Positions 1 to 64,000 of a stretch of DNA of 64,000 nucleotides are shown in pieces (positions within the stretch are counted from its first letter, which is position 1; each line of letters opens with the position of its first letter). A model generated the notes under the pieces. The model made no database searches. It was not told where the DNA came from and saw only the letters and a list, made by a program, of their open reading frames with translations. The DNA is from Clostridium sp. 12(A) (GTDB lineage: Bacteria; Bacillota; Clostridia; Lachnospirales; Lachnospiraceae): contig JAGI01000002.1 in the NCBI GenBank assembly GCA_000526575.1, positions 930,001 through 994,000 on the forward strand, written 5' to 3'. The translations under genes were made by a program, and so were the position numbers.

Positions 1-913
1 CTTCCGCAATCTGATATCCCCGCAGAAATGCGCCGATATCCATACGCTTTTTTCCCTGCATCTGAAGCTCTTTGATGGATAAGCCGCCTTTTCCCGTCTT
101 TACAACGAGACAATCCTTGCCGGTTTCCACCACCTGACCGCAGGTTCCTTCGTACTCTTTGTCCACAACTTCAGCATCCCAGATTTTTATTGTTTTTCCA
201 TTCCAGACTGTATAGGCGCTGGGCCATGGATTCAGTCCCCGGATGAGCCGTTCTATGCTGACAGCCTCCATGGACCAGTCAATATCACCCATGGACTTTT
301 TTATCATGCCGACATAGTTGGAGTTTGAATCGTCCTGAGGGGTTCTGACTGCGGTTTGATCTTCCAGTTTTTTTAATGTTTTTAAAATGAGGGCAGCTCC
401 AACCTGGCTCAGCTTATCGTGGAGACTTCCACCAGTTTCTTTTGACTCTAAGGAAACCGCCTCCTGATCCAGCATATCTCCCGTATCAATCCCCTCTGCC
501 ATAAGCATAGTGGTGATTCCACTTTCCTTTTCTCCATGAATGACTGCATACTGTATGGGTGCTGCTCCCCTGTATTTCGGAAGAAGGGAAGCATGGATAC
601 AAATACAGCCGTATTTCGGAATATCCAGAATGCTTTTTGGAAGAATCTGGCCAAATGCTGCAACAACCATGGTATCTGGGGCTAAATCAGCCAGGACCTT
701 AACAAATTCAGGATCTCTGGCCTTAACAGGCTGGTAAACAGGAATTCCGTATTCCAAAGCCTGTTCTTTTACTGGCGGCATCTGTATTTCTTTTCCTCTG
801 CCTTTTGATTTATCCGGCTGGGTCACCACCCCAACCACATCATGTCCAGCCTCTACCAGTGCCTTTAGAGCAGGCACGGAAAATTCAGGCGTTCCCATAA
901 AAACAATACGCAT
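1..913 (-). CDS. fmt: Methionyl-tRNA formyltransferase, C-terminus cut by window edge
   Basis: Formylates the amino group of initiator Met-tRNA using 10-formyl-THF, in the cytosol. Translation from the ATG at 911-913 begins MRIVFMGTPEFSVPALKALV, the typical Fmt N-terminus, and continues through HASLLPKYRGAAPIQ (the SLLP formyl-THF-binding region) and GITTMLMAEGIDTGDML. About 304 residues are visible and the family is about 310 long, so only a few C-terminal residues lie beyond base 1. It starts 2 bp after the def stop codon, the usual def-fmt coupling. It is the last visible gene of the minus-strand run from tepA, and fhs, which supplies 10-formyl-THF, is in the same run. Confidence 0.95.
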   Translation of the reverse strand, partial: MRIVFMGTPEFSVPALKALVEAGHDVVGVVTQPDKSKGRGKEIQMPPVKEQALEYGIPVYQPVKARDPEFVKVLADLAPDTMVVAAFGQILPKSILDIPKYGCICIHASLLPKYRGAAPIQYAVIHGEKESGITTMLMAEGIDTGDMLDQEAVSLESKETGGSLHDKLSQVGAALILKTLKKLEDQTAVRTPQDDSNSNYVGMIKKSMGDIDWSMEAVSIERLIRGLNPWPSAYTVWNGKTIKIWDAEVVDKEYEGTCGQVVETGKDCLVVKTGKGGLSIKELQMQGKKRMDIGAFLRGYQIAE

Positions 914-915
914 AT

Positions 916-1422
916 TTACTCCTCTTCCTCCATATCCATGATTTCCATGTCTTCCGGAAGATCTGTAACATCCTCTAACTCACCTTCCACCTTATCCACG
1001 TAAAGATCTCCATTTAAGTGGTCGCATTCATGGCAGATGGCACGGGCTAAAAGCTCCTCGCCTTCCAGTTCAAACTGTTTCATCTCAATATCATAGGCTC
1101 TTACTTTTACATGGTTTGGTCTTGTTACGGTACCGGACTTTCCAGGAACGCTAAGGCAGCCTTCCGGTCCTGTCTGGCTTCCGTCGGTTTCTATAATCTC
1201 CGGATTGATGAGCACGTACTGATTGCCGTCATCTACGTCAATTACAACGATCTGCTTTAAAACACCAACCTGGGGAGCAGCAAGGCCTACGCCATTGGCT
1301 TCATACATTGTTTCAAACATATCTTCTACCAGTTCTATGATTCGCGGTGTAATTTCCTTCACCGGCTTACAGTGTTTTCTTAAAATTTCATCTCCAATGG
1401 TTCTAATCTTTCTAATCGCCAT
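916..1422 (-). CDS. def: Peptide deformylase
   Basis: Removes the N-formyl group from nascent proteins; metal-dependent and cytosolic. All three family motifs are present in the 168 residues: GVGLAAPQVG (44-53), EGCLSVP (87-93, metal ligand Cys89) and HECDHLNG (131-138, ligands His131 and His135, catalytic Glu132). The C-terminus is an acidic tail (EDMEIMDMEEEE) beyond the catalytic core. It lies between priA and fmt on the same strand with gaps of 18 and 2 bp, so it is almost certainly cotranscribed with them. Confidence 0.97.
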   Translation of the reverse strand: MAIRKIRTIGDEILRKHCKPVKEITPRIIELVEDMFETMYEANGVGLAAPQVGVLKQIVVIDVDDGNQYVLINPEIIETDGSQTGPEGCLSVPGKSGTVTRPNHVKVRAYDIEMKQFELEGEELLARAICHECDHLNGDLYVDKVEGELEDVTDLPEDMEIMDMEEEE

Positions 1423-1440
1423 CTTCTCTTATCCTCTCAT

Positions 1441-3669
1441 TTATGAAAAATCATATTGTATCAGGACCAGGTCAAACAGATCCGGTCGGTTTTCAGAAAA
1501 ACCGTCAATCTGATCTCTGATTTTTATTAGTATATCATAGTTTACGTGTTTCAAGTATAAAATTTTTCTATAAATATCATTAATTTTGTATACAGAAGCC
1601 TCTGAAGGGCCAATTGTCTGTACCATTTCCTTCTCTGCCAAAGGGGTAACATAAGCTGCCACCGCCTCTGAAGCTGATATCAGAGCCTCCTCATTTTTGG
1701 AAGAAAACTGAATGGTCAAAAGAACATTTGCAGGAGGATATTTCATCATACGGCGAAATACCATTTCCTGTTCATAGAAGGCCGGATAATCCTGGCTGGC
1801 AGCCGTTGTAATGGCATAGTGCTCGGGACTGTAGGTCTGGATTACCACATCTCCAGGCTTCTCATCTCTGCCAGCTCTTCCGGCCGCCTGGGTCAAGAGC
1901 TGAAAGGTACGTTCTGCGCCTCGGTAGTCTGGGGTATACAAGGATAGATCAGCAGCCAGAACTCCTACCAGCGTTACGTTTGGAAAATCATGCCCCTTTA
2001 CTATCATCTGTGTACCAATAAGAATATCTGCTTCTCCCTCTGAAAAGGCAGTGAGGATTTCCTCATGGCCTCCCTTTTTCTTCGTTGTATCCAGATCCAT
2101 ACGAAGAATCCTGGCAGATGGAAACATTTTTTTTGTCATCTGCTCGATTTTCTGGGTCCCTACTCCAAAATTGGCAATGTAAGGAGAACCGCAGGATGGA
2201 CATTCATTTGGCATGGGAATGGTGTGACCGCAGTAATGGCAGACCAGGCTGCGGTTATTATGAAGGGTCAGAGTCACATCACAGTGGGGACATCGTATGG
2301 CATCTCCACAGGACCTACAGGAAACAAAGTTCGCATAGCCTCTCCGGTTGATAAACAGCATGATCTGTTCTTTTTTCGCCAGACGCTCTTCCATCTTTTC
2401 TTTTAAAGGCCTGCTGAAAATGGTTTTATTTCCTTCCTTTAATTCCTGTCGCAGATCTGCTACCCATACATTGGCCATACGGCTGTCTTTTTTTGCCCGT
2501 TCTGTCAGTAAAAAGAGGCTGTATTCCCCTCTTAAAGCTTTGGTATAGGCTTCTAAGGAGGGCGTCGCAGAACCTAAGACCAGGGAAGCATTCTGCATGG
2601 AGGCTCTTTTTTCTGCCACTTCTCTGGCATGGTATCTGGGGACTACCTCGCTTTTATAGGCCCCTTCGTGCTCCTCGTCTATAAGAATCAGTCCCAAGCC
2701 GGAAAATGGGGTGAAAAGAGCGGATCTTGGGCCTATCATGATATCAATATCCCCATTTCTGGCCCGTTCAAACTGATCGTACCGTTCCCCGGCAGACAGC
2801 CTGGAATTGATGATAGATACCCGGCTTCCAAATCGACCGTAAAACCGCATGACGGTCTGATAGGTAAGGGCGATTTCAGGAATCAGGACAATTACCTGTT
2901 TTCCCTCCTGAATCACCCGGTCAATGAGCTCCATATAGACTTCTGTTTTACCGCTTCCTGTAACGCCATGTATGAGATATGTTTTTCTTATATTCTCAGA
3001 ATAATCTCTTTGAAACGCATCCACAATGGTCTGCTGTTCCTGGTTTAACAAAACGTGCTGGGCATGGCTTTTCTTTAACGTGATGGGATTTCGGTATACT
3101 TCTTCGGATTCAAGACTAATCAGACCTTTTTCTATCACCGGCTTTAACGTGGCGGAGGATAGGTTCATCTGGTTGACTGCAATCTCATATGGAATCATGG
3201 GACTTTCCAGAAATGCCTGAAAAAGCCTGAATCTGGCTTTATAATTCTTTCGCTCCGCTTCTTCCAATGCCTTTTTTAATTCTTCCGGCTTAAGAAGACA
3301 GCGGAGGATCTTTTTTTCCTTTGGTTTTATCTTCTGCTTTACCGGAAGTACGGTTTTTAAAGCCTGGTTCATGGTGGAACCATACTGTTCCTTTAACCAC
3401 CAGGCAAGGGAAATAAGCAGGGATTCTGCCGTAACACTGTCTGTTACAATCCCTGCTATTTCTTTAATCTTATCCTTGTCATAGTCTGCATGTGGGGTAA
3501 TGCCAACCACATACCCTTTGCGCATGGCATTTCCCTTCCCAAAAGGTATGAGGACCAAGGATCCCACAGACACTTCTTCGGATAGCCTTTCGGGTATCCG
3601 GTAATCAAAGGTTCTGTCTACTTTTTCATGGGAAATATCTATGATAATACGGGCATATTGTTCTGTCAT
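1441..3669 (-). CDS. priA: Primosomal protein N' (PriA helicase)
   Basis: Replication-restart 3'-5' DNA helicase that recognises stalled forks and starts primosome assembly. The 742-residue protein has an N-terminal 3'-end-binding domain, Walker A GVTGSGKTEVYM, a DEEH Walker B box, and helicase motifs through QAAGRAGR. A zinc-binding insert (CRSCGDAIRCPHC ... CHYCGH ... CPSCGS) carries eight cysteines. Length fits the family. It follows murF by 33 bp and precedes def by 18 bp; the priA-def-fmt order is common in Firmicutes. Confidence 0.96.
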   Translation of the reverse strand: MTEQYARIIIDISHEKVDRTFDYRIPERLSEEVSVGSLVLIPFGKGNAMRKGYVVGITPHADYDKDKIKEIAGIVTDSVTAESLLISLAWWLKEQYGSTMNQALKTVLPVKQKIKPKEKKILRCLLKPEELKKALEEAERKNYKARFRLFQAFLESPMIPYEIAVNQMNLSSATLKPVIEKGLISLESEEVYRNPITLKKSHAQHVLLNQEQQTIVDAFQRDYSENIRKTYLIHGVTGSGKTEVYMELIDRVIQEGKQVIVLIPEIALTYQTVMRFYGRFGSRVSIINSRLSAGERYDQFERARNGDIDIMIGPRSALFTPFSGLGLILIDEEHEGAYKSEVVPRYHAREVAEKRASMQNASLVLGSATPSLEAYTKALRGEYSLFLLTERAKKDSRMANVWVADLRQELKEGNKTIFSRPLKEKMEERLAKKEQIMLFINRRGYANFVSCRSCGDAIRCPHCDVTLTLHNNRSLVCHYCGHTIPMPNECPSCGSPYIANFGVGTQKIEQMTKKMFPSARILRMDLDTTKKKGGHEEILTAFSEGEADILIGTQMIVKGHDFPNVTLVGVLAADLSLYTPDYRGAERTFQLLTQAAGRAGRDEKPGDVVIQTYSPEHYAITTAASQDYPAFYEQEMVFRRMMKYPPANVLLTIQFSSKNEEALISASEAVAAYVTPLAEKEMVQTIGPSEASVYKINDIYRKILYLKHVNYDILIKIRDQIDGFSENRPDLFDLVLIQYDFS

Positions 3670-3702
3670 TCCTTCACCTGTTTCTATCTGTATATCAAAG
3701 GA

Positions 3703-5073
3703 TTAAACCAGATGGAACTGATCGGCCACCTGACTGAGTTTCATACTGTTTGAGCCTTTAAAGAGAACTCCGTCTCCTTCTTTTAACTCTCCTCTTAAAT
3801 ATGTAACAAGAGCTTCCTGCTCCATAAATTCTTTTACCTGTATTTCTTTAGACTGTTCTCTTACTGCCCTCGCAATTTCACCTGCCAGCTCTCCAAGGGT
3901 CACTACTTCAAAAACGGGATGTTCTGTGATATACTCTCCAATTTCATAATGGTATTTTGGAGCATCTTCTCCAAGCTCTTTCATGTCAGCTAATACAGCA
4001 ATCCGTCGTTTTACCTTTGTAAGAGAATTTAATACCTCAAGACCGGCTTTCATGGAGACAGGGCTGGCATTATAGGTATCATCTATAATTGTCATACCAT
4101 TGGATTCATAAATCTGCTGGCGGTTCTTAAAGCCGGTAAATTCACAAAGTTTCTTTGCAGCCGCTTCCAATGGGATGCCGCGCTCAGATGCAACTGCAAG
4201 GGATACCATGGCATTTAAAACATTGTGGCTTCCCATGACAGACAGTTTTACCGGAACCCTCTGATCTTCAAAAACGGCTGTAAATGCTGGAAAACCTTCT
4301 TCCAGATGTACATCTTCTGCCCGGTAATCTGCATTAGCTCCAGTCCCGTAGTAAATGGTTTTACATCCTTCTTTTGCTTTTGTGTCTTTTAAAAGATCAT
4401 CATCCCCATTTAAGAACAGAATTCCGCCTTCCATCAGTCCATCCTGTATGGTAAGCTTTTCTTTATAAATATTTTCCCTGGAACCAAGCTGCTCTATGTG
4501 GGTGACTCCAATATTTGTAATGACTGCCATCTGAATGCTTGCAAGCCTAGCAATGACTGTTAATTCTCCAGGTTCGCTCATACCAAGTTCAATGACTCCA
4601 ATTTCATCTTCTGGAGTGATTTCAGAAAGCGTGATGGGAACTCCCACCTGACTGTTATGGTTCCCAGGGGTCTTAAAAACCTTAAAACCAGCAGAAAGAG
4701 CACACGCTACCATTTCTCTGGTCGTTGTCTTTCCAACGCTTCCAGTGATTCCTACCAGAGGTATGGTAAGACGTTCTCTGTAAAAGCGTCCAATTGCCTG
4801 AAGGGCGCTTTTTGTATCCTCCACCCGGATCCATGGCTTTTCAGAATTCATGGAATCGTGTTCACTGGTCAGTACAGCGGCTGCTCCATTTGAAAATGCC
4901 TGATCAATAAACCGGTGGGCATCCACCTTTTCTCCGATTAATGGAACAAACAGGGAGCGCTCCTTCTCACTTCTGGAATCTATGCTTAAGTGTTCTAACA
5001 CTGTATCAGAATTGCCGCAAAGCAGTTTGCCTCCTGTTGCTTTTATAACTTCATTTACCGTCATGTTTACCAT
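3703..5073 (-). CDS. murF: UDP-MurNAc-tripeptide:D-Ala-D-Ala ligase
   Basis: Adds D-Ala-D-Ala to UDP-MurNAc-tripeptide, the last cytosolic step of the peptidoglycan precursor. The ATP-binding loop reads GITGSVGKTTTREMV, followed by the Mur ligase central domain and a C-terminal domain containing DDTYNASPVSMKAGL. The open frame extends 24 codons further upstream. The ATG at 5073 is preferred because GGAGG lies 6 nt before it and the protein then begins MVNMTVNEVIKATGG as in other MurF proteins, giving about 456 residues. It lies directly downstream of murE. Confidence 0.94.
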   Translation of the reverse strand: MVNMTVNEVIKATGGKLLCGNSDTVLEHLSIDSRSEKERSLFVPLIGEKVDAHRFIDQAFSNGAAAVLTSEHDSMNSEKPWIRVEDTKSALQAIGRFYRERLTIPLVGITGSVGKTTTREMVACALSAGFKVFKTPGNHNSQVGVPITLSEITPEDEIGVIELGMSEPGELTVIARLASIQMAVITNIGVTHIEQLGSRENIYKEKLTIQDGLMEGGILFLNGDDDLLKDTKAKEGCKTIYYGTGANADYRAEDVHLEEGFPAFTAVFEDQRVPVKLSVMGSHNVLNAMVSLAVASERGIPLEAAAKKLCEFTGFKNRQQIYESNGMTIIDDTYNASPVSMKAGLEVLNSLTKVKRRIAVLADMKELGEDAPKYHYEIGEYITEHPVFEVVTLGELAGEIARAVREQSKEIQVKEFMEQEALVTYLRGELKEGDGVLFKGSNSMKLSQVADQFHLV

Positions 5074-5184
5074 TACTTCCTCCGTTTCCTGTACGCCTCT
5101 GGCGCACAAACCTCCCATCTGCCGTGGAAAAGCCGAAAGCCCCAAATCACAGCTTCCGGCATGTATGTTTCACTTTTGAGTATT

Positions 5185-6651
5185 TTATAAGTTTAGATCT
5201 TTTGCTGCCTCTAAAACCTCTTCCCGGTCGGAAAAATGGTGACGTACCCCATTCATCTCCTGGTAATCCTCGTGGCCTTTGCCTATAATGGCAATCATGT
5301 CACCTGGTTTAGCATGTTCCATACTGTAACGGATGGCTTCTCTGCGGTCCGGGATTTCAATAAATTCACCACCGGTTTTTACAATGCTGCTCCGAATATC
5401 CGCAATTATATCTTCCGTCTTTTCAAACCTGGAATTATCGGCCGTAATAATTGTAAAATCCGCCAGACGGCCGGCGCTGTCGCCCATGGAATAACGGCGG
5501 TCTTTGGCCCGGTTTCCCCCGCAGCCAAACACACAGACAAGGCGCTTTGGATGATAATCTCTCAGTGTGGAAAGAAGGCTTTCCATGCTGATAGCATTAT
5601 GAGCGTAATCCACAATGACGGTACATTTATCCGAGGTGTGAACGATTTCCATACGGCCGTTTACGCTTAAATGTTCCAGTCCATGGCAGACTCTGTCTTT
5701 TGGAAGGTCAAGGAAGCTTAAAACGCTGACGGCTGCCAGAGCATTGGCCACATTGAAGCGTCCTGGTATATTGACACGAACAGAAAGGTTATATCGTCCC
5801 TTTACATCGAATTCGATTCCCACGAAATCAGGCTGGGATACAAAATGGATATTTTCCGCTTTAAAGTCCGTCCCTTCCCTATCCATGGAAAAGGAGTAGA
5901 GCTCACATGCGGCATCTTTTGTCACTTCCTCAAAATGAGCATCATCCTGATTCATAATACCCTTTTTACAGGTGTGGAAGATTCTTGATTTGTAGAACAG
6001 GTACTCTTCAAAATCTGCATGTTCATCCGGTCCAATGTGATCGGGAGAAATGTTGGTGAAAAGGCCGTAATCAAAGGTAATGCCTGCCACCCGGTGCATT
6101 TTGTAAGCCTGGGAGGATACTTCCATTACCATGTATTGGCATCCAGCTTCCACCATACTTTTAAATGCCTCATGAAGTTCATAGGATTCCGGTGTTGTAT
6201 TCTTGGTAGGAGTTACGGTCTCACCGATGACAATGCCGGTGGTGCCGATCATGCCGACTTTTTTTCCGCAGGCTTCTAAAACCGCCTTAATCATATGGGT
6301 GGTAGTGGTTTTTCCCTTGGTGCCAGTAACACCGATGGTCACCATCTTTTCTGCCGGATAGCCAAATCTGGCTGCGGAAAGAAGGGCAAGAGCCTCTCTT
6401 GCATTATGTACATAGATTGCAGTTACGCCCTGAGGAAGGGGAACCCTTTCCTCAACCACGAAAACCTTACTCCCGGCTTTCGCCACTGCCGGGATAAATT
6501 CATGGGAATCCACCTTCGTTCCCTTCATACATACAAATACAGCACCTTCTCTGGCTTTTCTGGAGTCGTAGACGATTTCATCCACTTCCTCGTCAAGACT
6601 CCCCTGTAATACTTCATATTTTAAGTCATTCAGCCAATCTTTAAACTTCAT
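5185..6651 (-). CDS. murE: UDP-MurNAc-L-Ala-D-Glu: diamino acid ligase
   Basis: Adds the third stem-peptide residue to UDP-MurNAc-L-Ala-D-Glu. It carries the P-loop GVTGTKGKTTTTHMI, the Mur central motif TNISPDHIGPDEH, and a C-terminal domain with the selectivity motif ADNSR. That resembles the DNPR motif of meso-diaminopimelate enzymes more than the lysine type, so mDAP is the likely substrate (inference). The start at 6651 is chosen because GGAGG lies 7 nt upstream. An alternative ATG at 6663 overlaps the fhs stop codon and lacks a well-placed ribosome site. Confidence 0.94.
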   Translation of the reverse strand: MKFKDWLNDLKYEVLQGSLDEEVDEIVYDSRKAREGAVFVCMKGTKVDSHEFIPAVAKAGSKVFVVEERVPLPQGVTAIYVHNAREALALLSAARFGYPAEKMVTIGVTGTKGKTTTTHMIKAVLEACGKKVGMIGTTGIVIGETVTPTKNTTPESYELHEAFKSMVEAGCQYMVMEVSSQAYKMHRVAGITFDYGLFTNISPDHIGPDEHADFEEYLFYKSRIFHTCKKGIMNQDDAHFEEVTKDAACELYSFSMDREGTDFKAENIHFVSQPDFVGIEFDVKGRYNLSVRVNIPGRFNVANALAAVSVLSFLDLPKDRVCHGLEHLSVNGRMEIVHTSDKCTVIVDYAHNAISMESLLSTLRDYHPKRLVCVFGCGGNRAKDRRYSMGDSAGRLADFTIITADNSRFEKTEDIIADIRSSIVKTGGEFIEIPDRREAIRYSMEHAKPGDMIAIIGKGHEDYQEMNGVRHHFSDREEVLEAAKDLNL

Positions 6652-6662
6652 AGAAACCTCCA

Positions 6663-8333
6663 TCAGAATAATCCGGTTATTATTCCGTCTTTATTAATAT
6701 CAATGCCGTCTGCCGCCGGCTTTTTAGGAAGGCCGGGCATTGTCATGATGGCACCTGTCAGTACAACCACAAACCCTGCACCAGCTGATACATAGGCATC
6801 CCTTACATTGATTTCAAATCCTTCCGGGCGGCCCAGCTTTGTCTGGTCATCAGAAAGGGAATACTGTGTTTTCGCCATACAGACTGGCAGGTTTCCATAT
6901 CCCATTTCCTCGAATTTTTTAAGGGCTTTTAAAGCTGCAGGGGCATATGTCACTCCTTTGGCTCCATATATTTCTTTTGCTACAGTCTCCACCTTCTCCT
7001 TTAATCCCATATCATCAGGATAAATGGGTGCAAACTTGCTTTCCTTGTTTTCCAGAGTATAGAGTACCTTCTCTGCAAGCTGGATTCCGCCTTTTCCGCC
7101 CTTTTCCCATACTTCGGACAGAGCGAATTCACAGCCTCTTTCCTCACAGAAGGTCTTGACGAACTGGTATTCAGCTTCTGTATCCGTAAGGAAGGAATTT
7201 AAAGTGACAACAACGGGAACTCCGTATTTCTGCATGTTTTCAATGTGCTTTGCCAGATTGACGATTCCTTTTTCAAGTGCAGGAATATTCTCCTGGTTCA
7301 GCTGATCCTTTGGAACTCCGCCGTTATATTTAAGGGCTCTGATGGTGGCAACTAAAACAATGGCGTCCGGCTTAAGTCCTGCCTTGCGGCATTTAATATC
7401 CATGAACTTTTCCGCACCTAAATCAGCACCAAATCCAGCTTCCGTCACTACAATATCTGCCAGCTTTAATGCTGTCTTTGTGGCGCGTACACTATTGCAG
7501 CCATGGGCAATGTTGGCAAATGGTCCGCCGTGAACAATGGCTCCTGTATGCTCCAGGGTCTGAATCAGGTTAGGCTTTAAGGCGTCCTTTAAAAGAGCTG
7601 CCATTGCACCAACTGCATGGAGCTGATGGGCAGTTACCGGCTCTCCAGCATAATTATATGCCACAATAATCTTTCCTAGGCGTTCTTTTAAATCATCCAT
7701 ATCATTTGCAAGGCAAAGAATGGCCATAATTTCAGAAGCAACCGTGATTACAAAATGATCTTCTCTCACAAACCCCTCTGCTTTTGATCCCAGGCCAATC
7801 ACGATGTTTCGAAGGGCACGGTCATTCATATCGAGACAGCGCTTCCAGAGAATCTGACGAGTGTCTATCTCCAGGGCATTTCCCTGATGGATGTGATTAT
7901 CCAGCAATGCGGATAACAGGTTATTGGCAGAAGTAATGGCATGAAAATCTCCCGTAAAATGAAGATTTAAGTCCTCCATAGGTACGATCTGAGCATATCC
8001 GCCTCCGGCTGCGCCTCCCTTAATTCCAAAACATGGTCCCAGAGATGGCTCTCTTAAAGCAATCATCGCCTTTTTTCCCATAACTCCAAAGGCTTCCCCA
8101 AGTCCTACTGTCGTTGTGGTCTTTCCTTCTCCTGCCGGAGTTGGATTAATGGCCGTTACCAAAACCAGCTTTCCATCCTTTTTATCTTTTACCTGTTCCC
8201 AAAGCTGGTCTGAAAGCTTTGCCTTATACTTTCCGTATAGCTCAATATCATCTTCTAAAATCCCGTAGGAAGCAGCCACTTCCTTAATTGGAAGCATAAC
8301 CGCCTCCTGTGCGATTTCAATATCTGTTTTCAT
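6663..8333 (-). CDS. fhs: Formate-tetrahydrofolate ligase
   Basis: ATP-dependent synthesis of 10-formyl-THF from formate and THF, feeding purine synthesis, initiator tRNA formylation and one-carbon metabolism. The ATP-binding loop [18 protein letters not shown] and the conserved [19 protein letters not shown] segment are clear. The open frame extends 22 codons further upstream. The ATG at 8333 has AGGAGG 9 nt upstream and gives about 556 residues, the standard family length. Located between ftsK and murE on the same strand. The products of fmt and of the AICAR transformylase gene near 60 kb use its product. Confidence 0.96.
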
Positions 8334-8370
8334 CCGCATCATCCTCCTGTATGTAAGTTCCCTATCTATA

Positions 8371-11100
8371 TTAATAACCCTGCTCCAACATCTCCTCAAA
8401 TTCTTCCGGACTCATTAAAACCTTCCGGGGCTTGGTGCCCTCTTCTTCTCCGACTACGCCAGCTTCTGCAAGCTGGTCCATAATTCTTGCCGCACGGTTA
8501 AAGCCGATTTTATACATCCGCTGCAGCATACCAATAGAGGCTTTATCTTTTTCAATGATGAATTTTCCTGCCTGAGCAAAATACTCATCCCGGTCATTTC
8601 CACCACTTTTCATCTCCTGACCTCCGGGAGATGCAGAAATCATGCTTTCTACCTCAAGATCATAGTCTGGAGTCATTCCCTGTTCTGTCAGGAAATCGAC
8701 AACCTTGGAAACCTCAGAGTCCGAAACAAAGGCTCCCTGTACACGCATGGGCTTTGGATAACCTGCCGGATAAAACAGCATATCTCCTTTTCCCAAAAGC
8801 TTTTCCGCACCGTTCATATCAATGATGGTTCTGGAGTCCACACCAGAAGATACCGCAAAGGCAACTCTTGAAGGCACATTGGCCTTGATAAGACCAGTGA
8901 TGACATTAACGGATGGACGCTGTGTTGCAATGACCAGATGAATACCTGCCGCTCTGGCTAACTGGGCAAGACGGCAGATGGCATCCTCTACTTCTCCCGG
9001 AGCCACCATCATAAGGTCTGCAAGCTCGTCGATAATGATAACGATCTGAGGCATCTTTTTCGGTTTGTTCTCGTCATCGATATCTTTGATACTATCTACT
9101 TTGGCATTATATCCTTTAATTTCCCTTACATTGTATTGGGCAAATTTGTTGTAACGGTCCGTCATCTCCGCTACCGCCCAGTTCAGTGCACCGGAAGCTT
9201 TCTTAGGATCTGTGACTACCGGCAGAAGAAGGTGGGGGATTCCATTGTAAACACTTAGTTCCACTACCTTTGGATCGATCATAATCAGCTTTACGTCTTC
9301 CGGGTCCGCTTTAAAAATAATACTCATAATCAGAGTGTTGATGCAGACGGATTTACCGGAGCCTGTGGCACCCGCAATGAGCAGATGAGGCATCTTGGCA
9401 ATATCCGTAACAACCACCTGACCGCCAATATCCTTTCCCACGGCAAATGCAATCTTAGAGGAGTGATTCTTAAAGTTTTCCGCTTCCAGAATATCCCTCA
9501 GATATACCATATTATTCTCCTTATTTGGTACTTCAATCCCCACTGCAGATTTTCCAGGAATGGGTGCTTCGATTCGAATATCGGCTGCAGCAAGGCTTAA
9601 TTTAATATCATCAGCCAGACTGACGATTTTACTCACCTTTACGCCTTGTTCCGGATGAAGCTCATACCGGGTCACAGAGGGACCACAGCTGATGTTAGTC
9701 ACGGTAACTCCAACGCCGAAGTTTTGTAAGGTTTTTTGAAGCTTAATGGCAGTTTCCCTGTATTCCCGGTCAGAAAAAGCCGTTGCTTTTCCTTTTTTCA
9801 ATAACGTAACCGGGGGATACTGGTATTCCTTTTTCACCACTTCTTCTTTTTGTTTGATCTGCTGGCTGACAGAGAGATCGCCTTCCTTAGCGGCTTCCTC
9901 CCGTTTGCTCACCAATTTTTTCTGCAGGGCTTCCGTATCTGTTTCAATGATTTTTCCGGTAGCCGTAACCACTGTCTTCTGTTCTTCGGGAACCGTAAAG
10001 GTATCTGGTTTTTCTACCGGAAGAAACTCCTCCTCTACGACTTCCATCTCCTTTAAGGTTCGACTCTCTTTCTTCATATATATAGAAGGTTCGTCCAATT
10101 CTTCCATAAATGGCTCGTTCTTCCAATCTGGTTCGAATGGAACGATATCTTCCTCTTTCTCTTGAACAGGAGAAATGCTGCCACTGAATACATCGGCTGG
10201 ATTTGGTCGTTCAGGTTCCAGAGCCGTAACAGCTGCCAGGCGTCCTGCCTGGATATCAATATCCTCTTCTAAGTATTCTTCCATGGCTGGAACTGGAATA
10301 GGCTCGATTCCTAATTCAGCTTCAAAATCCACAGCTTCTGGCTTCGTCCCAGTCTGAGGCTGAAAATCTGTCAGATTCGTTGCATCCAAATTGACCCCGC
10401 GAAGCTTTTGCTCTTCCCGAAGCCTTTTTCTCTCTTCCTGCCGTTCTGCGTGAATCTCTCTTCGTATATCAATATTTTCTTTTGCATGGCGGTACGCTTT
10501 TCCGCTTCCGCTCTTTACCACGTTGACAAAGGACTTTTCCGTAATACAGACTCCGGAAATAATAAGGAGTACGATAACTACCAGGTAGGCACCTACGACA
10601 CCTATAATTGCAGTGAGTCCTTCGGAAAGAAGGCCGCCGATCAATCCGCCTCCCACTCCGGTCACAGAGGACTCCAGATAAATATCAACGAGAGTGGTCC
10701 CCTCACCAGGCTTGGCTCCAAATAAAAGCTGTAAAAAACCACACAAAGAAACCAGCGCCAGTACAAAGGACGCCAGCTTAAATGCCGCTCTTGGATTTCC
10801 CTGATTCGATAAGTAAAAGGCAGTCCCAGCAAAAAGAAGCACCGGTGCGATGTATCCGATTCCTCCGAAAATACCAAGCTGCACACTGCGTAAAAACTGA
10901 CCGACCACACCACATAATCCAAAATTACTTAAAAACAGTATGGCGGCAGCCGCAAATGACATCATGATAACTACTTCTGAGTGGATAAATTCCGGCTCCG
11001 GAAGAACTACTTTTTTTCTGGGGCTGCTGTTTCCTGATCTCCCGCCTTTTCCTCTTGTCCCTTTTTTTTCTGTTGTCTTCTTCTTTGTTGTCTCAGGCAC
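8371..11100 (-). CDS. ftsK: DNA translocase FtsK/SpoIIIE
   Basis: Membrane-anchored hexameric DNA pump that clears chromosomes from the division or sporulation septum. The N-terminal ~200 residues hold four hydrophobic segments. An acidic, low-complexity linker (~200-420) follows, then the motor with Walker [17 protein letters not shown] and Walker [13 protein letters not shown]. The winged-helix gamma domain ([24 protein letters not shown]) ends the protein. The start is GTG at 11100 behind AAGGGGG. At 909 residues it is somewhat longer than B. subtilis SpoIIIE because of the linker. The adjacent tepA gene matches the spoIIIE neighbourhood in Bacillus. Confidence 0.95.
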
Positions 11101-11161
11101 AATACTTCCCCCTTTTATCCATTGGTAACAGTATACAAAAAAATCGGGAGAATTGCAACGA

Positions 11162-11950
11162 TTAACGGGAACCAGTTTCGATCAACTCATATAATTTTCT
11201 TAGGGCATCCTTGATTCCGCCTACTTCATCGATCAAGCCTTCTTTTACAGTTTCTTCTCCAACCAGAACGGTTCCTAAGTCTCTGGTCAGCATCTCTGTA
11301 TTTAACATCAGCCGCTTCACCTGATCATAAGCGATTTTTGCATGACCGGATACGAAGCTTAAAATACGATCCTGAATCATTTCAAAATATTCATAGGTCT
11401 GAGCAGCTCCAATTACCATTCCTGTCATACGGACCGGATGTACCATCATGGTTCCTGTGGGAACAATAAAGGAATAAGTGGTGCTTACAGCCAGCGGAAC
11501 TCCAATGGAATGACTTCCTCCCAGTACAAGGGATACGGTTGGGATGCTTAAGGAAGCAATCATCTCTGCAATGGCAAGTCCTGCATCCACGTCTCCGCCT
11601 GAAGTATTAAGAAGGACCAGAAGCCCTTCTACGGAATCATCGTCCTCAATTTCCGCAAGCTTTGGAAGGATATGATCGTATTTGGTTGCTTTGCTGTTGC
11701 CAGAGAGGTTTTCATGACCTTCTATCTCTCCTATAATGGAAAGTAAATGAATTTTTCTCTTATGGGCGTTGTCATCAAGAGTCATTTGCCCATACTCCTC
11801 CAGCTTTTCATCTTCTTTCTGCTCTATATCTTTTTCTTTCTTTTTCTCATCGAGATTTTCTTTTCCCGTATCACTGGAAGCGCTCATTTCATTTTGCTTC
11901 TCATCTTGTACCTGGCTGTTACCATCGTTTCTTTCCTGATTATCTGCCAT
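11162..11950 (-). CDS. tepA: ClpP-family serine protease, TepA-like
   Basis: Translocation-enhancing protein of the ClpP/crotonase fold. The N-terminal ~55 residues are a charged Lys/Glu-rich extension. The ClpP-like core follows, with [17 protein letters not shown], the nucleophile region [12 protein letters not shown] and the histidine segment TMMVHPVR. No signal peptide is visible, so it is probably cytosolic. It has a strong ribosome site (AGGAGG, 9 nt before ATG) and lies 61 bp upstream of ftsK. Substrates cannot be read from the sequence. Confidence 0.88.
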
Positions 11951-12102
11951 TTTAGGAAACCTCCTGTTTGCTCTATTTTTGGTAGTTTTCTTATGATGTG
12001 GAGAAATGGCAAAAAATATGCTTATAATTGAAAAACCAGGGTAATCCTGTCAGATTGCCAGTCTAAGGTTTTTATGATTAACAACATTTCAATTGTGATT
12101 GT

Positions 12103-12140
12103 AACAAGTTGTTGACTTTGATACTTTTCCATGTTAAACT
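12103..12140 (+). promoter_or_regulatory. Vegetative-type promoter and overlapping palindrome before gltA
   Basis: -35 TTGACT (12112-12117), 17-nt spacer, -10 TAAACT (12135-12140). The palindrome AACAAGTTGTT (12103-12113) overlaps the start of the -35 and is a candidate operator, for example for a citrate- or carbon-responsive repressor. The regulator is not identified. Confidence 0.65.
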
Positions 12141-12179
12141 ATCAAACAATAAAAAGCCAGTTACGTTTCATTGCCAATG

Positions 12180-12213
12180 AAGGCAGCGCCGGAGGGATCT
12201 CTATGCGCTGCTT
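12180..12213 (+). promoter_or_regulatory. Leader hairpin upstream of gltA (possible attenuator)
   Basis: The roughly 130-nt leader of gltA contains AGGCAGCGC ... GCGCTGCTT, a nine- to ten-pair stem with a 15-nt loop, followed by TTTTC. It could act as an intrinsic attenuator or as a protein-binding leader structure. No known riboswitch is recognised. The rest of the 11951-12272 gap holds only the promoter and the tepA ribosome site. Confidence 0.4.
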
Positions 12214-12272
12214 TTCTATCAATGGATTGCCTCTGGAGCTTTTGAATATTCTGAAAAAAGGAGAAGCGTCCC

Positions 12273-13604
12273 ATGAACAACTTATTCATTGCACAGACTT
12301 TTGGAAAATCTTCCAATTATACGGATATTCCTAACAATTTGTTCAAAATACACGATGTAAAAAAAGGACTTAGAAATGAAGATGGAACCGGTGTCATTGT
12401 AGGACTTACCCGTGTATCTGACGTTGTAGGCTATGAGTTTGAAGATGGAAAAAAGCTTAATATCCCAGGTAAGCTATACTACAGGGGAATTGAAATCAGC
12501 GATCTGGTAACGGGAAAAGGAAATGGGCGCTACGGTTATGAAGAAACCGCATTTCTGCTTCTCTTTGGTTATCTCCCTTCCGATAAGGAGTTAAAGGAAT
12601 TTACTTCTGTTCTTCAAAAGTATTATCCGCTTCCCAATGAATTTTTTGAGAGAAATATGCTCCGCAGTCCTTCCAGCAATTTAATGAACAGTCTGCAAAA
12701 AAGCATTCTGGCTCTTTATGATTATGATAATGATCCCGATAATACAGATCCTTATCAAACACTTTTAAAAGGAATTAATATCCTTGCAAAGCTGCCAACC
12801 CTTGCTGTATATGCATATCAAAGCAAGATCCATCATTACGACCGGGAAAGCCTGGTTATCCATTATCCTCGCCCGGAATATTCCATGGCAGAAAATATCC
12901 TTCATCTCCTTCGGCGGGATGGAAGCTTTACAGAGCAGGAAGCAAATCTTCTTGATGTGATGCTTATGATTCATGCCGATCACGGCGGTGGAAATAACTC
13001 CACTTTTACAAATGTAGTTATCTCTTCCACTGGAACTGATATTTATTCCGCCATTACCGGATCCATCGGTTCCCTAAAAGGACCAAAACACGGTGGAGCT
13101 AATATCCGGTGCAGCGAGATGTTGTCTGCCATTGAACAGGAAATTGGATTGCATGCCACTGAGGATCAGATGAAAAAAGTCATTGGACGAATCCTTTCTA
13201 AGGATTTCTACGATAACTCTGGTCTGGTTTATGGCCTGGGCCATGCGGTTTACACGGTATCTGACCCCAGAGCAGATCTTTTAAAAGACTGTTGTGAAAA
13301 GCTTGCAAAAGAGAAAAAACGATTGGATGAATACGAATTCCTGACGAAGTTTGAAACCGTTGCCAAAGCCTGTCTGGCTGGAAACGGAAAATCCTTGTCC
13401 AACAACGTGGACTTTTACAGCGGCTTTGCCTATCAAATGCTGCAGATTCCAGAGGATATGTACACTCCTTTATTCGTCTGTGCACGCATGGCAGGCTGGC
13501 TGGCACACAATATTGAAAATAAAATGTATGACGGAAGAATCATGCGTCCTGCAACAAAATACGTGGGTGAAACAAATCCCTACATAAAAAGAGAGGAACG
13601 ATAA
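12273..13604 (+). CDS. gltA: Citrate synthase
   Basis: Condenses oxaloacetate and acetyl-CoA to citrate. The protein has 443 residues with typical segments: [40 protein letters not shown] (catalytic histidine region), GPKHGGAN and the C-terminal [17 protein letters not shown]. This is the long Firmicutes/Clostridia-type citrate synthase rather than the short archaeal type. AAAGGAG lies 9 nt before the ATG. It is followed after 2 bp by the aconitase-family gene, so citrate should go straight to isocitrate, presumably for glutamate synthesis in an anaerobe with an incomplete TCA cycle (inference). No isocitrate dehydrogenase gene is in the window. Confidence 0.94.
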
Positions 13605-13606
13605 TT

Positions 13607-15919
13607 ATGGTAAAATTATATGAAGGCGGAGCTTACCTTATAAATGGAACGGAGCTCATTCCAGAGGAAGATAGCGCAAAAATCGCTGCTCTCACGGGAA
13701 ACACCGTCAGCAAAGAAGACGCAGCAAAAGGAACCATTGCCTACTCCATTTTAGAGGCCCACAATACCTCAGGCAATATGGAGCATTTAAAACTGCGTTT
13801 TGACTCAATGGCTTCCCACGATATTACCTTTGTAGGAATCGTTCAGACTGCCCGGGCTTCGGGTCTCAAGGAATTCCCGATACCTTATGTGTTGACCAAC
13901 TGCCATAACTCCTTATGCGCGGTAGGCGGTACTATTAATGAGGATGATCATGTCTTTGGCCTTTCCGCCGCCAAAAAGTACGGTGGCATTTTTGTACCTC
14001 CGCATATTGCAGTTATTCACCAGTATATGCGTGAAATGATGGCAGGATGCGGCCGCATGATTCTTGGCTCTGACAGCCATACCAGATATGGTGCCCTTGG
14101 AACCATGGCAATCGGCGAAGGCGGAGGCGAGCTTGTAAAACAGCTTCTTCTGGATACCTATGACGTTACATATCCGGGAGTGGTCGCTATCTATCTTACC
14201 GGCAAACCATCTCCTGCCGTAGGACCTCACGATGTGGCGCTGGCCATTATCGGCAAGGTATTTAAAAACGGCTATGTGAAGAATAAAATTATGGAATTTG
14301 TAGGACCTGGCGTCTCTTCTATGGATACGGATTACAGAAACGGCGTGGATGTAATGACAACAGAAACCACCTGTCTTTCTTCTGTGTGGAGAACTGACGA
14401 AGATACGAAAGCTTATTTGACTCTTCACGGCAGAGGCGATGATTATAAAGAATTAAATCCAGCTGACGTTGCTTATTATGATGGCGTTGTCACCGTGGAT
14501 CTAAGCGCAATTAAACCTATGATTGCTCTCCCATTCCATCCAAGTAATACCTATGAAATTGATGAGCTTAACGCCAATCTGGCAGATATCTTAAGAACCG
14601 TGGAAAAGGAAGCCGATCAGTATACCGGAAAATCAGGAGTGAAGCTCTCTCTTACGGATAAGATCGTTGACGGAAAGCTTATGGTTCAGCAGGGAGTGAT
14701 TGCAGGATGTGCGGGAGGTAATTACTCCAACGTTATGATGGCTGCCCATATTTTAAGCGGCAAAGACTGCGGCAACGATGTATTTAATCTGTCTGTTTAT
14801 CCGTCTTCTCAGCCGGTTTATATGGATCTGGTGAAGAAAGGTGCTATTACAGAGCTAATGACTGCAGGTGCTACCATCCGTACTGCATTCTGCGGCCCAT
14901 GCTTCGGAGCAGGTGATACTCCATCCAATAACGCATTAAGCATACGTCATACCACAAGAAACTTCCCTAACCGGGAAGGCTCCAAGCCTGGAAATGGTCA
15001 GATTTCTTGTGTTGCTCTTATGGATGCGAGATCCATCGCAGCCACAGCAGCAAACGGCGGACTTCTCACCTCTGCCGAAAGCGTTGTAGATGGTTATGAA
15101 GTGCCGGCATATGAATTTGATTCCTCTTCTTATGAAAGAAGAGTTTATCAGGGATACGATGCTCCTCAAGCAGAAGCTGAACTGGTCAATGGCCCTAATA
15201 TTAAAGATTGGCCGGCCATGAGCTCTCTGACCGATAATATTATCCTTAAAGTATGTTCAAAAATTATGGATCCGGTTACTACCACAGATGAACTGATTCC
15301 ATCTGGTGAGACCTCTTCTTTCCGCTCTAATCCGCTTGGCCTTGCGGAATATACATTATCCCGCCGGGATCCGGAATATGTAGGAAGATCCAAGCAGGTC
15401 AATGAGCTGGAGAAAGCTCGTAAAAATGGGGAATGTCCACTTAAAGCAGACAGCGAATTAGAAAAAGCATTTCATGCACTGCGCCTTTACTTAGATCAGC
15501 CGGAGCTTAAGGCTTCTGAGACTGAAATAGGAAGTGTACTCTATGCGGTTAAGCCAGGTGATGGTTCTGCCAGAGAGCAGGCGGCAAGCTGTCAAAGAGT
15601 TCTTGGCGGTCTTGCCAATATTGCCAATGAATATGCAACCAAGCGGTATCGTTCCAATGTCATGAACTGGGGAATGCTTCCCTTCCTTCTTGATGAGGAG
15701 CCGGCGTTTGAAGTAGGTGACTTTATCTATGTGCCTGATATTCGTACTGCTCTCGATGGAGATATGGAAAAAATCAAGGCCTATGTGATCCGCAATGAAG
15801 AGGGCAATCCCATTCAGGAGATCAATCTACACATTGCAGATATGACACCAGAAGAACGGGCCATCGTAAAATCCGGATGCTTAATCAATTATAACCGTGA
15901 TAAAAAAGAAAACCGATAA
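13607..15919 (+). CDS. Aconitate hydratase (aconitase family, YbhJ-like)
   Basis: 4Fe-4S hydratase, probably converting citrate to isocitrate. The 770-residue protein has the aconitase catalytic domain with [19 protein letters not shown], a glycine-rich cysteine segment ([11 protein letters not shown]) and the paired cluster cysteines in [15 protein letters not shown]-terminal swivel domain follows. Overall it looks more like the YbhJ-type aconitase homologues than AcnA or AcnB (recollection, not searched). Being coupled to citrate synthase makes the aconitase reaction the likely one. It ends at a clear terminator. Confidence 0.85.
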
Positions 15920-15926
15920 ATAATAT

Positions 15927-15970
15927 AAGCCCAGAAGACTGGATATGAATCCGGTCATCTGGGCTTTCTT
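15927..15970 (+). terminator. Terminator after the citrate synthase-aconitase operon
   Basis: GCCCAGAAGACTGGA pairs with TCCGGTCATCTGGGC around a short loop, followed by TTTCTT. Confidence 0.85.
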
Positions 15971-15993
15971 ATGAGTTACGTTATTATTTTTAT

Positions 15994-17589
15994 TTAATCT
16001 CCTACCATATTACGGATCTTTACCGGTGAACGGTAATTCCAGGTAGAGATCTTGATGCCGCTTCGTCTGCTGGCCGCGTGAACAATCTGGCCGTTACCAA
16101 TATACATGGCAACGTGATTGATGGTTCCTTTGCTGTTGGCATAGAACAGAAGATCTCCAGGCTTCATCTCTGATGACTTTACAGCAGTCCCTTTTCCAGC
16201 CTGTGAGCCGGAATAATGAGGCAGGCCGATACCAAACTTAGAATATACGGACATGGTAAAGCCGGAACAATCTGCTCCCTTTGTCAGGCTGGTTCCGCCC
16301 CATACGTATGGGTTTCCTAAAAACTGCAGCGCATAATTGACAATCTGAGTTCTTAAGGAGGATTGGGCATTGGCCTTTTCCTCAAGGGGTGAGAATTTGA
16401 TGGCCTGAGGAAGAGCGTAACGTACATCCACAAAGTCAGTAGCCACATAGGCACTGCTGTCTTCCTCCAGCTCAATCTCTACCCAGCCGTCTACCTGCTT
16501 TAATACAGGATATCTTTCGTTGTTGGATATCTGAGTCCAGATTTTGGAATCTGTACTGGGTTCTGATCTTGCATTCAGCATATCCGTATTTACAATAGCC
16601 ATAAGCTGGGCAACCTGCATGGCTTCATCCTTTGCCGCCTGCCCGGTCAGAATATAATCTGATTTTACATATCCTGTAATGCTTCCTGATTGGATCTTAT
16701 ACCAGCCGTCGGCCGTTGTCTCCAAAATCTCACCGGCTGCCTTACTTGGCATCTTAGCAATTACCTTCCCTTTTTCGTTAGGCTCTTCTCTCACATTTAA
16801 ATAATTATCTACATCAGATATTCCGATATTCTTATAGTAATTAAAGACCATTGCTTTTAAATCCAGTTTTCTCGCTTCATTTAAAGAGTATTCTAATGTT
16901 ACATAATCAGAGGAAAGATATCCGGTTGAAATCTTTATCCAGCCTTCGGTTTGATCAAGCACCTCATATCTTTCATCGGCAAGAGCCTGCCCCACCGGAT
17001 CCGAGCTTTTGGAAGCTTCTTTTCTGATATTCATGCTGTCCGCTTTAATAACTGCTCTTAATTTTACCAGACTTTCTGCTTTTTTAACCGCTTCCTCTCC
17101 TGTCAGCACATACTCTGAATTAATATAGCCTTCGATTCCTCCAGAAGTAATCTTATACCAGCCATCTTCTGTCTTTTCTAAAATATCACAGGCACCGTCA
17201 CTCTGCAGCTTTCCAATAACATCCCCATCGGTACCAGGAGTCTTTCTGATGTTTAAATAAGCGGAAGCCTTGACAATTCCAAGATTTTTATAAGAAGCTA
17301 CCACCTTCTTCATCTCTTCCGCCTGTTTGATCGCTTCTTCCGATGCTTTTACTGCTTCGTCATTATTAGCAGCTGCCTGATTCACAGCCTCTGAAGCGGT
17401 AGCCAGAGCTGCAGCTGCGGCACCTCCTCCATTGCGCTTTGCGAAGGCTCCGGCTGTAATGACACCAGCCACCAGTAAAACACCGGCTCCTCCTGCTATG
17501 AGATACTTTTTATAATCATTCTTACCGCGGCTCTTTCTTGCTTTATCCAAACGGATCACATAATCTTTATTGTCGTTTTTATTATCCAT
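15994..17589 (-). CDS. SH3b-domain NlpC/P60 cell-wall hydrolase
   Basis: Probable peptidoglycan endopeptidase that cuts gamma-D-Glu-diamino acid bonds, exported or membrane-anchored. After a basic N-terminus there is one transmembrane helix (KYLIAGGAGVLLVAGVITAG), then an Ala/Glu-rich probable coiled coil. Four bacterial SH3 domains follow, each with a YLNIRKTPG-, MNIRKEAS- or LNVREEPN-like start. The C-terminal NlpC/P60 domain has the catalytic Cys in GADCSGFTM and His in INHVAMYIG, with a third polar residue in IVHAASRR. The frame opens at a TTG at 17628; the ATG at 17589 (MDNKNDNKDY) or 17613 is more likely the start. A single-gene unit. Confidence 0.88.
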   Translation of the reverse strand: MDNKNDNKDYVIRLDKARKSRGKNDYKKYLIAGGAGVLLVAGVITAGAFAKRNGGGAAAAALATASEAVNQAAANNDEAVKASEEAIKQAEEMKKVVASYKNLGIVKASAYLNIRKTPGTDGDVIGKLQSDGACDILEKTEDGWYKITSGGIEGYINSEYVLTGEEAVKKAESLVKLRAVIKADSMNIRKEASKSSDPVGQALADERYEVLDQTEGWIKISTGYLSSDYVTLEYSLNEARKLDLKAMVFNYYKNIGISDVDNYLNVREEPNEKGKVIAKMPSKAAGEILETTADGWYKIQSGSITGYVKSDYILTGQAAKDEAMQVAQLMAIVNTDMLNARSEPSTDSKIWTQISNNERYPVLKQVDGWVEIELEEDSSAYVATDFVDVRYALPQAIKFSPLEEKANAQSSLRTQIVNYALQFLGNPYVWGGTSLTKGADCSGFTMSVYSKFGIGLPHYSGSQAGKGTAVKSSEMKPGDLLFYANSKGTINHVAMYIGNGQIVHAASRRSGIKISTWNYRSPVKIRNMVGD

Positions 17590-17765
17590 TCTGTACTTTC
17601 TCTCCATTGTCATATTTTCACCGGACAACCGATTTGGACTATGAGTTTATCCGCCTTAGTATAGCATATTTTGTCATGATTTGCGATATTTGTCTCACAA
17701 AAATTTATTAAGATTATGTTACATTATGATACGTAATTCAAAAATCTATTAAATTTTTGTAAAAA

Positions 17766-17806
17766 TATGGGATGGTACTCTGCCCGAAAGCGGTTCCCAT
17801 CCCATG
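17766..17806 (-). terminator. Terminator of the ABC importer operon
   Basis: ATGGGATGG pairs with CCATCCCAT around a loop. Read on the minus strand it is followed by ATTTTTAC, just downstream of the ATPase gene. Confidence 0.8.
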
Positions 17807-17815
17807 CTTTTACTG

Positions 17816-18613
17816 CTAATTTGCTAAAATCATACGGTCATTGGAGAACTCTTCTCCGCTGGCCTCTTCGAATTTCCGAAGAAGATCTTCTACTTCCAGA
17901 TTTTTCTTTTCTTCACCAGATATGTCAAAAATGATTCTTCCTTCATGCATCATAATGAGCCGGTTTCCAATCTGAATGGCATCCTTCATATTATGAGTGA
18001 TCATGAGAGTCGTAAGATTTTGCTCTTCCACGATTTCCTCTGTAATTTCAAGAACCTTTTTTGCTGTCTTGGGATCAAGTGCTGCTGTATGCTCATCAAG
18101 AAGAAGAATTTTAGGCTTTTGTAAGGTCGCCATTAAAAGAGTAAGGGCCTGACGCTGTCCGCCGGAGAGCAGCCCAACTTTATTGGTCATACGGTTTTCA
18201 AGGCCAAGACCAAGCTTTTTTAAGGCCTCCTGGTAAAAGGACTTTTCATTTTGCTTAATCCCCCAGGAAAGCCCTCTTCCTTTGCCTCTCCGATAAGCCA
18301 GGGCCATATTCTCCTGAATCTCCATTCCGGCAGCGGTTCCCATCATAGGGTCCTGAAAGACTCTGCCAATGTACTTGGCACGCTTATACTCCGGGAAACG
18401 TGAAATATTAACACCATCTATTTCAATTCTTCCAGAATCTATGGGGTAAACACCGGCAATCATATTTAAGGTGGTGGATTTCCCCGCACCATTTCCTCCA
18501 ATGACAGTGACAAAATCGCCTTCATTTAAATGGAGATTGATACCGTTTAAGGCTTTTTTCTCATTGATTGTATTTATATTAAATGTTTTCTTTACATTTT
18601 TTATATCCAGCAT
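17816..18613 (-). CDS. ABC importer ATPase, TrpZ-like
   Basis: Nucleotide-binding subunit of the importer formed with the next two genes. It has Walker A GGNGAGKST, signature LLSGGQRQALTLLMA, Walker B LLLDEHTAALD, and the H-loop segment MITHNM. The frame extends upstream, but the ATG at 18613 (MLDIKNVKKTF) has AGGAGG 9 nt before it and overlaps the end of the permease gene, giving about 265 residues. LLDEHTAALDPKTA is typical of ATPases paired with ABC_sub_bind-type lipoproteins. Confidence 0.9.
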   Translation of the reverse strand: MLDIKNVKKTFNINTINEKKALNGINLHLNEGDFVTVIGGNGAGKSTTLNMIAGVYPIDSGRIEIDGVNISRFPEYKRAKYIGRVFQDPMMGTAAGMEIQENMALAYRRGKGRGLSWGIKQNEKSFYQEALKKLGLGLENRMTNKVGLLSGGQRQALTLLMATLQKPKILLLDEHTAALDPKTAKKVLEITEEIVEEQNLTTLMITHNMKDAIQIGNRLIMMHEGRIIFDISGEEKKNLEVEDLLRKFEEASGEEFSNDRMILAN

Positions 18614-18615
18614 GA

Positions 18616-19530
18616 TCATTCTCCTCCTTCTGTATAGGCCGCTTTTAACCGCCATTTCCGAATGACCACAGGGACGCATAGCGCCACGGCTACGATAGCA
18701 GCTGATAAAAGCTTCATATCGTTGGCATTCATACCCATTCTTAACACTACGGCACGGATTACAAAATAAATAACGGCACCCACGACGGCAGAGGTCAATT
18801 TACTTCCAAAGGAACGTAGTTTCCCCATAAGTACTTCACCGATGACAATAGCGGCAAGACCGATGACTATGGCACCGGTTCCCATTCCGATGTCCGCATA
18901 TTTCTGGCTTTGGCAAACGAGGCCTCCAGAAATACCAACAAGGCCGTTACTTATGGTCAGGGCAAGAAGCTTGGTCCAGTTGGTATTGACGCCCAGGGCA
19001 CGGACCATTGCCTCATTGTTACCAGTCGCACGCATTGCGCTTCCGATCTCAGTACCGAAAAACCAGTACAGGAGAACGATCATAACAACGGCAAAACCAA
19101 CTCCGATCACCAGAGCAGCCGCCTGCTTGTTGATTCCAGTTGCATCAATGAATTTAGAGACTATGGTATCTGTCTTTAAAAGAGGCACATTGCTCTTTCC
19201 TCCCATAATCCTTAGGTTGATGGACCAAAGTCCGATCTGAGTCAAAATTCCTGCCAGTATAGCTGGAATCTCAAACACGGTATGTAAGAGTCCAGTGATA
19301 GCACCAGCTGCCATACCTGCAACTCCGGCAATCAATAATGCGATCCAGGGATCCATCTTAAAAACCAGCACCATAACCGCACATACACAGCCGCCCAGGG
19401 CAAAGCTGCCATCAACGGTCAAATCAGCAATATCCAAAAGCTTATAGGTGATGTAAACACCAAGCACCATAATTCCCCATAAAACGCCTTGTACCACTGC
19501 ATCCTGAAGGGATATCATTAAACCACTCAT
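18616..19530 (-). CDS. ABC importer permease, TrpY-like
   Basis: Integral membrane subunit of the branched-chain-type permease family, 304 residues, with eight to nine hydrophobic segments and the coupling region GNNEAMVRALGVNTNWTKLLAL. It overlaps or abuts the ATPase gene and lies 149 bp downstream of the binding-protein gene. That gap contains two hairpins which may set the ratio of binding protein to membrane complex. Confidence 0.9.
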   Translation of the reverse strand: MSGLMISLQDAVVQGVLWGIMVLGVYITYKLLDIADLTVDGSFALGGCVCAVMVLVFKMDPWIALLIAGVAGMAAGAITGLLHTVFEIPAILAGILTQIGLWSINLRIMGGKSNVPLLKTDTIVSKFIDATGINKQAAALVIGVGFAVVMIVLLYWFFGTEIGSAMRATGNNEAMVRALGVNTNWTKLLALTISNGLVGISGGLVCQSQKYADIGMGTGAIVIGLAAIVIGEVLMGKLRSFGSKLTSAVVGAVIYFVIRAVVLRMGMNANDMKLLSAAIVAVALCVPVVIRKWRLKAAYTEGGE

Positions 19531-19574
19531 CTATTTAATCCTCCGCATATTTTCTTTTTACAGGCATAAATGCC

Positions 19575-19656
19575 TTACATAAAAGATGTAATTTTCATCT
19601 TTTATGTAAAGCATCTATGAGAGGGTTAAGCGGACCTGATACTTCTGGTCCGCTTA
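19575..19656 (-). promoter_or_regulatory. Two hairpins between binding-protein and permease genes
   Basis: Perfect inverted repeats: TTACATAAAAGATG (19575-19588) with CATCTTTTATGTAA (19596-19609), and TAAGCGGACC (19627-19636) with GGTCCGCTTA (19647-19656). Neither is followed by a strong U-tract, so they look like mRNA-stabilising or processing hairpins rather than full terminators (inference). Confidence 0.6.
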
Positions 19657-19679
19657 TATCTCACTGAAACTTCTTTTTA

Positions 19680-20714
19680 TTATTTAATATTGGAAACATC
19701 AATTCCTAAGGCTTTCGCCGTTTCTTCATTTACAGAAAGCTTGCATTTGTCTGCCGGGAGATATTCAATCGGCATCTTGGAAATGTCGTCTCCGTCTTTT
19801 AAGATTTTAACTGCCTGCTGTCCGGTTAAATATCCAAGTTCAAAATAATCAATTCCATACGTAGCAAGGCCGCCTGCTTTTACCATGCCCTCTTCACCAC
19901 ATATGGTAGGAAGGCCGTTTTCATTCGCGACCATGGCAACTGTAGTCATTCCCGCTGCTATGGTATTATCCGTTGGCGCATAGATAGCGTCTACTTTTCC
20001 AACCATGGAGGTTACAACGGTCTGAATTTCATTGGAACTGGATACCGTGTAATCTACCGCAGTCATACCTTCTGCTTCAATGGCTTCTTTTGCCATCTTT
20101 GCCTGAATCTCAGAATTGGATTCTGAGGAAGCATAAAGAATTCCAACTGTTTTTGCATCAGGAAGAATCTTCTTTAATAAGGAAATCTGTTCTTTGACCG
20201 GAGTCAGATCAGAAGTACCGCTGACATTTCCGCCTGGGGCATCGTTGCTTGCAACCAGATCAGAAGCGGCTGGGTCGGTAACAGCTGTTACCAGTACCGG
20301 GATATCAGAGGTTGTTCCAGCTACCGCCTGTGCTGCTGGAGTCGCAATGGAAAGAATTAAGTCGCTTCCATCATTAACCAGCTTGCTTGCAATGGTCTGG
20401 CAGGTGGACTGATCGCCTGCGGCGTTTTGCTGGTCTGCAACATAGTTGAGTCCTGCATCATCAAGCGCTTTTATAAATCCCTTATTTGCTGCATCAAGGG
20501 CAGTATGCTGAACCAGCTGCAGCACACCGATCTTATACTGCTTCCCATCGGCTGTTTTTTCTCCTGTGGTCGCGGCACCTTCTGTTGTCGCCTGGGCTGT
20601 AGTCGTCTCAGTGGATGAGCTTTTACTTTCCTCGGTTTTTCCACCGCAGGCAGTTAAGGACATCATCATTGCACCGGCAAGAATCAGTGACAGTATTTTT
20701 TTTGTTTTCTTCAT
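19680..20714 (-). CDS. ABC substrate-binding lipoprotein, TrpX-like
   Basis: Extracytoplasmic solute receptor of the ABC_sub_bind family (PF04392). It has a lipoprotein signal peptide ending MMSLTACGG, a Ser/Thr linker, then a periplasmic-binding fold starting YKIGVLQLVQHTALDAANKGF and containing PAAQAV. The best-known relatives are the tryptophan/tyrosine transporter TrpXYZ, but the ligand cannot be settled from sequence. It is the first gene of the operon and has a good promoter. Confidence 0.88.
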   Translation of the reverse strand: MKKTKKILSLILAGAMMMSLTACGGKTEESKSSSTETTTAQATTEGAATTGEKTADGKQYKIGVLQLVQHTALDAANKGFIKALDDAGLNYVADQQNAAGDQSTCQTIASKLVNDGSDLILSIATPAAQAVAGTTSDIPVLVTAVTDPAASDLVASNDAPGGNVSGTSDLTPVKEQISLLKKILPDAKTVGILYASSESNSEIQAKMAKEAIEAEGMTAVDYTVSSSNEIQTVVTSMVGKVDAIYAPTDNTIAAGMTTVAMVANENGLPTICGEEGMVKAGGLATYGIDYFELGYLTGQQAVKILKDGDDISKMPIEYLPADKCKLSVNEETAKALGIDVSNIK

Positions 20715-20767
20715 AAACTTCTCTCCTCACCATCTAAAAATCTCGTCCTGTTTTGAACTTATTTCGT

Positions 20768-20796
20768 ATCATACTACAAAAAATACCCGGCGTCAA
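20768..20796 (-). promoter_or_regulatory. Promoter of the ABC importer operon
   Basis: On the minus strand: -35 TTGACG (20796-20791), 17-nt spacer, -10 TATGAT (20773-20768). Confidence 0.75.
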
Positions 20797-20890
20797 TTTT
20801 ATTACTTTAAATTTATGTAATTTTAAAGCACTAAAGTGCATTTTCGTAAAATATGCACTATTATATACCCTTAAAACTGGATTCATTGCA

Positions 20891-20920
20891 CAAAAAACCG
20901 GAGCATTTTTCTGCTCCGGT
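20891..20920 (-). terminator. Terminator after the YitT-family gene
   Basis: ACCGGAGCA/TGCTCCGGT stem with a 6-nt loop; on the minus strand it is followed by TTTTTTG. Confidence 0.85.
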
Positions 20921-20928
20921 CCAAACAT

Positions 20929-21792
20929 CTAATTGGTCAAAAATCCCTTTCCAATGATCTCACTGGAATTGGAAATAAGGATAAACGCCGATGGCTCTAC
21001 CGTACGGATATAGTTTCTAAGCTTCATTGCCTGAGACCGCTTCATGGTTGTTAAAATGACCGTTTTCTTATGGTGAGTGAATGCTCCCTGTGCTTCATAG
21101 ACCGTAGCACTCCGGTTAAGACCATGGATGATGTAATCGCAGATCGGTGCCGGATCATCGCAGATGATACTAAAGCATTTACATAAGTTCATGTTTTCCA
21201 TGACATCATCAATGACAAGGGACTTTGCAAGAAGACCAAGGGAAGAAAACAGTCCGGTCTGAGGGCCAAACACAAAATAAGCCATAATCACACCGGTCAA
21301 GTCTACCAGTAAAAGCACGGTGCCAATATTGAAGCTGGTATAACGTTTTAAAATCATTGCTATAATATCAGTCCCGCCACTGGATGCACCCACGTAAAAT
21401 AGAAGGGCCGATCCCACACTGGGCAGTAAGATAGCAAAAATAAGCTCTAACAACGGTTCCGACGTAAGCGGCCCTTTCATAGGGCAGATACGTTCCAGAA
21501 TATATAAGGATAATGACATGACAAGGGTGGCATATACTGTCTTGATACCAAACCCACGTCCCAGAAACAGAAACCCCAGTACCAGCAAGACCGCATTCAC
21601 TATATTGGTGAACTGGCTGGCTGACCAGTGGGTCAAGGCGCTGATAACAGTAGCAAAGCCCGTAACCCCTCCAAAAGCAAAGTTGTTAGGGAATTTAAAA
21701 AAATAGACTCCCACTACCATTACCCAGATACTAAACGTAATAATACCATATTCCGTAAGCGTTCTCAGCATTTTATTTTCTATCTGCTTCAT
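20929..21792 (-). CDS. YitT family membrane protein
   Basis: 287 residues with five to six hydrophobic segments in the first 190 residues (YitT/DUF161), then a soluble C-terminal DUF2179 domain (ATVYEAQGAFTHHKKTVILTTMKRSQ...). The family is widespread in Firmicutes, and its transport or regulatory role is not established. Single-gene unit with its own terminator. Confidence 0.85.
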   Translation of the reverse strand: MKQIENKMLRTLTEYGIITFSIWVMVVGVYFFKFPNNFAFGGVTGFATVISALTHWSASQFTNIVNAVLLVLGFLFLGRGFGIKTVYATLVMSLSLYILERICPMKGPLTSEPLLELIFAILLPSVGSALLFYVGASSGGTDIIAMILKRYTSFNIGTVLLLVDLTGVIMAYFVFGPQTGLFSSLGLLAKSLVIDDVMENMNLCKCFSIICDDPAPICDYIIHGLNRSATVYEAQGAFTHHKKTVILTTMKRSQAMKLRNYIRTVEPSAFILISNSSEIIGKGFLTN

Positions 21793-21942
21793 GACCGTTT
21801 CTATGTCTCCCTCCGGATCATTCCGTCCGGTTCTGTATATTTTTTTCAGTGAGTCAGGCTATTACCTCTGACTCCCAATAGAATATAACTCAAAGGGAAA
21901 ATAATTACAAACATCAATCTATCTGATAGTCTCACAATGTTT

Positions 21943-23460
21943 CTATTGTGAAACAGGTACGAACCCAACACTGGTCAAAAACCGGTGAAATCCTCTCCGA
22001 CCTTCTTCGCAGCATTTGTATACGCCAGAATCTTCAAGTACCCGTTCAAACACGAGTCCAACCTCTTTTTTTAAGATATCCTCAATATTATCTGCAGTCA
22101 CGGTATCATAGTTTGGGAGAAAATTCTTTACCCAATCACCATGCTTTTCTATGATCTCATTGGAGCTTATGTCCTTTCCAGTCAATATATAATCTGCTAA
22201 AAGATTCAGCTCCTCTTTTAGTCTGGATGGAAGTACAGCAAGTCCCATTACTTCAATCAGGCCTATGTTCTCTTTTTTAATATGGTGAAGTTCAGAATGA
22301 GGATGGTAAAATCCAAGAGGGCAGTCTTCAGTTGTTATATTATTTCTCAAAACAAGATCCAATTCATACATTCCATCTTTCTTTCTTGCAATGGGGGTAA
22401 TGGTATTATGAGGCTGTCCATCAGTTTCGGCTAAAACAAAGGACTCTTCATCGGTATAGGTTCTCCAGGCGTTAAGAACCTTTTCTCCAAGGGAAATCAA
22501 ATCATCGGGATTTTCACTTCTGGTTCTTAATACTGACATGGGCCATCTTACGATTCCAGCCTGTACTCCCTCATAGCCTTTGATCTCATAGCTTGCTTCT
22601 ATGTTCGCCTTTGCCATGGCAAAATCATAATTACCACCCTGGAAATGATCATGGGAAAGAATAGATCCGCCTACGATTGGAAGATCTGCATTGGAGCCAA
22701 GAAAATAATGGGGGAACTGTTTTACGAAGTCAAACAGTTTTACAAACGTATTACGCTCTATCTTCATAGGAATGTGCTGTCCATTGAATACTATACAGTG
22801 TTCGTTATAATACACGTAGGGAGAATACTGAAACCCCCACTGGTTCTGGTTCATATTTAGCCGTATAATACGGTGGTTATTCCTTGCAGGGTGATTGGTC
22901 CTTCCTGTATATCCCTCATTCTCCATACAGAGAAGACATTTGGGATAGCCGCTTTGCTTTGCAAGCTTAGCTGCTGCAATTGCTTTGGGATCTTTTTCCG
23001 GTTTTGATAGATTTACAGTAATATCTAAATCTCCGTATTTGGTGGAAGTAATCCAACGCATATCTTTTTTGATCCGGTAGCTTCTGATATAGTCCGAATC
23101 CTGAGCCAGCTTATAATAATATCCGGTAGCAGCAAGAGGCGACTGATTGTGATACAGGTCCCAGAACTTTTTTTCCACTTCACTCGGTCTTGGCATCAGG
23201 CAGTTCATTAACCTGGTATCAAACAAATCCCGATAGGTAATACTGTCTTCCTCCAAAAGTCCCTGTTCACAGGCATAATCCAGCATTTCTTTTAAAACAG
23301 CCTCAAGATCGATATCCTCAACTTCTCCATCCGGTTCCTCATATTCACAAAGCTTTAGCACATCGAGAATCTGGTTTACCGCATAATAATAGTCTGCTTC
23401 CTCGATCAGGCCTTTATTACGTCCATACTGTATTAGCTTTTTAATTGCCATGTTAATCAT
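21943..23460 (-). CDS. galT: UDP-glucose-hexose-1-phosphate uridylyltransferase (Firmicutes type)
   Basis: Leloir pathway enzyme exchanging UMP between UDP-glucose and galactose-1-phosphate. About 505 residues of the long Firmicutes GalT family. Conserved pieces include NHPARNNHRIIRL, GSILSHDHFQGG (histidine-rich active-site region) and ENIGLIEVMGLAVLP. The frame extends 21 codons upstream, but the ATG at 23460 has AGGAGG 9 nt before it. No galK or galE is adjacent. An alpha-galactosidase that could supply galactose lies in sigK element 1 near 58 kb. Confidence 0.92.
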   Translation of the reverse strand: MINMAIKKLIQYGRNKGLIEEADYYYAVNQILDVLKLCEYEEPDGEVEDIDLEAVLKEMLDYACEQGLLEEDSITYRDLFDTRLMNCLMPRPSEVEKKFWDLYHNQSPLAATGYYYKLAQDSDYIRSYRIKKDMRWITSTKYGDLDITVNLSKPEKDPKAIAAAKLAKQSGYPKCLLCMENEGYTGRTNHPARNNHRIIRLNMNQNQWGFQYSPYVYYNEHCIVFNGQHIPMKIERNTFVKLFDFVKQFPHYFLGSNADLPIVGGSILSHDHFQGGNYDFAMAKANIEASYEIKGYEGVQAGIVRWPMSVLRTRSENPDDLISLGEKVLNAWRTYTDEESFVLAETDGQPHNTITPIARKKDGMYELDLVLRNNITTEDCPLGFYHPHSELHHIKKENIGLIEVMGLAVLPSRLKEELNLLADYILTGKDISSNEIIEKHGDWVKNFLPNYDTVTADNIEDILKKEVGLVFERVLEDSGVYKCCEEGRRGFHRFLTSVGFVPVSQ

Positions 23461-23545
23461 CCTGATGCTCCTCCTGGTCTTCTTTTGCCTTATTTCACAA
23501 TTATATCGTTTCCCACCATGCAAAACAATAGAATTTATTTTGAAT

Positions 23546-24061
23546 TTACTGCAATTTTTTTAGGTAATAGCGGATTCTCTCTATCATCATATTTCCTAAT
23601 ATGCCAATGACAAGGCCTGCCAATGTGCCTGCCACAAGGAGCACGGGAAGGTAATAAAATACGCCTGCCTGCCTGACAACAAAGGCTGCCACAAGGAGCT
23701 GGCCAATGTTATGAGCCACACCGCCCATAATACTGACTCCCACCGTCCCGAACAAACGGAATTTTTTACAAACAGCCATAGCAAGAAGGCTAAGTGCCAG
23801 ACCTCCCAGGCTGTAGAATACTGCAAATAGATTGCTGAAGGTAAATCCCACTAGAAGAATACGAATCAGCGAGATCACCACAGTCCCCTTTATGCCGATG
23901 GTATAAAGACCTGTCATTGTTACAAGATTTGCCAGTCCCAGCTTTACACCCTGTATTCCAAGTGAGATGGGAATCAGGGTCTCTATATAGCTAAGAACAA
24001 AAGCAAGAGCAATCAGCATTCCATAAAGAGATGCTCTTTGTGCCGATCCTTTCCCATTCAT
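23546..24061 (-). CDS. Gx transporter family membrane protein (EetB-like)
   Basis: 171 residues, about five membrane helices, of the family once called heptaprenyl diphosphate synthase component I (PF07456). It contains the segments LGLANLVTM and GGVAHNIGQLLVAAFVV. In Listeria and Enterococcus a homologue (EetB) sits in the flavin-based extracellular electron transfer locus beside a NusG-domain-II protein (EetA). Here an FMN-binding protein and a NusG-II protein are the next two genes, so a role in a similar electron-export or flavin system is likely (inference). Confidence 0.75.
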   Translation of the reverse strand: MNGKGSAQRASLYGMLIALAFVLSYIETLIPISLGIQGVKLGLANLVTMTGLYTIGIKGTVVISLIRILLVGFTFSNLFAVFYSLGGLALSLLAMAVCKKFRLFGTVGVSIMGGVAHNIGQLLVAAFVVRQAGVFYYLPVLLVAGTLAGLVIGILGNMMIERIRYYLKKLQ

Positions 24062-24099
24062 AATAAACTCTCCTTTTATTTCCTGAAATAATATGTAAA

Positions 24100-24142
24100 A
24101 TCCCGGAGAACAGTCTTATCTTGCTAAGCCTTTCTCCGGGAT
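24100..24142 (-). terminator. Terminator after the FMN-binding protein gene
   Basis: ATCCCGGAGAA pairs with TTCTCCGGGAT; on the minus strand a TTTTAC tract follows. Confidence 0.85.
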
Positions 24143-24157
24143 ATCATTACTATCTTA

Positions 24158-25714
24158 TTATTTGGAAGCCTGTGTCAGACAATCCTTGACTCCATTGACA
24201 AATCCATACAGATTAATGCTGACGGAGGCTACGGTATCCGTATAACCACTTGCATTGATCAGTCCCTCTAAGGACTGATGCTGCAGGACATAATCCGCCA
24301 CTGCTGTGGCCTGCTCATGCCACTTGGGGCCGTTATCTGTCATCTTATAGCTGCCATCCATAGACAGTTTACTTTTTTTGGAACCGTCCTTTGCGACACA
24401 ATCCCAGGTCAGGCTTGTAATGGTATTATCCTTTATTGTCATGTTCACCTGATCCTTAAAGCCATTCTTATCAAACTCTGGTGCTTCATAGGAAAAGGTT
24501 CCGTCCTTTAGAGAGGCTTTATTTTCTGCCGCCTCACCAGATGCCTGGCTTAAGCAGTCCTTTACACCATTTACAAATCCATATAAGTTAATGCTGACGG
24601 AAGCTACCGTATCGGTATAGCCTTCTTCATTGATCAGACCATTGACAGACTGATGCCCCAGCACATAATCAGTAACAGCTTTTGCCTGCTCATGCCATTC
24701 CGGACCATTCTCCGTCATCTTGTATTTTCCATCCATAGACAAACGGCTTTTCTTTGTTCCGTCCTCCTTAACACAATCCCAGGTCAGGCTTGTAATGGTA
24801 TTGTCTGAAACAGTCATATTCACCTGATCCTTAAATCCATTGTCATCAAACTCCGGTGCTTCATAGGAATAGGTCCCGTTCTTTAAGGAAGACTTTGCAT
24901 TGGGAGCCTCACCGGCAGCCTGGCTTAAGCAGTCCTTTACGCCATTTACAAATCCATGGAGATTAATGCTGACTGATGCCACAGTATCCGTATAGCCATC
25001 TGCATTGGTAAGACCTTCCACAGACTGGTGAGCAATTACATAATCAGTCACCGCCTTGGCCTGTTCATACCATTCCGGACCGTTATCTGTCATCTTATAA
25101 TTTCCATCCATAGATAGTTTGCTCTTTTTGTTACCATCTTTCGTAATACAGTCCCAGGTCAGGCTTGTGATCGTATTGTCTTTGATGGTCATATTCACCT
25201 GGTCTTTAAAACCATTCTCATCAAACTCCGGCGCTTCATAGGAATAGGTTCCGTCTTTTAAACTGGATTCCTTCTGAGGGACAGTTTCTTCCTGATAAGC
25301 TAAGCTTGATTCAGGTGTTTCTCCTTTTGCCTGGGAAAGGGCCTGATCCACAGCCTTTTTAATGGCATTGCTGCTTAAGGTCGCTCCACTTACAGCATCC
25401 ACCTCCGTCGATTGCTTGGAAAGTATGGTATCTGTAAGGCCTGGAAGCACCATATCTAAAAGTGTTTCCTTCTCGCCCTTTACATTAATTGACTGCATCT
25501 TTTTGGCTGTTACTACTACATCAACGGTAACGTCACCGCCATATCCCCGGGCAGTTCCCGTATACGTGCCTGGAGTGTATAAACTGGTACCTGACATGCT
25601 GTCAACCGCTTTGTAAAGAGGTTCTGAACCAAACACAGTGGCACCTGCCAGTACGATCATAACTCCAAGACCGATTAATCCATTCCTTTTTGCATTTGCG
25701 TTAAACTTTTTCAT
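24158..25714 (-). CDS. FMN-binding domain protein with three tandem 125-residue repeats
   Basis: Membrane-anchored extracytoplasmic protein of 518 residues. It has an N-terminal helix (12-30) and an FMN_bind domain (~45-130) whose DAVSGATLSS motif holds the Thr (about residue 112) expected to carry covalent FMN added by ApbE/FmnB. Three near-identical repeats of 125 residues follow (starting at about 150, 275 and 400), each beginning SLKDGTYSYEAPEFD and ending TDTVASVSINLYGFVNGV. That ending aligns with the flavin motif but lacks GAT. The overall plan resembles PplA-type flavoproteins of extracellular electron transfer. AGGAGG precedes the ATG. Confidence 0.85.
   Translation of the reverse strand: MKKFNANAKRNGLIGLGVMIVLAGATVFGSEPLYKAVDSMSGTSLYTPGTYTGTARGYGGDVTVDVVVTAKKMQSINVKGEKETLLDMVLPGLTDTILSKQSTEVDAVSGATLSSNAIKKAVDQALSQAKGETPESSLAYQEETVPQKESSLKDGTYSYEAPEFDENGFKDQVNMTIKDNTITSLTWDCITKDGNKKSKLSMDGNYKMTDNGPEWYEQAKAVTDYVIAHQSVEGLTNADGYTDTVASVSINLHGFVNGVKDCLSQAAGEAPNAKSSLKNGTYSYEAPEFDDNGFKDQVNMTVSDNTITSLTWDCVKEDGTKKSRLSMDGKYKMTENGPEWHEQAKAVTDYVLGHQSVNGLINEEGYTDTVASVSINLYGFVNGVKDCLSQASGEAAENKASLKDGTFSYEAPEFDKNGFKDQVNMTIKDNTITSLTWDCVAKDGSKKSKLSMDGSYKMTDNGPKWHEQATAVADYVLQHQSLEGLINASGYTDTVASVSINLYGFVNGVKDCLTQASK
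24161..25267 (-). repeat. Three tandem 375-bp coding repeats
   Basis: Units at about 25267-24893, 24892-24518 and 24517-24161, period exactly 125 codons, highly similar at DNA and protein level. They probably arose by recent in-frame duplication. Confidence 0.85.
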
Positions 25715-25797
25715 ATCTTCCTCCTGCCTGATAAGGTTTGATTATATTTTAACATAGTTTATAAGCTTTTATCAATTAGTTTATTGATTATTTATCT

Positions 25798-25827
25798 TTG
25801 GTAAGAGCTGAAATTATGTGATATAAT
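25798..25827 (+). promoter_or_regulatory. Promoter of the NusG-II protein gene
   Basis: -35 TTGGTA (25798-25803), 18-nt spacer, -10 TATAAT (25822-25827). Confidence 0.6.
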
Positions 25828-25891
25828 AAGATTATGAATTTCCATGTTCTGGGAAATCATCATACTTAACTGAGTAAAAGGAAAAAACAAT

Positions 25892-26242
25892 ATGATTATA
25901 AAAAAATATAAAAAAGAAATGATTCTTATTGCAGGAATTTTAATCGTATCCTGCCTTCTCCTCCTTTTCAACCAGATTCTTTTTAGGGCTCCGGCGGGAA
26001 AGGTGGAAATAACGGTTGACGGTAATGTGATTCAGACCCTCAATTTAAACGAGGATGGAGAGATTTTGGTTCACGGATTCAACGGCGGAACGAACCGGGT
26101 CGTGGTAAAGGATAAAAAGGTAAGCGTAACAGAAGCTTCCTGTCCGGATAAGGTCTGCATTCACAAAGGCTGGATCCAGCACACAGGTGAAAATGTGGTC
26201 TGCTTACCCAACCATATGATTGCCAGGATCATAGGAGAATAG
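25892..26242 (+). CDS. NusG domain II protein (EetA-like)
   Basis: 116 residues: one N-terminal membrane helix (MILIAGILIVSCLLLLFNQI), then a small extracytoplasmic beta domain with GKVEITVDGNVIQTL and the cysteine pair in ASCPDKVCIHKGWI. This is the NusG domain II family, not transcription factor NusG. Homologues (EetA) accompany Gx transporters in extracellular electron transfer loci. It is divergent from the FMN-binding protein gene, with 177 bp between them. Confidence 0.8.
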   Translation: MIIKKYKKEMILIAGILIVSCLLLLFNQILFRAPAGKVEITVDGNVIQTLNLNEDGEILVHGFNGGTNRVVVKDKKVSVTEASCPDKVCIHKGWIQHTGENVVCLPNHMIARIIGE

Positions 26243-26246
26243 TCTT

Positions 26247-27134
26247 TCAGCCTTCTCTTTTATCTCCAAAGTAAAATAATGCTACCGTACCTGGACCTGT
26301 ATGAGCCCCGATCACAGTCCCTACGTTGTTAATCACAACTGGTCCTGATAAATGTAAAAAACGGTCCTCAATGAGCAGTGCCACTTCTTTCGCATCTTTT
26401 TCACATGCAGAATGGGACATAAAACACTTGCCGTTGTAATTGATACCGCCGTCCGCATGAAGCTCCATCATACGGACAATCTCCTGTATGGCCTTTTTCT
26501 TCGTCCGGATCTTCTGGACCGGTATCAAGCAGCCCTTATCGTTGATATTCATGAGAGGACAGATATTTAGAACAGTACCTAACATAGCAGAGGTGGCAGA
26601 AATTCTTCCGCCTCTCTTAAAGCTGGTAAGATCTGTGGAAAAGAACCAGTGATGAACCCTCAGACGATTCTCTTCTACCCATCGAACCGCATCTTCTAAA
26701 GACACATCCTTGTCCCTTAAATCAGCTGTTGCATCCACCAAAAGGCCATAGCCGGAAGAAGCTCCAAGGGTATCCATTACGACAATGGTTCTGTCCGGAT
26801 ACTTTGCTCTCATCTCTTCCCGTGCCACACAGGCTGAATTATAAGTTCCTGAAATTCCGGAAGATAGGGTAAGGTGCAAAATATCCTTGCCTTCCTTTAA
26901 AAATGGTTCAAAAAAATCACAGTATTCATCCACATTCACCTGAGAGGTAACTGGAGTTGAGCCTTTTGATATTCGGTTATAAAACTGATCAAATGGAATG
27001 CTTCTTCCTAAATCATCGGGATAGGTAATTCCATCCATGGTATAATGAAAGCAGACGAAAGGAATATGACGGCGGTCAAAGTATTCCCTGCTCATATCTG
27101 CAGTAGAACAACAGGTTAAAATAAATTTCCCCAC
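26247..27134 (-). CDS. DegV family fatty-acid-binding protein
   Basis: About 295 residues of the DegV/FakB fold, which binds a fatty acid and presents it to a fatty acid kinase. The N-terminal TCCSTADMS and the LSSGISGTYNSA segment mark the lipid-binding pocket. Later motifs are RGGRISATSA and the C-terminal VIGAHTGPGTVALFYFG. The likely start is GTG at 27134 (MGKFIL), 8 nt behind AGGAGG; another GTG at 27143 is too close to it. It is the last gene after the NptA-PhoB-PhoR-like run. Confidence 0.88.
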   Translation of the reverse strand: MGKFILTCCSTADMSREYFDRRHIPFVCFHYTMDGITYPDDLGRSIPFDQFYNRISKGSTPVTSQVNVDEYCDFFEPFLKEGKDILHLTLSSGISGTYNSACVAREEMRAKYPDRTIVVMDTLGASSGYGLLVDATADLRDKDVSLEDAVRWVEENRLRVHHWFFSTDLTSFKRGGRISATSAMLGTVLNICPLMNINDKGCLIPVQKIRTKKKAIQEIVRMMELHADGGINYNGKCFMSHSACEKDAKEVALLIEDRFLHLSGPVVINNVGTVIGAHTGPGTVALFYFGDKREG

Positions 27135-27170
27135 AAATAACACCTCCTGGCATTGTTTGTCTCTATTTTA

Positions 27171-28571
27171 TCACACTTTTCCATGAATTGGAATCTTTAC
27201 TGTAAATTCTGTCCCCACATCAAGCTCTGAGGTCACATTGATAGTGCCATGATAGAAGTTTACAATATGCTTAACAATAGAGAGACCGAGACCGGTACCT
27301 CCCTGTTTTTTGCTCCTGCCTTTATCTACCCGGTAAAAACGTTCAAAGATCCGGCTAAGTGAATCCTTAGGAATCCCCATACCATTATCCTTGACCTGTA
27401 CAATTAAATTCCGGTCTTCCTCTCTTACCCTGACCCAGACTTCCCCTCCAGGCTTATTGTATTTTACTGCATTGGTAATCAAATTGCCAAAAAGCTCTTT
27501 CATTTGCTGGCTGTTAGCATAGATGCAGATGGGCTTACAATCCAGATGAATGAGGACTTCATGGGAGGCAGCTAAGGGCTTTAAAGAATCTAAAATATCA
27601 TTAAGGACAATGGAGAGACGTACATCACTTTTCAGTACTTCTGCATCCTTTGTTTCAAGCTTTGATATCATCAGAATATCGTTGATTAAATTGTTCATAT
27701 TGGCAGCTTCCTTTTTGATTCGATTAAGGAACTCTTTTTTTTGCTCCTCGTCCTGAATAATTCCACTCTCCAAAAGCTCCGCGTATCCCTGAACAGAGGT
27801 TATGGGAGTCTTTAATTCATGGGAAGCATTGCTGAAAAATTCCTGACGGATCTGCTTTTCCATCTCTATCTGATTCAAGTAATCCTTTACATTCTTTGAC
27901 ATCTTTGTGGTTGTATCCGCTATGATATTAATTTCCGGATACTGGTACGTTTCAAAGGATAGATCTGTATAATCCCCCTTTACCTTAAGCATCTCCTGAG
28001 ATATCTCTTTCAAAGGTTTTGTAATGGATTCTGCAAAGCTGTCTGCTGAAAAAGCGGAATACATGATAGCAACCAGGAAGGTAAGCCATACCGCAGGAAG
28101 GAGAAGCATTAAGTATTCCTTCATGCCCGTATATGGTGTGGCCATACGAAGGATGTAATCTGATTCACTGGAACGTATGGCTACATAGAGCATATTTTCT
28201 TTTAAGGTCTCAGAATAACGTCTGGAATAACCGATTCCTTCTTCTATCGCTTCTTTTATCTCTTCCCGGTCGGAATGATTATCCAGAGTGCTTACAGGTA
28301 CATCTCCCGTATCAGCAACGACTACTCCGTCTTTTTGAATGATGGTGAAACGACCCTGCTTTTCATCTAAGGCGGTTTTCAATTTTTCTACTTCACCCAA
28401 AAAATCTCCATTGTAATCCAGCACCTTATCGATCGCACCCAGAGTATAGAGCATGTCTTTTCTTGAGTTCTTTAAAAGGGCACTGCTGGAAGCAATATAG
28501 AAAATGAATGTACTTAAAAACAAAACCACTAAAATTACCTGCAGAAATTTTGCAAAGATTGCTTTTCTCAT
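27171..28571 (-). CDS. Sensor histidine kinase, PhoR-like
   Basis: 466 residues. Two membrane helices (about 8-30 and 148-170) flank an extracytoplasmic sensor region. A HAMP-like linker follows, then HisKA with FFSNASHELKTPITSVQGYAE (His in SHELKTP), then an HATPase domain with NLITNAVKYN, DNGMGIP and GGTGLGLSIV. It lies 18 bp after its cognate response regulator gene. Its position behind a phosphate cotransporter supports a PhoR role. Confidence 0.92.
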   Translation of the reverse strand: MRKAIFAKFLQVILVVLFLSTFIFYIASSSALLKNSRKDMLYTLGAIDKVLDYNGDFLGEVEKLKTALDEKQGRFTIIQKDGVVVADTGDVPVSTLDNHSDREEIKEAIEEGIGYSRRYSETLKENMLYVAIRSSESDYILRMATPYTGMKEYLMLLLPAVWLTFLVAIMYSAFSADSFAESITKPLKEISQEMLKVKGDYTDLSFETYQYPEINIIADTTTKMSKNVKDYLNQIEMEKQIRQEFFSNASHELKTPITSVQGYAELLESGIIQDEEQKKEFLNRIKKEAANMNNLINDILMISKLETKDAEVLKSDVRLSIVLNDILDSLKPLAASHEVLIHLDCKPICIYANSQQMKELFGNLITNAVKYNKPGGEVWVRVREEDRNLIVQVKDNGMGIPKDSLSRIFERFYRVDKGRSKKQGGTGLGLSIVKHIVNFYHGTINVTSELDVGTEFTVKIPIHGKV

Positions 28572-28589
28572 GAACCCCTCCGCTTATTT

Positions 28590-29279
28590 TTACTCTTCTG
28601 TACGAATAAACCGGTATCCGACTCCACGGACCGTTTTAATGCATGCACTTCCCTTTTCTCCCAGCTTCTGCCTTAAGGTTCTAATGTGCATATCAAGAGT
28701 CCTTGTCTCACCGTCATAATCGTATCCCCAGATTTGATTTAAGAGTTCATCTCTGGTCACTACCTTATTATGGTTTTCCATTAAATACTGTAAAAGCTCA
28801 AATTCCTTTAATGTAAGTTCCACCTTTGTTCCTTCGCAGTAAACCTCTCTCGTTTTTTTATTGAGGCTTAAGCAGTAAAGCTCCAGTTCATCCTCTGCTG
28901 CATTGGACCTTGTGGACCGTCTTAAAAGACTGCGGATTCTGGCTGCCAGTTCCATCACACCAAAGGGCTTTGTCATATAGTCATCTGCACCGCCGTCAAG
29001 ACCGGCCACCTTATCAAATTCTCTGTCCTTTGCAGTGAGCACTAAGATAGGAAGATCTTTTAAGGATTCGATTTTCCTGATCTTTCGTATGGCAGTTAAG
29101 CCATCCATGCCTGGCAGCATCCAGTCAAACACAGCAAGCGCTGGTTTGTCTGATTCAATCTGCTTTAAGCAGTCCTCGGCCATCTCAAAGGCTGCCACCT
29201 CATATCCAAATCCCTCCAGGGCAATTTTAATTAAATCTCTGATATTATCATCGTCTTCAATTACATAGATCTGTTCCAT
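28590..29279 (-). CDS. OmpR/PhoB-family response regulator
   Basis: 229 residues: receiver domain with the acidic pair EDDD, phosphoacceptor Asp in FDWMLPGMDG and Lys in LVLTAKDRE; then a winged-helix DNA-binding domain ending RGVGYRFI. AAGGGAG precedes the ATG. It sits 17 bp after the Na/Pi cotransporter gene and before the kinase gene, so it probably controls phosphate uptake. Confidence 0.93.
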   Translation of the reverse strand: MEQIYVIEDDDNIRDLIKIALEGFGYEVAAFEMAEDCLKQIESDKPALAVFDWMLPGMDGLTAIRKIRKIESLKDLPILVLTAKDREFDKVAGLDGGADDYMTKPFGVMELAARIRSLLRRSTRSNAAEDELELYCLSLNKKTREVYCEGTKVELTLKEFELLQYLMENHNKVVTRDELLNQIWGYDYDGETRTLDMHIRTLRQKLGEKGSACIKTVRGVGYRFIRTEE

Positions 29280-29296
29280 ACGAAATCTCCCTTTCC

Positions 29297-30958
29297 TTAC
29301 ATTTCATCTCTGACAAAACCTGCAATATTATGCGCATGGTCTGATATGCGTTCCAAATTGTTTAAAGCATCTAAATATATGACCCCGTTTTCTGGTTTAC
29401 AGGCTTTCGACGCCAGTCGAAGGATATGGCGCTCCCTGAATTCTTCCTCCAGGTTGTCCACAAGCTCTTCGCTTCGGACAACGGCACGGACCTCAGACAT
29501 ATCGGAAGAGGCTCTTGCTTTTATGGCGTGCTCCAAAGAAGACCGGACGGATTGAAACATCTCCTTAAGCTCCTTATCCCCCTCTTTAGAAAACACAATG
29601 TTTCTTTTGTTCTTTTCCAGCGCCAGTTCTGAAAGATTTTCACAATGATCGCTGATACGTTCAAAATCACTGACCGTATAAAAAAGATTTTTAACAATCA
29701 GATGCTGTTCTTCATTCAAAGACTGGTTACTGATCTTTATTAGATAGTCTGTGATGATTTTTTCATAATCATCAATTTTTTGTTCCATTTTTTTCACCTG
29801 GTAGGCATGGCTTCCATCATCCGTCAAAAGGACACGTGCTGCCATATCAAAGTTTTCAAGAGCCGCATACCCCATATTTACTACTTCATGAGTCACGCTC
29901 TCAATGGCAAAGGAAGGTGTGTCAAGAATCCGGTTGTCAAGATGGCGCTTCATCTCATCCTTGGAATCCAAAGAGCATCCACTGGCTGATGTTCCTTCTC
30001 GGATAAGAATACCAGAGGCTTTGACCAGAAATCCGGCAAATGGAAACAGGAGAATGGTATTGCTTACATTAAAAACCGTATGAAAAATGGAGATCCCAAC
30101 ACTGGTGACAGGAGAATCCGCAAGCTGCGTATTCATCCGGAATATCAAAACCATGGCTGTCCCAAAAATAACGGCACCAATGGTATTAAAAAGGAGATGA
30201 ATGACCGCCGCCCTTTTCGCCGTACTGTTTGCTCCAATGCTAGACCTTAGTGCAGCCGCACAGGAACCAATATTTTGTCCTAAATTAATAAAAACAGCGG
30301 TTTGCCAGCTGATCATCCCGTTTAAGGCCAGGACCTGTAAAACACCTACAGATACTGTAGAGCTCTGAAGCAGTACCGTAACAAAAAGTCCTGCCACGAT
30401 GCCAAGGAAAGGATGCCTGCCCAAATTAGTAAAAAGTTCCAAAAGTTCTTTATTGGTGCGATAGGCAGAAGCGGCTTCTGACATAAAACCAAGACCAATG
30501 AAAAGAAGTCCGAATCCCACCAGAATTTCACCAGCCTGTTTTGCTTTTCCGTTTCTGGACAGATAGCGGATCATGGCTCCTGATACGATCAGAATGGGAG
30601 AAAAAAGCTCTGGCTTTAACAGCTCTCCCCATTCATTCATGGATACGATCCAGCTGGTGACGGTCGTTCCCACATTGGCTCCCATAATGATTCCCACTGC
30701 CTGAGACAGGTCTAATATCCCGGCATTGACAAACCCCACCACCATAATGGTGGTAGCATTGCTGCTGAGAATTATGGCGGTAATCCCGGTCCCCAGTAAA
30801 ATTCCCATGACCGGATTATCAGTCAGGGCTCCTAAAAGCTGCTGCATTTTGTGTCCAGCCGTTTTTTGAAGCCCATCTCCCATTCGGTCGATTCCATAAA
30901 GAAAGATTCCTAGTCCTCCAAGGAATTTAATTAACATCTGTATATCATCCATCGACAT
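29297..30958 (-). CDS. Na/phosphate cotransporter family protein with PhoU domain
   Basis: 553 residues. The N-terminal ~310 are hydrophobic and hold two NptA/PNaS repeats, each with a glutamine-serine signature (GTGITAIILSSNATTIMVVG and FVTVLLQSSTVSVGVLQV). The C-terminal ~200 residues form PhoU-like helices (MEQKIDDYEKIITDYL, FERISDHCENLSELA, LNNLERISDHAHNIA). It imports phosphate with sodium. First gene of the operon with the PhoB/PhoR-like pair; Pho-box-like repeats lie upstream. Confidence 0.92.
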   Translation of the reverse strand: MSMDDIQMLIKFLGGLGIFLYGIDRMGDGLQKTAGHKMQQLLGALTDNPVMGILLGTGITAIILSSNATTIMVVGFVNAGILDLSQAVGIIMGANVGTTVTSWIVSMNEWGELLKPELFSPILIVSGAMIRYLSRNGKAKQAGEILVGFGLLFIGLGFMSEAASAYRTNKELLELFTNLGRHPFLGIVAGLFVTVLLQSSTVSVGVLQVLALNGMISWQTAVFINLGQNIGSCAAALRSSIGANSTAKRAAVIHLLFNTIGAVIFGTAMVLIFRMNTQLADSPVTSVGISIFHTVFNVSNTILLFPFAGFLVKASGILIREGTSASGCSLDSKDEMKRHLDNRILDTPSFAIESVTHEVVNMGYAALENFDMAARVLLTDDGSHAYQVKKMEQKIDDYEKIITDYLIKISNQSLNEEQHLIVKNLFYTVSDFERISDHCENLSELALEKNKRNIVFSKEGDKELKEMFQSVRSSLEHAIKARASSDMSEVRAVVRSEELVDNLEEEFRERHILRLASKACKPENGVIYLDALNNLERISDHAHNIAGFVRDEM

Positions 30959-31009
30959 AGTATTCCCCCTGATCTTACGGCATGTCTTGTAAGTACTATA
31001 TCAAATCTA

Positions 31010-31048
31010 TGTAAAGTATCTTGCGCTGAAAGGTAAAATATTTGTAAA
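31010..31048 (-). promoter_or_regulatory. Pho-box-like direct repeats upstream of the phosphate cotransporter
   Basis: On the minus strand TTTACA (31048-31043), TTTACC (31037-31032) and TTTACA (31015-31010) are spaced by 11 and 22 bp. This matches the TT-A-A hexamer at 11-bp period expected for Gram-positive PhoP sites. A TATAGT-like -10 follows 9 nt after the last repeat. Confidence 0.5.
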
Positions 31049-31055
31049 TTTTTCT

Positions 31056-32048
31056 TTAGTGTAAGATTTCCTCATAAACCCGAAGTACGTTTTTGTAAAA
31101 TACAGCTTCAATTTCACTCTCTGTAAAGCCTGCTTTCTTCATGGCAGCTTCCAGTATGGGCAGATCTTCCGGAGACTTCATCTCCAATTCTCCACCAATA
31201 CCATCAAAATCAGATCCCAGTCCGATGCACTGGATGCCTCCAACCTGCTTCATGTGCTTGATATGGGCAATCATATGTTCCACACGGCTTAAGACGGTAT
31301 CTCCCTTTTTCCAGTCATATAAAAAAGCAGCGCAGTAATTAAGACCAGCAACGCCTCCCCGCTCAGAAAGCCGGCGTATCATATCGTCCGTTAAATTTCT
31401 GGGATTGGAAGCTACCGTTCTTGCGTTGGAATGACTTGCCACAAACGGCTTTTTCGTATAGCGGAATACATCTTCGATGCCGGCATCTGATAAATGAGAG
31501 ATATCCACGATTATGCCAAGAGCCTCCATCTCATTTACAAATTCTATCCCTTTTTCCGTCAGACCATGTTCCGTATCCGGTTCAAAAAAGGCTTCTCCAT
31601 GTTCCTGCCAAATGCGGTTAGGACTTGCCAATTCATTCTTATGGTTCCAGGTGAGTGTCATCATACGAACACCAAGACGGTAGAAATTTCTTAAAAATGC
31701 AATCTCTCCCTGGCAGACGCCGCCCTCTTCTATGGTGAGGAGAGCCGACATTTTTCCTTCCTTTCTATTTCTTTCAATATCCTCATAACAGGTGACTACA
31801 CCAATCAAATCTTCATGCTTTGCAATCTCCGTATAAAAAAGGTCCACCAGCTTCATACAGTATTCAAAGGGACGTTCATGCCTCGTTAATTCTGTAAACA
31901 GCGCAAAATTCTGCAAACAGTAATCTCCCTTTTTCATCCGCTCTAAATCAATGTGGCAATCATTTTTCAACAGTGAGTAAGCCTTTCCAGCTTCTCTTCG
32001 ATAGTACAATTCTGAAATTGTATCGCAATGCATATCAATAACCTTCAT
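31056..32048 (-). CDS. Membrane dipeptidase (peptidase M19)
   Basis: 330-residue zinc dipeptidase of the renal dipeptidase family. Metal-binding motifs: MHCDT near the N-terminus (His7, Asp9), TIEEGG (bridging Glu), and the later histidines in IVDISHLSDAGIEDV and VASHSNAR; LGSDFDGIGG is near the C-terminus. No signal peptide, so cytosolic. Its substrate (dipeptides, possibly from peptidoglycan) is not determined. Stands alone between two operons. Confidence 0.93.
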   Translation of the reverse strand: MKVIDMHCDTISELYYRREAGKAYSLLKNDCHIDLERMKKGDYCLQNFALFTELTRHERPFEYCMKLVDLFYTEIAKHEDLIGVVTCYEDIERNRKEGKMSALLTIEEGGVCQGEIAFLRNFYRLGVRMMTLTWNHKNELASPNRIWQEHGEAFFEPDTEHGLTEKGIEFVNEMEALGIIVDISHLSDAGIEDVFRYTKKPFVASHSNARTVASNPRNLTDDMIRRLSERGGVAGLNYCAAFLYDWKKGDTVLSRVEHMIAHIKHMKQVGGIQCIGLGSDFDGIGGELEMKSPEDLPILEAAMKKAGFTESEIEAVFYKNVLRVYEEILH

Positions 32049-32088
32049 GATTTCTGCCTTCCCTGCTCTCTATATTTTAAATGTATTT

Positions 32089-32117
32089 AAGGAGTAACCC
32101 ATGATGAGTTACTCCTT
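32089..32117 (-). terminator. Terminator of the MacAB-like efflux operon
   Basis: AAGGAGTAAC pairs with GTTACTCCTT; it lies downstream of the permease gene on the minus strand. The U-tract is weak in that direction and better on the plus strand. Confidence 0.65.
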
Positions 32118-32175
32118 TTGTTACTATGCAAATAGTATCATTCTTATGCTGTATTTGCAAGAAAATATTCACTTC

Positions 32176-33360
32176 TTATTCACTGCGCAAGGCATCAATT
32201 GGATTTAACTTTGCCGCCCGGTTTGCAGGCATATAACCAAAGACAAGACCAATCCCCACAGAAACGCTGAAGGAGATTAAGACAGCCCCTGGGGTCGGGG
32301 TCGCATTAAGGCCCATAAAGCTGCTGATCACTGTGGTGGCTATGGATCCAACTACGATTCCGATGACACCTCCCAGAGAACTGGTCACCGCCGCTTCTAT
32401 AACAAACTGCTGCATAATATTTCGTTTTTGAGCACCAAGGGCCTTTCGGATTCCAATTTCTCTTGTTCGTTCTGTGACGGATACCAGCATAATATTCATA
32501 ACTCCGACTCCAGCTACTAACAGAGAGATTCCTGCAATTCCTCCAAGCATCATGGACATCATGGACATAATAGAATTTAACGAATCCAAAAGCTCGCTCA
32601 TCGCAGACACCCGAAACAAATCATCGTCTTTAAAGATACCCATCAAAAATGAATTGATTGCATTTTTAGCCTGGGTTGTATGGTCTGTATCTGCAGTGGC
32701 AAACACATAGCTGTTTACATTGGCACTATTGGTCTGCCTGACTGCACTGCTGTAAGGAAGATATAAAACATCATCGGAGCCACCAGCTTCCAGCTCATCC
32801 TCATTCTGTCTTGAAATGACTCCTACGATCTTGTAGCTGACACCATCAATTTTTAAGGTTTCCCCAATGGCCTTATCCACACCTCCAAACAAATCCCAGG
32901 CTACGTAATAACCTGCCACAACCACCTTTTGCCGTGACAAAATGTCGGAAAACTGAAGAAACCTTCCGGATTCCAGCGTTTGATCCTTCATATCCAGATA
33001 CTGCTCACTGACGCCGGTCACCGTAGTATCCGTCAGGGTTTCCGTCCCGTTTTTAATGGTACCGGAGATGGAAATCTTAGGAGTCATCTGAGAAAAGAGA
33101 TCCTGATTCTTTTCATAAAACTCATACATTTCATCCACAGTTACGGATCTTGAGGAAAGATTTGATACATTTACATTAATCTGGTTTGTTCCCATACTGG
33201 AGAACTGTTCTGTCATATAATTCATTTGGCCGTTTACCAGGCTGACCAGTATGATAACAGAGGCCACTCCTATAATGATTCCCAGCATGGTAAGAAAGGA
33301 ACGCAGTTTGTTTCCCCATATGCTTTTTATGGCCATTTTAAAGGATTGCAGAATATTCAT
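32176..33360 (-). CDS. MacB-type ABC exporter permease
   Basis: 394 residues with an N-terminal helix preceded by the coupling stretch GNKLRSFLTMLGIIIGVASV, a ~220-residue extracytoplasmic MacB periplasmic-core domain, and three C-terminal helices (FtsX family) with TERTREIGIRKALGAQKRNI. It overlaps the ATPase gene by 23 bp and is the last gene of the operon. Its partners indicate export of a peptide, antibiotic or envelope component; the substrate is unknown. Confidence 0.92.
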   Translation of the reverse strand: MNILQSFKMAIKSIWGNKLRSFLTMLGIIIGVASVIILVSLVNGQMNYMTEQFSSMGTNQINVNVSNLSSRSVTVDEMYEFYEKNQDLFSQMTPKISISGTIKNGTETLTDTTVTGVSEQYLDMKDQTLESGRFLQFSDILSRQKVVVAGYYVAWDLFGGVDKAIGETLKIDGVSYKIVGVISRQNEDELEAGGSDDVLYLPYSSAVRQTNSANVNSYVFATADTDHTTQAKNAINSFLMGIFKDDDLFRVSAMSELLDSLNSIMSMMSMMLGGIAGISLLVAGVGVMNIMLVSVTERTREIGIRKALGAQKRNIMQQFVIEAAVTSSLGGVIGIVVGSIATTVISSFMGLNATPTPGAVLISFSVSVGIGLVFGYMPANRAAKLNPIDALRSE

Positions 33361-34045
33361 TTACGTCTCCATCAAAATTAATCTTTCCATCGTGTACCCT
33401 TACTACCCGTTCTGCCTCCATGGCTATGGTGCTGTCGTGGGTAATGATAACAATTGTATTGCCTTCCTCGTTAAGCTGCTTTAAAAAGTCCAGTACATCC
33501 CTGCTGGTCTTGGAATCAAGAGCACCTGTAGGCTCATCTGCCAAAATAAGGGAAGGATTTCCAGCAAGAGCACGGGCAATGGATACCCTTTGCTGCTGAC
33601 CGCCGGAAAGCTGATTGGGAAAGTTTCTCCATTTTTCCTCAAGCCCCACTCTTTTTAAAGATTCCATCGCCTTTTGTTTTCTCTCATCCGCAGAAATTCC
33701 GGAATAAAGGAGAGGAAGTTCCACGTTCTCTAAGAGATTTAATTTGGGAAGCAGATTGTATTGCTGAAATATAAATCCAATCATCTTATTGCGCACCTTG
33801 GCAAGCTGATGATCTCCCATATTTCCCACATCTTCGCCTCCCAGATAATAGGAGCCAGAGCTTGGTACATCAAGGGCACCAATGATGTTCATAAGAGTGG
33901 ATTTACCGCTTCCTGATTTTCCTACAATGGCTACAAATTCTCCTCTGCAAATGGTCAGCGTAACTCCGTCACTTGCACGGACTTCCTCACCGCCCAATTG
34001 ATAAATCTTATATATATCTTTTAATTCAATCAAAGGTTCCGCCAT
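33338..34045 (-). CDS. MacB/LolD-type ABC exporter ATPase
   Basis: 235 residues with Walker A GKSGSGKST, Q-loop FIFQQYNLLP, signature LSGGQQQRVSIARALAG, Walker B LILADEPTGALD and an H-loop His in ITHDS. It lies between the membrane fusion protein gene (24 bp gap) and the permease gene (overlap), so the three gene products form one tripartite-like exporter. Confidence 0.94.
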   Translation of the reverse strand: MAEPLIELKDIYKIYQLGGEEVRASDGVTLTICRGEFVAIVGKSGSGKSTLMNIIGALDVPSSGSYYLGGEDVGNMGDHQLAKVRNKMIGFIFQQYNLLPKLNLLENVELPLLYSGISADERKQKAMESLKRVGLEEKWRNFPNQLSGGQQQRVSIARALAGNPSLILADEPTGALDSKTSRDVLDFLKQLNEEGNTIVIITHDSTIAMEAERVVRVHDGKINFDGDVNEYSAIL

Positions 34046-34069
34046 ATTTATGTCTCCTGCTCACTCTAT

Positions 34070-35797
34070 TTATCGCCCGCTGTTACGATTGCCACCACCT
34101 CCACCGGTTCCGCCACCGCCGGTTCTGCCTCCACCGGGCCCGCCGCCGCCTGTAATACCGCCCATTCCGCCCATTCCGCCTGGCATCATGTTATTTGAAG
34201 TCTTTTCAACAGAGGATTGTGCTACGTATACTTCCTCTCCCTCTGTGAGACCGCTTTTTATTTCAACATAATCTTTACTGATCAGGCCTGCGCTAACTTC
34301 CACACTGCGGAAACCGGCAGGTACGTTTCCAATCTTTTCTTTCACAGAATCATCTTTTACATAGACGGTATTGCCTCTCATCAGGGAATCAGCAGGAATG
34401 GCAATGACATCCTTTGCCTCATCAAGAATAATTACACCATCTACATTCATACCTGGAAGAAGTTCGTCAAGCCCATCGTTTAACGTAACGGTAACAGGAT
34501 AATTCGTAACACCGTTAGAGGTAGAGCTTTGCAGACTGACATTTGTCACAGTCCCGGAAAATGTCTTACCGGATACTGCATCCGCAGTAATATTGACGCT
34601 TTGGCCTGCTTTTACCGATTTCACATCGAGTTCATCCACTAACATCTCAAACGTATAATTGGACATATCATAAATAACTGCAAGTACTGTGTTCCCGGTG
34701 GTGCTCTTTGATATTTTATCTCCAACTTTTACTGTTTTTTTAATGACCTTCCCTGAAATGGGAGCGGTAACGGTATAGTTATCATAAGTATCCTGAGTGC
34801 TTTCAAGCTTGCTTTTTGCGGATTCCAGACTTTCCTGAGCTTTGTCCAGGGAATCCTTATAGGTTCGCAGTAATTTATCAGCAGATTTGCTTTCTATGGA
34901 GAATATTGGGGTTCCTTTTGTTACGTAGTCGCCTTCCTTTACAAGCATCCTCTGTATTTCAACTGTGGAGGATATATCTGCCTTCATGGTAGTTTCCAGC
35001 TTCGGCTCAAAGGCCGCTTCCATACTGCTTACAAAATCGCCGACGAGAGCCGTTGCAGCTGTTTCCGAGGTAATGCCCCCGGGATTTGCGACCTCTATGG
35101 TAACATACCGTACAATACGTCCGCCTGTTAAAGTAACATCCATATTGCTGACCGAGGAAACCACCCCATTAATCTGCTCTCCCGTATCGGTAAGGGTCAG
35201 GATTGCTCCGTTGCCAGACACAATCTGAGCTGCTTCTGCCAAAAGGAATGGAACCTTTAGTTTCATTGTTTTGTCATCATAGATTGCGGCTATTTCTGTA
35301 CCATTACTCACTTTGTCTCCATCTTTGATGGACAGGGTTTTGATAAATCCGTTTTCTGTAGCTTTATACGTATTTCCGCTATAATCAGACAACGCTGTAT
35401 TATAATCCTCCAGTGCATTCTGATAGCTTTCCTGGGAACGCTCCAGAGAATTATTGGCAGATGATATCTGAGATTCCATGGAGGAGGTATCGATCCGGTA
35501 AAGCACCTGCCCCTTTTCCACCACATCCCCTTCCTCAAACTCGGCGGCTGTCACTTCCCCTTCCGCCAGTGAAGTAATGTCATACGTATCTTTAGGAGAA
35601 ATCGTCCCTGAGGAAGAAAGTTCAGATGTAATATCTCGCTTGGAAACCGTTGCGGTCTGAATGCTCTTGGCTTTAGCAGATGCACTCTTTGACTTATTCA
35701 TCATAAGGAAGCCAACGATTCCACCAAAAGCCAAAAGTACCACGATCAGAAGGATCAGAAATTTTTTCTTATTTTTCATTCTGTTTTCTCCTGTCAA
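34070..35797 (-). CDS. HlyD/MacA-type membrane fusion protein with Gly-rich tail
   Basis: 575 residues: one N-terminal helix (FLILLIVVLLAFGGIVGFLMM), then lipoyl-like and beta-barrel domains separated by helical hairpins (LDKAQESLESAKSKLESTQD). It ends in a glycine-rich tail of about 38 residues built from MGG and GGGG runs. In a Gram-positive cell it probably links the permease to an extracellular or wall partner. It overlaps the upstream SLH-protein gene by 4 bp. The polyglycine tail is unusual for the family. Confidence 0.9.
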   Translation of the reverse strand: MTGENRMKNKKKFLILLIVVLLAFGGIVGFLMMNKSKSASAKAKSIQTATVSKRDITSELSSSGTISPKDTYDITSLAEGEVTAAEFEEGDVVEKGQVLYRIDTSSMESQISSANNSLERSQESYQNALEDYNTALSDYSGNTYKATENGFIKTLSIKDGDKVSNGTEIAAIYDDKTMKLKVPFLLAEAAQIVSGNGAILTLTDTGEQINGVVSSVSNMDVTLTGGRIVRYVTIEVANPGGITSETAATALVGDFVSSMEAAFEPKLETTMKADISSTVEIQRMLVKEGDYVTKGTPIFSIESKSADKLLRTYKDSLDKAQESLESAKSKLESTQDTYDNYTVTAPISGKVIKKTVKVGDKISKSTTGNTVLAVIYDMSNYTFEMLVDELDVKSVKAGQSVNITADAVSGKTFSGTVTNVSLQSSTSNGVTNYPVTVTLNDGLDELLPGMNVDGVIILDEAKDVIAIPADSLMRGNTVYVKDDSVKEKIGNVPAGFRSVEVSAGLISKDYVEIKSGLTEGEEVYVAQSSVEKTSNNMMPGGMGGMGGITGGGGPGGGRTGGGGTGGGGGNRNSGR

Positions 35798-36885
35798 TCT
35801 TCAATATAGTCAATCACTGTTCTGGTCTGATTTCCTTCTGCATCCTCGGACAGTGTGTATACCAGATTTACGGAATCTCCTACCCGAAGATCTCCATAGG
35901 AAGAAAATACAAACTGCATCTCCGTGCTGGTAAGTACATAAGTATTGCCATCATCAAGAATGATTGCGGTGGGTGTCATTAAATCTGTGGAATTGTAAAC
36001 CACATTGGTGATTTCTCCTAACACAGCGGAACGGCCGTTTTCATTTTCATTCCCCACGGTATACAGCCATACCGTTTTAGAAAGTGTATGATAATAGACC
36101 AATACACCGTCCGTGCTGTCAAAGGCAGTGGTAATTGCCTCACTGGAGTTTTTCACTGGATCTCCATCCAGATATATATTGGCATCACTGAGCTGAAATG
36201 GCAGATAAGAGTTCAGCCTGCTTTTACTGGTAACCACTTTTGGTCCCTTCGTGCTGTTATCCACCATAGAAAATGGATTGATTTCACCATCTGAAGTCAA
36301 CTCGCAGTCCAGACTCTTACCAAACATGGTTCCTGATTTTGTATCGGTTTTAAGCAGATTGTAAAACAGATTCACACAGTCTTCCTTTGTCATGAGCTCA
36401 GCCGCTTCTTTATTCAATCCATCATCCAGCTCAAGAAAATGATACTTAGACATTCTAGATCCCGTCTGATCTCCTGTAAAATCAGTGTTTTTGTATTCCA
36501 AAAGGCCCAGTACTCCTTTTACCGCTTCCTGAAGAGTAACGTATTCCTCAGGTTTAAAGTTGCCCCCCAGATATCCATTCATAAATCCCTGTTCTGCTGC
36601 AATCCGTATGGAAGACGCATATTCATAATCCCTTGGCACATCTGCGAACACAGAGGTATTGCTGGTGCTGCTAACTGTGCTCCGGTAGGAAGAAGCATTC
36701 ACAAGCATACTGGCAAATTCCCCTCGCGTTACCTTCATATTTATATTTCCTGTATTCATGATGCCGGATAATCCAACCACCTTTTTTCTTAAATCAAAAC
36801 CTGCGGAAGCATGGGTAATCATGGGGTTGACTGCCGTTGCTGCCATTACAACAGCCAGGGCGGCTGCCATTCTTTGTCCGTGCAT
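35794..36885 (-). CDS. SLH-domain exported protein
   Basis: About 363 residues. The ATG at 36885 has AAAGGAG 8 nt before it and starts a signal peptide (MHGQRMAAALAVVMAATAVN, cleavage near THASA); the frame itself opens at 36921. S-layer-homology segments follow (VTRGEFASMLVNAS, IRIAAEQGFMNGYLGGNF, YVTLQEAVKGVLGLLEYKN), then a beta-rich C-terminal region of unknown fold. It is probably a wall-bound partner of the efflux complex and the first gene of that operon. Confidence 0.82.
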   Translation of the reverse strand: MHGQRMAAALAVVMAATAVNPMITHASAGFDLRKKVVGLSGIMNTGNINMKVTRGEFASMLVNASSYRSTVSSTSNTSVFADVPRDYEYASSIRIAAEQGFMNGYLGGNFKPEEYVTLQEAVKGVLGLLEYKNTDFTGDQTGSRMSKYHFLELDDGLNKEAAELMTKEDCVNLFYNLLKTDTKSGTMFGKSLDCELTSDGEINPFSMVDNSTKGPKVVTSKSRLNSYLPFQLSDANIYLDGDPVKNSSEAITTAFDSTDGVLVYYHTLSKTVWLYTVGNENENGRSAVLGEITNVVYNSTDLMTPTAIILDDGNTYVLTSTEMQFVFSSYGDLRVGDSVNLVYTLSEDAEGNQTRTVIDYIED

Positions 36886-36958
36886 GTAAAATTCTCCTTT
36901 CCAGTCTGAAACTCTTTCCAATTTTAACAGACTCCTATGTCAGAAATGTGACTGTTAA

Positions 36959-37018
36959 CTGAAATTAACCTGAAATGGCATAATATTACCATAGGAAGAT
37001 ATTTCAGTATAATTTCAG
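36959..37018. promoter_or_regulatory. Two inverted CTGAAA-N5-CTGAAA boxes between divergent operons
   Basis: CTGAAA at 36959-36964 and 36970-36975 (plus strand), and CTGAAA at 37018-37013 and 37007-37002 (minus strand). Each pair has an 11-bp period, the spacing typical of OmpR-family regulators. The neighbouring response regulator at 37115 is the obvious candidate binder. Confidence 0.6.
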
Positions 37019-37046
37019 CTTTCTTTTTTATAATGAAAAGGTTCAT

Positions 37047-37075
37047 TTGCTTAAAATCAAAGGATTGTTTATAAT
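37047..37075 (+). promoter_or_regulatory. Promoter of the two-component pair
   Basis: -35 TTGCTT (37047-37052), 17-nt spacer, -10 TATAAT (37070-37075). Confidence 0.75.
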
Positions 37076-37114
37076 AGGTTTCAGTCTATATCATGATGGA
37101 AAGAAGGGAAACGA

Positions 37115-37789
37115 ATGAAAGTATTGATTGTGGAGGATGAAATCAGGCTTGCTGACGCATTGGGACAGATCATGAAGGAACAAAATTATCATACAGATAT
37201 TGTTAACGATGGAACTGACGGCCTTTATTATGGCCTCACAAATGAGTACGATGTGATTATACTGGATGTCATGCTGCCAGGAATGAACGGCTTTCAGATT
37301 GTACAAAAGCTAAGAGAATCCAGAATCAAAACACCAGTTCTTCTTCTGACCGCACGGGATGATACCAGCGATAAGGTCAAAGGTCTTGATAAAGGAGCCG
37401 ACGATTACTTAACGAAGCCCTTTATACCAGAAGAGCTTCTGGCTCGGATCAGGGCCCTCTCTCGTCGGCAGGGAGATGTATTTCTTGATGAAATGGTATT
37501 TGGAGATCTTTCCCTTGATTTATCCTCCAATGATTTATGCTGTAGAGAAAAATCCATTCATTTGGCTTTTAAGGAGTTTGAGGTTTTAAAATTACTTATG
37601 AGCAATTCTGGTAAGATTATCTCAAAGGACACTTTAATAACCAGAGTATGGGGCAATGATTCTGATGCTGAAGATAATAACGTAGAAGCCTACATCTCAT
37701 TTTTACGTAAAAAACTCTCCTTTGTTGGCTCTCAAGTGGAGATAAATACCATACGAAAAGTGGGCTATCGATTGGAGGGGCCCAAATGA
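37115..37789 (+). CDS. OmpR-family response regulator
   Basis: 224 residues: receiver domain with VEDE, phosphoacceptor Asp in ILDVMLPGMNG and Lys in LLLTARDD; then a winged-helix domain ending IRKVGYRLEGP. It overlaps its kinase gene by 4 bp and is divergent from the MacAB-like efflux operon, which it probably controls through the CTGAAA boxes (inference). Confidence 0.94.
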   Translation: MKVLIVEDEIRLADALGQIMKEQNYHTDIVNDGTDGLYYGLTNEYDVIILDVMLPGMNGFQIVQKLRESRIKTPVLLLTARDDTSDKVKGLDKGADDYLTKPFIPEELLARIRALSRRQGDVFLDEMVFGDLSLDLSSNDLCCREKSIHLAFKEFEVLKLLMSNSGKIISKDTLITRVWGNDSDAEDNNVEAYISFLRKKLSFVGSQVEINTIRKVGYRLEGPK

Positions 37790-39030
37790 TACGAAAATTA
37801 AGATGGAAATTTATCATCATTAATATGACTTGCGTAGCAAGTATTCTTTTGGCTGTCATAGGACTCTTTTACTTTTCTGCTTCCAACCGCCTGGTCCGGC
37901 AGACAGAGATGGCTATGTTCCAATCCATAGAAAAGGATCGGTTCTCACCGCCATTTAAACTGGAACCTGGGAGGCACAAAAAGCAACCCCCGCCTCCTCC
38001 TATTCCCTCGTTTGTCGTTACTTTAAATTCCGATCACACCATAAGGACCATAGAACGAAACAACATTACCGTTACAACAGAGCTTGCCTCTACCTTAATT
38101 CAAATGGCTGATTCTACGGAGCTTACGAAAGGAGTTCTTCCAGACTATTCCCTTCGTTTTCTAAAGGCAGAAACTCCGGAAGGAACAAAAATCATTTTTG
38201 CAGATCAAAGCTACGAGATTAATAACATCAAGACTCTTACGGTCAACTGTATCATGCTTTTTACGGGGGCCGTATTCCTTTTTCTCATGCTGAGTCTGTA
38301 TCTCTCCCGCCTTGCCCTAAAACCTGTTGAGGCTGCCTGGCATCAGCAGAATCAGTTTGTTGCAGACGCCTCCCATGAGTTAAAAACTCCTCTGACGGTG
38401 ATTCTGGCAAATCTGGATATTATATCTACTCACCCGCAGTCTACGGTCAGGGAACAGAATAAATGGCTGAGCAACACAAAGGAAGAAGCTGCCAGTATGA
38501 AGCAGCTGGTGGAAAACCTCCTGTTTCTCGCCCGTTACGACGCTGGGGCAGGCAATGAAAGGAAGTCAGAACTTTCGTCCATTGATTTCAGCGACCTGGT
38601 TTTAAAAAGCACTCTTATCTTTGAATCCATTGCCTTTGAAAACAAGGTGGAACTGGTGAACGAAATTGAACCTGACATCATTCTTTCCGGGTATGAATCC
38701 CAGCTTAAGCAGGTTGTTACCATACTTCTTGATAATGCCTGTAAATATGCAGGAAAAGGTGGTACTGTTTCTATCGGACTAAAAAGCGCAAGCCACCTGG
38801 CTGTTTTAACCGTTTGTAATTCTGGCGAGATCATTCCACCGGAGGAACAGCAGCATATCTTTGAACGCTTTTACCGGACAGATAAATCAAGAGTAAGAAA
38901 AGAGGGAGGATATGGTCTTGGGCTTTCCATTGCAAAAACGATAATAGATTCTCATAAAGGGAAGATCAGCGTGACAAGCAGTCAGCCTGAAGGAACCATA
39001 TTTACGGTGACCCTGCCACTAAAGCTGTAA
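37786..39030 (+). CDS. Sensor histidine kinase
   Basis: 414 residues: two membrane helices (about 10-30 and 150-172) around an external loop of ~115 residues that includes a proline run (KKQPPPPPIPS). HisKA follows with FVADASHELKTPLTVILANL, then an HATPase domain with LLDNACKYA and GGYGLGLSIAK. No clear HAMP domain. It probably senses a compound handled by the adjacent exporter, or envelope stress. Confidence 0.92.
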   Translation: MIRKLRWKFIIINMTCVASILLAVIGLFYFSASNRLVRQTEMAMFQSIEKDRFSPPFKLEPGRHKKQPPPPPIPSFVVTLNSDHTIRTIERNNITVTTELASTLIQMADSTELTKGVLPDYSLRFLKAETPEGTKIIFADQSYEINNIKTLTVNCIMLFTGAVFLFLMLSLYLSRLALKPVEAAWHQQNQFVADASHELKTPLTVILANLDIISTHPQSTVREQNKWLSNTKEEAASMKQLVENLLFLARYDAGAGNERKSELSSIDFSDLVLKSTLIFESIAFENKVELVNEIEPDIILSGYESQLKQVVTILLDNACKYAGKGGTVSIGLKSASHLAVLTVCNSGEIIPPEEQQHIFERFYRTDKSRVRKEGGYGLGLSIAKTIIDSHKGKISVTSSQPEGTIFTVTLPLKL

Positions 39031-39041
39031 AACAGGAAAAT

Positions 39042-39096
39042 AAAAGACCCAGAGACAACCATGGCTAATAGCCAGTTTGCTGTCTCAGGGTCTTTT
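39042..39096. terminator. Bidirectional terminator between kinase and alarmone synthetase genes
   Basis: AAAAGACCCAGAGACA pairs with TGTCTCAGGGTCTTTT. The A/T tracts on both sides serve the converging genes. Confidence 0.85.
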
Positions 39097-39102
39097 CTAT
39101 GT

Positions 39103-39813
39103 TTATTTACTTATGGCAATCTCTTGAGCTTCAATCTTTTTTCTAATATTTAACATCCGCTCATCCGTATTTGCTATCACCTCTGCACATTCCCGAAGCT
39201 CCGTACTAATCTCTTCAGAATTAGCTTCCACCTCTTTTTTATACTTAAGCTGATGGTCAAGGCTTGCCCAAAAATCCATGGCAATGGTACGTATTTGAAC
39301 CTCTACCCGCATCCACTTTTTCTGGTCCGAGAAAAATACTGGAATTTCCACAATCATATGGTAACTACGATAGCCGTTGGCTTTGGGGTGACGGATATAA
39401 TCCTTAATCGCTATGATATGGACGTCATCCTGTCTTGTCAGCATCTCTGCCACTGCGTAAATGTCATCAAGAAAGGAACAGATGACCCGGATTCCTGCCA
39501 CATCATCTAAATTTTCCATCATGGATTCCAGTGAGACAGGAAGACCTCTGCGCTGAAGCTTTTCCACAATGCTGATGGGTTTCTTCACTCTGGATTTCAC
39601 AAGCTCAATGGGGTTTCTGGAGTTTCTCACAGATAATTCGTCATTTAAAACCTCTAATTTTGTTTTCAACTCCCGGATGGCACAGGTATACATCATCATA
39701 GCTTCCTGAAACTGGTAAGCCTGCTTAATCAATGGATCTGGAACCTGAACGAGATTCGGTACATTTACAATTGACTGATTCAATTCGCTATTAGGGTTCA
39801 TGCTTATATTCAT
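39103..39813 (-). CDS. Small alarmone (p)ppGpp synthetase
   Basis: 236 residues containing only the RelA/SpoT synthetase domain, without hydrolase, TGS or ACT domains. Characteristic segments are DDVAGIRVICSFLDDIYAV, HPKANGYRSYHMIVEIP and VEVQIRTIAMDFWASLDHQLKYK. RelQ/YjbM-like. It transfers pyrophosphate from ATP to GDP or GTP in the cytosol. Ends at a shared terminator. Confidence 0.92.
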   Translation of the reverse strand: MNISMNPNSELNQSIVNVPNLVQVPDPLIKQAYQFQEAMMMYTCAIRELKTKLEVLNDELSVRNSRNPIELVKSRVKKPISIVEKLQRRGLPVSLESMMENLDDVAGIRVICSFLDDIYAVAEMLTRQDDVHIIAIKDYIRHPKANGYRSYHMIVEIPVFFSDQKKWMRVEVQIRTIAMDFWASLDHQLKYKKEVEANSEEISTELRECAEVIANTDERMLNIRKKIEAQEIAISK

Positions 39814-39841
39814 TTTTACACCTCAATGTTAAGAAACAATC

Positions 39842-40681
39842 TTAAGCCTTCTCAGCCGCTAAAACAGCTTCATCAAGCCATGGTGCCTCTAAGTATTCTA
39901 CAGTTCCGCTATCCACAGCAGATGCGATTTTAGGATCAATGGGGATTTTCGCTAAAATGGGGAGGTCATGGGTTTTACCTACTTCATCAATGTGACTCTC
40001 TCCAAAGACTGAAATCTTTTTCCCGCAATCCGGACAATTTAAGTAGCTCATGTTCTCGACCAGTCCCAGAATCGGTACATTCATCTTCTTTGCCATATTG
40101 ACTGCTTTTGCAACAATCATGGAAACCAGCTCCTGTGGAGACGTGACAATAAGAATTCCATCCACAGGCAGGGACTGGAATACGGTCAGAGGAACATCTC
40201 CGGTTCCAGGAGGCATATCTACAAACATATAATCGATATTTTCCCAAAGAGCTTCCTGCCAGAACTGCTTTACTGCTCCTGCAATGACCGGTCCTCTCCA
40301 GATGACCGGATCTGTCTCATGATCCAGAACAAGATTGGCAGACATCACCTCAATACCAGTGGATGTGGTGGCTGGAATCATAAGCCCATTTGGTGTCATT
40401 CCCACTCCAGAATCCGTGATACCAAATGCTTTTGGAATGGAAGGTCCTGTGATATCTGCATCAAGGATGGCTGTTTTATAGCCCTTGGAATTCATGCGTA
40501 CTGCCATCATGGTGGTTACCAGTGATTTGCCGACTCCACCTTTTCCGCTGACGATACCAATTACTTTTTTTACTGTGCTGGCTGGATTTAACGGCTCAAG
40601 AAAGCTTTTAGGCCCTTCCTGCCTGCTTGGACAGCTTTCGCCGCAACTATTGCAATTATGTGTACAATCTAAATCGCTCAT
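39842..40681 (-). CDS. Mrp/NBP35 family Fe-S carrier ATPase
   Basis: About 279 residues. The deviant Walker A is GIVSGKGGVGKSLVTT, with switch segments DADITGPSIP and DMPPGTGDVPLT and the metal-binding CPDCGKK near residue 210. A cysteine-rich N-terminus (CTHNCNSCGESC) could bind another cluster. The ATG at 40681 has AGGAGG 7 nt before it; the frame itself opens at 40726. The family carries Fe-S clusters to apoproteins. Confidence 0.93.
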   Translation of the reverse strand: MSDLDCTHNCNSCGESCPSRQEGPKSFLEPLNPASTVKKVIGIVSGKGGVGKSLVTTMMAVRMNSKGYKTAILDADITGPSIPKAFGITDSGVGMTPNGLMIPATTSTGIEVMSANLVLDHETDPVIWRGPVIAGAVKQFWQEALWENIDYMFVDMPPGTGDVPLTVFQSLPVDGILIVTSPQELVSMIVAKAVNMAKKMNVPILGLVENMSYLNCPDCGKKISVFGESHIDEVGKTHDLPILAKIPIDPKIASAVDSGTVEYLEAPWLDEAVLAAEKA

Positions 40682-40853
40682 GTCAATTCCTCCTATGAAA
40701 AAGTTTATCGATAGAGGGCAGTCCATCGACTACCGTCTGAAATTATCATAACTGTCCCCTTATCCGTAAATATAAGATACGGATATTTTAGATTATAGTA
40801 TGAAAGAGAGCTTCTGTCCATGGATTTTATACAAGCTTTATGAAAACAATGGT

Positions 40854-40897
40854 AAAAAAGACCCGAACTTTCTTAATAGAAAGAACAGGTCTTTTTT
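40854..40897 (-). terminator. Terminator after folT
   Basis: AAAAAAGACC and GGTCTTTTTT enclose an inner CTTTCT/AGAAAG stem; a T-tract follows on either strand. Confidence 0.8.
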
Positions 40898-40899
40898 TA

Positions 40900-41472
40900 T
40901 TATTTAGCTCTGGTTGCCTTTGTTTTTTGTATGATTTGAAACACTCCCATGGTATCAAGTGCTTTTACCAGGGTATAAAAAATCATGGAGTCAATGGGCC
41001 ACATCACAAGATTTTTCAATGCCCTTGCAGGGAGAATGACCATAAATCCTTTTCCATACAGTATGGATAAGCAGATGGTGTTTAATATCACATTGCAGAT
41101 TAGCATCACAATAAACTTTGAGATGAGAACCCTTTTTAAGGTCATTGCCTTTTTATAGTAAAAACAGCCATACATAAAACCGGATAATAAAGTCACCATA
41201 GTAAGGCCCGGGAAAAATGGTCCATTGGGCTTTAACAAGTACTTTAATACATCCATACTTCCTGAAAACAGACCGCCTACAATCGGGCCAAACAAGTAGG
41301 AAATGATTCCATTGGGTATGGAAGCAAAACCAATTCTGATATAATTTCCAAAATCAATGGAGAACATACCAAGAATAATTGCCAGGGCGCCAAACATGGC
41401 GGCAGTGGTGATGGTTCTTACATGCTTTAGCTCTTTGTAAGAATCGGTAAACAAAGTGACGAATTTTTTCAT
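40900..41472 (-). CDS. folT: Folate-family ECF transporter S component
   Basis: Substrate-binding membrane subunit of an energy-coupling-factor importer, 190 residues with about six hydrophobic segments. Typical sequences are TTAAMFGALAIILG, RIGFASIPNGIISYLFGPIVGG and a positively charged end. Folate specificity is supported by the THF riboswitch directly upstream. The shared ECF energising module (EcfAA'T) is not in the window. Confidence 0.92.
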   Translation of the reverse strand: MKKFVTLFTDSYKELKHVRTITTAAMFGALAIILGMFSIDFGNYIRIGFASIPNGIISYLFGPIVGGLFSGSMDVLKYLLKPNGPFFPGLTMVTLLSGFMYGCFYYKKAMTLKRVLISKFIVMLICNVILNTICLSILYGKGFMVILPARALKNLVMWPIDSMIFYTLVKALDTMGVFQIIQKTKATRAK

Positions 41473-41536
41473 AAAAAAATACCTCCTTTGCAGACCTCAG
41501 ACTACAACCGGAGATATAAAATACTTATCTTCTGAT

Positions 41537-41632
41537 GCAGCGGGATGCGACTCGTGTACCGCAAGAAAATCTTTTCGTCCGAATGACAACTCCCTGTTCA
41601 CTCAGCACTTAACGCACACTAGTCTACTCTGC
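41537..41632 (-). ncRNA. Tetrahydrofolate riboswitch (folT leader)
   Basis: On the minus strand the leader contains GCAGAGTAGACTAG, TGCGTTAAGTG and, at the 3' end, GCATCCCGCTGC, which pairs back to the start. These are the conserved blocks of the THF riboswitch class, and the downstream gene is folT. Folate binding would reduce transporter expression, probably by masking translation or termination signals before AGGAGG at about 41480. Confidence 0.92.
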
Positions 41633-41660
41633 GACTTTCATATTTATTTTTAACGTCACA

Positions 41661-41688
41661 AGTATAACACAGATTTTAAAGAATGCAA
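41661..41688 (-). promoter_or_regulatory. Promoter of the THF riboswitch-folT unit
   Basis: On the minus strand: -35 TTGCAT (41688-41683), 16-nt spacer, -10 TATACT (41666-41661). Confidence 0.7.
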
Positions 41689-41714
41689 GTATTTTTTTTG
41701 TGCACGAAATACAT

Positions 41715-41743
41715 TTGACATCTGCTAAAAAAAAGTTTAGGAT
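41715..41743 (+). promoter_or_regulatory. Promoter of lrgAB
   Basis: -35 TTGACA (41715-41720), 17-nt spacer, -10 TAGGAT (41738-41743). Confidence 0.65.
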
Positions 41744-41787
41744 AATCCTTAGCTGAAATTTCGACAAAAAGCGCAGGAGGCGTAGTT

Positions 41788-42159
41788 ATGAGGTACTTAA
41801 GGCAATTCAGCATCATTCTTTTTATCTCTTTGATTGGAGAGATTATCCATCTTTTTATCTCTCTTCCCATTCCTGCCAGCATTTATGGTTTGCTGCTTAT
41901 GCTAATTGGGTTAAAAACAAAACTCATACCTTTAAATGCGGTAGAGGATGCCAGCATGTTTCTGATTGAAATCATGCCAGTTATGTTTATACCGGCGGCG
42001 GTAGGACTGTTGGATTCCTGGGGGGTTCTTGGTTCTATGCTGGTTCCTTTTATTGTTATCACCCTGGTATCAACTATCCTGGTTATGGTGACCACCGGAA
42101 GAGTCACTCAGTTTTTTATCCGGGTTGATAAAAAAGGAAAGGATGATGATCATGAGTAA
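41788..42159 (+). CDS. lrgA: CidA/LrgA holin-like protein
   Basis: 123 residues with four membrane helices, including IGEIIHLFISLPIPASIYGLLLMLIGL, the family signature. LrgA/CidA proteins are membrane proteins tied to murein hydrolase control and pyruvate transport in other Firmicutes. It overlaps the lrgB gene by 8 bp. Confidence 0.9.
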   Translation: MRYLRQFSIILFISLIGEIIHLFISLPIPASIYGLLLMLIGLKTKLIPLNAVEDASMFLIEIMPVMFIPAAVGLLDSWGVLGSMLVPFIVITLVSTILVMVTTGRVTQFFIRVDKKGKDDDHE

Positions 42160-42844
42160 TACAATCAATGGTTTTTTATTTTTTGGGGCTGTTATCAGCC
42201 TTCTGGGTTATGAATTAGGAATCCAACTAAAAAGAAGGTTTAAATCCCCTCTTTTTAACCCACTGTTAATATCCATTCTGATCGTTATGGCTCTTCTCTC
42301 TATATTTAATATTGAATATGAGGTATATAACCAGAGTGCAAAATATATCAGCTATCTTCTTACCCCAGCTACTATCTGTCTCGCTATTCCCTTATATCGA
42401 CAGATGGAACTGCTTAAGAAACATTCCAAGGCTATTTTAGCCGGAACCTTGACTGGGGTCATCACTACCATGGTTACAGTACTGCTTCTTGCTATGGTAT
42501 TTGGGCTTAATCATCAGGAGTACGTGACATTTTTACCAAAATCCATTACAACTGCTATCGCTATGGGAATTTCTGAGGAGATGAAAGGATTTGTTACGAT
42601 TACCGTTGCCAGTATCATCATCACAGGAATTCTTGGAAGTATCATTGCCGAAACTGTATGTAAGATATTCCATATCACGGAACCGGTTGCAGTAGGTATT
42701 GCCATCGGATCCTCTGCCCACGCCATTGGAACTACTAAGGCGCTGGAACTAGGGGAAATAGAAGGGGCAATGAGCAGCCTTGCTATCGCCACATCCGGGC
42801 TTTGTACGGTGGTGTTTGCATCGTTTTTTGCTAACTTATATTAA
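42152..42844 (+). CDS. lrgB: LrgB family membrane protein
   Basis: About 230 residues, seven to eight hydrophobic segments, with LPKSITTAIAMGISEE and AVAIGSSAHAIGTTKALELGE-like family signatures. Partner of LrgA. The ATG at 42152 overlaps the lrgA stop region and has AAGGA nearby; the frame itself opens at 42125. Confidence 0.92.
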   Translation: MSNTINGFLFFGAVISLLGYELGIQLKRRFKSPLFNPLLISILIVMALLSIFNIEYEVYNQSAKYISYLLTPATICLAIPLYRQMELLKKHSKAILAGTLTGVITTMVTVLLLAMVFGLNHQEYVTFLPKSITTAIAMGISEEMKGFVTITVASIIITGILGSIIAETVCKIFHITEPVAVGIAIGSSAHAIGTTKALELGEIEGAMSSLAIATSGLCTVVFASFFANLY

Positions 42845-42855
42845 ATTTTTTGTAT

Positions 42856-42881
42856 AAAAAAGAGGTCTTGCGACCTCTTTT
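42856..42881. terminator. Bidirectional terminator after lrgB
   Basis: AAAAAGAGGTC pairs with GACCTCTTTT around a 4-nt loop, between converging genes. Confidence 0.85.
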
Positions 42882-43167
42882 AATAACTACCTAAAGCTGC
42901 CATGAATATACTGGCAAATATAGCATATAAAATAAATCCAAGCACTGACAGAATAACCTGCATGATTAAACTCGCTCTGCAGAAATTCTTGCGATTCTCA
43001 TTTCCATTGCCAAAAGCCCAGACTAACATCATGATAATGTTAACACAAGGTACTAACATGATCAGTAGTGTGATTAACCACTCTCCCATTGTCATTACGC
43101 TTTTGTTCGGGTCCATCTGAGTTGAATACTGGTTTCCCTCATTACTTACATTGTAATCGTTTTCCAT
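42880..43167 (-). CDS. Small membrane protein, function unknown
   Basis: 95 residues: a polar, Asn-rich N-terminus, then two hydrophobic segments (WLITLLIMLVPCVNIIMMLVW and LIMQVILSVLGFILYAIFAS) joined by a basic GNGNENRKNFCRA loop. I do not recognise a characterised family. It has a ribosome site (AGGAGG) and its own terminator, and lies next to a DUF2752 gene with which similar small membrane proteins often cluster. Confidence 0.7.
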   Translation of the reverse strand: MENDYNVSNEGNQYSTQMDPNKSVMTMGEWLITLLIMLVPCVNIIMMLVWAFGNGNENRKNFCRASLIMQVILSVLGFILYAIFASIFMAALGSY

Positions 43168-43261
43168 ACAAATCCTCCTTGGTAAAATCTGACATTAATA
43201 TGACATTCCACATTATAACATATAATTCAATAAATTGGAATTGTATATTTTAGCTGTATTT

Positions 43262-43684
43262 TTAATGCAGACTTTCTAAAATTCGCATTAGCAGGCTATT
43301 AGGATAGAATACATATGGCTCCCGGTAAGGAAAATAAAGTTTCATACGGACGACATACAAAATCAGAGAACCTATGATACTGGCGGAAAGTAGAATTCCA
43401 GCCAGCTTTTTATTACCTTTTTTCAAATAGGTTACACGTATTTCATTTACGATGCAAAGAAATACAAAAGGAGCAGCGGGATTAAGCTCCATACATTGTT
43501 TTATATTTCCTTTTGCCAGAGATAGAATGGCTCTTGACCCTCCACATCCAGGACAGGGAATCCCCAGTAACCCCCGGAATGCACACAGTCCCCCGGTTAA
43601 AGCGTACAATATTACGCAATAAATAACAAAACAAACCAACAAAAACAAGATGTATAACTGATTCTTTTTATCTTTCGTACTCAT
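43262..43684 (-). CDS. DUF2752 membrane protein
   Basis: 140 residues, three hydrophobic segments. The family signature IPCPGCGGSRAILSLAKGN and the later ELNPAAPFVF are present. Function unknown. It is 12 bp downstream of the fliB-like gene and could be cotranscribed with it. Confidence 0.85.
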   Translation of the reverse strand: MSTKDKKNQLYILFLLVCFVIYCVILYALTGGLCAFRGLLGIPCPGCGGSRAILSLAKGNIKQCMELNPAAPFVFLCIVNEIRVTYLKKGNKKLAGILLSASIIGSLILYVVRMKLYFPYREPYVFYPNSLLMRILESLH

Positions 43685-43695
43685 TACAATTCCCC

Positions 43696-44856
43696 CTATA
43701 AAACAGAAAGAAGGGATGAAAGCCCAAATCTCTGATCGCTTATAAATATCCGGTCTAATGCATTAAGGTTTAAATCGGAATGCTCCACTTCCCGGGAAAA
43801 TCGATGGGTAAGATGAACAAATTCAGAAAAATCCAATCTTCCTTCCCTCATTTTAAAGGTTGCCTGAGCCATCTCCTGAATCAACAGAGTGCATACCACT
43901 GCAAGCTTTATCTTTCCATAAGGTTGTCCATCATAAACTGAGCCACAAAAATAGGTGAATACAAAATAAACCAAAAGCTGTTCGCACCAGATTTCCCACT
44001 GCTCTTCTCTCTCCGGATTTTCCTTTAAGTACTGATAAAACGCACTGCGATTCTCTTCATAAGAGGCTATCCCTTTTTCAAATAACAGCTTTTTTATTGT
44101 GCTGATATACCGGGGCCAGTCCGCATCCAGAACTTCTAATTCTTGAAAAATGGAAAACAGCTCCTTCATCTTCAGAAAACGGCTTTCAGCCTGTGCTTTC
44201 CTGCCAAGAAGCTTTTTTTCAGCAATCGAATGAAGGGATTCATTCCGATACCGTGATAGCAACCCGTCAATTTCATACATATGGCCAGACCTGATCCTGC
44301 TTTGCAGATCATGGGCAAATCCCAATACCAATGCCATTCGATGGCTGGAGATAAATCTCCTGTCTTGTAGAAAGGAAATTATGAGGTCCCTGGCATCTGT
44401 CAGCTTGGTAAAGAGCAGAAAGTCAAACTCAGGATAAACTTCTTCTTTTTCATCCTCTTTTGTCAGGAAGGTAACCGGCTCTTTTGTGCCAAGTATGATT
44501 CTTGCAGCCTCCTCACAGGACATGGATAGGGAAATCTCCCTGATCCCCTCGAATTCCTCCGTATGCCTTGGATATTCCCTGCAGGTCTTACATAGCATAT
44601 CCGGTCCAGCTTCCATGTATAAATCACAAAGATTTTCCCGGTTTAAGAAAGCACATCGTTTGCCGCACTGCTTAAAAGAGCTGTTTTTCCAGTCTATGGA
44701 CTGTTTTAAGCGCTGTCCAAACCCACCCTTTTGTCTCCAGTAGCGTTTTTTTGACTTATCATCAATCATGATTGACCAGCCAGCACAGCAGGTATCCGTA
44801 CAATCTCCTGCCACACAATGAAATTTATGATAATAATGAGGTATTGTATACAGCAT
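43696..44856 (-). CDS. fliB: Flagellin lysine-N-methylase-like protein
   Basis: 386 residues of the FliB family, with cysteine-rich N-terminal motifs CVAGDCTDTCCAGW, CAFLNRENLCDLY and CKTCREYPR that probably bind an Fe-S cluster. FliB methylates flagellin lysines in Salmonella. Many non-motile Clostridia carry homologues whose target is unknown, and no flagellar gene is in this window, so the name is a family assignment only. Confidence 0.8.
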   Translation of the reverse strand: MLYTIPHYYHKFHCVAGDCTDTCCAGWSIMIDDKSKKRYWRQKGGFGQRLKQSIDWKNSSFKQCGKRCAFLNRENLCDLYMEAGPDMLCKTCREYPRHTEEFEGIREISLSMSCEEAARIILGTKEPVTFLTKEDEKEEVYPEFDFLLFTKLTDARDLIISFLQDRRFISSHRMALVLGFAHDLQSRIRSGHMYEIDGLLSRYRNESLHSIAEKKLLGRKAQAESRFLKMKELFSIFQELEVLDADWPRYISTIKKLLFEKGIASYEENRSAFYQYLKENPEREEQWEIWCEQLLVYFVFTYFCGSVYDGQPYGKIKLAVVCTLLIQEMAQATFKMREGRLDFSEFVHLTHRFSREVEHSDLNLNALDRIFISDQRFGLSSLLSVL

Positions 44857-44894
44857 GAATTTTTCTCCTATACGATATAACGTTTTTCCCAGTG

Positions 44895-44933
44895 AAAATG
44901 AGGTCTAACTCTGAAAGAGCCAAACCTCATTTT
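44895..44933 (-). terminator. Terminator after ytaF
   Basis: AAAATGAGGT pairs with ACCTCATTTT around a 19-nt loop. Confidence 0.75.
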
Positions 44934-44940
44934 CTATCAT

Positions 44941-45561
44941 TCAAAGCTTTCCAAAGGCGAGAAATAAAAACAAAAGTCCGCTGACCCAGGAAAGATCCCA
45001 GTCTTTTCGAGCCGATAGCTCATGTCCCAAAAAGAGACCGATATACATTACTACAATTCCAACAAGCAGCGAAATGAATGCCGTCAGGCCCGGAGGCATC
45101 ATGAGAAATCCAGATAATCCTCCAGCCACCAGACTGTCAATTGACATGGCCAGGGAAAACATGACTGTTTCCTTCCAGGATAAGGATTTCGATTGATCCC
45201 AGTCTGCTGCCAAGGGATTTCCATAAATATTTATGATAATACTCAGACCAGAAATAGAAAACGTTAAATCCTTCCTGACATTTACATGGCTGTTAATATA
45301 TTTTTTGATGGCAAAATCAAGAAGCTTCATAGCCCCCAGAAAAAACAGACAAGTAAAGCCAAGTCCTTTTGCAAACGCTTCCGGAACCAATCCATTCAGC
45401 ACGCTGCCAAACATAAGAGCTGCTCCCAGGCATCCGCTGCATATCAAATTTACCGCGATTACCTTGGCAAAGGAAATACGAAGCCGGTTTGCCCCATAGG
45501 CAAGGCTGGCAACAAAGCTGTCCGTAGAAAGAGCGAGTACTAAAATGAATATATCACGCAT
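44941..45561 (-). CDS. ytaF: Sporulation membrane protein YtaF (MntP-like)
   Basis: 206 residues with six hydrophobic segments and two Asp-containing motifs, STDSFVASLAYG and SIDSLVAGGLSG, in an inverted-repeat arrangement typical of the MntP/YtaF superfamily. YtaF is a sporulation membrane protein in Bacillus; transport of a metal ion is suspected for the fold. It lies downstream of lepB. Confidence 0.87.
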   Translation of the reverse strand: MRDIFILVLALSTDSFVASLAYGANRLRISFAKVIAVNLICSGCLGAALMFGSVLNGLVPEAFAKGLGFTCLFFLGAMKLLDFAIKKYINSHVNVRKDLTFSISGLSIIINIYGNPLAADWDQSKSLSWKETVMFSLAMSIDSLVAGGLSGFLMMPPGLTAFISLLVGIVVMYIGLFLGHELSARKDWDLSWVSGLLFLFLAFGKL

Positions 45562-45623
45562 ACGCCATTGAACTTACCTTTTTTCTTTTAATATATTCAT
45601 CATGAAAGGTTTTGGAACCCTTA

Positions 45624-46196
45624 CTACTCAATCGTCTTAAACCCTGGGTAATACCGGACGAGTACTTTTGCCAGAATTTTATTCTCTGGTACATAAGGAT
45701 CCGGCCAATATCTGGCATCTGCTGAGTTATTCCTGTTATCCCCAAACATCAGATAGCAGCCCTTGGGCACTTCAAAATGAAAGTCTTTTGTCTCCATCGG
45801 TTCTGGCAGATATGGCTCTTTAAGAGGAGTCTCTGAGCCATTGATATATATTTTATTCTCCCGGACATCCACAGTCTCGCCAGGAAGTCCGATAATTCGT
45901 TTCACCAGACGCGTCTCCTGCGATCCAGGCCCAGTCTCATGATCGAATATGACGATATCACCCCTTTGAGGATCTTCTCCAAACTTATAGGCAAGCCGAG
46001 ATCCAAACAGGCGGTCTCCCGTCATAATCGTCCGCTCCATGGAGCCGCTGGGTACCCTGCTGTTGGCAATGATAAATGTATTCAGAAAAAATGCAATGGC
46101 AGAAGCCATCAGAATTATCTTGACCCAGTCAAAAATCTCTTTTTTCCAGTTTATCTTCCCTTTTTCCATGTCCTCTTGATTCTTCTCTTCATTCAT
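45624..46196 (-). CDS. lepB: Signal peptidase I
   Basis: Membrane-bound serine protease that cleaves secretory signal peptides. One membrane helix (IILMASAIAFFLNTFIIA) precedes the catalytic Ser in VPSGSMERT; the catalytic Lys is in RLVKRIIGLPGE, and the conserved box GDNRNNSADARYW is near the C-terminus. The ATG at 46196 (MNEEKNQED) is the likely start because the frame's earlier TTG at 46238 lies inside the -10 element. It is directly downstream of the sigK 3' end and terminator. Confidence 0.94.
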   Translation of the reverse strand: MNEEKNQEDMEKGKINWKKEIFDWVKIILMASAIAFFLNTFIIANSRVPSGSMERTIMTGDRLFGSRLAYKFGEDPQRGDIVIFDHETGPGSQETRLVKRIIGLPGETVDVRENKIYINGSETPLKEPYLPEPMETKDFHFEVPKGCYLMFGDNRNNSADARYWPDPYVPENKILAKVLVRYYPGFKTIE

Positions 46197-46228
46197 ACAA
46201 AGCTTGTCCTTTACTATTTTATTCCTAT

Positions 46229-46257
46229 ATTGTATCAAAATAAACCAATTGGTTCAA
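46229..46257 (-). promoter_or_regulatory. Promoter of lepB
   Basis: On the minus strand: -35 TTGAAC (46257-46252), 17-nt spacer, -10 TACAAT (46234-46229). Confidence 0.75.
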
Positions 46258-46261
46258 GCTT

Positions 46262-46291
46262 AAAAGCAGGGACTTGGAGTTGCCCCTGCTT
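46262..46291 (-). terminator. Terminator of sigK
   Basis: AAGCAGGG pairs with CCCTGCTT, followed on the minus strand by TTTAA. It lies 7 bp after the sigK stop codon, so the original sigK transcription unit ends here. Confidence 0.8.
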
Positions 46292-46297
46292 CATTCA

Positions 46298-46366
46298 CTA
46301 AATACTATACCTTTTCAATTCCGCCCGTAGCCGTTCCAATGCCTTTTTCTCTAGTCTGGATACATA
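46298..46366 (-). CDS. sigK: sigK fragment 3: codons 189-210 and stop
   Basis: Reads Y-VSRLEKKALERLRAELKR-YSI-stop. This is the second half of the sigma-70 region 4.2 helix-turn-helix (recognition helix) plus the C-terminus, which is exactly what the fragment at 54.6-54.9 kb lacks after GISRSY. The frame joins at the Tyr codon: TAT here, TAC there. No start codon or ribosome site belongs to it, so it is expressed only after excision of element 2. A terminator follows directly and lepB is downstream. At 22 codons it would escape normal gene calling. Confidence 0.93.
   Translation of the reverse strand, partial: YVSRLEKKALERLRAELKRYSI
46365..46366 (-). other. Attachment core (TA) of element 2, sigK 3' side
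   Basis: The TA of the Tyr189 codon (TAT). Half-site arms inside the element, read outward on the minus strand, are ACAG (46375-46372) and CCCTA (46385-46381). The recombinase stop codon at 46380-46382 lies within this half-site. Confidence 0.8.
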
Positions 46367-46379
46367 TTCGTCTGTTTCA

Positions 46380-47930
46380 TTAGGGACAAATAAATGGTTC
46401 CATAAATCTCCATCTAATAATAACAGTTCCATTCCTTTCTACGGTAATATTCTCTATCAATCCGTCAATCATTGCCCTGTTACACGTATCAAGTGGGAAA
46501 CAGCCGCTGAATTGCTCCTCCTCTTCCAACACCGGATTCTCCATAAGCGTTTGGTATTGATTTTGTAAAATGGTAACGGAATGTTCCAGTTCAATTAGCT
46601 TTTCCTGAAAAGTTAATTGGGAAAGCTTCTCCTTTTTGTAGGCTTCATAAAGAGAAAACTTTTTTCCTTCCAGTTTACTAAGCTTTTGTTGCAGGGTCTT
46701 AATTTCAGTCATGTGGTTTCTTGTAACAGGTTTTTTCCTTGTCTGCTCATTAAGAGGTTGACTGGTCATAAAAGCAAACTTCTGCAAGCTGCTCATAATC
46801 ACGTTCTTTAGCTGCTGTTCCTCAATTCTCCCCTGATAGCATGTGCTGTTATATAGATTTCTGCCCATTTTACAGCAATAGCCGATTTTATTGCCCTTTT
46901 CTATTTTGGTCAATGTATGACTGCATGCTTTGCATCTTATCTTTTTGGCAAATAAGCTTTCCGTTCCGATTCCTTTCTCTTTCTTTTTGTAATGTTTTAT
47001 CCTCTTTTCCGCGGCCTTATATTCCTCATGGGAAATGATTCCCTCATGGGCATCAGGAACAAGAATCCACTGTTCCTTAGGAACCTTAATCTCCTTTTTG
47101 CTTCCTACAGACTCTGGTCTGACTTTTCCATAAACAGCATCTCCCGTATACCTTTGATCTCCTAATATGTGAGATACGGTTCCTACTGTCCATAGAAAGG
47201 AATTACTGCTGACTGATCTGTTTAAAGGTTCCCTGCGTCTCTTTCTTATGGTCATGGGACTTGGTATCCCCTCCTCATTTAACCGTCTGGTAATTTCCGT
47301 CTTTGTTACACCTGATAAATACAGCGTAAAGATACGCCTTACAATGGGAGCACACTCTGGGTCTATGATAAGCCGGTTTCTATTCCCTTCCTCTTTTTTA
47401 TAACCGTATGGTGCAAAGGCTGTCACAAATTTTCCCTGTTCTGCTTTTGATTTTCGTACCGTTTTGATTTTTACGGAAAGATCCTTACTGTATGCCTCAT
47501 AAATAATATTTTTAAAGCCCACGTCCAGAGCGCCGGCAGCACCTGCGCTGTAAAAGCTGTCAAAACCATCGTTCACAGAGAAAAACCGAATTCCTAAAAA
47601 GGGGAAAATCTGTTCCAGATAGTTTCCCACCTCCAAATAATTCCGCCCAAACCTGGAAAAGTCTTTTACAATGATACAGCAGACTTCTTTCCTTTTTGCC
47701 ATCTCAAGCAAGGTCAAAACCGCTGGACGGTCAAAATTCGTTCCGCTGTATCCGTCATCCACAAACTCTATTACGTTATAATCTCTTAATTCTATCCGGT
47801 TCCTTATAAAATCCATAAGAAGCATTCTCTGTCCGGCTATGCTGTTGCTTTCCCCACCAGTTTCCAATTCTTCGTCCTCATCAGAAATACGCATATAAAT
47901 TGCTATGTTTTGCTGGCCGTCTATTTCCAC
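46380..47930 (-). CDS. Large serine recombinase A (element 2)
   Basis: About 516 residues: resolvase-type catalytic domain with nucleophile Ser in IYMRISDEDE, DDGYSGTNFDRPAV and DFSRFGRNYLEVGNYLE; then the recombinase domain, a zinc-ribbon-like CKACSHTL segment and a coiled coil (IKTLQQKLSKLEGKKFSLYE). The frame opens at TTG 47960, overlapping the end of gene B; a GTG near 47930 is the likely start. It is the last gene of the trio and ends within the element 2 attachment half-site, the position usual for the acting integrase gene. Confidence 0.92.
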   Translation of the reverse strand: MEIDGQQNIAIYMRISDEDEELETGGESNSIAGQRMLLMDFIRNRIELRDYNVIEFVDDGYSGTNFDRPAVLTLLEMAKRKEVCCIIVKDFSRFGRNYLEVGNYLEQIFPFLGIRFFSVNDGFDSFYSAGAAGALDVGFKNIIYEAYSKDLSVKIKTVRKSKAEQGKFVTAFAPYGYKKEEGNRNRLIIDPECAPIVRRIFTLYLSGVTKTEITRRLNEEGIPSPMTIRKRRREPLNRSVSSNSFLWTVGTVSHILGDQRYTGDAVYGKVRPESVGSKKEIKVPKEQWILVPDAHEGIISHEEYKAAEKRIKHYKKKEKGIGTESLFAKKIRCKACSHTLTKIEKGNKIGYCCKMGRNLYNSTCYQGRIEEQQLKNVIMSSLQKFAFMTSQPLNEQTRKKPVTRNHMTEIKTLQQKLSKLEGKKFSLYEAYKKEKLSQLTFQEKLIELEHSVTILQNQYQTLMENPVLEEEEQFSGCFPLDTCNRAMIDGLIENITVERNGTVIIRWRFMEPFICP

Positions 47931-47952
47931 CACCACCTTCCAGCTTTTTCCT

Positions 47953-49545
47953 TTAAGCAAGGGGCTGATCGTATTCGGAACAGAAGGTATAATGTATTTC
48001 CACCCAGTGTTGACATACTACAATTCTATCGATAAGATATTTCCACATATCTCTTGCTTCATCTGCCTTAATCCGTTCCGCCTCCTTTTGTTTCTCCTCT
48101 GCCTGTTGATTCTTTAGCCTTACCTTCTCTTTCTCAAGTATCTCTTTTTCTTCCTCCCATTTTCTTTGTATACTGACGTATTCCTCTTTGGATAACAGCC
48201 CTCGTTTATAATTCTGATACTGTTCCAATTCTTTGATATCTCTTCCCAGAAATGCTGCCTGGTTCTGTTCCAGCTTCCTGGTTGTATCAAATACTATATT
48301 AGACTGTTCATGGCACCCTGGGCTGACAAGAACGTTTAACTGCTTTGTGACAGATTCAGTCACCATAGACAAAAGATCTGCTTCCAATACACTTTCTGCC
48401 TCGCATCCCAGCTGTTTTAAATACTTTCTCCGGCAGATGAAGCGATGATGTATTAAGTTTCCATCCTGATTAAAATATCCGCTGTCCCGTATCATTTTCC
48501 CCTGACAACAACCACATACAATAAGGCCCTTTAAGGGATTTTCTGTTTCTTTCCGGTGGTTTCCTCCTATATTTTTTCTGCTTTGCCTTGATTCTTCCAA
48601 TAAAGCCTGGACTTTTGCAAACAATTCCCAATCAATAATAGGTTCATGGGTATTTTCAATATAATTCCATTGGTCTTTGGGAATCATTTGCTTTCTGCCG
48701 CCTTTGTAATAGGACTGCTCCGTTTTACGCTCCACCATACAGCCACAGTAAACGGGATTTTCAAGAATACTTACAATAGAAGAGCCAGACCAAAGTGCAT
48801 TGGCTTCACCGCTGGTCCCTTTTAATAATCCCATATGATAAAGTCTTCTTGTCTGGCATGGAATACCATTGTCATTTAACTTTCTGGCTATTTTTACAGC
48901 CCCCAGCCCACTCATTCTAAGGAAAAAAATTTCCCTCACCACAGAAGCTGTTTTTTCTTCTATCTCCAGCTGACGTGGATTCATGTCTGACTTTTTATAC
49001 CCGTAAGGAGCAAATCTCCCCAGGAACAGTCCCTTCTTTTTCTTCACATCAAGTAAGGTACAGACTTTTTTAGAAATGTCTTTTGCATAAATATGATGGT
49101 ACACATTTTTAAGGGAAAGGGAGAGCCCTTCGTTGGACGTTGCCTTCTGGCTGTCGTAAGAATCGTTCACAGATATAAAACGCACTCCTAAATAAGGGAA
49201 AATATTCTCCAGATAGTTCCCTGTCTCCATATAATTTCTTCCAAACCGGGACAGATCTTTCACAACCACGCAATTAATCTTACTGCTTTTGATATCATCA
49301 AGCATGGCATGAAACCCTGGCCTGTCAAAATTGGTTCCTGTCAATCCATTATCACAGTAAGTGGAAATAAGCTTTAGTTCTTTATGCTCCTTCACATATT
49401 TTTCTAGATAGTACACCTGATTTTCAATGGAATCACTGTCAATCCCATTGTCCTCTATGGAAAGGCGGGCATAAATGGCTGTTAAAAAGTTTTTTTCAAC
49501 GGTCTCTTTTAAAACCTCCTGATTGTTTCTATTTGTTCTGGCCAT
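47953..49545 (-). CDS. Large serine recombinase B (element 2)
   Basis: About 530 residues from the ATG at 49545 (MARTNRNNQE), which overlaps the 3' end of gene C. Catalytic motif IYARLSIEDNG with nucleophile Ser at about residue 29, then DNGLTGTNFDRPGF and KDLSRFGRNYMETGNYLE, recombinase domain, zinc ribbon CGCCQGKMIR and a long Glu/Lys-rich coiled coil (residues ~420-490). Clearly homologous to A and C but diverged, so not a recent duplication. No lesion is visible. Confidence 0.92.
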   Translation of the reverse strand: MARTNRNNQEVLKETVEKNFLTAIYARLSIEDNGIDSDSIENQVYYLEKYVKEHKELKLISTYCDNGLTGTNFDRPGFHAMLDDIKSSKINCVVVKDLSRFGRNYMETGNYLENIFPYLGVRFISVNDSYDSQKATSNEGLSLSLKNVYHHIYAKDISKKVCTLLDVKKKKGLFLGRFAPYGYKKSDMNPRQLEIEEKTASVVREIFFLRMSGLGAVKIARKLNDNGIPCQTRRLYHMGLLKGTSGEANALWSGSSIVSILENPVYCGCMVERKTEQSYYKGGRKQMIPKDQWNYIENTHEPIIDWELFAKVQALLEESRQSRKNIGGNHRKETENPLKGLIVCGCCQGKMIRDSGYFNQDGNLIHHRFICRRKYLKQLGCEAESVLEADLLSMVTESVTKQLNVLVSPGCHEQSNIVFDTTRKLEQNQAAFLGRDIKELEQYQNYKRGLLSKEEYVSIQRKWEEEKEILEKEKVRLKNQQAEEKQKEAERIKADEARDMWKYLIDRIVVCQHWVEIHYTFCSEYDQPLA

Positions 49546-51163
49546 CTCCTTCAACTCCCATGGGTACCGTAATTTCATTCCTAAAATTAAAAATAATCTG
49601 GATATAGTTCTTATTTGATACCACAATCTCTTTTACGAAAAAAAGAAGCAGAGAACGATTGATCTCTGTGATGTTCTTTATGTCTCTGAATTCTTCCAGC
49701 CATTGATTCTTGGAATTATTATTTTCTAAAAGTTCTTTTAAACCTTCTTCCAATACTCCTATGGTCTGGCAAATCTCGTCTATGATTGTTTCATAGACGG
49801 ATTTCATACTATTATAATTTTCCCTGTTTAAAATCTCTTTTTTATAATCATCATATAACCCCATAATCAGGTTCTGGTAATACTCATACTCTTCTCGTTT
49901 CTTTTCCAATCGCTTACAATACTTTGTAACCTCATTATCTTTCCCTGGAAGGGTATCCATATAGGTAAGGATGTCGTCTGCCTTACTGAAGATATTAATT
50001 TCCTGCCTTATGACCTCCTGAACACAGGCCTTAAGTCGAAGCTCACCAATCCTGTTTGCGTTGCTGCATCTTGTTTTATCTATTTTGTTTGTTCTGCATA
50101 TATAATAGATGTATGTCTTACCACCAGATTTCACTGGTCTTCGTATCATGCTTTTTCCACATTCCCCACATACTAAAATGCCGGAAAAAAGATATAGTTC
50201 TTTTTGCTCCGGGGCTGTTCTGGTATCTGTAGAAATGATTCGTCTGACAAGGAAAAAGTCTTCTTTTGTAATAATTCCGTCATGGGTGTTTTCCACAATT
50301 GCCCATTCTGATCTTGTTTTTTTGAATTTCTTTTTCACCTTATAATTAGGGGAGCTTTCCTTTCCCTGAACCATGGTGCCCGTATATATCTCATTTTCCA
50401 AAATACGGCTTACGGCCTGGGCTGACCATTTGGCTACGGGCTTAAGCTTAAAGGATGTACTGAATGCCCAGCCAAGCATCCGCTTATATTCCAGAGGTGA
50501 TAATATTCCTGCCGCATTTAAACGCTCTGCAATCTTCTGGTTGCTATACCCCTTAATTTTCCATTTAAAAATATCACGCACTGTCATTGCTGCAAACTCA
50601 TCAATTACCAGCTTATGTTTATCCTTCTTCGAACGGACGTATCCATAAACTGGAAAAGCGCCGATATATTCGCCCCGGGAATATCTGACTTTTATCTGGC
50701 TCCTTACTTTTACGGAAATGTCACGGCTATAGGCATCGTTCATTAGATTTTTGAAAGGAATTATAATTCCATCCGTTTGACTTTGTGATATTTTGCTGTC
50801 AAATCCGTCATTGATGGCTATGAATCTGACCCCTAAAAAAGGAAAGACCTGTTCTATGTATCTTCCTGTTTCTATATAATTTCTGCCGAAGCGGGATAAA
50901 TCCTTTACAATGACACAATCAATGATTCCTGCCTTTATGTCTTCAAATAACGCTTTGATCGCAGGCCGTTCAAAGGATACCCCACTATAACCATCATCGA
51001 TGCGTTCCGAGCATACCACTATTTCTGGTTTCGTTTTTAAAAATGAAAGAATCAACTCCCGTTGATTTCCAACACTATTGCTTTCCTGTTTATCTCCATC
51101 TTCTTTGGATAACCGGATATATATAGCGCCGTGATATATTCTGTTTTCCTGAATTGATTCCAC
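49529..51163 (-). CDS. Large serine recombinase C (element 2)
   Basis: 544 residues from a GTG at 51163 with AGGAGG 7 nt upstream. Catalytic motif IYIRLSKEDGD (Ser19), DDGYSGVSFERPAI and KDLSRFGRNYIETGRYIE, recombinase domain, zinc ribbon CGECGKSMIRR, coiled coil (LEKKREEYEYYQNLI). First gene of the three-gene overlapping run C-B-A, so all three are probably translated from one mRNA in similar amounts. Confidence 0.93.
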   Translation of the reverse strand: MESIQENRIYHGAIYIRLSKEDGDKQESNSVGNQRELILSFLKTKPEIVVCSERIDDGYSGVSFERPAIKALFEDIKAGIIDCVIVKDLSRFGRNYIETGRYIEQVFPFLGVRFIAINDGFDSKISQSQTDGIIIPFKNLMNDAYSRDISVKVRSQIKVRYSRGEYIGAFPVYGYVRSKKDKHKLVIDEFAAMTVRDIFKWKIKGYSNQKIAERLNAAGILSPLEYKRMLGWAFSTSFKLKPVAKWSAQAVSRILENEIYTGTMVQGKESSPNYKVKKKFKKTRSEWAIVENTHDGIITKEDFFLVRRIISTDTRTAPEQKELYLFSGILVCGECGKSMIRRPVKSGGKTYIYYICRTNKIDKTRCSNANRIGELRLKACVQEVIRQEINIFSKADDILTYMDTLPGKDNEVTKYCKRLEKKREEYEYYQNLIMGLYDDYKKEILNRENYNSMKSVYETIIDEICQTIGVLEEGLKELLENNNSKNQWLEEFRDIKNITEINRSLLLFFVKEIVVSNKNYIQIIFNFRNEITVPMGVEGDGQNK

Positions 51164-51298
51164 AAAAAAACCTCCTAAGCATTCACTGTATCAGCAAAAA
51201 CCCAGGCGGTTCCATATTATCCCTATGTATTTTATATCATATAATCTCATAACACGCACCTGTGTAAAACCTTGTTTTTGCTTTTTCATTCCAATCCT

Positions 51299-51544
51299 TT
51301 ACCTGCTTTCTATCCGAAAGTATTGTTTTAGTCTCTCATCCAATGTAACCTCTGTCTCTGAAAAAACAGAATGAATTACCATATCTCCATAACGGAATAA
51401 GTATGGATTTTTAATCTGTTTTAAAAAGCTTTGGATTCGTTCTTCCTTTGGCAGATTCGTATCAATTTGAACTGAACTGATGTCAACAAGATCTTCTTTA
51501 CGAAACTCTGAATCATTTGGTATTTCTTTGCTGGGCAATTCCAT
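51299..51544 (-). CDS. Small ORF upstream of the recombinase trio
   Basis: About 81 residues (start ATG 51544 behind GAGAGG; the frame opens at 51556). Acidic/basic mixed protein with VDISSVQIDTNLPKEERI and IKNPYLFRYGDMVIHSVFSE; no membrane segment. I recall similar short ORFs beside recombinases in Lachnospiraceae mobile elements but cannot name a family with certainty. Being in the same orientation, 135 bp before the trio, makes it a candidate accessory or directionality factor. Confidence 0.6.
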   Translation of the reverse strand: MELPSKEIPNDSEFRKEDLVDISSVQIDTNLPKEERIQSFLKQIKNPYLFRYGDMVIHSVFSETEVTLDERLKQYFRIESR

Positions 51545-51627
51545 TCTTCCTCTCATCTCAGTTACAGTTTCAATGTATGCAGTTCCCGGATTGTCCTATG
51601 CTATCACAAGCTCCTTGTACACAAGAA

Positions 51628-51649
51628 AGAGTCTGACTTATCAGACTCT
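51628..51649. repeat. Perfect 9-bp inverted repeat upstream of the small ORF
   Basis: AGAGTCTGA (51628-51636) and TCAGACTCT (51641-51649) with a 4-nt loop. Read on the minus strand it is followed by TTTCTTG, so it may be a weak attenuator or a regulator-binding site. A smaller GTCACT/AGTGAC hairpin lies just beyond. Confidence 0.5.
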
Positions 51650-51731
51650 GGTGCTGACGCGCCGTCACTTTAGTGACATCTTCCTCTTAAGCGTCATGTG
51701 CATCCTGCAGGGAGTGCTCTTTCCTATATAA

Positions 51732-51783
51732 TAAAAAAGCTGTATATTCTCCCGTCGCTTTAAAGACGAAAGGAATATACAGC
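51732..51783 (-). terminator. Terminator after the propeller protein gene
   Basis: GCTGTATATTC (51739-51749) pairs with GAATATACAGC (51773-51783); on the minus strand TTTTTTATTATA follows. Confidence 0.85.
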
Positions 51784-51792
51784 AGATTCAAC

Positions 51793-53580
51793 TTATTTAT
51801 CAGACCGTGTCCAGACACCTTTTCCGCTGGTTCCGGCTAATACATTATTATCTCCGATTAAAATAGAATAAACATCTATGGACTCCAGACCGGCATTGAA
51901 ATCACTCCAGTTTTTCCCTTCATCAAAAGAATGATACATACCGCCACCATAAGTGCCTGCAAGAACAGCTGATTTACTGACAGCAAGGGCATTGATATTT
52001 CCACTGGTTAAACCTGAATTGACCGGCTTCCAGCTGTCTCCTTTGTTTGTAGATAGAAATACACCATCCCCCGGTGTAGCTGCCAGAATAAAGGACTCAT
52101 TGCCGGTCAGTGAAAAGATCTGGGCATTGGTGATTCCACTGTTAACCTCCTCCCAGTTTTCTCCATTGTCAAATGACCGGAACACTCCGCTGCCAAAAGT
52201 GCCGGCATAAAGTTCCTTGCCGCTCACCGCAAGAGAGCTAATATAATAATTGGTGATATCCTGGTTAACACTTTCCCAGCTGTTTCCATTATCACTGGAA
52301 CGGAATATGCCGCCTCCAAAGGTACCAGCAAAGATATCATTGCCATTGATTGCAATAGAATAGACAAACTTATTGGTAAGCCCGGAATTCATCTCATTCC
52401 AGGTTTTTCCCTGATCTGTGGATAAAAAGATTCCACCGCCGTTTGTGCCTGCGAAAATACCTGTATCATTAATCGCAAGAGAAAAAACAAAGGGATTAGT
52501 TAATCCTGCTCCGGCTTCCTTCCAGTTCAGTCCCCCATCCTGAGAAACGAAGACACCTGCGCCGCTGGTGCCGGCATAAACTTCCTTGTTATGAGAGGCA
52601 AAAGAACTGATATGAGTGTTCATCAATCCTTCATTGATTTTATTCCAGCTTTCCCCATCATCAAGAGAGACAAATACTCCTCCTCCGTTGGTTCCGGCAT
52701 AAATACAGGAATCATCTGCAATCAAAGTATATACATAATGATTGGTCAGACCATTATTAACCGCCTTCCAGCCAGTGCCGTCAAAAAGAAATATCCCTTC
52801 CTCTGTTCCTGCAAAAACATTGGTTTCCTTTATGGATAAGGAATTGACATTTTTACTGGTCTCTCCCATGTCTAAGGACTGCCAGCTCTCTCCATTGTTA
52901 TCAGACATAAATATACCTCCTCCAAGAGTACCGGCATAGATTGCAGAATTGCTTGCTGCAAGAGAAGTGACTTGCAGATTGGTCAGGCCATTATTGACCT
53001 GTATCCAATGATCGCCTTGATCAGAAGACCGGTAGATACCGCCTTCCTCTGTTCCTGCAAATAAGTCTGTACCACTTACGACTATTGAATTTACATTGCT
53101 TGAAGTTAAACCCTCGTTCATCTCTTTCCAGTTTATGCCATGATCTGCAGAATATAGAATGCCTTTGCTGGTTCCTGCATAGAGCTTCTCATCTGTTCCT
53201 GCAATGGAATAGACCATAACATCCTGAAACTTAGAATCTACACTTTGCCAGCGTATCTCATCCATTGGTGAGGAATAGATGCCCGCGCTGGTTCCTGCAA
53301 ATATCATTGTCCCGCTAATGGCCAGGGAATATACATGATCGCTGTCTAAGCCATCATTCGCAGCTTTCCAGCCAGCCCCCTCATTGGTGGAGACAAAGAC
53401 ACCGCTTCCCTGCGTTCCCGCAAAAACCTTTTCCTTCTCAGCTGCCATGCATAAGATATATCCTCCATATGGACCATTGGCCTGCTCCCATGTCCTCGAT
53501 GCTTCTTTCCTGAAATATACAAAAGATACAGCAATCAGCAGAAAAAGAAGCAATAAAGGCAGCCAAAGCTTTTTCTTCAT
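51793..53580 (-). CDS. Exported Asp-box (BNR/YCF48-like) beta-propeller protein
   Basis: About 595 residues. The ATG at 53580 has AAGGGG 5 nt before it and starts an N-terminal membrane anchor or signal (KKKLWLPLLLLFLLIAVSFVYF). Some thirteen repeats of about 43 residues follow, most with an Asp box S-x-D-x-G-x-x-W (STNEGAGW, SADHGINW, SSDQGDHW, SSDNGNSW, SFDNGENW) and a FAGT-GGG-F strand. Such repeats build a beta-propeller, as in sialidases and YCF48/HCF136. No sialidase catalytic FRIP motif or arginine triad is apparent, so binding or scaffolding is more likely than hydrolysis. Cargo of element 2. Confidence 0.82.
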   Translation of the reverse strand: MKKKLWLPLLLLFLLIAVSFVYFRKEASRTWEQANGPYGGYILCMAAEKEKVFAGTQGSGVFVSTNEGAGWKAANDGLDSDHVYSLAISGTMIFAGTSAGIYSSPMDEIRWQSVDSKFQDVMVYSIAGTDEKLYAGTSKGILYSADHGINWKEMNEGLTSSNVNSIVVSGTDLFAGTEEGGIYRSSDQGDHWIQVNNGLTNLQVTSLAASNSAIYAGTLGGGIFMSDNNGESWQSLDMGETSKNVNSLSIKETNVFAGTEEGIFLFDGTGWKAVNNGLTNHYVYTLIADDSCIYAGTNGGGVFVSLDDGESWNKINEGLMNTHISSFASHNKEVYAGTSGAGVFVSQDGGLNWKEAGAGLTNPFVFSLAINDTGIFAGTNGGGIFLSTDQGKTWNEMNSGLTNKFVYSIAINGNDIFAGTFGGGIFRSSDNGNSWESVNQDITNYYISSLAVSGKELYAGTFGSGVFRSFDNGENWEEVNSGITNAQIFSLTGNESFILAATPGDGVFLSTNKGDSWKPVNSGLTSGNINALAVSKSAVLAGTYGGGMYHSFDEGKNWSDFNAGLESIDVYSILIGDNNVLAGTSGKGVWTRSDK

Positions 53581-53661
53581 ATTTACCCCTTTTTTCATGT
53601 AGTGAATAAAAACGCTGCCCAAGAAAACAGGCAGCGTGTATAAGTTATGTACAATCCTAGC

Positions 53662-54336
53662 TTAATACTGCGCAAAACCGAAGCCACGATTTTTTAAATT
53701 ATTAACGATTGTCGGAAGTGCCTGAAGTGTCGTCTGATAGGCATCATGCATCAGAGGATTTCCGCCAGCCCTTAAATTATTACAGGAGTTGATAATTGTC
53801 TGTGTACTCGCGCCTTCCCAGTCGCTTGTATAGACAGTCGGAGTAACAATGGATAAGCCTAATGCGGAACATGCCTGAGTGATGGTATTATTGTTGTAAA
53901 GATAGGGTAATCTCACCTTGGTTGGCCTTGGCTTACCAGCGTTTTGAATGGCCTGGTTGCATTTCTGGAAATCGTTATAAACCTGCTGATAGCTCCAGCT
54001 GCTCATCTGAGAATGGGTCCAGCTGTGATTTTGAAGGCTGAAGCCTGAGTTTACATAGGCATTCCATGCAGCCTGATTGCCGGCAATTTTGTTGCCCCAG
54101 ACAAATAATGTTGCCTGGTAGCATCCAGCATTCTTAAGATTGGATATTAAAGTTTGTGAAGTTGCATTATTCGGGCCGTCATCAAAGGTAAGGTATACAT
54201 TCCCGGCATAAGCTGCCGCTTTCACATCAGCTATGTTTGCTGATGTCGTCTCCTGGGCATAAACGTTGGTAAACTTTAATAACCCTACGGTCAGTACCAA
54301 TGCAGATGCCAATAGAAATCTTACGTTTCGTTTCAT
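53662..54336 (-). CDS. CE4 polysaccharide deacetylase (NodB domain)
   Basis: 224 residues with a signal peptide (MKRNVRFLLASALVLTVGLL ... NVYAQ). NodB motifs: motif 1 TFDDGP (catalytic base and metal Asp), motif 2 HSWTHS (two metal-binding His), motif 3 RLPY, motif 4 TSDWEG, motif 5 LMHDA (catalytic His). Exported metal-dependent deacetylase for N-acetylated glycans or acetylxylan. The variant motifs (RLPY, SDW) resemble secreted acetylxylan esterases more than spore PdaA (inference). Cargo of element 2, first gene inside it; AAGGGGG precedes the ATG. Confidence 0.9.
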   Translation of the reverse strand: MKRNVRFLLASALVLTVGLLKFTNVYAQETTSANIADVKAAAYAGNVYLTFDDGPNNATSQTLISNLKNAGCYQATLFVWGNKIAGNQAAWNAYVNSGFSLQNHSWTHSQMSSWSYQQVYNDFQKCNQAIQNAGKPRPTKVRLPYLYNNNTITQACSALGLSIVTPTVYTSDWEGASTQTIINSCNNLRAGGNPLMHDAYQTTLQALPTIVNNLKNRGFGFAQY

Positions 54337-54643
54337 ACTAAATCCCCCTTATTAGTTGGACAACGCTAGATATCACACCTGAGCGAATCTAACTAGTTTA
54401 AGTCTAATGCATATAAATCTCCCCTCAAAATATCTGATATGTAACATCATCACAGTTAATTGGTAAATATTTACACATTCATATTAACATGTACAAAATT
54501 ATTATGCAAGTTTTTTCTGTTTTCCTTAAATAATCAGAGGATTTATCCTTTGTTTTTACAAAATAATACAAATTATTCTCTTTTTATTTGATTCTATTGC
54601 CAAATAATTATTATTAATTTTTATCCCTATTATGACAGCGGAG
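54337..54643. other. AT-rich end of element 2, no gene
   Basis: About 300 bp between the deacetylase gene and the sigK middle fragment. It presumably contains the deacetylase promoter and the inner attachment half-site. The sigK frame runs on into it as 28 meaningless codons (to 54556). No other structure is seen. Confidence 0.6.
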
Positions 54644-54645
54644 TA
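54644..54645 (-). other. Attachment core (TA) of element 2, sigK middle side
   Basis: The TA of the Tyr189 codon (TAC). Half-site arms inside the element, read on the minus strand, are CTGT (54638-54635) and TAGGG (54629-54625), mirroring ACAG and CCCTA at the other end with the same spacing from TA. Confidence 0.8.
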
Positions 54646-54945
54646 AGATCGGGATATTCCCATGAGATCAGCAATTTCTCTCTGGGTATACTCCTTTCCT
54701 CCGTGAAGCCCATACCGCATGCCAATGATTGTTTTTTCATTGTCTTTTAAACAACTGTCAAAAGCCTGATACAATTCCTTGATATCCTGCTTTAAAATAA
54801 TGGTTTCCAGTGTCTCTTTATTTTCCACTTCAATCACATCTACAAGACTTACAGTCTCTCCATCCTTGTCTACGCCTATGGGTTCATACAAAGAAACCTC
54901 TTTTGAATATTTTTTATTCGCACGAAGGAGCATAAGGATTTCATT
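54645..54945 (-). CDS. sigK: sigK fragment 2: codons 89-189
   Basis: Encodes NEILMLLRANKKYSKEVSLY, then EPIGVDKDGETVSLVDV, region 3 and the first half of region 4.2 (YTQREIADLMGISRSY). This is the middle of sigma-K. Upstream it joins fragment 1 at Asn89. Downstream the homology stops exactly at Tyr189 and the frame runs into element 2 sequence until a stop at 54556. The in-frame ATG at 54933 is internal (Met93), without a convincing ribosome site. Neither alone nor with fragment 1 would it have a recognition helix. Confidence 0.95.
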
Positions 54946-56611
54946 TGCTAGACTCTCCTGACGGCTCTTCTGACCCTATAAAATATAAATGTATGTTTTT
55001 TCCATCCCACACGGCTCTCTTTATAAATGCCCGGACTGCCATTCGCTTCTGCTCCACATCCATGGTGTCCAGAGTGTTTGAAAAGGAAGATAATGTTTTT
55101 TTAACAAGCTCTGCCTCCCCGTCGGAAAGCTCCTGGTTGATTAAGGATACCTTAAGCCTTTCTAAATGGCTGCTTATTTCCTCTTTCCTCTGATGAAGCT
55201 CTTCAATCTGGGCAACTATATATTCTTCTGCCGCTGTCCCTCCTGCTTTTTTCAAAGAGGCAACAAGACCGGAAATTTCTTCATCCAAATGAAGAATTTC
55301 CTTATTCAGACGCAATATATCTGCTTCTGATTCCTGACGGCCCTCGTCAAGAAGTTTTTCATATTGATTTAACTGTAGTGCCAATTCCTCCTTATTCTCA
55401 GCTATCTTTTTAATTTCCTCTAATACCATCTGATCAAGAAGATTTCCGTTTGGATTGTTCATGCCGCAGCATTTCATTCGGCTTCTTTCCTTCATGGTAC
55501 ACAAATAGGAATAAATTTGTTCTCCCTCCTGATTGAAACGGCCGGATAGCTTTGGCCTCATATAATCTCCGCATTCACTGCAGTATAAAAGGCCGGACAT
55601 CAGGGCCACATTGCTCCTTGGTTTTCTATAATTTTTAGATTTATTCCGGTCAAGCTGCTTTTGAACCTTGACCCACATGGCCCCAGGAATAAGGCCTTCA
55701 TGCTTTCCAACGGCGACAATCCATTCATCCATCTCTCTCATCTCATGAGCTTTTCCAGGCTTTTGAAGGGTACGATTGTATGCTATAACACCAAATTGGC
55801 CATTAAATTCTTCCTTTTCCGTAAATAAATCCACCTTTTTTTTCTTCAGATAATCATAGGCCTCCATATCAGCTGTCATATAAACAGGATTCCTAAGAAT
55901 TGCCTTAATGGCAAAGCGGCTGAACAGCCGGTTATATTTGGTCTTATATCCATTTTGAATCAGATACGTTTCCGTTTGTGTTAGAGATCCTGTTTCCATA
56001 AACGTTTCATATATCAGGCGAACAAGCTTGGCTTCCTCAGGAACGAGCCTTAACTGATATGCTTTTTTAACCTTCCCCTCTTCCGTAAGGGTTTTAACAC
56101 TTTGAGACTTATAACCAGTCGGAGTCGTTCCGCCCAGCCACCTTCCGCTTTTTGACAGTTCATGCATGTTATCCCGGATCCTCTCTGCAATAGTCTCTCT
56201 CTCCAGCTGGGAGAATACAGAGGCTATATACATCATGGCCCTTCCCATTGGGGAAGAGGTGTCAAACTGTTCCTTGATTGAAATAAAGGAAATATGCATC
56301 TCATTCAATTCCTCAATCAGATTTGCGAAATCGCCAATATTACGGCTGATTCTATCAAGACGATAACAGACAATTGCAGTAAATCGTTTCTTTTTTGCCT
56401 CCTGCATCATCTTTTTAAACTGAGGCCGGTCCAGGTTTCCTCCAGAAAAACCTTCATCTTCATAAACATAGGCATTTTCCCCATAGCTTTCTCCATAATG
56501 GCTGCACAGATACTGCCTGCATAATTCAATCTGATTCCCGATACTCTCCCCTTTTCCGGTGAATTTTGATTTTCTTGAATATATTGCAAATTGATCTTTC
56601 ACTTTTTCCAT
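54941..56611 (-). CDS. SpoIVCA-like large serine recombinase (element 1)
   Basis: 556 residues: catalytic domain with YSRKS (nucleophile Ser15), DEGFSGGNLDRPQF and YRLDRISRNIGDFANLIEEL; recombinase domain; zinc ribbon CSECGDYMRPKL; coiled coil (LRLNKEILHLDEEISGLVAS). This fits the sigK rearrangement recombinase SpoIVCA in size and plan. Its stop codon lies inside the element 1 attachment repeat, so the gene ends at the element boundary. AAGGGG precedes the ATG. Its likely role is excising element 1 in the mother cell. Confidence 0.92.
   Translation of the reverse strand: MEKVKDQFAIYSRKSKFTGKGESIGNQIELCRQYLCSHYGESYGENAYVYEDEGFSGGNLDRPQFKKMMQEAKKKRFTAIVCYRLDRISRNIGDFANLIEELNEMHISFISIKEQFDTSSPMGRAMMYIASVFSQLERETIAERIRDNMHELSKSGRWLGGTTPTGYKSQSVKTLTEEGKVKKAYQLRLVPEEAKLVRLIYETFMETGSLTQTETYLIQNGYKTKYNRLFSRFAIKAILRNPVYMTADMEAYDYLKKKKVDLFTEKEEFNGQFGVIAYNRTLQKPGKAHEMREMDEWIVAVGKHEGLIPGAMWVKVQKQLDRNKSKNYRKPRSNVALMSGLLYCSECGDYMRPKLSGRFNQEGEQIYSYLCTMKERSRMKCCGMNNPNGNLLDQMVLEEIKKIAENKEELALQLNQYEKLLDEGRQESEADILRLNKEILHLDEEISGLVASLKKAGGTAAEEYIVAQIEELHQRKEEISSHLERLKVSLINQELSDGEAELVKKTLSSFSNTLDTMDVEQKRMAVRAFIKRAVWDGKNIHLYFIGSEEPSGESSK
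54944..54945 (-). other. Attachment core (AA) of element 1, sigK middle side
   Basis: Core AA within the shared AAATGA (54946-54941), the first two bases of the Asn89 codon. Outer arm GAGCCGT at 54967-54961, 15 nt from the core. The recombinase stop codon TGA (54943-54941) overlaps the core repeat. Confidence 0.85.
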
Positions 56612-56720
56612 TCATTTCACCCCTTAACAAAATACTCTGCATTCCATAATCCACTCCAGGCACATACCGGACACGCAGAACCTCATACAATATATAGACT
56701 ATCGTTCCGGAAGACTTATT

Positions 56721-56894
56721 ATGAATATCATCGTTTATCGTCCTGAGACAGAAGAAGACCAAAAGGATCTGGAAAAAAAAGCAGCCATGGTTCACAGCCA
56801 GGCTGTCTTACAGTGCTTAAAACAGCTTTCTTGTCCAATTTATCAGAAACAAGCTATATGGAAGGAAATTAATCCTGATACAAATAAAGGATAA
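56721..56894 (+). CDS. 57-residue ORF divergent from the element 1 recombinase
   Basis: Starts MNIIVYRPETEEDQKDLEKK, then a helix-rich, charged protein with VHSQAVLQCLKQLSCPIYQK. No membrane segment. It is followed 7 bp later by a strong inverted repeat. It is the only plus-strand gene in either element and faces away from the recombinase. In C. difficile the skin element encodes a small recombination directionality factor needed for excision; this ORF is a candidate counterpart by size and position, not by verified homology. Confidence 0.6.
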   Translation: MNIIVYRPETEEDQKDLEKKAAMVHSQAVLQCLKQLSCPIYQKQAIWKEINPDTNKG

Positions 56895-56901
56895 GCAAAA
56901 G

Positions 56902-56937
56902 CCTATCATACCCAGGTTCTTAAAAGGGTATGATAGG
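56902..56937. terminator. Bidirectional terminator in element 1
   Basis: Perfect 12-bp inverted repeat CCTATCATACCC / GGGTATGATAGG with a 12-nt loop, between the plus-strand small ORF and the minus-strand cytochrome-b5-like gene; CTTTTG follows on the minus strand. Confidence 0.75.
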
Positions 56938-56956
56938 ATGGCATTTTCATATCTTA

Positions 56957-57544
56957 TCAGCTCATTTGAGGTGTCACAAGAGTGCCTACAATCGGGAGCA
57001 CGCTTAATACCATGGCTCCTGGATGACACATCTGAAACTCACTGGTCAAATTTCTCCCTGCTGTAAGTCCAAAAAAGTGGCTCCCTCCTGCCCATAAAGG
57101 ATTGTCAGTAACATTATATACCACTCCGTTTACCGCTACATAAGCAGGCTGACCATCTTTTCCGTTGTATTGTGCCAGTTCTTCCAAAGTAAATTCCCGG
57201 GTACCTTCCTCTGGTTCCGTGCCATTTTCAGATTCCTCTCCGTTCTGCGGCTGAGTCCCATTAGGGGATTGGGTGCCATTTGGGGGCTGGGTCCCATTCT
57301 GGGGCTGACTTCCTTCCTGGGGCTGACTTCCCCCCTGAGGCTGAGTTCCGTTGTTCTCCTCCTGATATACTGGCTGGATAAGCTGATTAAAATATTGAAT
57401 GTGGCTTTCCAGCATAACGATCTCACTGCTTAGAGTATCCAGTATATCTTCACGGTTAAACTGATCAGAACGCAGTTTCTCCACATCTGAATTGATTTTT
57501 CTCAAACCTTTGCCTACAAAATCTAGTACCAGTTCCATTTCCAT
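56957..57544 (-). CDS. Cytochrome-b5-like heme-binding domain protein with repeat linker
   Basis: 195 residues: an N-terminal helical region (~1-60), a low-complexity linker (~63-110) of six-residue repeats such as GTQPQN, GSQPQE and GTQPPN, then a cytochrome b5-like domain (~115-190) with FTLEELAQYNGKDGQPAYVA, VNGVVYNVTDNPLW and candidate heme ligands in GSHFFGLTAG and CHPGAM. No signal peptide. GGAGG lies 7 nt before the ATG. Similar single-domain proteins occur in Clostridia with unknown function. Cargo of element 1. Confidence 0.75.
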   Translation of the reverse strand: MEMELVLDFVGKGLRKINSDVEKLRSDQFNREDILDTLSSEIVMLESHIQYFNQLIQPVYQEENNGTQPQGGSQPQEGSQPQNGTQPPNGTQSPNGTQPQNGEESENGTEPEEGTREFTLEELAQYNGKDGQPAYVAVNGVVYNVTDNPLWAGGSHFFGLTAGRNLTSEFQMCHPGAMVLSVLPIVGTLVTPQMS

Positions 57545-57684
57545 ATGAACACCTCCATAAAAATTATACAGGATTATAACTATATGTACCGTTTATTGCT
57601 TGACCAAGTGGGGAATTTTAAGCATTGCTTGATTCAATATATGTGGTAAGTACAAATTTAACCCCCTATTTTTATGTTTTCTCA

Positions 57685-57723
57685 ATAAAAAATCATCCTC
57701 TTACAGGAAGTAAAAGGATGATT
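57685..57723 (-). terminator. Terminator after the GH27 gene
   Basis: AATCATCCT (57691-57699) pairs with AGGATGATT (57715-57723); on the minus strand TTTTTATTG follows. Confidence 0.85.
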
Positions 57724-57728
57724 CTAAA

Positions 57729-59018
57729 TTATGGATTATATTGGTAGATGGCAGCTCCATGTCCGGGCAGAGTAACGGACATATCTTTTTCTTTTAAAGA
57801 TTTACTCTTACCCGTCCATAGCTCTGTAAGGGTAAGATCGCAGAAGCTTGAAAAGCCTGCCATATCTGCTTCTATTAAGATGGGGCGTTCTACATTGGAA
57901 AGATTAAAGACAGCAAGGTATTGTGTCCCATCTGTTTTATCATGACTCAGCCAGAGACAATGATGGTCATCTCTCCATAACTGCCTGGCACCTTCTGAAT
58001 CAGTTAAAAGCTTTAAGACCGCCTTATTCGTCAACAGCTTAAGGGTCCAGTCATCAAGGAGCGTCAATTCTCCACCAATCATAAGCGGTGACCGGAACAT
58101 GCACCAAAGCGACATCATGGTAATCTGTTCTTCTCTGGTAAATCTCGTAGGCCGTTCCTGACCAAATCCTTTGCCGATCATTCCAACAGGCAGCATGTCG
58201 CAATCTGGATAATTTCCTTCGCTCACATGGTTCTGCCAGATTTCACAGCGCTCAAACATGGGAAGAAGGTATTTCCAGTCATCCCAAAAATCATCGGTAA
58301 TACGCCACATGTTTGCATAGGTACTGTAATGCCATGATTCATGAATCAGTGCAGGACCTGGAGAAAGGCTTAGCACCATAGGGCGGCCGCACTTTTTGAT
58401 GGCCTTATGAAGCATTACTATTTCCTGCTTTGCTGACGGGACATCCATTCGGCAAATATCGTCACATTTTATAAAGTCCACGCCCCAGCTGGCATAAAGT
58501 TCTATGATGGAGTCGTAATATTCCTGAGCCCCTTCTACGCCAGGTATCACACCATACATATCAGGATTCCAGGAACACACAGACCCGGGATCCGCTATTT
58601 CATTGGCCGTCTTATCCGTTCCCATAAGCTTTCCATGGGTATGTGCAGCAATTCTTGGAATTCCACGCATGATATGAATGCCAAATTTAAGTCCCAGCTC
58701 ATGGATATAGTGAGCCAGAGGGGCGAACCCCTTTCCCCCGGCTGATGATGGAAAACGCTCTGAGCAGGGAATCAGTCTGGAATATTCATCTATTTCCACT
58801 TTCCCAAAGGGTATGTACTGGTACTTGTCCCTCCTGGTTCCTGCCCCGTAAGCATACCACTGAATATCCACTACAATGTATTCCCACCCAAAATCCTTTA
58901 AATGTGCTGCCATATAGTCTGCATTGGCCTTGATCTGATCCTCATTTACGGTCGTATCATAATAATCGTAGCTGTTCCAACCCATGGGAGGAGTCTGTAA
59001 CATGATCTGATTTTTCAT
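57729..59018 (-). CDS. GH27 alpha-galactosidase-like glycoside hydrolase
   Basis: About 429 residues: (beta/alpha)8 barrel of family GH27/clan D with TPPMGWNSYDYYDT, WGVDFIKCDDICRMD (probable nucleophile Asp), WRITDDFWDDW (probable acid/base Asp), then a small beta domain. No signal peptide, so intracellular. Probably hydrolyses terminal alpha-galactosides; related clan members act on beta-L-arabinopyranosides. The ATG at 59018 has AAAGGGG 5 nt upstream; the frame opens at 59036. It is cargo of element 1, transcribed like sigK, and galT is elsewhere in the window. Confidence 0.88.
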   Translation of the reverse strand: MKNQIMLQTPPMGWNSYDYYDTTVNEDQIKANADYMAAHLKDFGWEYIVVDIQWYAYGAGTRRDKYQYIPFGKVEIDEYSRLIPCSERFPSSAGGKGFAPLAHYIHELGLKFGIHIMRGIPRIAAHTHGKLMGTDKTANEIADPGSVCSWNPDMYGVIPGVEGAQEYYDSIIELYASWGVDFIKCDDICRMDVPSAKQEIVMLHKAIKKCGRPMVLSLSPGPALIHESWHYSTYANMWRITDDFWDDWKYLLPMFERCEIWQNHVSEGNYPDCDMLPVGMIGKGFGQERPTRFTREEQITMMSLWCMFRSPLMIGGELTLLDDWTLKLLTNKAVLKLLTDSEGARQLWRDDHHCLWLSHDKTDGTQYLAVFNLSNVERPILIEADMAGFSSFCDLTLTELWTGKSKSLKEKDMSVTLPGHGAAIYQYNP

Positions 59019-59143
59019 ATAATCCCCTTTCTCCATACATTACATAATCATAATTCCATTATAACAAGCATGTTAAGCCTTGCAAGTATAATCGGTAAAA
59101 ACTGGAAATTTCTATGCCTGTGAGCCGTTATGATAGGATATCA

Positions 59144-59145
59144 TT
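59144..59145 (-). other. Attachment core (AA) of element 1, sigK 5' side
   Basis: Core AA within the shared AAATGA (59146-59141), in the Asn89 codon. Outer arm ACGGCTC (59128-59122) lies 15 nt from the core and is the exact inverse of the arm at the other end. Confidence 0.85.
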
Positions 59146-59409
59146 TTCCACACATTTGGCTGCATAGGTAGCCAGCCTTGAGCCTCTATCCGGATGGAAG
59201 GTGTTCACGGCTTTAATCAGACCGATCGTTCCTACGGATAGGAGATCTTCCATGTCGTAATCCGTATTCTGATATTTTTTCGCCACATGGGCAACCAGAC
59301 GCATGTTTCGCTCAATGAGTGTGGCTCTCGCCTCCTGATCCCCTTCCTGGTATCGTTCCAGACACTCTCGTTCCTCTCGTGCAGTTAAAGGTTTGGGAAA
59401 AGTTTTCAA
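59144..59409 (-). CDS. sigK: sigK fragment 1: codons 1-89
   Basis: N-terminal part of mother-cell sigma factor sigma-K: FPKPLTAREERECLERY, LIERNMRLVAHVAKKYQ and YDMEDLLSVGTIGLIKAVNT are sigma-70 region 2.1-2.2, and GSRLATYAAKCVEN is region 2.3-2.4, where homology stops. The frame then reads D-I-L-S-stop (59128) from element 1. The start is a TTG at 59409 with AAGGTGG 6 nt before it; a stop lies eight codons upstream. The product therefore has no pro-sequence, unlike B. subtilis pro-sigma-K but like C. difficile. Full reconstituted length is 210 residues. Confidence 0.95.
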
Positions 59410-59521
59410 AGAAAGCCACCTTAAACTTACTTACTCTCATTTTATGCTGCCCTTTCCATGAAAGTGCTTTTACAATAAATATTGGCTGGTACTTCTTTTT
59501 CCTCATAATCAAGGAAAGATC

Positions 59522-59577
59522 AAAAAAATCGGGCAAGAGAACTCTATGGTCTGCCTGAGTCTCTGTCCGATTTTTTT
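59522..59577 (-). terminator. Terminator after the AICAR transformylase gene
   Basis: AAAAAAATCGG ... CCGATTTTTTT with imperfect inner pairing (CAGAG/CTCTTG), immediately downstream of the stop codon and upstream of sigK. Confidence 0.75.
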
Positions 59578-59583
59578 AATATT

Positions 59584-60762
59584 CTAATGATGAAACAGGC
59601 GGATTTTGGTAAATGCCATTGCCATTCCATATTTGTTGCATGTTTCAATTACCTGATCATCCCGAACGGAACCGCCAGGCTGGGCCACATACTTGACCCC
59701 GCTTTTATAAGCCCGGTCTATGTTGTCCCCAAATGGGAAAAATGCATCTGAGCCTAACGAAACCCCGGAAAGCTGATCCAGCCAGGCCCTTTTTTCCTCA
59801 GAGGAAAATACAGGAGGCTTCACTTTAAAAATACTTTCCCATCTTCCGTCAGCCAGGACATCCATATATTCCTCACCAATATAAATATCAATGGCATTGT
59901 CTCTGTCTGCCCGGCGGATCTCATCCACAAATGGCAGCTCTAATACCTGGGGTGCCTGTCGCAGAAACCAGTTATCAGCCTTGCTTCCTGCCAGTCTGGT
60001 ACAATGGACTCTTGACTGCTGCCCTGCCCCAATTCCAATGGCCTGTCCCCCTTTTGCATAGCAAACGGAGTTTGACTGGGTGTATTTTAAGGTTATGAGA
60101 GAGATAATAAGATCCATTTTCCCGGAATCCGGAATCTCCTGATTCTTAGTAACAACGTCCTTTAACAGCTCTCCATCTATTTTCAGTTCATTTCTTCCCT
60201 GCTCAAACACAACTCCATACACCTGTTTCGTTTCAAGAGGCTCTGGCACATAATCAGGATCGATCTGAATTACGTTATAATTACCATTCTTTTTGGCCTT
60301 TAAAATTTCCAATGCCTCAGGCTCAAATCCAGGGGCAATAACACCATCGGATACTTCCCGCTTAATGATTTTGGCAGTATCCACATCACAAATATCAGAT
60401 AAGGAAATAAAATCCCCAAAGGCAGACATACGGTCAGCACCTCTTGCTCTTGCATAGGCACAGGCCAATGGAGATAAGTCCTTCATATCTTCCACCCAGT
60501 AGATTTTTGATAATACATCATTAAGAGGAAGACCTACCGCAGCTCCAGCGGGAGAAACATGCTTAAAGGAAGCTGCTGCCGGAAGTCCGGTGGCCTCTTT
60601 CAATTCTTTTACCAATTGCCAGCCATTAAAAGCATCCAGGAAATTAATATATCCGGGGCGGCCGCTCAAAACTTGAATCGGCAGTTCTTTCCCATCCTGC
60701 ATAAATATACGGGATGGTTTCTGATTCGGGTTACAACCATATTTTAATTCCAGCTCGTTCAT
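59584..60762 (-). CDS. purH: AICAR transformylase (stand-alone PurH transformylase domain)
   Basis: 392 residues matching only the C-terminal AICAR formyltransferase domain of bifunctional PurH: ELELKYGCNPNQKPSR, SFKHVSPAGAAVGLPL (counterpart of the catalytic KHxNPCG motif), RARGADRMSAFGDFISL and RVHCTRLAGSKADNWFLRQ. It transfers a formyl group from 10-formyl-THF to AICAR. The missing IMP cyclohydrolase step is supplied by the PurO-like gene 14 bp upstream in the same operon. Confidence 0.92.
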   Translation of the reverse strand: MNELELKYGCNPNQKPSRIFMQDGKELPIQVLSGRPGYINFLDAFNGWQLVKELKEATGLPAAASFKHVSPAGAAVGLPLNDVLSKIYWVEDMKDLSPLACAYARARGADRMSAFGDFISLSDICDVDTAKIIKREVSDGVIAPGFEPEALEILKAKKNGNYNVIQIDPDYVPEPLETKQVYGVVFEQGRNELKIDGELLKDVVTKNQEIPDSGKMDLIISLITLKYTQSNSVCYAKGGQAIGIGAGQQSRVHCTRLAGSKADNWFLRQAPQVLELPFVDEIRRADRDNAIDIYIGEEYMDVLADGRWESIFKVKPPVFSSEEKRAWLDQLSGVSLGSDAFFPFGDNIDRAYKSGVKYVAQPGGSVRDDQVIETCNKYGMAMAFTKIRLFHH

Positions 60763-60776
60763 CCTTTGCGCTCCTG

Positions 60777-61637
60777 TTATTTGTTTTTATTTACGATTCT
60801 CGTCTCAAATGCCCCTGTTTTAATATCAATATATCTGACAAACAGGGATACCTTATTCTCTTCATTTAGGCTATCCCAAACAAGCTCTGTAAATGCATCC
60901 ATATCATCAAGTACTTCAACCAGCTTTGGCTCCCCCTGAAAGCTTATAAGCGGTTCTCCATCCTGCATGTAGGTATGGATAAAGTGAGCCTCTCCAGCCA
61001 GCGGATTTTCATAAGAAAAGGTATAGCGGTTACAGGCCCTGGGATCTCCATGATTACTTTTTAAGATGGACATGTCATAGTGAAATTCACCTTCTTCTAA
61101 ATGCATAATCCCTGAAATGCGAGGGGTATAGTTGGGGCTGTCCGGTTCAAATTCTCTGGAACGAAGGGATTGCTCAAAGGTGAGCTTCTGATTCAATCCA
61201 TTATAAATGGTATCTGTCTGATCACCGTTTGTTACAATGGTCTTATTTCCAAGAACTCTTACTGGAGCATAAATAATTAAACTGGGGTCTGTCAGCTTAG
61301 AGGGATCAAATGCCTGAGTACGAATTCCCTGTCCTTCCTGAGCAAATATCCGGTTACGGCTGTTTTCACTTCTTCCCATAATAAAATAAGCAGCCACTGC
61401 CTTTGTCCCATCCGGGGTCTTTCCGATTACGATCCCTCTTCCGGGATAAGAATTGTTCTTTAATTCGTCCTTTAAAGAAATCAAATTCATAGCATTTGTT
61501 CCTCCTTCGTCATTTACACGCAAAAAACCGCCTGGGCATCCCATAGCGGTGCCCAGACGGTCGGCTTCAAATTGTATCGTGCTCCCTGTGGTTAATTCCA
61601 CTGATCCGTCAGTCGCACGTACCTTGTAAATCATCAT
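60777..61637 (-). CDS. IMP cyclohydrolase, PurO-like
   Basis: 286 residues with the IMP_cyclohydrolase (PF07826) core YPGRGIVIGKTPDGTKAVAAYFIMGRSENSRNR. It closes the purine ring of FAICAR to give IMP. The family is best known from archaea (PurO) but is common in Lachnospiraceae beside a transformylase-only PurH. Longer than archaeal PurO (about 200). The frame opens at 61637; starts a few codons downstream are possible. Confidence 0.82.
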   Translation of the reverse strand: MMIYKVRATDGSVELTTGSTIQFEADRLGTAMGCPGGFLRVNDEGGTNAMNLISLKDELKNNSYPGRGIVIGKTPDGTKAVAAYFIMGRSENSRNRIFAQEGQGIRTQAFDPSKLTDPSLIIYAPVRVLGNKTIVTNGDQTDTIYNGLNQKLTFEQSLRSREFEPDSPNYTPRISGIMHLEEGEFHYDMSILKSNHGDPRACNRYTFSYENPLAGEAHFIHTYMQDGEPLISFQGEPKLVEVLDDMDAFTELVWDSLNEENKVSLFVRYIDIKTGAFETRIVNKNK

Positions 61638-61678
61638 ATCTTATAAAAGGTTAAAAAGCAAGTATTTTTTTCAATCCA

Positions 61679-63034
61679 TTATTCATTCCGAATGGCTGCC
61701 AAGGGACTGAGCTTCATGGCCCTTAATGCCGGGAAGAAGCCTGCCGCCATTCCTACAAAAATAGCAAAGCCGATGGCAGTTGTGGATAACCATATGGGAA
61801 TTTGTGACAGATCACCTGGCATATCCGGCATGAACCGGCTGGCCAAAAACTTATTGATCAGGAAAGAAATTCCATAGCTGAAGGCAATGCCTGCCACACC
61901 TCCGAAAAAGCCGATAAAACCTGATTCTAATAGAAACATGTTTCTGATTACATTCATATCACAGCCCAACACCTTAAGAATACCAATCTCCTTGGTTCTT
62001 TCATAAATGGACATCATCATGGTATTTGCAATACCGATAGCAGCAACAAACAGAGAAACCGCACCGATACCGCCTAAAAGCGCCTGAACCATCTTAGCCT
62101 GCTTTTGGGACTGCTCCAGCCACTCCATATTAGAGTTTGCCTGAAATCCCATATCAGAGACTGCCTTTTGAACCAGAGCAACATTCTTCATATCATCTAC
62201 CTGGATCACAGACTGATTATAGATAAAATAGTTGTAAGGCTTTCCTTTCTTTGTGGTTGGCTGATTTGGTATGGGTTTTTTCTTGAAAATTTGTTTTAAC
62301 TGGGTTTTTAAGGTATCTATGTCTACATATACACTATAACTGTAGTTATTATATTCTTCCGGCGTGCCCTTCACCAATCCGCTGGTGTGCAACAGATATT
62401 TCTTTGGAGGTTTTATAGGAGTCTTCCCATCGGAAGCAGTTCCTCCGTTTTGAGCCTGGTAGTAAGCATCCATATCAAAGATTACAAACATGGGCCGGTT
62501 CATAAAATCAATATCCGGAAGGTTACTGGTATCACCAAACATACGGTTAGAGCTTTTGGGATTATAAAAGTCTCTTATGACCATATTTCCCACCACCATC
62601 TTTAGCTCATTATCACCTGCTTCCGGGATCTGCCCTTCTTTCAGAGGAATATCCTTCATATATTCCTGGGTGACACCTGTAATGGTAGTATTGGATTCAT
62701 AAGCTCCCTGCTTCATCAGTACGTTTACCTGCAATAGCGGGGAAACCGCTTTCACGTGTTCAATTTTTTCAAATTGCCGGATCACATCATCAGTCATGTA
62801 TTTGGGATCCTTGCTGTCCTGATTCATCCGTTCACCGGAATATACGGATATTTCCGTAAGGCTGCCGTAAGAAGCAATCTGGTCCATGGTTAGCTGATTA
62901 AAACCGATTCCTAAGGAGACCATAACTACGATAGAAGCCGTTCCGATCCAGACTCCCAAAACCGTCAAAAATGTCCTTAGTTTTCTCCGTCTTAAATTAT
63001 TTGCACTCATGGAGAGCAAATCACTAAATCTCAT
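61679..63034 (-). CDS. MacB/FtsX-type ABC transporter permease
   Basis: 451 residues: N-terminal helix with NNLRRRKLRTFLTVLGVWIG, a ~270-residue extracytoplasmic MacB-like domain, three C-terminal helices with YERTKEIGILKVLGCDMNVI and the final FPALRAMKLSPLAAIRNE. Overlaps the upstream CARDB-like gene by 11 bp. The cognate ATPase is not in the window and probably lies to the right. Confidence 0.9.
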   Translation of the reverse strand: MRFSDLLSMSANNLRRRKLRTFLTVLGVWIGTASIVVMVSLGIGFNQLTMDQIASYGSLTEISVYSGERMNQDSKDPKYMTDDVIRQFEKIEHVKAVSPLLQVNVLMKQGAYESNTTITGVTQEYMKDIPLKEGQIPEAGDNELKMVVGNMVIRDFYNPKSSNRMFGDTSNLPDIDFMNRPMFVIFDMDAYYQAQNGGTASDGKTPIKPPKKYLLHTSGLVKGTPEEYNNYSYSVYVDIDTLKTQLKQIFKKKPIPNQPTTKKGKPYNYFIYNQSVIQVDDMKNVALVQKAVSDMGFQANSNMEWLEQSQKQAKMVQALLGGIGAVSLFVAAIGIANTMMMSIYERTKEIGILKVLGCDMNVIRNMFLLESGFIGFFGGVAGIAFSYGISFLINKFLASRFMPDMPGDLSQIPIWLSTTAIGFAIFVGMAAGFFPALRAMKLSPLAAIRNE

Positions 63035-64000
63035 GATTTGTTTCCTCTTCTAACGCTTCCGCTTCTTTTTTCTTTTTCAGCCTTTTGAATACAATCACTC
63101 CGCCGATAATCCCTACGGCCAGGACTACAATCACAGAAGCAACGATCACATTCCGGTACTTGGCAAATCCTTGAGGTTCCATATCCGTTGGCAGTGCGCC
63201 TGGATCTTCTTCTCCAAAATCAGTTTCCTGAGCGTCTGATACCATTAAGGTTATTTCTTTCTCTAAAGGCTCACTAACAGCTCCATTTTCATCTTCATAG
63301 GTAATGAGAACCTTGATTCTTCCATCGTCAGCCGTGGGGGCAATGGCTGAGATCATAGCATCCACATTCCCAGTCTCACCCGGTTTTATATTTCCTACAT
63401 AGCTGCTGGTCTGCTGGATAGAATCTCCGACGAAATTCACCATAACATTATATAAAAGAACCTTACCGGTATTATTAATTGGGAACATGACATTGGTCTC
63501 TGATCCTACATTAACAGAATCCGGGGAAACCTCTATGGTTCCTGTATTGAGACGTGGTGTCTGTCTGACAGGAATATTTACAACCACTTTTTCTTCTGCA
63601 TTCTTAAACTCAGGGCTGTCGTATTTCTCGGTAATGGTTATGGCATAGGTCCTTTGGTCCACCCAGGCACCTGCCCGAAGCTTTACCTTGACATCAGTTA
63701 CCTGACCTGCTCCAAGAGAGTTAACGACTACAGAGGGAGAACTGGAATCCGTGGTAAATACCGCACTTTCCGTTACCTTTTCTGATTCCAGGCTAAAAAG
63801 AATATTGCTGGCTGCAACGTTTTCTGATGCGTTTTTCATATGAAGGGTAAGCTCAAATTCATCACCGGCATATACAGTTTCCGGGTTGGTCTGGAATCCA
63901 TCTACAATCAGCCTTGCCTTGGAACGGTCATTGGCATTAAATTCCTTCGTATCGCTTTCCTTTTCCTTGTTTTGAACCTTAACAAAGAACGTTCCCTCGG
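63024..64000 (-). CDS. CARDB/COG1361-like membrane protein, N-terminus beyond window
   Basis: The frame stays open to base 64000, so the first ATG inside (63839) is internal. The visible ~325 residues are Ig-like beta domains (IVDGFQTNPETVYAGDEFEL, GTIEVSPDSVNVGSETNVMF, NIKPGETGNVDAMISAIAP) followed by one membrane helix (VIVASVIVVLAVGIIGGVIVF) and a short Lys/Glu-rich cytoplasmic tail. Extracellular domains anchored at the C-terminus; translationally coupled to the permease, so probably part of the same exporter or envelope complex. Confidence 0.82.
   Translation of the reverse strand, partial: EGTFFVKVQNKEKESDTKEFNANDRSKARLIVDGFQTNPETVYAGDEFELTLHMKNASENVAASNILFSLESEKVTESAVFTTDSSSPSVVVNSLGAGQVTDVKVKLRAGAWVDQRTYAITITEKYDSPEFKNAEEKVVVNIPVRQTPRLNTGTIEVSPDSVNVGSETNVMFPINNTGKVLLYNVMVNFVGDSIQQTSSYVGNIKPGETGNVDAMISAIAPTADDGRIKVLITYEDENGAVSEPLEKEITLMVSDAQETDFGEEDPGALPTDMEPQGFAKYRNVIVASVIVVLAVGIIGGVIVFKRLKKKKEAEALEEETNHEI

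Follow-up and report, generated by a model that had tools for sequence, protein, structure and literature searches.

In the Lacrimispora species strain Clostridium sp. 12(A), sigK lies in three pieces on one strand, split by two unrelated DNA elements, and in our best reading the gene is very probably rebuilt by two mother-cell excisions of these site-specific elements. Since there are two elements and each brings DNA-cutting enzymes of its own, two excisions are most likely needed to finish the spore. Re-reading the window (the whole stretch of 64,000 nucleotides that was analyzed) confirmed the order, strand, frame and coordinates of the three pieces described in an earlier note. Piece 1 (59143..59409, reverse strand) runs from a TTG start through 88 residues to the shared Asn89 codon, and its translation is 98–100% identical in most relatives. 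Piece 2 (54644..54945, reverse strand), identified by translation and a genome search, begins at Asn89, reads NEILMLL...GISRS and ends with two bases of the Tyr189 codon, while piece 3 (46298..46366, reverse strand) was read from the sequence as 22 codons and a stop, YVSRLEKKALERLRAELKRYSI-stop. The second break had been placed after Tyr189; it does fall near this residue, but inside its codon, with a TA core at 54645-54644 and 46366-46365 on the reverse strand. Piece 3 is followed by a hairpin and its T run (46289-46262), and the next gene is putatively lepB, a name taken from the earlier note.

The three-piece arrangement is not a chance one, because pieces 2 and 3 are continuous in 16 of the 19 genus loci examined and pieces 1 and 2 are continuous in three genomes outside the genus. 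Among the relatives checked, none has a sigK that ends as piece 2 does. The search for a second intact sigK in the genome was equally negative: in the full-length TIGR02846 search of this 4.6-Mb, 99.98%-complete genome, the best match scored 245.8 bits, below the cut-off of 298.65, and piece 2 gave one match at E<=1e-25. A second copy was rejected on this basis, and the best TIGR02846 match, which lies beside another sigma gene, is read as sigE. In a wider survey of 250 genomes, 85 gave no match, and among the matches listed many of those near 50% identity may be sigE. That the three pieces reflect an assembly artefact, or are spliced as RNA rather than joined by DNA excision, has next to no probability. 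The same structure recurs in another genome of this species and in two other Lacrimispora genomes, including L. algidixylanolytica, and an intron was rejected because the region 44000-61500 has no Rfam match at the gathering score.

Element 1 is of the skin type and spans 4.2 kb (2.7–11.5 kb across the genus), with an AATGA core and one serine recombinase. Its left core (attL1, 59141..59145) and right core (attR1, 54941..54945), both on the reverse strand, were assigned by reading the junctions, the right core being the start of piece 2. The large serine recombinase (54941..56611, reverse strand; Pfam), whose stop codon lies within the right core, adjoins the 3' part of sigK in 19 of 19 genus loci; in G024 it was matched as two blocks, perhaps due to a frameshift. 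The other reverse-strand genes encode a cytochrome-b5-domain protein (56957..57544; Pfam, matched in all 19 genus loci examined) and, as cargo, a melibiase-like protein (57729..59036; Pfam, matched in 10 of these 19). On the forward strand, a sigma-E-like promoter, ATA-N17-CATA (56662..56691; matched in 20/20 loci), lies upstream of a 57-aa ORF (56721..56894; found by text search in 14/20 loci) that is a candidate directionality factor. As a composite pattern, this promoter is no genome-wide signature, with two matches in the genome and one in the reversed control. Element 1 interrupts sigK at the AATGA site, with both ends read, in the window and in 18 of the 19 genus loci examined, and every readable locus of the genus has the element at sigK. 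The break is at A-A-N-G-A in 10 of 11 stretches examined, the eleventh, partly N, being left out.

These features resemble the skin elements of sigK, as described for B. subtilis, C. difficile (skinCd) and the sigK prophages of C. tetani and C. perfringens, in the AATGA site with its inverted-repeat ends, in the serine recombinase that lies beside the 3' half of the gene, and in the small gene with a sigma-E-like promoter, comparable to CD1234 of C. difficile. CD1234 is described as being under sigma-E/SpoIIID control, which the promoter blocks of both elements resemble. Unlike the skin elements, element 1 has no phage gene among its listed genes in the window (recombinase, cytochrome-b5 domain and melibiase; Pfam). 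In our view, phage genes are not demanded of all skin-like elements.

Element 2 differs from the skin elements in the codon it enters, in its core and in its three serine recombinases, and sigK here holds both kinds of element. It spans 8.28 kb between the two TA cores, attL2 (54644..54645) and attR2 (46365..46366), which were defined by junction reading and, like all features of this element, lie on the reverse strand. The three serine recombinases, C (49529..51163), B (47953..49626) and A (46380..47960), were assigned by Pfam and a tree. Upstream of them lies a DUF6870 protein (PF21757; 51299..51556; Pfam and alignment), the sole copy in the genome and a candidate directionality factor, preceded by a sigma-E-like block, ATA-N17-CATA with GGACAATC (51572..51601), that is conserved in 6/6 lineages. 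The attP arms adjoining attL2 (54613..54643) and attR2 (46367..46395) are likewise kept in all six lineages, while the rest of the element diverges. The cargo varies between lineages; in the window it comprises a polysaccharide deacetylase (53662..54336; Pfam, with a PdaB-like match below cut-off) and a BNR/Asp-box repeat protein (51793..53622; Pfam). In G015, recombinases B and A are missing part of their length, and recombinase C is the least degraded.

A known system close to this description is the gin element, found within gerE in Bacillus cereus ATCC10987 and described as carrying three serine recombinases without phage genes in a late mother-cell gene (PMC5595907). Element 2 likewise has three serine recombinases and no phage genes by Pfam, in the relatives too, and it sits in the sporulation gene sigK, from which it would be excised. 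The likeness is one of description and extends to a small factor, as the excision of gin is reported to need GirX, a protein of 42 aa; gin differs in measuring 28.6 kb, in interrupting gerE, in having GirC apart from a GirAB pair and in using a 9-bp core (PMC5595907). Entry into sigK at a core other than AATGA has a parallel in the Alicyclobacillus phage MMB025, which uses TCTC; MMB025 differs in being a full infectious phage, with one interruption reported (PMC13141910).

Element 2 might instead be an ordinary mobile element that leaves at a low rate in any cell, so that sporulation would depend on cells that had lost it by chance, without developmental control. Its variable cargo suits such an origin, as do the nearest plasmid-borne recombinases, which belong to mobile elements; recombinase C covers 92% of its match to TndX, at 33.6% identity. 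In contrast to TndX-type elements, the six element 2 genes in the window gave no Pfam match to conjugation or mobilization genes; the scan covered the larger G422 and G423 elements in part. The sigma-E-like block stands before the DUF6870 and recombinase genes in all six lineages, and element 2 was kept throughout one clade. Even though an assembly footprint of element 2 appeared in the genome-project culture of DSM 5434 (L. aerotolerans), we therefore consider uncontrolled loss unlikely, albeit the least improbable of the alternatives.

The claim in the earlier note that the two intervening elements are independent was borne out, as they have different cores, recombinases and distributions. 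Element 2 enters another codon than element 1, in the recognition helix, with a TA core rather than AATGA, and in the recombinase tree A–C lie away from the element 1 enzyme. Element 1 is present without element 2 in 16 genus loci examined, element 2 is present without element 1 in three genomes outside the genus, and SPL73 (L. algidixylanolytica) carries both. In one close pair, the occupied and empty element 2 sites overlap by exactly 2 bp. The clade carrying element 2 has a support of 0.998 and the recombinases of the element branch alike; the element has persisted through the history of this clade.

If element 2 had destroyed sigK, its carriers would fail to sporulate or would stop late, with piece 3 left as a relic. 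In favor of this, the window genome showed no excised junction, and G015 has shortened versions of two of its three recombinases. Piece 3, however, is under purifying selection in the clade that inherited element 2: between the window and L. algidixylanolytica it has 14 base and 2 residue changes, and none of 20,000 random draws was as low (against L. aerotolerans, a weak test, P was 0.048). Together with the retained attP arms and the title of the species description of SPL73, which calls it spore-forming, this selection makes the loss of sigK improbable. More improbable still is that pieces 1 and 2 with a short element-encoded tail (SAVIIGIK...) form a working sigma-K, so that only element 1 must leave. 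The first tail residues are identical in all carriers seen, but attP conservation alone would give the same shared tail. Alignment to solved sigma factors places the break in the region 4.2 recognition helix, and piece 3, which this protein would lack, is under selection.

Signs of excision were sought in the assemblies themselves. Two draft assemblies have contigs whose ends coincide exactly with element cores, which is what excised forms would cause. For element 1, assembly footprints of this kind fall on AATGA in G007 and, for a single end of the element, in G017, while both of its junctions are unbroken within one contig in 18 of the 19 genus loci examined. For element 2, the junctions are unbroken within one contig in G023, G002 and G015, and the contig overlap in DSM 5434 points to element ends with a second neighbor, either a circle or a second copy, rather than to rejoined pieces 2 and 3. 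A scan of viral contigs for the element 2 circle gave 0 matches.

In the preferred reading, that of two mother-cell excisions, the recombinase of element 1 and its small directionality protein would join pieces 1 and 2 at AATGA, and one or more recombinases of element 2, with the DUF6870 protein, would join pieces 2 and 3 at TA. Element 2 would belong to a separate family of triple-recombinase elements, with the recognition-helix codons of sigK as its attachment site, and its acting enzyme would, as a first guess, be recombinase C, which is the best preserved of the three in G015. Since a sigma-E-like promoter precedes each small gene, the two excisions would start in the mother cell once sigma-E is active, and the similarity of these promoters suggests that one signal may open both. 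The promoter and directionality roles of the small genes are motif-level guesses; the identity of the acting recombinase, sigma-E control, and excision and its timing in sporulating cells, including those of this strain, are likewise inferred from sequence.

It is a long-standing question whether skin elements regulate sporulation or simply shelter in a gene for which dividing cells have no need. Element 2 shows that sigK can also be entered independently at the DNA-recognition helix; it may be a mobile element using sigK as a harmless address; the two elements could also act as a two-lock control of benefit to the cell. Sets with element 1 only, with both and with element 2 only exist in one gene, and the effect of one versus two excisions is therefore directly comparable. 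A stronger proposal, which we put forward tentatively as the less probable case, is a true two-step sigma-K gate, in which two unrelated, clade-kept recombination systems must each act within one mother cell, element 2 would be the first recognized member of a sigK-specific, phage-free, triple-recombinase family and DUF6870 would be a new family of directionality factors. The timing of sigma-K would then be set by the slower recombination system or by their order, and the element 2 family would carry its cargo through dividing cells and leave costlessly in the doomed mother cell.

The literature searched, which did not extend to preprints or to most subscription papers, describes no sigK with two elements. 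Genes that hold several elements are already known from cyanobacteria, whose nif interruption elements are, as in the proposed case of sigK, excised in a differentiating cell, although in another phylum, other genes and another cell type (PMC4874684). In that account, 10 of 87 interrupted genes hold several elements, and nifD of Rivularia has four (PMC4874684).

Of the two small candidate directionality proteins, one belongs to an uncharacterized Pfam family, DUF6870, which was not found in the literature searched; its predicted structure, from six sequences, is of modest confidence (mean pLDDT 70.7, pTM 0.49). Among phage proteins, the closest relative of the element 1 recombinase is the integrase of a Terrisporobacter phage (39.2%); an AATGA lies ~150 bases past this integrase, but no sigK attachment site was recognized.

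The earlier note described sigK as three pieces split by two independent elements, and the sequence bears this out: the pieces lie on the minus strand at 59143..59409, 54644..54945 and 46298..46366, and the split is genuine, with good support from comparison. The second break lies inside the Tyr189 codon and, by alignment to solved sigma factors, falls where region 4.2 reads promoters, within what we take to be the recognition helix. A protein translated from pieces 1 and 2, without the second half of the region 4.2 helix, should fail as sigma-K, and piece 3 lacks its own start. No second sigK was found in the window's genome (4.6 Mb in three contigs, 99.98% complete; the window spans bases 930001-994000 of contig 2). 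The TIGR02846 cut-off of the sigK profile was passed by none of the control genomes, among them B. subtilis, in which sigK is likewise split. The mechanism that would rebuild the gene is one we infer.

The window organism is a Lacrimispora (Lachnospiraceae) species, since both a pattern scan and a gene tree place it with the genus of L. algidixylanolytica and L. aerotolerans. The six stretches with an element 2 end recovered from named genomes include Lacrimispora algidixylanolytica SPL73 and [Clostridium] aerotolerans DSM 5434, and in the tree of an upstream gene, which we call purH-like, the nearest neighbour is L. aerotolerans (97.7% protein identity).

Element 1 (4.2 kb, AATGA core, between pieces 1 and 2) displays the sequence features of skin elements, whereas element 2 (8.28 kb, TA core, between pieces 2 and 3) does not. 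Piece 2 was matched in 22 of 25 genus genomes; the others were the DSM 5434 assembly, where it was absent from the contigs examined, and G010 and G016 (67% and 90% complete). In all 19 of the 22 loci examined as 20-kb stretches, a recombinase match adjoins piece 2 and a cytochrome-b5 protein was matched, accompanied by a melibiase in 10; element sizes range from 2.65 to 11.5 kb. The recombinase of G024 (L040 5114-6782) gave two overlapping match blocks, possibly reflecting a frameshift or sequencing error. Both ends were legible in the window and 18 of the 19 loci, the exception being the MAG SIG286, whose contig begins within the element, and in every readable case (19/19) the two ends pair as an imperfect inverted repeat that surrounds AATGA, or a sequence one base away from it. 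Judged by position, the insertion point is the familiar skin site, because 10 of 11 stretches from other genera that have short 3' frames break there too.

Element 2 is, from its sequence, a second element unrelated to element 1, and carries genes for three consecutive serine recombinases (A, B and C) and for a DUF6870 protein, along with two cargo genes. Its way of working would resemble that of gin, an element of B. cereus gerE that likewise has three recombinases (PMC5595907), the likeness being one of description. Several elements per gene, as in sigK here, also occur in cyanobacterial nif genes (PMC4874684); among the papers that our literature searches listed, none describes a sigK with two elements. 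Within the genus, the carriers are the window species (two genomes), L. algidixylanolytica, L. aerotolerans and SIG286, and the sigK 3' end is uninterrupted in 16 of 19 loci examined. Comparison of an empty site (G014) with the occupied site of SIG286 gave blastn blocks of 93.8% and 96.1% that abut with a 2-bp overlap. SIG286 (L057, SVDS01000039.1) is labelled Paenibacillaceae bacterium, probably wrongly, since its Lacrimispora-type sigK locus is 94-96% identical to that of G014.

Among 250 family genomes, one drawn per genus, 165 matched pieces 2 and 3, and of the matches listed that begin at piece 2, only that of the window's genome ended at the break; when 397 family genomes were scanned for the element-end pattern, 3 gave a hit, and two of these belong to the window species. 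Outside the genus, the element 2 junction occurs in Iy174_bin59, C65_88_CS_BP and MGG03618, in all of which pieces 1 and 2 are continuous. Given these surveys and the outside carriers without element 1, the double interruption is, at sequence level, known here only from Lacrimispora. Iy174_bin59 and C65_88_CS_BP (elements of 16.1 and 22.7 kb) retain the order DUF6870 and then recombinases C, B and A, not all adjacent and with other genes present; MGG03618 gave no recombinase match within the 11.7 kb up to its contig end.

A single clade (support 0.998) unites the window, the second genome of its species (G023), L. algidixylanolytica and L. aerotolerans, and the trees of recombinases A, B and C, covering three of these four members, each mirror its branching, so element 2 was probably present in their ancestor. 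Outside the clade these trees depart from the host phylogeny and the closest relatives of SIG286 lack the element, which together point to a separate gain there. In SIG286 (L033 11213-13449), recombinases B and A are shortened, at 326 and 419 aa, and C is whole at 535 aa; recombinase C alone may therefore suffice.

There are signs that element 2 may still be excised. Its attP arms, the element ends beside attL2 and attR2, are both conserved in all six lineages in which both are readable, with an imperfect dyad (17-20 of 29 positions) in each. Between the window and L. algidixylanolytica, piece 3 has 14 changes in its 66 bases and only 2 in its 22 residues, a residue count as low as which came up in none of 20000 random draws; between the window and L. 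aerotolerans it differs at 5 bases and 1 residue (P 0.048). Both elements are present in SPL73, the title of whose species description, as cited in PMC11806200, calls it spore-forming.

In the DSM 5434 draft, an 8,176-bp contig starts at the left-end TA and ends at the right-end TA of element 2, its final 95 bases being the first 95 of the piece 3 contig. This pattern is that of element ends with a second neighbour, either a circle or a second copy; a circle is favoured because no other contig of at least 3 kb bears an element end. The overlap bears on the element ends, not on a rejoined piece 2-3. At element 1, three contigs of G007 meet precisely on AATGA, as do contigs of G017 at one end; against this, both junctions are intact within a single contig in 18 of 19 loci and the left junction of G016 is unbroken.

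In C. difficile, CD1234 (72 aa) is described as a directionality factor that is produced under sigma-E and SpoIIID and keeps excision of skin from happening outside the mother cell (PMC5025042), and a spacing of 16-18 is termed classical (PMC3789822). Here, the DUF6870 protein (85 aa) precedes the recombinases of element 2, and ATA-N17-CATA with GGACAATC stands ahead of its gene in 6/6 lineages. Element 1 bears an ATA-N17-CATA block on the opposite strand in all 20 loci, the window counted, with a 57-aa ORF downstream in 14 by text search. Since the window holds, on its two strands together, 12 occurrences of the pattern followed by T, the weight rests on conservation of the block and not on the match. 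GGACAATC agrees with what we take to be the B. subtilis SpoIIID consensus, and SpoIIID is encoded here; at the level of motifs, a sigma-E-type trigger may act on both elements. The two-lock control of late mother-cell transcription proposed in the earlier note is an attractive hypothesis, and one signal triggering both elements in parallel is at least as likely.

A small, insertion sequence-like repeat of 105 bp lies within element 2, in the gap that separates the BNR gene from the DUF6870 gene (window 51627-51731); the window's genome holds 11 full or partial copies, and the repeat is missing at the corresponding place in the L. aerotolerans element. The gene closest to piece 2 within element 2 encodes a carbohydrate-active enzyme both in Iy174_bin59 (a GH10 xylanase, L059 1459-3027) and in Lacrimispora (a polysaccharide deacetylase, window 53662-54336). 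Upstream of the deacetylase gene, a block that shows conservation across an alignment of four Lacrimispora carriers (window 54410-54560) looks like a vegetative promoter, TTGCAT-N17-TAATAT, and this cargo may thus be expressed in growing cells.
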